Source: a virus. Taken from it: a stretch of 23,141 bases of DNA. The stretch lies in IMG/VR virus record IMGVR_UViG_3300006749_000150, positions 1-23,141 of that record. One strand, 5' to 3'. Below, one piece after another: positions 1 to 23,141 of the stretch. Position 1 is the stretch's first letter. Each line of letters begins with the position of its first letter. The position numbers and the translations under genes were made by a program. Under the pieces are notes generated by a model that made no database searches, had not been told where the DNA came from, and saw nothing but the letters and a program-made list of their open reading frames with translations.

Positions 1-390
1 CCATCTAAACTTATCATGCGGTATGAAGACTTAAAGGTTAAAGAAGGAGAAACAGGCTTAGAGTTTTCTTACAAAACTCGACGAGGTCGAGTCAATATCT
101 ATGGCGGTAAGGTGATAGAGAACGTCTGTCAAGCTATCGCTAGATGTGTCATGTCAGACCAAATGTTAATGATTTCAAAAAGGTATCCTATCTTGCTTAC
201 TGTACACGACTCTGTGATATGCTGTGTTCCAGACGATGAAGTTGACGAGGCGGCGGCTTACGTTGATTCATGTATGCGTCATACACCGGACTGGGCGAAG
301 GGACTTCCAGTGCGTGGCGACGTGGACGTAGGGAAAAATTACGGAGAGTGTGAAGCATGGGTAAACCCGCATGGTCCTTTAGCAGCATAA
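1..390 (+). CDS. DNA polymerase I family A, C-terminal part (5' truncated by window edge)
   Basis: This is the C-terminal end of a family A DNA polymerase, the phage replicative polymerase. The frame is open from the first base, so the gene starts to the left of the window; the internal ATG at 16 is not the true start. Visible landmarks are the palm/finger segment YGGKVIENVCQAIARCVMSD, which matches the conserved 'GGK..EN..QA.AR' block, and motif C, VHDSVICCVPDDE, whose His-Asp (205-210) includes a catalytic metal-binding aspartate. The tail RGDVDVGKNYGE is also typical of phage PolA C-termini. The usual Asp after QAIAR is Cys here. The last 34 bp overlap the start of the nuclease gene, which suggests translational coupling. 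The family call is secure; exonuclease or other N-terminal domains cannot be judged. Confidence 0.93.
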   Translation, partial: PSKLIMRYEDLKVKEGETGLEFSYKTRRGRVNIYGGKVIENVCQAIARCVMSDQMLMISKRYPILLTVHDSVICCVPDDEVDEAAAYVDSCMRHTPDWAKGLPVRGDVDVGKNYGECEAWVNPHGPLAA

Positions 391-1034
391 AAACATTCGA
401 TCAATGCCCTAAAAAGTATTACCACACTAAGGTAGTTAAGGACTACGCAGAAGATTTTAATACCGAAGCAATACTGTACGGCAACGAGTTTCACGAAGCG
501 GCAGAACAGTATGTGCGTGGGGATGTTGAAGAGCTAGACTCAAGGTTTGCCTATGCAGAACCTACGCTAGACAAGCTTAAAGATATGGAAGGTGAGAAGC
601 TCTGCGAGTACAAGATGGGGCTGACTGAGAACCTCGAACCTTGCGGTTTCTTTGACAAAGACGTGTGGTTTAGAGGGGTGTCAGACCTTACTATAATCAA
701 TAGAGAAACAGGTGTAGCTAAAGTTATTGATTACAAAACAGGTAAGTCAGCTAAGTATGCCGACAAAGGACAACTAGAACTGATGGCGTTAGCTACGTTT
801 AAACACTTTCCAGAAGTAAAAGTAGTGAAAGGTGGGTTGCTTTTTGTTGTTTGCAACGCATTTATTAAAGACACATATACGATAGAGAATGAACCGAAAC
901 TCTGGGAAAAATGGCTTACCGAGTATGGCAAGCTAGAGAAAGCGTTTGAGGTAGATACTTGGAACGCCCATCCAACAGGGCTTTGCCGCGCATGGTGCGT
1001 GGTACTTGAATGCCCACATAACGGAAAGAGGTAA
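357..1034 (+). CDS. PD-(D/E)XK nuclease, RecB/Cas4-like, with putative Fe-S cysteines
   Basis: A 225-residue exonuclease-type protein of the PDDEXK_1 (RecB/AddB/Cas4-like) group. Motifs in order: an N-terminal SSIKTFDQCPKKYY segment; His46 in GNEFHEA; Asp110 in RGVSDLTI; the Asp125-x-Lys127 pair in VIDYKTGK; and a following QLELMAL helix with Gln139. Cys17 together with Cys210, Cys214 and Cys219 near the C-terminus resembles the split four-cysteine arrangement that holds a [4Fe-4S] cluster in Cas4 and AddB. The start overlaps the polymerase end, with a GGAGAG ribosome site upstream. The likely role is trimming or resecting DNA ends in replication or recombination; this is inferred from the family and from its position among replication genes. 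No cas1/cas2 or CRISPR repeats are present, so a CRISPR adaptation role is not supported. Confidence 0.85.
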   Translation: MGKPAWSFSSIKTFDQCPKKYYHTKVVKDYAEDFNTEAILYGNEFHEAAEQYVRGDVEELDSRFAYAEPTLDKLKDMEGEKLCEYKMGLTENLEPCGFFDKDVWFRGVSDLTIINRETGVAKVIDYKTGKSAKYADKGQLELMALATFKHFPEVKVVKGGLLFVVCNAFIKDTYTIENEPKLWEKWLTEYGKLEKAFEVDTWNAHPTGLCRAWCVVLECPHNGKR

Positions 1035-1036
1035 CT

Positions 1037-1306
1037 ATGGCGTACAAAAACCCGAAAGATAGAAAGAAACAGGTTAATAAACCTGTAGGTAGTAAGGCGT
1101 TTGAAGCGCGGATGGAACGACAACGGGCTAGAAGAAAGATAGATAAAGAAGGTGTAGACAAGAATAAAAACGGGAAGGCTGATAAACGGGAAGGTAAAGA
1201 TGTCAGTCACAAGAAAGCTTTAAGCAAAGGCGGTAGTAATAAAGACGGTATAAAGATAGAAAGCCGTAGTAAAAACCGTTCCAGAAACTATAAGAAAAAG
1301 AAGTAG
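1037..1306 (+). CDS. Small very basic protein with EF-hand-like loop and degenerate HNH-like segment
   Basis: An 89-residue Lys/Arg-rich protein placed 2 bp after the nuclease and 2 bp before the helicase, with an AAAGAGG ribosome site. Two things stand out. Residues 41-52 (DKNKNGKADKRE) fit the EF-hand calcium-loop pattern with Asp/Asn at positions 1, 3 and 5, Gly at 6, Asp at 9 and Glu at 12. Residues 56-84 (beginning VSHKKALSKGGSNKDG) resemble the core of HNH nucleases ('DH..PLSKGGSN...L...SR..N') but lack the leading Asp and the final His, so catalysis is doubtful. The charge suggests binding to DNA or RNA. No firm family assignment is possible. The gene is probably real because of its tight packing and ribosome site. 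Confidence 0.75.
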   Translation: MAYKNPKDRKKQVNKPVGSKAFEARMERQRARRKIDKEGVDKNKNGKADKREGKDVSHKKALSKGGSNKDGIKIESRSKNRSRNYKKKK

Positions 1307-1308
1307 AT

Positions 1309-2850
1309 ATGCAAATAGTAGATAACAGAGGCTTGCTTCTGCGGGTTCGTAATCCCGACAAAATAACAACCGCTATCCCATCCAGTAAACAAGTTAACAA
1401 CACTGATGTGCTTGTTAAGTGGGGTGTAGATGAAGCTAGAGTGTTGAAGAACTTAAATGTAAAAGACGTACCCTCCCCTATTTTGGGACAGTACAAGTGG
1501 TCTGGGCGATACAAACCGTTTGAGCATCAAAAGACTACAGCTTCTTTTCTTACAATGAACCGCAAAGCGTTTTGTTTTAACGAACAAGGGACTGGCAAGA
1601 CGGCGAGTGCTATCTGGGCTTCTGATTTCTTGATACAACAAAAGTTAATCAAACGTGTTTTGATAATATGCCCACTTTCTATTATGGACTCAGCTTGGAG
1701 AGCAGACTTATTTAACTTTGCCATGCACCGTACGGTGGACATCGCGCATGGGGCTAAGAAGAAACGCCAAGAGATTATCAACGGTGACGCAGAGTATATA
1801 ATCATTAACTATGATGGGGTGGAGATAGTAAAGGACGACATAGCTAATGGTGGCTTTGACCTAATCATTGTAGATGAAGCTACCCACTATAAGAATGCAC
1901 AATCTAAACGGTGGAAAGTACTGGCTAGTATTCTAAAGCCTGACACTTGGCTGTGGATGATGACCGGCACACCCGCCGCACAATCTCCTGTTGATGCTTA
2001 TGGATTAGCTAAACTTGTTAACCCTAAGTCAGTCCCTAGATTCTTTGGGGCGTTCCGTGAAATGGTAATGCACAAGGTCACTCAATTTAAATGGGTTCCT
2101 AAACCACACGCTACAGAAACAGTATTCAATGCGCTTCAACCTGCAATACGTTTCACCAAAGAGCAATGTCTTGATCTACCTGAAATGACTTATGTTAAAC
2201 GTGAGGTAGAACTAACCGCCCAACAGAAGAAATACTATGACATCTTACGTAAACAAATGATGGCTACTGCGGATGGGGAACAGATCACAGCGGCTAATGC
2301 GGCAGTAAACATGAATAAACTCTTACAGATTTCATGTGGCGCGGTCTATACGGATAGTGGAGAGACTATAGAGTTTGATATAAAGAACCGATACAAGGTA
2401 CTCAAAGAAGTTATCAATGAGTCTAGTCAAAAAGTCCTGATCTTTGTCCCGTTTAAACATGTCATTGAACTTCTCAAAGATAAGTTGTCTAAAGATGGGA
2501 TCACTAACGATGTAATTTCAGGAGGGGTGAGTGCAAACAAAAGGACGCAGATATTCAAAGCGTTCCAAACGACCGACTCCCCTCGTGTACTTATTATCCA
2601 GCCACAAGCGGCGGCACATGGAGTTACACTAACGGCGGCTAACACCATTGTCTGGTGGGGACCAACGGCTTCTTTAGAAACCTACGCTCAAGCCAACGCA
2701 CGAGTCCACCGCTCTGGACAGAAACACCCCTGTACCGTGGTACAACTTCAAGGCCCACCTGTCGAGAAACGGATATATAAGATGTTAGACGAGCGAATAA
2801 ACGTACACACGAAAATGATAGATTTATATGAAGATGTACTTGAATTATAG
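1309..2850 (+). CDS. SNF2-type DNA helicase/translocase (superfamily 2)
   Basis: A 513-residue superfamily 2 ATPase of the SNF2/RapA type, which moves along double-stranded DNA using ATP. Motifs in order: Q-like FEHQKTTASF near residue 71; Walker A NEQGTGKTAS (Lys97); CPLSIMDSAW (motif Ia); Walker B LIIVDEATHYKN (Asp189-Glu190, DEAT rather than DEAH); motif III MTGTPAAQ (219-222); motif V at QAAAHGVTLTAANTIVWW; and motif VI QANARVHRSGQ (461-471) with the arginine fingers. Both RecA-like lobes are complete and the length is typical of phage SNF2 proteins without accessory domains. It follows the small basic protein by 2 bp. A role in replication, recombination or removing bound proteins is inferred from location. 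Confidence 0.93.
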   Translation: MQIVDNRGLLLRVRNPDKITTAIPSSKQVNNTDVLVKWGVDEARVLKNLNVKDVPSPILGQYKWSGRYKPFEHQKTTASFLTMNRKAFCFNEQGTGKTASAIWASDFLIQQKLIKRVLIICPLSIMDSAWRADLFNFAMHRTVDIAHGAKKKRQEIINGDAEYIIINYDGVEIVKDDIANGGFDLIIVDEATHYKNAQSKRWKVLASILKPDTWLWMMTGTPAAQSPVDAYGLAKLVNPKSVPRFFGAFREMVMHKVTQFKWVPKPHATETVFNALQPAIRFTKEQCLDLPEMTYVKREVELTAQQKKYYDILRKQMMATADGEQITAANAAVNMNKLLQISCGAVYTDSGETIEFDIKNRYKVLKEVINESSQKVLIFVPFKHVIELLKDKLSKDGITNDVISGGVSANKRTQIFKAFQTTDSPRVLIIQPQAAAHGVTLTAANTIVWWGPTASLETYAQANARVHRSGQKHPCTVVQLQGPPVEKRIYKMLDERINVHTKMIDLYEDVLEL

Positions 2851-2868
2851 ATCAAACTACACTATATT
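2840..2868 (+). promoter_or_regulatory. Candidate sigma70-type promoter before the 2904 gene
   Basis: TTGAAT (2840-2845) and TATATT (2863-2868) are separated by exactly 17 bp, matching the bacterial consensus at 4/6 and 5/6 positions. The -35 box overlaps the end of the SNF2 gene. The predicted start of transcription, near 2875, lies about 30 bp before the ATG at 2904. The surroundings are A/T-rich, so chance matches are possible. Confidence 0.45.
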
Positions 2869-2903
2869 ATAAGAAACTTCATAAAAGTAGGGGATACTAA
2901 ACC

Positions 2904-3308
2904 ATGACAGGCACTGTTGTGAGCACACTTGACGACTACGTTACAGCTTATATCAAGCTTCGCGATAAGAAATCTGAATTGGCTGCGGCCTTTGCAGAGA
3001 AAGAACAAGAGATAAACCGACGACTCGACATCATAAAGGGTCAATTTCTGGAGCATTGTAAAGATAACGGAGTGGAGTCAGTAAAGACTTCTTCTGGGAC
3101 TTTCTGGCGCTCTCAGAAAACAAGATTTTGGACGGGTGATTGGGAAGCGTTTAACGACTTCGTGGTTAAGCATGAAGCAGTGGACTTATTGGAGAAACGA
3201 ATACACCAAGGGAACATGAAGCAGTTTCTTGAAGAAAACCCGGAAGCTTTGCCGCCCGGACTCAACGCAGATAGTGAATACACCATTACAGTACGGAGGA
3301 AGAAATGA
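2904..3308 (+). CDS. Hypothetical protein, N-terminal helical/coiled-coil region
   Basis: A 134-residue protein I cannot assign to a named family. Residues 8-50 are charged and helical (LRDKKSELAAAFAEKEQEIN), likely a coiled coil. They are followed by a compact C-terminal part with aromatic and basic positions (GTFWRSQKTRFWTGDW) and the segment LLEKRIHQGNMKQFLEE. Its N-terminal helix plus small globular domain recalls phage Gam-like or Gp157-like proteins only in general shape. The ATG at 2904 has a purine-rich TAGGGGA upstream. Its stop overlaps the next start (ATGA), so it is coupled to the HTH gene and the four-cysteine gene. Likely early expression from the promoter candidate just upstream. 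Confidence 0.8.
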   Translation: MTGTVVSTLDDYVTAYIKLRDKKSELAAAFAEKEQEINRRLDIIKGQFLEHCKDNGVESVKTSSGTFWRSQKTRFWTGDWEAFNDFVVKHEAVDLLEKRIHQGNMKQFLEENPEALPPGLNADSEYTITVRRKK

Positions 3309-3553
3309 GTGATTTTGATAGTTATGTCCCTGTTGAAGAGGTTGCAGAACACCTTTCTGTAAAGGTAAGCACCATCCGACAATGGGTTAACAAAGGGTTC
3401 ATACCTAAAACTACTTACATAAAAGTAGGGTACACCTACCGATTTAATGTCCCTGCTGTGGTCGAGGCGCTCAAACAAGACGAGCCAGATATGGAAACCG
3501 ACCAGATAACGGAACAACTAGAGCTACCGTTTGATGAGAGTAAGGATGTATGA
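3305..3553 (+). CDS. Excisionase/MerR-type helix-turn-helix DNA-binding protein
   Basis: An 82-residue protein with a winged helix-turn-helix of the HTH_17/excisionase-MerR type. The pattern is YVPVEEVAEHLSVKVSTIRQW, then VNKGFIPKT, then a short beta wing (YIKVGYTYRFNVPAVVEAL). The family binds DNA at specific sites and serves as excisionase, architectural factor or repressor. No integrase is visible here, so a transcriptional or architectural role is more likely than excision. The C-terminus is acidic and ends in ESKDV. Both ends overlap neighbours by ATGA (3305-3308 and 3550-3553), which is strong evidence for a coupled operon. A possible target is the palindrome at 4355-4370. Confidence 0.82.
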   Translation: MSDFDSYVPVEEVAEHLSVKVSTIRQWVNKGFIPKTTYIKVGYTYRFNVPAVVEALKQDEPDMETDQITEQLELPFDESKDV

Positions 3554-4344
3554 CCGACCCTTTTGACAGTTTGTTGAGCGAACTCCAACCTAAAGTTGTT
3601 GCACCTGTGGTAAGTAGCGACCCTGTTGAAGTAGCAGATACTAGCAATGTAACGCGCCTTAGCATAAATGAGAATGTGTTTCGTCTGTTAGGAGATACGG
3701 TAGAAGAGTTAGGCGATGGGCCACTCAAAGTAGCAATAGTTAAAGCCGCTCCTGTATCTCGTGTTTTCTATTCAGGGGAGTATGTGCACGGAAAAGGTAA
3801 ACATCCTACATGTTGGGCCGCTGACGCAAACGCAGGGATACCCGCTAAAGAAGTACCAACAGCAAATAAACAATCTCCTACTTGTTTTAATTGCCCTCAA
3901 AATATCAAGGGTTCGGGGCACGGAGGTGGTAGGGCGTGTAGGTTTCAGCAACGAATTGCTTTAATGCTAGCAAATGGAGAAGGCGTTTTAGACACCAACA
4001 TTGCGTATCAATTTGCAATACCCGCTACTAGCGTGTTCGGTAAAGACAAAAAGAAAATGGGGCTTCAAACTTATGCGCGTTTAATTGACTCTCAAAGTGC
4101 ATTGCTATCTTCAATTATGACTGAGTTAAGTTTTGATGAAGAAAGCGATATACCTAAAGTGTGCTTCCGACCATCGCGGGTACTGGAAGAGGCTGAAATG
4201 AAGTTAGTTAAACAAATGCAGAGTGACCCCTACACTAAAAGTTTAGTAAGTTTTATTCCAAAAGTGTACGAAAACAACGGCCCTAACGTGGACAATGTGT
4301 TTGATGTTGTCGAAGGGGAAGGAGTGTATGTGAAAGATGTGTAG
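3550..4344 (+). CDS. Conserved-type phage protein with a four-cysteine (metal-binding) motif
   Basis: A 264-residue protein of unknown function. Cys88, Cys112, Cys115 and Cys130 form a C-x23-C-x2-C-x14-C set with a GSGHGGGRAC stretch just before the last cysteine. A zinc site or an Fe-S cluster would both fit. The region after it (FQQRIALML ... VLDTNIAYQFAIPATSVFG) looks like an alpha/beta domain. The C-terminal tail contains VDNVFDVVEG, close to a motif in the SSB encoded next. It sits between the HTH protein (ATGA overlap) and the SSB (62 bp gap), which suggests a role in replication, possibly an SSB partner. This is inference from position only. Confidence 0.78.
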   Translation: MTDPFDSLLSELQPKVVAPVVSSDPVEVADTSNVTRLSINENVFRLLGDTVEELGDGPLKVAIVKAAPVSRVFYSGEYVHGKGKHPTCWAADANAGIPAKEVPTANKQSPTCFNCPQNIKGSGHGGGRACRFQQRIALMLANGEGVLDTNIAYQFAIPATSVFGKDKKKMGLQTYARLIDSQSALLSSIMTELSFDEESDIPKVCFRPSRVLEEAEMKLVKQMQSDPYTKSLVSFIPKVYENNGPNVDNVFDVVEGEGVYVKDV

Positions 4345-4354
4345 TACCAAAACC

Positions 4355-4370
4355 TTAGCTTTTAAGCTAA
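4355..4370. repeat. 16-bp A/T-rich palindrome between genes (operator or weak terminator)
   Basis: TTAGCTTTTAAGCTAA is a perfect inverted repeat that can form a 6-bp stem with a TTTA loop. It lies 10 bp after the stop of the four-cysteine gene and is followed by TGCAATTTTAATTAACC. The stem is A/T-rich, so as a terminator it would be weak. Its symmetry also fits an operator. Confidence 0.4.
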
Positions 4371-4406
4371 TGCAATTTTAATTAACCTTAATGAGAGTGC
4401 GATAAA

Positions 4407-5102
4407 ATGAGTAAACCAACCTATAAATTAACCAGTGTAGAAGCCCTTTACCCAAAGCTAGACCAGCCTTATCACTTTGATAAGAAAGGAGGGAAGAACG
4501 GTAAAGGCGCTAGTGTCCCATGTGATGCTAACGCTCAAGGAGCCGACTACAGTACGCAATTTAAAATGACAGGAGCGAAAGCCAAAGAACTTTTTAAGGC
4601 AATGGCTGAAGCATATGAAGAGGCCAAGGAAGACGATTGGCCTGACCTTACTATGCCGTTTACAAAAGACGACAATAAGATGTTCATAGGTAAAGCTAAA
4701 ATACCTGCTTCTTTTAATAGTCCTCCTAGTCACTATGATTCTTTAAACAATCCTTTAGATAGTGGGTTTCAATTAACTACTGGCAGTACTGTAAGTTTGT
4801 TTATGGAGTTAGTGCCTTACAACGGACAGATGGGTAATGGCGTATCTTTAAGACTACGTGCGGTACAAGTTATCAAGTACAAAGAATACGTAGCCGCGTC
4901 TCCCTTTGACGTTGAAGAAGGGTTTACACAAGAAAGTACTAAACCTAAAGAAGCTGATCTGGACAGTGTGTTTGATGTAGAAGCTGTAGAAGAAAAAGAG
5001 GAAGTTGTTGTAGAACCAAAGGTAAAAGTGTCTAAGAAAAAGAAAGACGCGCCTAAAGACGATGTTGATTTAGCATCATTACTAGATGGATTCGACGACT
5101 AA
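4407..5102 (+). CDS. Single-stranded DNA-binding protein, T7 gp2.5/DUF2815-like
   Basis: A 231-residue protein with the layout of phage gp2.5-like SSBs: an OB-fold-like core (residues ~1-165) with the segments FKMTGAKAKELFKAMAEAYE, DKKMFIGKAKIPASFN-like strands and GNGVSLRLRAVQVIKYKEY, then a low-complexity linker with a Lys-rich patch, then a short acidic tail ending DLASLLDGFDD. Such tails recruit the polymerase and helicase-primase in T7. The start at 4407 is the only sensible one, but its ribosome site is weak (GAGAG about 12 bp upstream). An upstream palindrome and a downstream hairpin flank it, so it may be a separately controlled unit. The family call rests on overall layout, not on a single diagnostic residue. 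Confidence 0.75.
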   Translation: MSKPTYKLTSVEALYPKLDQPYHFDKKGGKNGKGASVPCDANAQGADYSTQFKMTGAKAKELFKAMAEAYEEAKEDDWPDLTMPFTKDDNKMFIGKAKIPASFNSPPSHYDSLNNPLDSGFQLTTGSTVSLFMELVPYNGQMGNGVSLRLRAVQVIKYKEYVAASPFDVEEGFTQESTKPKEADLDSVFDVEAVEEKEEVVVEPKVKVSKKKKDAPKDDVDLASLLDGFDD

Positions 5103-5131
5103 AATAAAAACAAGGGCATCTTCGGATGCCC
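5101..5131 (-). terminator. Intrinsic terminator-like hairpin; U-tract present only on the minus strand
   Basis: Stem GGGCATC (5114-5120) pairs perfectly with GATGCCC (5125-5131) around TTCG (5121-5124). Read leftward, the hairpin is followed by TTGTTTTTATTTT (complement of 5101-5113), a textbook intrinsic terminator. Read rightward, the loop is the extra-stable C(UUCG)G form, but the sequence after it is AAACCTCTTTC, without a proper U-run. It lies between the SSB and primase genes. Confidence 0.7.
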
Positions 5132-5157
5132 AAACCTCTTTCAAGTATGGATAGACT

Positions 5158-8106
5158 ATGGATACCAAACAGTTTCTTAGCACTGTATTGGGTGGTGAAG
5201 GATACTATTGTGTAGCAGGGAAGAAGAACGAAGGGTCAATGAACCAAAAGTTCCACGACTCTTTAGATTCCGCTGCTGAAACCGCAAGAAATTTTGACGA
5301 AGAAGGGCACGATGTTTATTTTGGAGTAGCTTCTTTTGTCGATAAAAACCGCAAAGCTGGCAACGTGCGGGATTTAAAATGTTTATTTCTTGATATTGAT
5401 TGCGGAACGGACAAACCTTACCAGACTCAAGCAGAAGCGTTAAAAGCATTAAGGGCGTTTCGTAAGACGTATGTTTTACCTCGTCCCTACATAATAAATT
5501 CAGGGCGCGGTCTACACGTATACTGGACGCTCGATAAGCCCTACTCCCGTGACGAGTGGGAGCCAGTAGCAAGAACACTTAAAGCGACATGCTTGCAAGA
5601 TGGGTTAGAGATAGACGCTGGCGTAACAGCAGATGCGGCACGGCTACTTCGTGTACCTGACACACGTAACTTTAAAGGAGAACAGCCGCTACCTGTAGCT
5701 GTTGTACTTGAGGGCGAGTCGGGGGTCGATCTTACTACTTTTATAAGCAAGCTACCTGCTGAATTAATACCTGTCCCTTCTATTAATAGTTCTTCTAAAG
5801 AAGACCTTGAAGATATGGAACGGGCTAAAGGAGTTTCAAAATATAAGTACAGGTTTGAAAACTTAATTGCCAAAACTAAACAGGGGGAAGGGTGCGCTCA
5901 CATAGCACGAGCTATACTTGAACCCGATGAACTGACCTATCCAGAGTGGTTACACACACTATCTATAGCTAAACGGTGTGATACAGATGGGGTGGAGGAA
6001 GGCACAACTCCTGCGGTACATTTAATTTCTAAACGTGCGGCAAACTACGATCCAGAAGAAACTAGAAAGATTTCTGAATCCATCGAGTACCCGCACACAT
6101 GTGGTAGGTTTGACGAAGACCATCCCGGTTTATGCGACAACTGTACCCATAAAGATAAGATTAAAAGCCCTATAACTTTGTGTGGAGAGCGACGTGTTGC
6201 TGAACCTAATGAAGAAGGTTTTTATGAAGAGGTAGAAGCCCCTGAACAAATAGTTGAAGTGTTAGAAGATGGAACGGATAAGCAGGATGAAGATGTCCCT
6301 GCCCCACCTCCTGTACCTACTTATCCTAGCACTTATATGAGACCAGAAAGTCAAAGGGGCGTTATAAATAGAACGGTTAACCAAGATACTAATCAAGTAG
6401 ATGATGAACTTATTTATAGACACGATCTATTTCTTTCAAAAATACTACACGATCCTGCTGTGGGGTTGTCTTATGAAATTACACATATAAACAATTTTAA
6501 TATTACTAAACGTTTTATGGCATCTCAAAAGGATTTAACCTCAACAGAAAAATTTAGAGACTTAATGAACGAACAGGGCATCATTCTTTTATCAGGAAAG
6601 GGTGCTAAAGGAGCGGGTAAAGTGCAACGTTATATAGCGGAATGGATGCAACAACTTCAAGATACAACTCCTCATCCACCAAGCGTAAAGACGCAATTTG
6701 GTTGGACAAAAAACTGTAAGTCTTTTGTACTGGGGGATAAAGAAATATTTAAAGGTTACGAGAAAGAAAACCCTGCGGGGGTGCGAACCGCGCAATACAT
6801 TCCTATGTTTGCCAAACAAGGTACATTAGAAAAGTGGAAAGAAGCCGCTAGGTTTTATAATAAAGAGGGGTTTGAACAGCATCAATACATGTTTGGTTTA
6901 AGTTTTGGTGCTCCGCTTATGGAGTTTGTATCTGGAATAGCCGGTGCAATATACAACCTTAACAGTCCTGAAACGGGGATAGGTAAGACTACAGGTATGT
7001 GGGGTGGTGCTTCTGTATGGGGCGACCATAAAAAGTTAGTACTTATCGGAAAAGATACTCCTAACTCTGCTTGGAATCGAGCTGAGATAATAAAAAATTT
7101 ACCACTATATATAGATGAAATATCCAATTACGAACCTAAAGATGCTAGTGACTTCTGTTTTGGTATAAGTGATGGTGCTCAAAGAAACAGGATGACGAGT
7201 GGGGCAGAGAACGCAGAACGTTATAGAGGAGAGCAATGGGCTTTTAGTTGCGGTACTACAGGCAACAGCAGCATAACAGATACAGCATCAAGATGGAGAA
7301 GCTCTCCTAAAGGTGAGTCGGGTAGGGTAGTAAGTCATCTAGCAACCAAACTTTTATTCGGTGCTGGAGATACTTTAAAGGCAAACGATCTTAACGACAC
7401 CTTAGCCGAGAACTATGGGTGGGCAGGAGAGATTTATATTAAGCACGTTATAAATACTTTAGAAGCTACTAAAAATCTTGTCTTAGATACACGAGCGCGG
7501 ATTGTAAAAGATATTAATGGTGAGCCTTCAGATCGTTTTTGGATTGCTCAAGGGGCGACTACTTATGCGGGATGTTTAATAGCAAAGGAGTTAGGTCTAA
7601 TAGATTGGGATTTAGATAATTTATACAAATGGATTATACGAACTATTCTAGCGCAAAAACATGACCTTGAAGAGATGGATATGGATATAGAAGATTTAGT
7701 AGGAGAATTTTACATGGATAATACAAGAAATATTCTTCGTATTTTAAGTACTCAAGATAATAGGGGTTCAGACCTTAGCGATACATTACCCCCAGACCAA
7801 AAAGATTTACCCTTACTTAAACTTGTTGCTAGGCATGAGACAGACACTAATCAATTATTTATTCGTCCCCAACCTTTTAGAGAGTGGTGCGCCAAACATA
7901 AATACGTGTACAAAGCAGTGATAGACTTAATGAGAGTGCATATGCAAGCCAGAACTAATGTAAAAAAGCGCATGGTCAAAGGGACAAGTATGGATTCGGG
8001 TTTGGACAAAAAGAAAAAAAGTTTAAGTACTCATGTAATAAGATGTCAACTAGGTAACGATCCAATGGCACAGGAGGAGGACAACGATGAGGTTGAGTCC
8101 GACTGA
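5158..8106 (+). CDS. Primase-helicase: AEP-type primase domain fused to DUF927/SF3-like helicase domain
   Basis: A 982-residue fusion for priming and unwinding at the replication fork. Residues 1-200 are an archaeo-eukaryotic-type primase: catalytic Asp79/Asp81 in CLFLDIDCG, SGRGLHVYW (115-123) with His120, and the LLRVPDTRNFKG strand. Residues 240-345 hold a PriCT-like helical part and a CGRFDEDHPGLCDNCTHKDK cysteine set (Cys315, 326, 329, 342), likely zinc-binding. After an acidic/Pro linker (350-400) comes an ATPase: Walker A LNSPETGIGKTTG (Lys610-Thr611; the leading Gly is absent, as in DUF927 proteins), Walker B LPLYIDEIS (Asp653-Glu654), and WAFSCGTTGNSSI (sensor-like). No clear ribosome site precedes the ATG at 5158, but the N-terminal FLSTVLGGEGYYC belongs to the primase fold, so this start is kept. 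This replaces the TOPRIM primase of T7 gp4. Confidence 0.88.
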   Translation: MDTKQFLSTVLGGEGYYCVAGKKNEGSMNQKFHDSLDSAAETARNFDEEGHDVYFGVASFVDKNRKAGNVRDLKCLFLDIDCGTDKPYQTQAEALKALRAFRKTYVLPRPYIINSGRGLHVYWTLDKPYSRDEWEPVARTLKATCLQDGLEIDAGVTADAARLLRVPDTRNFKGEQPLPVAVVLEGESGVDLTTFISKLPAELIPVPSINSSSKEDLEDMERAKGVSKYKYRFENLIAKTKQGEGCAHIARAILEPDELTYPEWLHTLSIAKRCDTDGVEEGTTPAVHLISKRAANYDPEETRKISESIEYPHTCGRFDEDHPGLCDNCTHKDKIKSPITLCGERRVAEPNEEGFYEEVEAPEQIVEVLEDGTDKQDEDVPAPPPVPTYPSTYMRPESQRGVINRTVNQDTNQVDDELIYRHDLFLSKILHDPAVGLSYEITHINNFNITKRFMASQKDLTSTEKFRDLMNEQGIILLSGKGAKGAGKVQRYIAEWMQQLQDTTPHPPSVKTQFGWTKNCKSFVLGDKEIFKGYEKENPAGVRTAQYIPMFAKQGTLEKWKEAARFYNKEGFEQHQYMFGLSFGAPLMEFVSGIAGAIYNLNSPETGIGKTTGMWGGASVWGDHKKLVLIGKDTPNSAWNRAEIIKNLPLYIDEISNYEPKDASDFCFGISDGAQRNRMTSGAENAERYRGEQWAFSCGTTGNSSITDTASRWRSSPKGESGRVVSHLATKLLFGAGDTLKANDLNDTLAENYGWAGEIYIKHVINTLEATKNLVLDTRARIVKDINGEPSDRFWIAQGATTYAGCLIAKELGLIDWDLDNLYKWIIRTILAQKHDLEEMDMDIEDLVGEFYMDNTRNILRILSTQDNRGSDLSDTLPPDQKDLPLLKLVARHETDTNQLFIRPQPFREWCAKHKYVYKAVIDLMRVHMQARTNVKKRMVKGTSMDSGLDKKKKSLSTHVIRCQLGNDPMAQEEDNDEVESD
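8072..8080 (+). promoter_or_regulatory. Strong Shine-Dalgarno inside the end of the primase gene
   Basis: AGGAGGAGG ends 6 bp before the ATG at 8087. It is the strongest ribosome site in the rightward block and supports the small overlapping gene 8087-8305 as real. Confidence 0.75.
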
Positions 8107-8305
8107 TCTTTCCCCAGACGGGGTTAGGGTATGTATAGACTGGGATAAGTTTATTGTTGGTACTTCAATATTTATACCGTGTGTAAACACAAAGATGGCG
8201 TTTCGACACGTATTGGACGCGAGTAGTATAGACAGAAGTAGTTTAACTAAACGAGTTTGTATAGAGAAAGGGAAGTACGGGCTAAGAGTTTGGAGGATTA
8301 AATAG
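8087..8305 (+). CDS. Small hypothetical protein (72 aa) overlapping the primase end
   Basis: A 72-residue protein starting inside the primase gene (20-bp overlap), driven by a near-perfect ribosome site. It appears beta-rich: VRVCIDWDKFIVGTSIFIPC, then a short helix (MAFRHVLDASSI), then VCIEKGKYGLRVWRIK. It has three cysteines. No catalytic motif is visible and I do not recognise a named family. The composition is that of a folded, basic, probably cytoplasmic protein. It is the last gene of the rightward block and ends inside the inverted repeat that divides the two blocks. Confidence 0.72.
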   Translation: MRLSPTDLSPDGVRVCIDWDKFIVGTSIFIPCVNTKMAFRHVLDASSIDRSSLTKRVCIEKGKYGLRVWRIK

Positions 8306-8317
8306 AACTCTTAGTCT
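8279..8317. terminator. Inverted repeat at the meeting point of the convergent gene blocks
   Basis: CTAAGAGTT (8282-8290) pairs perfectly with AACTCTTAG (8306-8314) around a 15-nt loop. On the rightward RNA the stem can extend with G·U, G-C and G·U pairs to 8279/8317. Both stop codons lie within it (TAG 8303-8305, TAA 8311-8313 on the minus strand). Neither side has a strong U-tract, so it is a candidate two-way terminator or RNA 3'-end structure rather than a textbook one. Confidence 0.5.
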
Positions 8318-11300
8318 AAATCTTCTGCACGTCGTGCAAGTATACGTCGCGCCTGTCTAGCTGAAGTACTTATACCACCTAACTGTCTTGATATTTCATC
8401 GGTCGTCCTATGTTGATCCATAGAACGCCTTAAAGTATCTCCACTAATCGCTACATAAGGATTTCTGCGCGAAAACTCAACCATCTCTTCGGATATATCT
8501 CGCATACTGTCTATATCCCCTTCCTTTAACGCTAAGTAATAATCTCGCATTAGGTCAGTACGTTTGGAGTTTAGCCTTCGTTCCAATCCTTTATCTCTTG
8601 CATTTATCTCTAACTGTTTTGTGTAGCCCGCAGGAGCCAAGCCAAGTGATTGAGCAAAAATATTCCACGGATTTATATCCTCTAAGATAGGATCGCCGCG
8701 AAGGGTAGTCGCTCCTTCAGTCGCGTACCGTACAGATTTCATCCCATTAGACAGCGCAGAAGGCAAGAATCTCTCTGTACCGCGCCATATCTCACCCTCA
8801 CCAACTAACCTTAACCCTTGAAGCATTCGATCTGCCGTACCATAAACTGGACCACCTAGTATTTCTGCCAAGCGCATAAGGAGGTCTTCTTCTTGACGGT
8901 TTGGTAAAGATCTATAGACCAAATTAGTCATACCAATACGTGGAGCTACGTCAACTCCCGCTACTGCATTAATTACCCCTGAGTACATACCCTCACCAAA
9001 GAAGCTTGCGGCTATACTATCAAAGTCCTCGTCTTCGTCATCTAAGAATATTGTATTGGCTAGGAGCGCAATCGCACCGTAAAGCGGTAGTCCTTGAACT
9101 CCTGCTAACAACCCAGAAGAAGCAAACAATCCTACAATCTGTCTTTTGGCAATTCGTTTTGTTTCTTCAGCAGCAACTTGTGCATCTTGCCTATCTGCGT
9201 CTGTTAATTGAGACTCATCACCATCATATTTATCAGCAGCAATACGTCTTATTTCTCTAGGTAATGAATCTGCAAGTAACTGTTTAGCCATCTTATACTG
9301 TAAATAGTACATAGAAATGCCAAATCGTTTGTACATCATCATTACGTTACCCGCATCACCTTGAGCAAAACGAGGTGCGGTTTCAATCATAGCTCCACTG
9401 TTAGTTAGTTCTACATCTGATAGAGCAATGTCAGCAGCTTCTTGAAAATCTGTTTCGGTAAGTTCTCCTTTTTTAGCGCGTTTTGCTAACTCTAAATCGT
9501 AAGAAGCCATTGCAGTAACTTGTCGGTTAAAGCGTTCGCCTTGATGGAACATCCAACCCATATAAGCATTCGCCGTACTCCAAGCGGTGTTAGCAGGGTT
9601 TTCCATCTCTAAGTTTTCGGCAGTAGTAGAGATGTTAGCTTGCCCACGAGCTTCCAACATTTCAGTAAGAGCTTTATATCTTGCCAACTCAGGAGAAAGA
9701 TTAGGGTCATTAAAGTCTATGTTGGATAGCGACGGACCTTCAAAGATTTCCGTACCGCCTGTCTCTTCATTAAACACTTCAGTCCTACGGTTCATGCCGG
9801 TAGCGAAAAACGTCTTCCGTGCATTGTTCATCGCCTTCATAGTGTCTTTGTATCCGTACTTACCGCCTAAATAGGGCAGTACTACTATGGGTAAGTTACT
9901 GGCGTTTACTAGTACAGAAGATACGTTAAAGCCTAACGTCATTCCAAAACCCGCACTCTTAAGTGCTTTACTCCAAGTAGCTATCCTAGGATTACGTGCA
10001 AAGTCTATATACCCCTGCAAGTTTGCGTTAAGTGCTTCTGCTCCTGCCTGTAAGTCTGGAGTCCTATATGAATTTGCAGCTAAATTTATTTTTTCGCTTA
10101 TTTCGCTAAGTGCTAAGTCATGTTTAAGGTTTACAATTTGACTTGTAAAATTAGGCATACGCTCTCTAAACACTTTTAACGCATCACGTTCAAAACCTAA
10201 GACACCTTCTCTGGGCCTAAACGCACTGATTAAAGAACGCTCTGGTAGGACATCAAACAAAGAGTCTAATATTACGTCTTGGACTTCTTGAGATACTCCT
10301 TTTGCTCTTACATCTCCTAACAATTTAAAAGCAAACTGTGAGTCAACTTGCCCAAAACGTTTGGTTCTAGGGTCACGAGTAAGCTTTTCAATACTGTTTA
10401 GCTGAAGTCCTAAAGCGTCTGCATTAGCTCTAAGTTGTCGTTCAGCTTTGTCCCGTTGAAACTTAGATTCAAAAGCTTCTTTATAGGGTTCTAAAGTTCC
10501 AGTATTTGGATCTATCGCTGAGTACATTAACCAATGTGTGCCTTTACGATAGAGTGGAAAGTACGGTTCGATAGTTTCTTTTTGCAGTAATTGAGTTAGT
10601 AGTTTATCTTTTAACGTTCTTTTTACATCTGAATCTTCTATTGCATCCAAGCGTTTTGTCATAGTCGCTACAAGTTGTTTGTACACTTCACTATAAGCAT
10701 CGCGCAATGTACTGTAAGACTCAATTACAGCTTTTCGTTGTGGACCCGACAACCCATTTAATTTGGCGTTCATGGTCTTCCACGCTTCTAACTTAGCGAC
10801 ATCACCTTCGTATGCGCTTTCTAATTTAGTAGGGTCGGTTTTTAAAAGAGTACTTTCTGCTGCCCAAAAGTCTAAAACTTCTTTAACCTTCTTATCTCCG
10901 TCAATTATATTCTCTACTTTTTTAGCAGTGTCCCTTGTTAGGTTTAAGTACCTTTGACGTTCCCCATTCTTAGTTTGAAGTAGTTTGAATAATTCTTCTG
11001 CGGGAGCGGCTATCTTTGGGTATTCATCTTTAGCAAGTTGAAACACCGCATTCAGCGGTAAGAAGTCTAATAGCTTTGCTTTTGCCCCGTCGGTTGCTGT
11101 ACCAAACCATGTCCCTACTGCTTCTACATCTTCTTTAGTTACCTTACCTTTACTAAACCGACCAAGCGCATCTAATGTATTTTTCTCACCTTCTTCAATA
11201 GTAGCGGAGAATAAGCTAGCAGCATCACGAGATTCAGGAGCGGGAGAGATAAGGTCAGCAACTATCATGTCCGCTTTGTCCATAGCAGATTCTACTTTTT

Positions 11301-14157
11301 TGCTAGGTTGTCCACGGAACTTACGTATCATGTTGTTTACAATATTTTTAAACTTACTCCATAACGTAATCTTTTCGCCTTTAGCGTTAATTCTTGCTAG
11401 CTTGGCTTGGAACTCAGGATTACTAAATGCTTCTGCAATAAACTCATCAAGGTTCGTTGCACCATACGCAGTATCTAACCTGTCTCTAACTGACTCAAAC
11501 AGATTACGCATTTGTTGTGCCGCAGCAGAGTTTCCAGCAACTTCGTGAGAAGTAACTGCGTGCATGGATTCGTGAAGTAGTACATGGTTCCTAAGCGTTA
11601 CGTCTTGATTTAAAGTAATCGTGTCCGTTTTAGGATCATACAAACCAGCGACTGACTCACCTTTAGAATTAACTAAACCTCTACCCATTACTATTTTGGT
11701 GTTACCTAAACCTTTTTCTACAGCAGCGGCAACGCGAGCTACACTAGGGTCGGAACTTTGGGCAAGATCATTAAGGGCTCCACGTAAGTCTCCTGCTGCA
11801 AGTTTAGCCCGAATCTCTTGGGATAGTGGCTGACTGGTTACTGCAATAGCAGAGGCAGATAGGGGCAGCCCCATACTGTCTCTTATAAATCGTACAGTCT
11901 CAGAAAAGTCGGTTCGTGATTTTCCACTTAAGTTAGCCTTTATCCATGCTTCAGCAGCTTCGTTTTCAGTGGTTACCCCGCCAGACATATCCCCAGCAAC
12001 TGCATCAATACCTTCTTCTAACGTTTTCTTACCTTTAAAAAACTTTGCTATCGGACCATTTGGGTTAGCTTCAATCTCTGCTTGTACCCTGTTCATGTCT
12101 TCTGTTTTAGTAGTAGACGGGGGTGCTTGGTCTGGGGCTTGAGTTTCTTCTCGTTCGGCTATAACTACGTCTGGATCGACATCCGCAGTCACATCTACAT
12201 CTTCCACCACCACTTCTTCTTGTGCCGCATCTACATCCGCAGCCCCTTCTTCCACCACCACTTCTTCTTGTGCTGGTCTAGCTCTGGGACGAGTAGGACG
12301 TAAAACACCCCCACGAGGGCCAAACATTTCAAGTTGCTCTTGACCCTGACTGTCTAACGCTTCATCCACACGTTGTTCGGCGGCAATTTGTGCGTCTAAA
12401 TCAGCACCTATTTCTACTTCTTGTTGTGCTATAGCATCAGCAGCGGCAGCTTGAATAACAGGAATTTCTAACTGAGCTTCGCCCGGTGCTTCTCTACCTG
12501 TCCTCTGCGCTCTGTCAAAAGCATCTTCTATAACATTGAGTCCTTCAGGTTTAGCAGCACGAGCAAGAGCTGAAGTTTGAGCTTTGTCTTCTTCTAATTG
12601 CGCTTCGCGTTGAGCAAAAGCTGCATCTACTTCTTCCTGTCTAATATCTTGTGCAATAGCGTCATCTATTGTTGTTTGTACTGATGCAGGACCGCTATCA
12701 GCAGGTTGTGCTTGCGCTTCAGTCGTAGCAAAAGCGTCTTTAAAAGCAGGAACAGTAAGAAGACTAAGTGCTTTTTTACGGTTTTCTGGGTAGCGTGATT
12801 TAACTGTAGGATTGTCCGCGTAGGCTATGATGTCGGCTACGCCTTGTTGCGCTTGTTCAGAGTTTGACAGATCAAGAGCAGTAAGTTTCTTTTGTAGTGT
12901 TACGCTTGTAATCCCTAAATCTTTTAGTTCTTCTTTAGATATACTTGTTTTTCTACCCGCTACAACTTCAGGTAGCAATTCTCTTTGTGCACCTTCAGCA
13001 GTCAGACGCGCTTCTTCCGCTAAAGCTTCTTCGTAAGCAGGAGCAAACCTTGCAGGATAAGCAACTCCTTCGGGGTTTACCATTATAGTAGAAGGATCGG
13101 ATGGAGTCGGTGGCGGCAGTATTGCTTTATTTTGCTCCAAAGCTGGTCGAGTAGGAGATGTTCTTTCTAAAATTTCGCCCTCTAAAGGGGCTTGAGGAGG
13201 CGGCAATGTTGCGGTTTGTGTACGCTGCCCAATAGTTTCTTTTTCTTGTTGCGTTAAATCCATACCCCCACGACGACGACCGGGAATAGCAAGTTCAGCC
13301 AATGCAGATAGCAGTCCACCTACTCCTGCACCATAACCAAGAGACTCTCCTGTACCCGTAAACGTGCCAGTTTCAGGGTCGTAAATACCTTGAGAGATAA
13401 GATTCTGTGCTACTTCTGCCGAAGCTTCTTGGAGTCCTTCCCCTCCTGCGGCACTAGCTACTCTGCGTAATCGGGATAACACATCACCAGCGGGCTGGTC
13501 GCCAAGAGATTTACCTAAACCTTTAGCAGTTCTAGCTGCGCGAATAGTCTTACCTATAGCAAACGGTACTAGTGTCTCACCTAATCCGGGGATTATACCC
13601 AGTCCTGCCGCTTTACTAATCTGTTCTTCAGTAGCTCCCGCTGCTTCTGCTCGTTTTGCAGCTTCACCTGATCCAGCAGCCGCACCTAACCCCACACCTG
13701 TACCTAAAGCTACTCTACTAGCTAGACTTCCTAAGCCGCCTAATCCACCTAGGCCACCTGTAGCGATAAAAGGAATAGTAGAACCTGTAGCTTCTGCTAG
13801 TTTACGAACAACGGTATCTTCATAACCGCCTCTAGGTAATAGTCCTTCTTGGACCCCAGCTCCGTATTCAGCAATAGCTTTACGTGCAGCTTGTTCTTGC
13901 TCTTCAGGAAGTAAAAACGCCGCTCCAGTAGCGGCTGATTCAAGAAGTCCCGCAGCGCCACTAGCTAACCCTTTACCAACTTCACTAGCATAACCTCCTA
14001 AAGTAGTTTCAGGTGGCTCAAGAGGGTCTATACCTGCCTCTCTTTTTTGTAAGGCCGCAGGAGCATAGATTTGTGTACGTTGTTGGGGGGTTGTCCCTTC
14101 AGGTACGTAGTAATCTATTGTACTACCGTCTGTTAAGTTAGCACGGGCTATAGGCAT
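8311..14157 (-). CDS. Giant internal virion/ejection-type protein with zincin metallopeptidase motif (polyvalent protein)
   Basis: A 1948-residue virion-type protein. The start ATG at 14157 has an AAGGAG site. Residues 1-35 form a small 'LTDG..DYYVPEGTTPQQ' module frequent at phage protein N-termini. Residues 54-300 are Gly/Ala-rich with hydrophobic stretches (FIATGGLGGLGGLGSLASRV) like ejection proteins. Residues ~300-700 are a disordered Gln/Glu/Ala region with an acidic repeat. A gluzincin motif LLHESMHAV (His862, Glu863, His866) is followed by DEFIAEAFSN (Glu905/Glu909), a plausible third zinc ligand. Residues ~1000-1600 are helical. A MMMYKRFGISMYYLQYKMA block near 1610 and a hydrophobic segment (~1675-1702) followed by DDEDEDFD recall the LPD38/PLxRFG region of large polyvalent phage proteins. 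It is likely packaged and injected with the DNA (inference). Domain naming beyond the zincin is tentative. Confidence 0.85.
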   Translation of the reverse strand: MPIARANLTDGSTIDYYVPEGTTPQQRTQIYAPAALQKREAGIDPLEPPETTLGGYASEVGKGLASGAAGLLESAATGAAFLLPEEQEQAARKAIAEYGAGVQEGLLPRGGYEDTVVRKLAEATGSTIPFIATGGLGGLGGLGSLASRVALGTGVGLGAAAGSGEAAKRAEAAGATEEQISKAAGLGIIPGLGETLVPFAIGKTIRAARTAKGLGKSLGDQPAGDVLSRLRRVASAAGGEGLQEASAEVAQNLISQGIYDPETGTFTGTGESLGYGAGVGGLLSALAELAIPGRRRGGMDLTQQEKETIGQRTQTATLPPPQAPLEGEILERTSPTRPALEQNKAILPPPTPSDPSTIMVNPEGVAYPARFAPAYEEALAEEARLTAEGAQRELLPEVVAGRKTSISKEELKDLGITSVTLQKKLTALDLSNSEQAQQGVADIIAYADNPTVKSRYPENRKKALSLLTVPAFKDAFATTEAQAQPADSGPASVQTTIDDAIAQDIRQEEVDAAFAQREAQLEEDKAQTSALARAAKPEGLNVIEDAFDRAQRTGREAPGEAQLEIPVIQAAAADAIAQQEVEIGADLDAQIAAEQRVDEALDSQGQEQLEMFGPRGGVLRPTRPRARPAQEEVVVEEGAADVDAAQEEVVVEDVDVTADVDPDVVIAEREETQAPDQAPPSTTKTEDMNRVQAEIEANPNGPIAKFFKGKKTLEEGIDAVAGDMSGGVTTENEAAEAWIKANLSGKSRTDFSETVRFIRDSMGLPLSASAIAVTSQPLSQEIRAKLAAGDLRGALNDLAQSSDPSVARVAAAVEKGLGNTKIVMGRGLVNSKGESVAGLYDPKTDTITLNQDVTLRNHVLLHESMHAVTSHEVAGNSAAAQQMRNLFESVRDRLDTAYGATNLDEFIAEAFSNPEFQAKLARINAKGEKITLWSKFKNIVNNMIRKFRGQPSKKVESAMDKADMIVADLISPAPESRDAASLFSATIEEGEKNTLDALGRFSKGKVTKEDVEAVGTWFGTATDGAKAKLLDFLPLNAVFQLAKDEYPKIAAPAEELFKLLQTKNGERQRYLNLTRDTAKKVENIIDGDKKVKEVLDFWAAESTLLKTDPTKLESAYEGDVAKLEAWKTMNAKLNGLSGPQRKAVIESYSTLRDAYSEVYKQLVATMTKRLDAIEDSDVKRTLKDKLLTQLLQKETIEPYFPLYRKGTHWLMYSAIDPNTGTLEPYKEAFESKFQRDKAERQLRANADALGLQLNSIEKLTRDPRTKRFGQVDSQFAFKLLGDVRAKGVSQEVQDVILDSLFDVLPERSLISAFRPREGVLGFERDALKVFRERMPNFTSQIVNLKHDLALSEISEKINLAANSYRTPDLQAGAEALNANLQGYIDFARNPRIATWSKALKSAGFGMTLGFNVSSVLVNASNLPIVVLPYLGGKYGYKDTMKAMNNARKTFFATGMNRRTEVFNEETGGTEIFEGPSLSNIDFNDPNLSPELARYKALTEMLEARGQANISTTAENLEMENPANTAWSTANAYMGWMFHQGERFNRQVTAMASYDLELAKRAKKGELTETDFQEAADIALSDVELTNSGAMIETAPRFAQGDAGNVMMMYKRFGISMYYLQYKMAKQLLADSLPREIRRIAADKYDGDESQLTDADRQDAQVAAEETKRIAKRQIVGLFASSGLLAGVQGLPLYGAIALLANTIFLDDEDEDFDSIAASFFGEGMYSGVINAVAGVDVAPRIGMTNLVYRSLPNRQEEDLLMRLAEILGGPVYGTADRMLQGLRLVGEGEIWRGTERFLPSALSNGMKSVRYATEGATTLRGDPILEDINPWNIFAQSLGLAPAGYTKQLEINARDKGLERRLNSKRTDLMRDYYLALKEGDIDSMRDISEEMVEFSRRNPYVAISGDTLRRSMDQHRTTDEISRQLGGISTSARQARRILARRAEDLD
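12201..12273 (-). repeat. Direct repeat (25 bp twice, 48-bp period) encoding an acidic linker
   Basis: The 25 bases at 12201-12225 recur exactly at 12249-12273. On the minus strand they encode two copies of AQEEVVVE inside the disordered middle of the 1948-residue protein. The period is 16 codons, so gain or loss of a unit keeps the frame. Confidence 0.85.
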
Positions 14158-14170
14158 AGTGGACTCCTTA

Positions 14171-16156
14171 TTATCCTACAATACCCGCATCACCTGCTAC
14201 ACCTGTAACCATACCTTTACCTAAAGCACTTTCTTTTGCAGCGTTTACGTATCTTTCTATGGTGTTGTTTAAGAGGACACCTTTTGCCACATCATATTCT
14301 GCCGTACCAAAATCATAAGTGTCAGCTAAATCGTCTAGTGCCGCTCTGTACTCTGGGTCTAAATCTAATCTTCCTAAAGCCTTATTAGCAATATCAAGAA
14401 CCGCTGTATCTATCTTTCCTGTGTAATCAGCATTTAACTTTGCCACAGCTAACCTATAGTCTTGTTGTGCAATGTTTTGTTTTAACAACCTATCAAGCGC
14501 CTGTGCATTCAACGCTTCTGCCTGTCTTCTTTCTGCTAACTCGTAAGCATTTAAACGCCGTCCTGCACCACCTAACGCGCCAGCAGTAGTAGTTTGTCCT
14601 GCACCACCCAACAAAAACTCACTTAACGCACGGAAGTCTATGTCTTGTTCTGAGTCTTCTTTAGGCTTTCTACCCACTCTAGGTTGGTCCATTATGCTAC
14701 GTAGTTTCTCTAAATTAGTAGGTTCACCTCGATACATAGCAGCAGTAATACCTTCATTTTGTGGAAGGCTTGGCTCACTGTCTTGCGTTTCTCTTCTAGG
14801 CATACGATCTTCAGGAGGGAGATTGCTAATTTGTTCTTCTATTTGTGCTATTCTTTCTTCCTGCATTCTAGGAGTGAACGCTCCTGTTGCGTCCATCATC
14901 CCCATACGCAACATAGCTTCTTTAGATACGCCTTGAGATTCAGGTAATGTGCTTAGTATTCCCCTTATATCCCTAGCCATATCAAAAGGTCCGTACACCA
15001 TACCAACATCTCGAACTTGATCTACTTCAATGGCTTCCTCCGGGGAGTATAAATTTTCTTCAACATCAAATCGTGTCTCAGCATTAAGATCAACAACTGG
15101 ATCGCCTTGTGCAAAACTGACAATCCCACCTTGTTGTTTATTGACTACACCTCGACCCATCAAAATATCTTTACGAGTAATTTTACCGTCACCGCTTAAA
15201 TCAGGGAATCCACCTTCTTTAAGAGACACAATACCGCCACCTGCCATGTCATTTGCAGCTAAAGCTTTAGCCCTAGCCTCTTTCAAAAGGTTTAATTCGT
15301 TTAATAATTCTGGAGGTGCATCTGTTGGAAAGACATTCCCTTTCGTTGGAATATCCATCATTTTTGCCTTTCTACGGGGTCTTGTTATAAGGTCTATTTC
15401 TCTTTCTAAAAGACGTATTCTTTCTGCAAACTCTTTACTTAACGGGTTCATTGGTCCAGTAGGATCTTGTGAGGTCAACGTTTCAAACATTTCATTCATG
15501 TTTTTATTTGTAGACTGCCTACCCATTTCATCATACATAGCCCCGCCTTTTGCATACCCAACAATACCACCACCTACCATGCCAGCAGTGTTTTCAGGAG
15601 TGGGTGCAGGAGCTTGAGCCGCAGTGCTACCTTCATAGTTCATTAGCTCACGGCGTATATTTCGCAAGCCTTCTTGGTTACCTTCAGCAAGAAATTTAGC
15701 CTCTATCTCTTTAAGTTTTAAATACCTTTGACGTTGAGCTTCTTCTGAGCTTGGGCTTAAGAAGGGAGCGTCTTGTTGTTTAGTTTTTCCACCTTCTGCA
15801 TACCCAACAATCCCGCCTTGTGCAGCTCTCATCATATTAGGAGCGGGCATACCAGCCACCCCTTGAGTTTGTTGCATTTGAGTGCCACGTTGCTGTATGC
15901 CGGGAGCGAGTTCAGAAATAATTTCATTACGGGAAGTCATTAAAGCTTCTTGCTCTAGTTGATCCCTTACAGTACTAGGATTAGTCTGCATAGATGCTTG
16001 AATTTGATTTGCCGCAGCTTGTTTCTCATTGTTAAGTTGTTGTAAAGCAAGCAAGTCAATTAGTTGCTGACTTTGCGCGTACCGTTGCTGTAGTGCTTGT
16101 GGGTTGTTTGCGTAAGCACTCTCTCGCATACTAACTTCTTCAAATATACCAGCCAT
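14171..16156 (-). CDS. Virion-associated protein with repeated GGIVxYAxGG motifs and an EF-hand-like loop
   Basis: A 661-residue protein of unknown biochemical role in the late block. The start ATG at 16156 follows AGGAGA; the gene is 2 bp after its upstream neighbour. The N-terminus (1-100) is Gln-rich and helical. The motif GGIVGYAEGG occurs at 114-123 and in variants at 196-205 (GGIVGYAKGG), 307-316 (GGIVSLKEGG) and 343-352 (GGIVSFAQGD). Residues 319-330 (DLSGDGKITRKD) match a dockerin/EF-hand calcium loop. Residues ~500-661 are helical (ALGGAGRRLNAYELAERRQA, then TAVLDIANKALGRL) and may be an assembly domain. Position between other Gly-rich late proteins suggests an internal or tail-associated virion component. 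No enzymatic motif is visible. Confidence 0.8.
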   Translation of the reverse strand: MAGIFEEVSMRESAYANNPQALQQRYAQSQQLIDLLALQQLNNEKQAAANQIQASMQTNPSTVRDQLEQEALMTSRNEIISELAPGIQQRGTQMQQTQGVAGMPAPNMMRAAQGGIVGYAEGGKTKQQDAPFLSPSSEEAQRQRYLKLKEIEAKFLAEGNQEGLRNIRRELMNYEGSTAAQAPAPTPENTAGMVGGGIVGYAKGGAMYDEMGRQSTNKNMNEMFETLTSQDPTGPMNPLSKEFAERIRLLEREIDLITRPRRKAKMMDIPTKGNVFPTDAPPELLNELNLLKEARAKALAANDMAGGGIVSLKEGGFPDLSGDGKITRKDILMGRGVVNKQQGGIVSFAQGDPVVDLNAETRFDVEENLYSPEEAIEVDQVRDVGMVYGPFDMARDIRGILSTLPESQGVSKEAMLRMGMMDATGAFTPRMQEERIAQIEEQISNLPPEDRMPRRETQDSEPSLPQNEGITAAMYRGEPTNLEKLRSIMDQPRVGRKPKEDSEQDIDFRALSEFLLGGAGQTTTAGALGGAGRRLNAYELAERRQAEALNAQALDRLLKQNIAQQDYRLAVAKLNADYTGKIDTAVLDIANKALGRLDLDPEYRAALDDLADTYDFGTAEYDVAKGVLLNNTIERYVNAAKESALGKGMVTGVAGDAGIVG

Positions 16157-16158
16157 TA

Positions 16159-16983
16159 CTAATCTCCTAAGAAACCTAAACTGCTAAGAAGGCTTACGAT
16201 ACCGCCCGCACCTTCCATAACATTAGATGCAGTACTTACTTCAGGGTACTGATAGCTTTGAGTGCTAATAGGCAAGCCTTGTAGTAGCGACTGCTGGTAC
16301 TGTATTTTTTTGAAAGGATCATCTCTTTCAGTTTCAAACTGAGCTATATCTGCCATAACTCCTTGGCTTTCGATAGCACGTTGTTCTGCACCACCTGCGC
16401 GTTGAGCGGCTAAAGCTTGCAATCCATAATTTTGTTCAGTGTTAAATTGATTCTGTGCTTGCTGAAAAGCGTCTTGATAACCTGCGCCTGTGATTCCTGC
16501 CATTCTATCTAATAAACCACGCTGTAGTTCAGCTTCCGCAATCCCTTGACGTGACCCACCATACGCTCCTGCCTTACCGTACTGACTTTGCAGTCCTTGC
16601 TGAGCTATATCAGCTTGTCTTCTTGCGGCTGCATATTGCGGTTCAAGTGCGCCTTGTAAGTAAGGAGTCATGTATTGTTGAAGTACGCTATCTGTAGCGG
16701 GAGCATAAGTCCCTGTTTGTCCCATTGCGGCTTGCTCGGCGGTAGGTGGAGTATACCCTGCACCTGTAAATGACCCTGCCATACTTGCTTGTGGGACGGC
16801 TAAATTAGCAAGTCCTGTAAAAGCTTGATTCTGTAGTTGCGATTGTCCAGCAGTAAGTGGTCCTTGGTAGGCTTGATAGGGCATATCTGCTAACGCAGCA
16901 CCCTTACCCAGCATCTCGCTAACGTAAGGCCCAGCATAGGGAGATAGAGAACTGCTTGTTCCTAAAAAAGTAGGAGTTGCCAT
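16159..16983 (-). CDS. Putative internal virion / DNA-ejection protein (274 aa)
   Basis: A 274-residue protein rich in Gln, Ala and Gly. It has an N-terminal segment SLSPYAGPYVSEMLGKGAAL, a central helical region (QYAAARRQADIAQQGLQSQY, then GAYGGSRQGIAEAELQRG), a DDPFKKIQYQQSLLQGLPI segment, and a hydrophobic C-terminus (GGIVSLLSSLGFLGD). The Gln/Ala-rich helical composition and size resemble short-tailed-phage ejection proteins (T7 gp14 or P22 gp7 class), though I cannot show homology by eye. The ATG at 16983 has an AAGGAAA site and follows the previous stop by 10 bp. The terminal GGIVS echoes the repeated motif of the 661-residue neighbour. Confidence 0.78.
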   Translation of the reverse strand: MATPTFLGTSSSLSPYAGPYVSEMLGKGAALADMPYQAYQGPLTAGQSQLQNQAFTGLANLAVPQASMAGSFTGAGYTPPTAEQAAMGQTGTYAPATDSVLQQYMTPYLQGALEPQYAAARRQADIAQQGLQSQYGKAGAYGGSRQGIAEAELQRGLLDRMAGITGAGYQDAFQQAQNQFNTEQNYGLQALAAQRAGGAEQRAIESQGVMADIAQFETERDDPFKKIQYQQSLLQGLPISTQSYQYPEVSTASNVMEGAGGIVSLLSSLGFLGD

Positions 16984-16993
16984 AGTTGTTTCC

Positions 16994-19249
16994 TTACGCC
17001 AAATATTGATTAGGGTTTATTTGCTTACCCTGTTTAGGATTACCAGTGCGGTCTTTACGCACTCTTTCCATCATACTGTACAGGTTCTGCGCTCCTGCAT
17101 CGGAGTTACCATTACCCAAATGGCTTACCACATCTGCGGGTATAACAAATTCACCATCACTTAATCTAGCTGGCTGCGTACCGCCTATTGTAGCAGGAAC
17201 TTGATCTGCCATACCATCCGTAGAACCGCCTAAGTAGTACTGTTCTATATCACCACCTTGAGCATATTGGTCAGGGTATAAGTATTTATTAACATCAGCT
17301 ACAGTGGTGTTGCCATATAGATCTGGGTACAGAGTACTATAATACTCAAGAACTTCGTTAACATCTGTGTTACCTGCCTTTATAAGACGAGTAATAAGGT
17401 CTTCTTCTTCTATACCTAAATCAGTAGCTAATTGATTCGGAGTTTTTTCTCCTGAACGCAACTGCTCTTCAAAAAAGTTAAAGTTTGGCCCCATTGGACT
17501 TTCATCACTAGACTCATCAACAAAATCAATAACAGAATCAGTAGTAGGTGTAGTAGGTATAACAGGTGTAACAGGTGTAACAGGTGTAGTAGGTATAACA
17601 GGTGTAACAGGTGTAACAGGTGTAGCAGCAGTGCTAGTGTCCGTTGGAATTGCACCTAAGAAAGAATTAGCTAAGGCTATATTTTCTGCTTCTTGAGCTG
17701 CCAAAGCTTGTGTATATGCAGCATTTTGAGCCGCTATCTGCTCCGCACCTATGATGGCAGGAAGTCCACCCTCTGTAGTGCTAGTGGGTGTGTACTGAAC
17801 ATCTGTAAAGTATCGTCTTCCTGCACCACCGGGCCGTCTACCAGTATTATCAAAAGCATTAGGTACTAGCTCTCGTGTTGCCTTATAGTCAGGAATACCG
17901 CCCTGATAGCCTTGACTTCCTTGAGTGCTAGCACTTCCACCAAGCCCTCCTGCTAATCCGCCTAAACCAGCTCCAATAAGACCGATTAAGTTTTGGTTCT
18001 TATCGTCCTTTAGAAAGTCCATAACCTTACTGCCAAAACCTTTTGGAGAACCGCCATTATTAAACTTCTGCACAGGCCCACCTTTGTTATATATGTACGG
18101 CATAATATCCTCGTCATTGCTAATGTCAGGTGCAAAAATACTCGGCCCTGCAATATTATATAAATAGTCTATATCTACTAAACCACCGGGGTCTACCTGT
18201 ACCATGCGCTGCCCAGCAGAAGATGTACCAAAACCACCACCTCCACCACCAGATGATTCAGAAGCTACAGCGGGCGTTTTAGGTTCGGGCGCAGGTTGAT
18301 CTGTACCTGCATTAGTACGTGGTATAGCAGCAGGTGTTAAATCCCCAACTGTTGATACTTTAGGTTTTGTAGGGTCTTGAATATCTATCGTTGGTACTTT
18401 AGGTGTTGTAGTTTCGGTGAGTGATAAAGACTCTGGTGGAGGTGTACCCTTAACAACTGTATCAAGGTCACCCATATCTCCGGTAACATCTAATTGTTCT
18501 ACTCCACTCGATCCAATCTTTGGTTCTTTTCCAAGGTCAACACCAATAGCTGTAGGAGCAGGGACAATATCTTTTGCGCTTTCAATTATGTCTCTTACTT
18601 GCTCTGTAGACATTCCTGTTTCGGTAGCTGCTGTACCTACTAAAATATCTTCTATGGTACTTCTACTTAGAACATCTCCAGCCGCTGCTTTACCTGTAAG
18701 CACTCCAGTTACTTTGTTTAATACAGCATCAATAGTTGGATCGCCTGTCGTCACTCCTGTTTGTGTACCACCGGGCGTTGTGCCTGTACCTATTACTGGG
18801 CTACCACCGGTTTGCCCCCATACTACTGTACCGCTTTTTTGTATAGGAGCGCCGATTACTTTAGTAGGGTTAGGCAGCTTGAGAATATCAAAAACAGTAT
18901 CTATACCCTCACCGACCTGTGTACCTATGTTTCGTACAGTTTCTGTAGGAGACAAGCTAGTAATTTGATTAATTAAATCTGTGTTTCCTAACTCCGCAGC
19001 TTGTTGTAGTAGGTCTACTTCTTGCTCACCCACACCTTCAATATCTTCTGGACCACCTGCCATACCGGGAGTGGGTTGTGCTAGTAACGTAGCTAGACCT
19101 TCCTCAATAGCATACCTTTCTGCTTCTTCAGGAGTCATGGGGGTAGCTTCCATACCGCCCCTACCAAAAAGAGCATCTAACCCAAAAAGCCCCGCAGACT
19201 GTAGTAAGGATTTAAGCGCTTTGGATAATACTATTGTTTCTACTGCCAT
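16994..19249 (-). CDS. Large Gly/Pro-rich virion protein with VTP repeats and conserved phage C-terminal motif
   Basis: A 751-residue late protein. I chose ATG 19249 (MAVETIVLSK), 7 bp after the upstream stop. A longer version would need a TTG at 19294 and a 38-bp overlap with the previous gene. Order of parts: a hydrophobic N-terminus; a Thr/Pro/Gly-rich disordered region; GGPVQKFNNGG (18050-18082) followed by NLIGLIGAGLGGLAGGLGGS, a membrane-active-looking stretch; a VTPVTPVIPTTP repeat linker; a small helical domain (NQLATDLGIEEEDLITRLIK); GGDIEQYYLGG (17225-17257); and a C-terminal block ARLSDGEFVIPADVVSHLGN, which I recognise as recurrent in marine phage virion proteins. A tail or ejection role is inferred from context. 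No enzyme motif is seen. Confidence 0.78.
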   Translation of the reverse strand: MAVETIVLSKALKSLLQSAGLFGLDALFGRGGMEATPMTPEEAERYAIEEGLATLLAQPTPGMAGGPEDIEGVGEQEVDLLQQAAELGNTDLINQITSLSPTETVRNIGTQVGEGIDTVFDILKLPNPTKVIGAPIQKSGTVVWGQTGGSPVIGTGTTPGGTQTGVTTGDPTIDAVLNKVTGVLTGKAAAGDVLSRSTIEDILVGTAATETGMSTEQVRDIIESAKDIVPAPTAIGVDLGKEPKIGSSGVEQLDVTGDMGDLDTVVKGTPPPESLSLTETTTPKVPTIDIQDPTKPKVSTVGDLTPAAIPRTNAGTDQPAPEPKTPAVASESSGGGGGGFGTSSAGQRMVQVDPGGLVDIDYLYNIAGPSIFAPDISNDEDIMPYIYNKGGPVQKFNNGGSPKGFGSKVMDFLKDDKNQNLIGLIGAGLGGLAGGLGGSASTQGSQGYQGGIPDYKATRELVPNAFDNTGRRPGGAGRRYFTDVQYTPTSTTEGGLPAIIGAEQIAAQNAAYTQALAAQEAENIALANSFLGAIPTDTSTAATPVTPVTPVIPTTPVTPVTPVIPTTPTTDSVIDFVDESSDESPMGPNFNFFEEQLRSGEKTPNQLATDLGIEEEDLITRLIKAGNTDVNEVLEYYSTLYPDLYGNTTVADVNKYLYPDQYAQGGDIEQYYLGGSTDGMADQVPATIGGTQPARLSDGEFVIPADVVSHLGNGNSDAGAQNLYSMMERVRKDRTGNPKQGKQINPNQYLA
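17547..17627 (-). repeat. Tandem repeat: nine 9-bp units in 36-bp higher-order units
   Basis: Nine consecutive copies of a GGTRTARYA unit run from 17547 to 17627. Four units make a 36-bp period (17547-17582) that is repeated exactly (17583-17618), with a ninth variant unit after it. The minus strand encodes the proline-rich stretch VTPVTPVIPTTP, twice. All units are multiples of three, so changes in number stay in frame. Confidence 0.92.
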
Positions 19250-19256
19250 ACTAAAC

Positions 19257-19904
19257 CTACGGTGTTGGTAGCGTTTCTGGCAACGCTGACACAAAAGTTA
19301 CAGTTACTAGGGTAGACGGCACGGCAGGGCGGGGACTTGCAGCCGCCTGATAATCAACCGTTATGTTTGTATCGTCTGTTGCCCACATAAGTTCTATATA
19401 TTGCCCTGCTTGTATGTCTATTGTAAAACTGTACCCAAAGTCATCTACTCCACCTGACCCTGATACTACGTGCAGTCTACCAGTATTTGCTATATCTACC
19501 CCACTCCTACGCACCCAGAACGACACTTCTTTTGCGCTAGCACTACCGCTAGTAAGTTCCACTGAGAGTTCAAAGTTATAAACTCCTGAGTGAGTTGGTG
19601 TAATCCTTGTCTTTGGTGTGCCTGTTACGCTTATGGCTTCACCTAAATATGTATTCTCAAACTGTAACGCATATGCTGTGTTTATAACACTGGCGTTCTG
19701 ATCTACAGTAGAAAAGAACTTTGCATTCGGAGACTCTATAAACCGACCTCCGTACTCCCCAAACACACTGTTTATACCGCTCGATAGCAAGTTAAAAAAG
19801 AGTCGCAAGATGTTGTTCAGTGCATCAAGGTACTCTTTTAACGGCCCAGCTTTGGGTATTGGTAGCGCAGGGACTTGAACTTTCTGTACGAGCCGCTCTG
19901 CCAC
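19257..19904 (-). CDS. C1q/TNF-like jelly-roll appendage protein (tail fibre/decoration type)
   Basis: A 215-residue protein. Residues 1-55 carry an amphipathic helical anchor (LKEYLDALNNILRLFFNLL). Residues 65-205 show the alternating beta pattern of phage C1q-like domains: STVDQNASVINTAYALQFEN, ITPTHSGVYNFELSVEL, EVSFWVRRSGVDIANTG, FTIDIQAGQYIELMWATDD, and a closing VPSTLVTVTFVSA strand. These domains form trimers and act as receptor-binding or capsid/tail decoration proteins. The start is GTG at 19904, sharing its G with the previous stop (TAG TG), with AGGAG 6 bp upstream, so translation is coupled to the tail-nozzle gene. Which surface it decorates is not shown by sequence. Confidence 0.78.
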   Translation of the reverse strand: MAERLVQKVQVPALPIPKAGPLKEYLDALNNILRLFFNLLSSGINSVFGEYGGRFIESPNAKFFSTVDQNASVINTAYALQFENTYLGEAISVTGTPKTRITPTHSGVYNFELSVELTSGSASAKEVSFWVRRSGVDIANTGRLHVVSGSGGVDDFGYSFTIDIQAGQYIELMWATDDTNITVDYQAAASPRPAVPSTLVTVTFVSALPETLPTP

Positions 19905-21751
19905 TAGCCTCTCCTGCCGTCAGGACGCATCTCCAATCGTGGTATACCTAACTTCCATGCTACACCTAGCTCAGTAGACTCAAGCTTAAACGCCATCTGC
20001 CTACCCCGTACACGCACAAATACTTGCCCTGTAAACTTCTCAATAGGTACAGTAGCAGAACGAGTTACCGTAGCGTTGTCTACGCCACCCTCAGATGTAG
20101 GGTTATAGTAACCAGAACCAGAGTTCTCCATAGGGAACAGAGTCATCACTGCCGCAGGGCTATCTACTGTAGACCCCTCAAACGTTATGTCAGGGAGCAT
20201 ACGATTAATAAACATAAACCTGTCACCATTATCCAAATCAAACTCAGAGGATAAGAGCGTAGCTGTAATGGCAGAAGGCACACCCGTTTGGTTATCATCC
20301 ATACCGACTTCATGATTAACTAAGTTGTTACTGTAAGTAGCAGCTAGTGGGTTCTCTCTAAGATCAGCGTCTATCCAAGCACTACGTGATAGGTTTCCGT
20401 AATACCAAATGTCTTGTAGGTAGTTGTACACCACATATCGGTCATTCTGTGTAGACCCCTCAGAGCAATAGAACCACCATACCTCGTCGAACCGCTCGTT
20501 AGTACCCGCTATGACTTGTGCATACTGAGTGAAGTTAAAGTCATTAAACACATAACTTCGTACACTACACGGTAGGGTCTTAACCGTACCATCGTACATA
20601 TAGAACTTGTCAGTGCCCATCCAGTACGCAATGTTGCCTGAATAAGCCGCTGCATTAGGACCAGCTATTGTTATGTTATCGCCTAATAACTGAGCACCCC
20701 ACACCTCTGGTGCGCCTAAATACTGCATACCGTACAGCGCAGTGTCAGTCCAAATAAGAACCTCTTGTCGTGCTTGTAGAGTTGTAATGATTTCACTACC
20801 CCTAGACAGACGTAAGCTACCTGCTTGATTAGTCGCCGCAGGAGTCCAGTTAGCTACATCCTCTTGGTCAGACCAGCGAATCAACATAGGATCAAGAGTG
20901 GCACTGCCCAGTGCGTTTGAACCAAAACAAAAGGCAAAACGGAAGATGTCTGATACAAAGGTCTTGTTAACTATAGTAGGCACGTTGGATGCACCACCGA
21001 GAGAAGATACGTACACTGCACGAGTTGTCAGATCATTACTCGCATCCCAGTAGAATATAGGCCCACCCCTGTAGCCAAAGAACAAGTCCTCACCAAAGTT
21101 AGACTGGCTCCATATCCGCATAGGAGCATCTGTAGCACCACTGCTCCCCCAAGTGCCTGACCCCCAAGTGCCAGCACTCCAACCTCTAAACGGAACGGCA
21201 ATCTCGTTACCTGTGTTTATCTGATACACCGCAGTGACTGTACCTCCACCCGTAGCAGCAGACGACGCTTGGCTTGCGGCAGTTATGTTGTAAGAATCCT
21301 CGTCTATAAAACTAATCTGAAACTCACCGTTTAGGGTAAGACCGCCCACTGCTGAAGCACCACTAAACGTAACAAAGTCATTCTGAAGCGCACCGTGTGC
21401 AACGTCAGCAACGAGAACAGTAGTAGAGTTTAGCGTTGTGGTAAACGGGTTTGTCAGCGTTGCTGTGGCTCTAACAGGAGTAACATCAAAGTAAGCTCCA
21501 CCACGCTCGATGTAGTACTTGAGGTTAGTGCCTACGGCTACAAGGTTCTGCCTCTGGAGAGTAACCCAGTTAAGCATAGACCGACACACACCAAGAAAAG
21601 TAGCAGCAGATATACGTACCCAACCTCCAATCTTCTGAGGCATACCCCGTCTGAACCGCACCTTATCTGTTTCGTACCAACTGCCTTCAGCCGCATACCG
21701 CGTATTTTCACGGTCAACTCCCGGCTTTAACTGTAGTTGTTGTAGTGGCAT
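19904..21751 (-). CDS. Tail nozzle / packaged-DNA stabilisation protein, P22 gp10-like, with FCCH-like insert
   Basis: A 615-residue structural protein. The N-terminal pattern LKPGVDRENTRYAAEGSW, then DKVRFRRGMPQKIGGW, is typical of podovirus tail stabilisation/nozzle proteins. Repeated blade-like strands follow (VGTNLKYYIERGGAYFDVTP; ARQEVLIWTDTALYGMQYLG; YWMGTDKFYMYDGTVKTLPC; VWWFYCSEGS), indicating a beta-propeller. Residues ~99-178 are a separate beta insert (HGALQNDFVTFSGASAVGGL, then DSYNITAA) resembling the FCCH-like insert of phage tail proteins. The protein would sit at the tail tip below the portal. The ATG at 21751 has GAGGT 6 bp upstream and lies 12 bp after the muramidase gene. 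The structural class is confident; the exact tail position is inferred. Confidence 0.82.
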   Translation of the reverse strand: MPLQQLQLKPGVDRENTRYAAEGSWYETDKVRFRRGMPQKIGGWVRISAATFLGVCRSMLNWVTLQRQNLVAVGTNLKYYIERGGAYFDVTPVRATATLTNPFTTTLNSTTVLVADVAHGALQNDFVTFSGASAVGGLTLNGEFQISFIDEDSYNITAASQASSAATGGGTVTAVYQINTGNEIAVPFRGWSAGTWGSGTWGSSGATDAPMRIWSQSNFGEDLFFGYRGGPIFYWDASNDLTTRAVYVSSLGGASNVPTIVNKTFVSDIFRFAFCFGSNALGSATLDPMLIRWSDQEDVANWTPAATNQAGSLRLSRGSEIITTLQARQEVLIWTDTALYGMQYLGAPEVWGAQLLGDNITIAGPNAAAYSGNIAYWMGTDKFYMYDGTVKTLPCSVRSYVFNDFNFTQYAQVIAGTNERFDEVWWFYCSEGSTQNDRYVVYNYLQDIWYYGNLSRSAWIDADLRENPLAATYSNNLVNHEVGMDDNQTGVPSAITATLLSSEFDLDNGDRFMFINRMLPDITFEGSTVDSPAAVMTLFPMENSGSGYYNPTSEGGVDNATVTRSATVPIEKFTGQVFVRVRGRQMAFKLESTELGVAWKLGIPRLEMRPDGRRG

Positions 21752-21763
21752 GGACTAACCTCG

Positions 21764-22216
21764 TTATAGATACTCACCTGTTCGTATCATTTCGGTAAGC
21801 TCTACTGCTCTGCTCCCGACCTGTCTAGCCCACTTGGAATCTAAGAATTCATCACTAGCAGAGCTGTACTTTCCTGCTTCCATAGCGGCCAAGGCGCGTC
21901 GAAACCCACGTAACTTCGTGGCTCCGAGGTTGAATCCGATGTCAATAATAGCATCTTTCCGTACATCATCAAGGCCGTTAAACCAAGGGTACTCTGAGCT
22001 TAACTCTTTGATAACACGTTCTATGTCATTCTCAAGTAGGTACTGTACCTCATCATCGGACAAACCTACCCCGTCGTTCATATCGACATTGCGCCCTATA
22101 CCGATAGTATAAAAACCAGCAGGGCACTTGTAGATTACATGTCGTCCATCAGTCTTAACCTCACCTTCGTGACGTTTTAGCATATCAATTAGCTTTTGCA
22201 TTTTACTTCTTTCCAT
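21764..22216 (-). CDS. Endolysin: GH24 muramidase (T4-lysozyme family)
   Basis: A 150-residue (or 145) lysozyme that cleaves the MurNAc-GlcNAc bond of peptidoglycan. The triad is visible: Glu17 in KRHEG, Cys31 in YKCPAGFYTIGIG, and Thr37. Cys in place of the T4 Asp20 is common in phage GH24 enzymes. The Glu-Cys gap is 13 residues rather than the usual 8, owing to an inserted loop (EVKTDGRHVIYK). The helical lobe includes DAIIDIGFNLGATKLRGFRR. No signal peptide or anchor is seen, so it needs the holin encoded just upstream. Two starts are possible: ATG 22216, overlapping the holin gene by 14 bp, or ATG 22201 right after its TAA; alignment with T4 lysozyme slightly favours the latter. Confidence 0.92.
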   Translation of the reverse strand: MERSKMQKLIDMLKRHEGEVKTDGRHVIYKCPAGFYTIGIGRNVDMNDGVGLSDDEVQYLLENDIERVIKELSSEYPWFNGLDDVRKDAIIDIGFNLGATKLRGFRRALAAMEAGKYSSASDEFLDSKWARQVGSRAVELTEMIRTGEYL

Positions 22217-22679
22217 TACTTCCGCCGTAGTAAAACGCTGCCGCAGTACCTAAGATTCCGCTCAACTGCCCTAAAACCAAACTAATAATTGTCTCATCAT
22301 TTTGATCGTGGGGCATTGTAGTAACTAAAAGAACAAAAGCCCCGTAGAGAATAAGTGTTAGTACAGAAAAGACTTTGGGTGTTAGGTCCGATGCAAAAGC
22401 ATCACGCGCTGACTTCCTGTCTTCTACCTCAACCTTAAAAGACTCAAGGTCGATTTCCATTTCTTTAATACGATTCTTAAACTCTTCATCAGCCTGTTTA
22501 ACAATAATTGCTTTTTCAGGCTCTCGTTCTATAAGGTCTTCAATCTCGTTTGCAGTTGTACTGCTTGGCAGCCCTAGTTTGGAGGCAGCTATCTTTACAG
22601 CCATTCCAGCCATTGGCCCACCTGCTGCCTGTGCAATCGTGGGGGCTAGAGACTTAAGTAAGCCTCCTAATTTCATCAT
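22203..22679 (-). CDS. Holin, GTA-type '3TM' holin family-like
   Basis: A 158-residue membrane protein. It has an N-terminal amphipathic Gly/Ala-rich segment (LLKSLAPTIAQAAGGPMAGM), a charged coiled-coil region (residues 45-95, ending DRKSARDAF), and two clear membrane spans (about 103-121, VFSVLTLILYGAFVLLVTT; and 131-152, IISLVLGQLSGILGTAAAFY). It ends in YYGGSNGKK. The 'DRkSAR - two spans - YYxGSSxGxK' pattern is that of the holin family first named in gene transfer agents. It opens the inner membrane so the muramidase can reach the wall. It starts with an ATGA overlap on the lipoprotein gene. The ATG at 22679 is followed directly by a second ATG. Confidence 0.8.
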   Translation of the reverse strand: MMKLGGLLKSLAPTIAQAAGGPMAGMAVKIAASKLGLPSSTTANEIEDLIEREPEKAIIVKQADEEFKNRIKEMEIDLESFKVEVEDRKSARDAFASDLTPKVFSVLTLILYGAFVLLVTTMPHDQNDETIISLVLGQLSGILGTAAAFYYGGSNGKK

Positions 22680-22903
22680 GCGCCAACCTTATCTGTTGGC
22701 ATATTTTCTTCAGCAATAATCCCGTCTATGGTATCGCAAACATCTCTGACGACCACTCCAGTAGTAGCAGACAGAGCCGAACGACCGACAGCCCTCATAC
22801 CCTTATACAATTGATTGCAATACAAGTCCTTGTTGTCCATGACCTGCTCAATAGAAGTACAGCTAGATAACATAACAATAGCACTAAGCATCAGTAGTCT
22901 CAT
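22676..22903 (-). CDS. Small lipoprotein, possible o-spanin-like lysis protein
   Basis: A 75-residue lipoprotein precursor. The signal MRLLMLSAIVMLSSC has a lipobox (LSSC) with lipidated Cys15 and Thr16 after it, so it should go to the outer membrane of a Gram-negative host. The mature part is about 60 residues with Cys29 and Cys56, which could give disulfide-linked dimers as in some outer-membrane spanins. It sits directly before the holin with a 4-bp ATGA overlap and has GAGGAG 8 bp before the ATG at 22903. Spanin function is inferred from size and position only: it lacks the usual proline-rich Rz1 composition. No inner-membrane spanin partner is evident in the window. Confidence 0.75.
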   Translation of the reverse strand: MRLLMLSAIVMLSSCTSIEQVMDNKDLYCNQLYKGMRAVGRSALSATTGVVVRDVCDTIDGIIAEENMPTDKVGA

Positions 22904-23139
22904 TTCTTTTGCTCCTCTATGAATCCTTTTAAGCGTTTCTTATATCCATCCATGAAGTGGTCAGAGATAGCATCAGATACACCACCGTCCTTGTCCTTCT
23001 TGGCCGGGTTTATGTAGTTCTTACCAGAATTTGCAAAGTATAGCATGGTCTGTGACTTAGAAGGCCCGTAGCAGAACCTTGGTATCTTAGCCACGATGTC
23101 ACTGCCCATGACGCAGGAGATTTGGTCGTCAAGCTCCAT
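22900..23139 (-). CDS. Hypothetical protein (79 aa) at the right edge; start may lie outside
   Basis: A 79-residue charged protein without signal peptide or membrane segment. It includes DDQISCVMGSDIVAKIPRFC, GKNYINPAKKDKDGG and a basic C-terminal helix (DGYKKRLKGFIEEQKK). I do not recognise a family. The ATG at 23139 is 2 bp from the window edge, so an upstream start is possible. It overlaps the lipoprotein gene by ATGA, which ties it to the lysis operon. Confidence 0.65.
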   Translation of the reverse strand: MELDDQISCVMGSDIVAKIPRFCYGPSKSQTMLYFANSGKNYINPAKKDKDGGVSDAISDHFMDGYKKRLKGFIEEQKK

Positions 23140-23141
23140 AG

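Follow-up and report, generated by a model that had tools for sequence, protein, structure and literature searches.

Introduction

Zincin-like metallopeptidases (MPTases) are the commonest domain of the phage polyvalent proteins described by Iyer et al. in 2017, about 36% of which carry one. These metallopeptidases were predicted there, and self-processing or effector roles were proposed for them (PMC5512222). A first-pass annotation of the DNA studied here had called a protease less usual among phage internal proteins, which is wrong in the light of that survey. The virion RNA polymerase (vRNAP) of phage N4 combines an N-terminal region, a low-complexity linker and a C1 domain with an HExxH motif; it is packaged whole and has been proposed to be the last protein ejected (PMC12633501). 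PhiM1 gp48 is located in the capsid ejectosome (PMC11440229). In JC1, a 4515-aa DarB-like protein was found in virions by mass spectrometry (PMC9144972).

Here we describe a giant protein encoded in a viral record of 23,141 bases (the window), and compare it with these systems.

Results

The giant protein and its motifs

The gene of the giant protein starts with ATG and fills the 1948-residue open reading frame (ORF) that the first-pass annotation had delimited; the strand, missing there, is minus (Table 1). The coordinates given earlier for HESMH proved exact, and the Gly/Ala-rich N-terminus (G+A content of 35% in residues 1-300), the acidic linker and the C-terminal hydrophobic segment were all recovered by composition or hydrophobicity. 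The linker is probably flexible. HESMH is the only HExxH occurrence in the protein, and DEFIAEAFSN begins 38 residues after it. Among composition-shuffled copies, HExxH arose in 0.3%, and HExxH with [DN]E[FL] 25-60 residues downstream in 0.02%.

Table 1 Features of the giant protein and of the adjoining late genes in the window
Feature	Position	Strand	Evidence and remarks
Giant polyvalent/ejection-type protein gene	8311..14157	-	ORF, NF032893 match, synteny; 1948 aa, last gene of the late operon
Gly/Ala-rich N-terminal region, residues 1-300	13258..14157	-	Composition and alignment; several moderately hydrophobic segments
Linker, residues 301-759	11881..13257	-	Composition and alignment; acidic, P/Q-rich and poorly conserved (301-690), then a short less acidic stretch
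Zincin-like MPTase domain, residues 780-950	11308..11820	-	Conservation, models, Foldseek, hhalign, PDB-sequence profile search
HESMH, residues 862-866	11560..11574	-	Motif scan; predicted zinc ligands H862 and H866, predicted general base E863
DEFIAEAFSN, residues 904-913	11419..11448	-	E905 (11443-11445), predicted third zinc ligand
Region equivalent to Pfam LPD39, residues 1015-1190	10588..11115	-	LPD39 in three homologues and Parlo DarB; helical in the model
PLxRFG/tail-700 C-terminal module, residues 1198-1948	8314..10566	-	NF032893, E 7.5e-94
PLYRKG, residues 1201-1206	10540..10557	-	Aligned with PLSRFG of Parlo DarB
Most hydrophobic segment, residues 1682-1700	9058..9114	-	Hydrophobicity; within the tail-700 module
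661-aa protein	14171..16156	-	Synteny; normally found just upstream of the giant gene, in the ejection-gene slot
274-aa DNA ejection protein homologue (phrog_4287)	16159..16983	-	E 2e-7, synteny
766-aa ORF	16994-19294	-	TTG start inside the preceding gene
615-aa podovirus stabilization/virion structural protein homologue (phrog_3287)	19904..21751	-	Homology

Gene neighbourhood

At loci with enough flanking sequence, the late genes follow a conserved order, from the stabilization homologue through the 215-, 766-, 274- and 661-aa proteins to the giant gene, with some of them undetected in a few loci. Wherever flanks were available, the giant gene ends the late operon, after the ejection genes. 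It is convergent with the primase/helicase-like, 231-, 264- and 134-aa and SNF2 genes. From this conserved order, together with the phrog_4287 neighbour, it follows that the giant gene occupies the ejection-protein slot. Phage DSL-LC04 has a similar layout, with a "DNA transfer protein" in the giant's place; a comparison of the two proteins found no relation, and the equivalence is positional only.

The plus strand of positions 1-8106 holds an early module, convergent with the late operon, that comprises a DNA polymerase A fragment, a possible PD-(D/E)XK-type nuclease, an SNF2 helicase and a 982-aa primase/helicase-like protein. The SNF2 helicase is free-standing here, whereas DarB-type relatives have a helicase fused into the giant protein. 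For the 766-aa ORF, the true start is probably a later in-frame ATG (MAVETIVLSK). Dispersed GGIVxYAxGG-like repeats occur in two proteins of the virion operon, in residues 114-352 of the 661-aa protein (14171-16156, minus strand) and in residues 405-691 of the 766-aa protein (16994-19294, minus strand), for example GGIVGYAEGG, GGGIVGYAKGG, GGGIVSLKEGG, GGPVQKFNNGG and GGDIEQYYLGG.

Conservation among homologues

Scanning viral contigs with the whole protein as query retrieved 20 loci, and with the domain profile 456 related stretches, of which 80 loci were kept. H858, H862, E863, H866, E905, E909 and N913 are invariant, each in 72/72 distinct homologues. The conservation of the putative catalytic residues is far beyond chance. 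Loss of the H/E/H/E set in homologues had been named beforehand as the result that would speak against a zincin; all 72 homologues keep it, and the zincin reading is not refuted.

In a 29-member full-length alignment, residues 851-950 form the best-conserved stretch of the chain and the linker (residues 301-750) its least conserved part. A search of the linker in this alignment for a conserved island or cleavage site revealed no strongly conserved island. The same tail-700 module follows the zincin domain in every homologue with an intact 3' end.

Zincin relatives in known phages

Tblastn and profile searches led to the N4-like vRNAPs of Kosakonia phage Kc283 and Pectobacterium phage CB1, which are annotated as MS-MS confirmed structural proteins, as well as to Xanthomonas phage internal virion proteins, the DarB of Serratia phage Parlo and the crAss-like cr130_1. 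Using hhalign in local mode, the zincin domain matched the C1 region of ten N4-like vRNAPs with 98.2% probability (pair E 3e-14), while reversed and column-shuffled controls gave 0.4% or less. A residual 77% match, between the MPTase and the beginning of C2, may come from two vRNAPs with HExxH further along. Against PDB sequences, the domain profile retrieved the PhiM1 tetrameric ejection protein gp48 (8vb2, E 0.007) as the best match, followed by an internal virion protein (9sfn, E 0.012); in both, HExxH and the E-F/L helix are in register with the giant protein. An HExxH followed by an E-F/L helix in register is also common to PhiM1 gp48 and the f30-Xaj internal virion protein, but these two are shorter than the giant protein (1263 and 1636 aa) and belong to the Autographiviridae. 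NF032893 was not detected in PhiM1 gp48.

The general base and the ligands are kept in relatives with <30% identity. The Glu matching E905, followed by F or L, is present in N4, Kc283, CB1, f30, Parlo, cr130 and PhiM1, whereas the E909 position is W, Y or another residue in several relatives (W or Y in N4-like phages, f30 and Parlo). Because E905 is always kept across relatives and E909 is not, E905 is the likely third zinc ligand. Thus, of the two candidates put forward earlier, Glu905 stands and Glu909 does not.

Two of these relatives show peculiarities of their own. In cr130_1 gp80 (NC_055901), in-frame stops occur near HExxH, inside the zincin domain, under table 11, and are probably due to stop-codon reassignment. 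Parlo DarB has a second HExxH (HEAFH) at residue 2557, upstream of LPD39, and may have two metallopeptidase domains.

Predicted fold

AlphaFold2 models were obtained for residues 760-1010 (10 sequences, pLDDT 68) and for residues 760-1948 (1189-residue model, 60 sequences, pLDDT 78). The secondary structure of the domain is identical in both, with three strands (roughly residues 821-825, 838-841 and 846-850), the HExxH helix (857-874), an intervening helix and the E905 helix (903-912). It matches the zincin core of a three-stranded sheet with one N-terminal and two C-terminal helices, which is the core described by Iyer et al. for polyvalent-protein MPTases (PMC5512222). Of the structural check suggested by the first-pass annotation, the topology part came out in favour of a zincin.

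In the Foldseek comparison, which had likewise been suggested, zincins ranked top for the small model (anthrax lethal factor, probability 0.99; PPEP-1, 0.87), but the E-values were weak (0.06 at best) and the TM-scores low. These matches are a resemblance of the predicted structure at fold level, as was also reported for the N4 domain by Iyer et al. (PMC5512222). The 1189-residue model gave only noise against the PDB, with no PDB zincin. Searches of BFVD returned strong matches to uncultured-phage proteins (TM up to 0.69), several of them named large polyvalent protein-associated. Conservation, model topology, the N4 C1 profile match and the Foldseek zincins support the prediction of a gluzincin-type metallopeptidase.

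Probable affiliation with polyvalent proteins

The C-terminal 750 residues score 315.5 bits against NCBIfam NF032893 (tail-700, PLxRFG), above the curated cut-off of 100 bits. The module aligns end to end with the C-terminus of Parlo DarB at 27% identity, and at the position of the PLxRFG motif the giant protein has PLYRKG, with one substitution, and Parlo DarB has PLSRFG. A Pfam scan of the giant protein gave no domain above threshold, LPD39 included. Three of the four homologues scanned have LPD39 above the gathering threshold, between protease and tail, and Parlo DarB likewise has it ahead of its tail. No other enzymatic domain was found in the giant protein, which consists of the MPTase as its only recognisable enzyme, an LPD39-like segment and tail-700.

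The giant protein fits best among the phage polyvalent proteins sensu Iyer et al. 2017, as a reduced form. With the proteins of that study it shares its size as a large late-gene product, an MPTase with HExxH and a downstream-helix Glu, LPD39 (in family members) and a phage-type context, but a methylase, helicase, ART, kinase or lysozyme domain was not found in it. With the DarB-like/PLxRFG protein of Serratia phage Parlo (gp081) it has in common the whole-length tail-700, an LPD39-like region before tail-700 and an MPTase domain. Parlo DarB, in contrast, is 3764 aa long, carries SLT, helicase and methylase, and has its matching MPTase N-terminal to helicase and methylase, not adjoining LPD39.

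The N4 vRNAP resembles the giant protein in its homologous zincin and in the order of N-terminal region, low-complexity linker, zincin and large helical C-terminus; in N4-like phages the vRNAP gene likewise has genes of virion proteins beside it and faces other genes convergently. However, the giant protein is without RNA polymerase domains, as no vRNAP Pfam domain was found in it and the N4 vRNAP gave four. An N4 vRNAP minus its polymerase was also considered, and rejected for the C-terminus (tail-700 versus N4 C2, hhalign 0.1%). The earlier suggestion of a virion or ejection-type protein is supported by gene order, by the DarB-like C-terminal module and by the homologous zincins in virion ejection proteins.

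Discussion

Guided by the sequence, its conservation, the predicted fold, the family membership and the gene order, we infer that the giant protein is packaged and ejected, and that it is a zinc-binding protease which most likely cleaves itself or co-ejected partners, either while it is being delivered or later. This is our preferred reading, held tentatively and with a little less than even confidence. The giant protein would then be a polyvalent protein that a podovirus packages in its virion for ejection. Its N-terminal 300 residues would probably make contact with membranes or with partner ejection proteins, and be followed by a flexible acidic linker, a presumably catalytically competent gluzincin, the LPD39-like segment and the PLxRFG/tail-700 module common to DarB-type injected proteins. 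Packaged with the neighbouring ejection proteins, it would leave the virion before the DNA or together with it, and the zinc protease would cut during or after delivery, for example freeing the C-terminal module from the membrane-bound part.

The processing by such MPTase domains predicted by Iyer et al. (PMC5512222) counts for a protease, whereas the N4 vRNAP, packaged unprocessed and without degradation on purification (PMC5512222, PMC12633501), counts against it. The DarB-like protein in JC1 virions (PMC9144972) also speaks for our reading; the linker, with no conserved island to mark a cleavage site, the weak Foldseek E-values and the larger model, which retrieved no PDB zincin, speak against it. 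As homologous proteins are found whole in the virion, we prefer a time of action in the course of delivery or later to a maturation step that precedes packaging. Self-cleavage or cleavage of co-ejected proteins is favoured over a host substrate, on thin evidence, since throughout the family the domain comes with a single C-terminal module.

A zincin acting as a host-directed effector, which would cleave a host protein after injection (e.g., a defence, envelope or regulatory protein), is possible but unlikely. This reading stays alive because the linker lacks a conserved self-cleavage site next to a strictly conserved catalytic site. It is also in line with the host- or DNA-directed activities of DarB-type relatives (methylase, helicase, SLT), with the dedicated effector or secreted peptidases among the closest Foldseek zincins, and with the roles allowed by Iyer et al. 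(PMC5512222). However, nothing points to any host substrate, and the domain, unlike swappable effectors, is tied to a single invariable C-terminal module wherever the 3' end of a homologue is complete.

Less probable still is a structural role, in which the zincin fold, perhaps with its zinc, is kept as a threadable folding unit or as a dock for the C-terminal module, and proteolysis is absent or incidental. The structures of the N4 vRNAP C1 and PhiM1 gp48 have been solved, and those papers report no protease activity (PMC12633501, PMC11440229); the words protease, peptidase and metallopeptidase do not occur in the PhiM1 paper (PMC11440229), and our literature searches retrieved no report of an activity. 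Yet a purely structural role would not need E863 and all ligands, which are kept in 72/72 homologues and below 30% identity.

We give low credence to a broader version, by which the ejection machines of podophages would share the zincin as a functional component (N4 C1, PhiM1 gp48, f30-type proteins and the giant-protein family). The zincin would become active only after ejection and cut proteins that belong to the ejectosome or are linked to the membrane, so as to release the C-terminal module or take the channel apart. There is a slim chance of a maturation autoprotease, with itself or other ejection proteins as its substrate, at work before packaging or in its course. This has been suggested for P1 DdrB, a protein with a C-terminal MPTase that undergoes processing before it is packaged (PMC5512222), but in N4 the homologous protein is packaged at full length (PMC5512222) and the linker offers no conserved cleavage site. 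A chance HExxH match in a helical structural protein, for which the merely moderate confidence of the first model (pLDDT 68) might speak, is hardly credible and already contradicted by the shuffling, the 72/72 conservation and the N4 C1 profile match.

With this giant protein, the 2017 prediction of Iyer et al. gains a large, deeply conserved test case whose zincin stands as the sole recognisable enzyme, and the domain, found in about 80 uncultured viral loci, is a well-populated addition to the known MPTase class. What goes beyond their study is the constant architecture and gene order across these loci, the choice of E905 as the likely ligand and the connection made to the PhiM1 ejection protein. 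Furthermore, two proteins of solved structure are now linked, the N4 vRNAP with its unexplained HExxH domain and the PhiM1 ejection protein, which makes activity and timing testable in laboratory phages.

A scan of genome contigs yielded one contig of a metagenome-assembled genome (MAG) with the same phage gene order, JARGNI010000084.1, binned as a Verrucomicrobiales MAG and with a 76% identical domain. Either a viral contig was binned with this MAG, or the contig is a hint of the host.

Follow-up and report, generated by a model that had tools for sequence, protein, structure and literature searches.

For most podophages, the coupling of ejected proteins to the tail during DNA passage is an open question. 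The virus record studied here, a stretch of 23,141 bases that we refer to as the window, bears on this question: a short glycine-framed peptide, GGIVxYAxGG, had been noticed by the initial annotation in adjacent genes, and a docking tag for a common partner, a signal for packaging inside the capsid and a membrane-inserting turn had been offered as its possible functions.

The genes concerned are located on the minus strand and encode, in order of transcription, proteins of 615 (positions 19904..21751), 215, 751 (16994..19249), 274 (16159..16983), 661 (14171..16156) and 1948 residues (8311..14157). The 615-residue protein belongs to the family phrog_3287 and marks the podophage tail region. It is similar to proteins annotated as phage stabilization protein, and some of its relatives in DSL-LC04, HTVC023P, HTVC027P, 023Pt_psg01, MinM2 and CRP-902, whose gene order was read, carry this annotation. 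The 751-residue protein is counted from its ATG start; the list of open reading frames gives 766 residues from an upstream TTG. A match to a known ejection protein family was obtained for the 274-residue protein (DNA ejection protein, phrog_4287, E 2e-07) and not for the 661- and 751-residue proteins. The giant 1948-residue protein is devoid of the motif, and in its C-terminal part it resembles DarB-like and other large phage families. The same protein contains HESMHAVTSHE, a metalloprotease-like HExxH peptide, near weak family matches (residues 824-870).

This gene order is well preserved. Around the 661-type gene of 80 loci, a 274-type gene is found at offset -1 in 77, a 751-type gene at offset -2 in 71, and the giant protein at offset +1 in 58, and both the window and its relatives show the place after the tail genes that is typical of ejection cassettes. 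From synteny and family assignments we infer that the window carries a podophage ejection cassette, and the earlier designation of its products as virion proteins is consistent with the same evidence.

The 661-residue protein consists of an N-terminal helical domain (residues 1-97, 15866..16156), linkers that carry the motif, and a C-terminal helical region. No Pfam or PHROG family matched it at a meaningful E-value, and fold comparison of its model gave no match at E 0.001 or better. A tblastn search with the 661-type family against named phages returned one weak match (E 0.3) to an EF-hand-like stretch and otherwise none, such that among them no cultured phage turned out to have a recognisable 661-type protein. 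All four copies announced by the initial annotation are in place, namely GGIVGYAEGG (residues 114-123, 15788..15817), GGIVGYAKGG (196-205, 15542..15571), GGIVSLKEGG (307-316, 15209..15238), and GGIVSFAQGD (343-352, 15101..15130), although the fourth ends in GD and thus lacks the closing glycine pair. They are spaced by 82, 111 and 36 residues. The core GG[ILVM][VILA]x[YFL], observed four times in the protein, appeared in 20,000 shuffles of the whole protein not at all (19,005 cases), once (975) or twice (20). The predicted AlphaFold model has pLDDT below 50 at residues 98-133, 182-214, 304-326 and 332-427, around the motif copies, and so supports the suggestion that these sit in disordered linkers. 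Between copies 3 and 4, at 15149-15208 (residues 317-336), lies FPDLSGDGKITRKDILMGRG, which we take to be an EF-hand or dockerin-like loop. A loop of this type occurs in six of 81 members of the 661 family and also alone in an 88-residue protein of HTVC027P (L127:4889-5155).

Homologues were gathered with residues 1-95 of the 661-residue protein only, and hence the motif was excluded from the query. Eighty were counted, including the window and leaving out one locus (L001) that is near-identical to it. The core is present in 73 of the 80, and in 73 of 73 its first copy lies at residue 112-144. Shuffling within 20-residue windows, which preserves the local glycine content, yielded on average 3.5 cores and at most 9 in 200 rounds, compared to 90 observed, and the motif is thus conserved above its linker background. 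Among the seven homologues without a core, L198 is truncated where its contig ends, L158, L194 and L218 show variant glycine-glycine peptides close by, and L183-L185 are identical to each other over the inspected stretch.

In its full form, the motif reads M-A-x-G-G-I-V-[AG]-[FY]-x-x-G-G in these homologues. Removal of near-duplicates reduced the 73 sequences to 50. The search expression had fixed the first two glycines, whereas positions 3 and 4 could each be one of four residues and position 6 one of three. Within this choice Ile was found in 48, Val in 45, and Phe or Tyr in 47 of the 50; Met at -3 (43), Ala at -2 (48) and the closing glycines (40 and 32) were left unconstrained by the expression. 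In an alignment of 59 sequences (A3), G115 is invariant, while A112, G114, I116 and G122 are conserved to at least 90%. The fuller expression [MFY]AxGG[IVL][VIA]x[FYL] is matched in 67 of the 80 homologues, a copy with closing GG in only 44. Synonymous codons for the motif residues vary while the amino acids stay. Homologues therefore keep more than a glycine-rich composition, and, as judged from these sequences, the motif is maintained by selection. The same does not hold for the conserved copy spacing that had been anticipated: extra copies are few in the homologues, their spacing and number are variable, and copy 1 is the only conserved one, copies 2 and 3 being lineage-specific.

The codons of the motif are skewed. 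In the 661 family, GCG encodes Ala at position 5 in 20 of 32 cases (7 expected), GTT encodes Val at position 4 in 30 of 45 (15.6 expected), and ATT encodes Ile at position 3 in 37 of 48 (22.7 expected). Other motif-bearing open reading frames (ORFs) have a similar excess of GGG at position 5 (22 of 50, 8.3 expected). This skew may be due to shared ancestry, or else to a constraint at the nucleotide level.

Of the further peptides that the initial annotation had drawn into the same series, GGIVSLLSS is indeed present near the C-terminus of the 274-residue protein (residue 260, 16180..16206). It belongs, however, to a separate C-terminal motif, [AS]GG[IL][VLA]xL[LYI], that is found at this place in 11 of 79 proteins, and its identity with GGIVxYAxGG was rejected. 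The two related peptides reported for the 751-residue protein are likewise both present, GGPVQKFNNGG at residue 390 (18050..18082) and GGDIEQYYLGG at residue 665 (17225..17257), but they comprise 11 residues, with Pro or Asp in place of Ile, and the protein has no match to the core expression. A peptide similar to the former was encountered only in close relatives (L148 and L149-L151). The latter, with an Ala two residues earlier, forms an AxGG element whose hydrophobic pair is lost (GGDIEQ) and which directly precedes a C-terminal module, TDGMAD...LSDGEFVIPADVV (16997..17224).

This module, recognisable by its GE[FY]V wording, ends 70 of 74 proteins at offset -2, and [AN]xGG is found 10-60 residues upstream of it in 69 of these 74. 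In an alignment of 37 sequences of the 751 type (A5), G64 and G65 are invariant and A62 is conserved to at least 90%. With the module of the DSL-LC04 homologue as query, 1184 of 50,697 phage records were matched, and among the 60 matching records listed, most are annotated as tape measure protein; in eight of ten named records inspected, AxGG again lies upstream. Among PHROG families, it matches those of tape measure proteins, with seven of 27 segments matching phrog_3547. Of 58 segments obtained in the collection of homologues, one (L182, offset +1) was a false match. Solved tape measure chains were matched as well (E about 0.001 to 0.007), namely 8rk3 at residues 1005-1056 and 8zdo, the gp16 chain of Douge, in two stretches. 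Length and residue numbers indicate that 8rk3 is the tape measure chain of JBD30. By these profile matches, the module of the 751-type proteins is homologous to the one found at the C-terminus of siphophage tape measure proteins. Its AlphaFold model has mostly pLDDT below 50.

Within the neighbourhood of the 661-type gene, cores occur at offsets -3 to +1, with a single core in 289 more distant ORFs. Those at offsets -3 (11 of 68) and +1 (8 of 73) were rejected as instances of the motif, as they look like chance: they fall mostly in very long proteins, and all but one are without the M-A-x-G-G context. Beyond the family, the decapeptide pattern was found in at least 119 stretches of the viral contig collection (viral_contigs), all of those listed being located in an ORF. 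Residue order matters, since the reversed peptide gave seven stretches and an exchange of YA to AY thirteen; among the latter, several read GGIVGAYAGGG and lie in long ORFs resembling tape measure proteins. The bare decapeptide is not specific to phages, though, and was rejected as such a marker. Bacterial genomes hold at least 119 stretches, and 102 of the 119 listed are in frame, mostly in unrelated cellular proteins. What distinguishes the viral sites is Ala at -2, which is present in 53 of 73 viral motif sites versus 6 of 77 other genomic sites (the window itself left out of the viral set and near-duplicates removed); among the six, at least one (L329) resembles a phage protein of this kind.

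The PHROG matches of 62 shorter motif-bearing ORFs include tape measure and DNA ejection proteins, injection transglycosylases and an internal virion protein that has an endolysin domain; an SLT domain is present in five of the 62. Thirteen longer ORFs match tape measure families, up to nine of them a single one. Since the bare decapeptide also occurs in unrelated cellular proteins, the likeness between the motifs of tape measure and 661-type proteins could be convergent. Marine phage ORFs of many different lengths carry a widespread sister form, GGRVG[YF]xxGG (viral_contigs, L348 onward). The search pattern, which also admitted Ser instead of Arg, placed 114 of 119 listed stretches in frame, with Ala at -2 in 52 of 104 non-redundant ones, and some of these ORFs have the GE[FY]V wording in addition. 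In those parts of the literature that were accessible, most subscription papers lying outside, a search by peptide and topic found no description of the motif, and no link of a podophage cassette protein to the tape measure module was met.

We tentatively propose, as a reading that is close to evenly balanced, that the AxGG[IV] peptides of the podophage ejection cassette are docking motifs in the tail or ejection conduit. The glycines would leave the peptide free for threading through a narrow exit, whereupon I-V-x-F/Y, joining a partner at the tail exit or in the periplasmic conduit under assembly as an added short strand, would hold the ejected chain in register; extra copies would add avidity. 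Of the three functions offered at the outset, a docking tag fits best, as packaging into the capsid and insertion into a membrane are both weakened by the following considerations.

A tag that binds portal, scaffold or capsid interior and thereby recruits its protein into the procapsid would suit a cassette of this kind, as podophage ejection proteins must enter the procapsid; the motif adjoins an N-terminal domain that could be the delivery domain, and numerous marine phage ORFs of unequal length contain the related GGRVG[YF]xxGG. Nevertheless, AxGG elements, and in some cases a full GGIVxYAxGG, also occur in siphophage tape measure proteins, where AxGG precedes the homologous module, and these proteins are not packaged in the head. 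Even granting that this occurrence could be convergent, we consider a head-packaging tag unlikely. It is the sharing of module and AxGG with tape measure proteins that favours the conduit over the head as the site of action, a preference that presupposes a single motif in both and that convergence could undo. Unlikely, too, is a turn whose I-V-x-F/Y tip, framed by glycines, would enter the outer or the inner membrane as ejection proceeds. It may be likened to the hydrophobic hairpin tips of tail hub proteins. Hydrophobic and aromatic residues stand between glycines in proteins that are expected to reach the envelope, and the hub of T5 inserts a Leu-Phe-Gly-Leu hairpin tip (PMC10038345, seen in part). 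Acidic or Gln residues often follow the motif, however, and the choice of residues within it is strict for Ile, Val, Ala and Met alike. Tips that insert into membranes generally accept L, W or M, and the narrow residue choice thus weakens this explanation.

The fixed place of the motif directly after the N-terminal domain would also suit a maturation protease that cuts at or near M-A-x-G-G and frees this domain. In T5, the tape measure protein is cut after R1127 (PMC10038345, as far as that report was available), and the residues that follow are A-E-G-G. Yet the agreement with T5 is a single case, conservation spans -3 to +10, and no fixed basic residue precedes the motif (Arg at -4 in 10 of 50), such that we regard maturation cleavage as improbable. 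Least of all do we expect the motif to be explained by a glycine-rich background in the linkers or by a surface beta-helix repeat, presumably of the GLUG type. Cellular proteins of such look commonly contain decapeptides with the same wording, but chance and glycine background were dropped on the shuffling of homologues and the reversed and swapped peptides, the beta-helix repeat was dropped as no GLUG-type Pfam family matched window proteins or scanned motif ORFs, and the enrichment of Ala at -2 in viral sites speaks against both.

A near-invariant motif at a fixed place, together with a shared module, names residues for mutation, and with the motif ejection cassettes can be spotted in contigs of marine phages that have no database family matches. 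In addition, motif and module connect two delivery systems that tend to be considered separately.

Compared with the podophage ejection proteins of P22 (gp7, gp20, gp16) and T7 (gp14, gp15, gp16), the 661- and 751-type proteins share the order beside phrog_3287 and phrog_4287 genes, and two of 59 relatives have a transglycosylase domain, as in T7 gp16. Unlike them, the 661-type protein has no sequence match to any of these proteins, and the motif is not mentioned in the accessible parts of the review consulted. In T7 gp16, a 'molecular tape' (residues 157-228), an extended segment after a small domain, stitches tunnel subunits, according to the accessible portion of PMC8954989; the comparison with the 661-type protein is one of working alike only, as no sequence relation was found.

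The siphophage tape measure proteins stand closer to the 751-type protein. Both have the SDxIPA...LSxGE[FY]V wording with AxGG just upstream at a C-terminal place, and both are destined to exit through the tail. In contrast, the 751-residue protein of the window belongs to the cassette of a short-tailed phage, adjoins a DNA ejection protein gene, and separates IPA from GE[FY]V by a longer insert. It also lacks the long coiled body that sets tail length; many complete 751-type homologues comprise only about 210-410 residues and follow podophage gene order. Once T5 has bound its receptor, the end of its tape measure protein is seen wedged between subunits of the hub (PMC10038345, seen in part), and this protein, where anchoring is seen, does not match the module profile. 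In T5 pb2 (L228), AEGGMMYPGVSYQMGEHGTEVV follows the reported cleavage site R1127, again with an AxGG element.

In the available parts of the reports on the two phage structures with the module, JBD30 and Douge, only residues nearer the C-terminus are built; for Douge, only residues 1658-1699, outside the module, are assigned (PMC13033339). For JBD30, residues 1022-1066 of gp46 are predicted to form a hook that comprises two helices and one short hairpin; the authors of that report speculate that the hook anchors the tape measure in the baseplate once the C-terminus has left (PMC11445458, consulted in part). The shared tape measure piece suggests that injected proteins are retained at the tail exit in a common manner. 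A shared anchoring code, in which the AxGG[IV] docking peptide and the GE[FY]V hook seat the last part of the injected chain in the tail exit of short- and long-tailed phages alike, is possible but on the doubtful side; if it is true, tape measure and podophage ejection proteins are the same device at that end.
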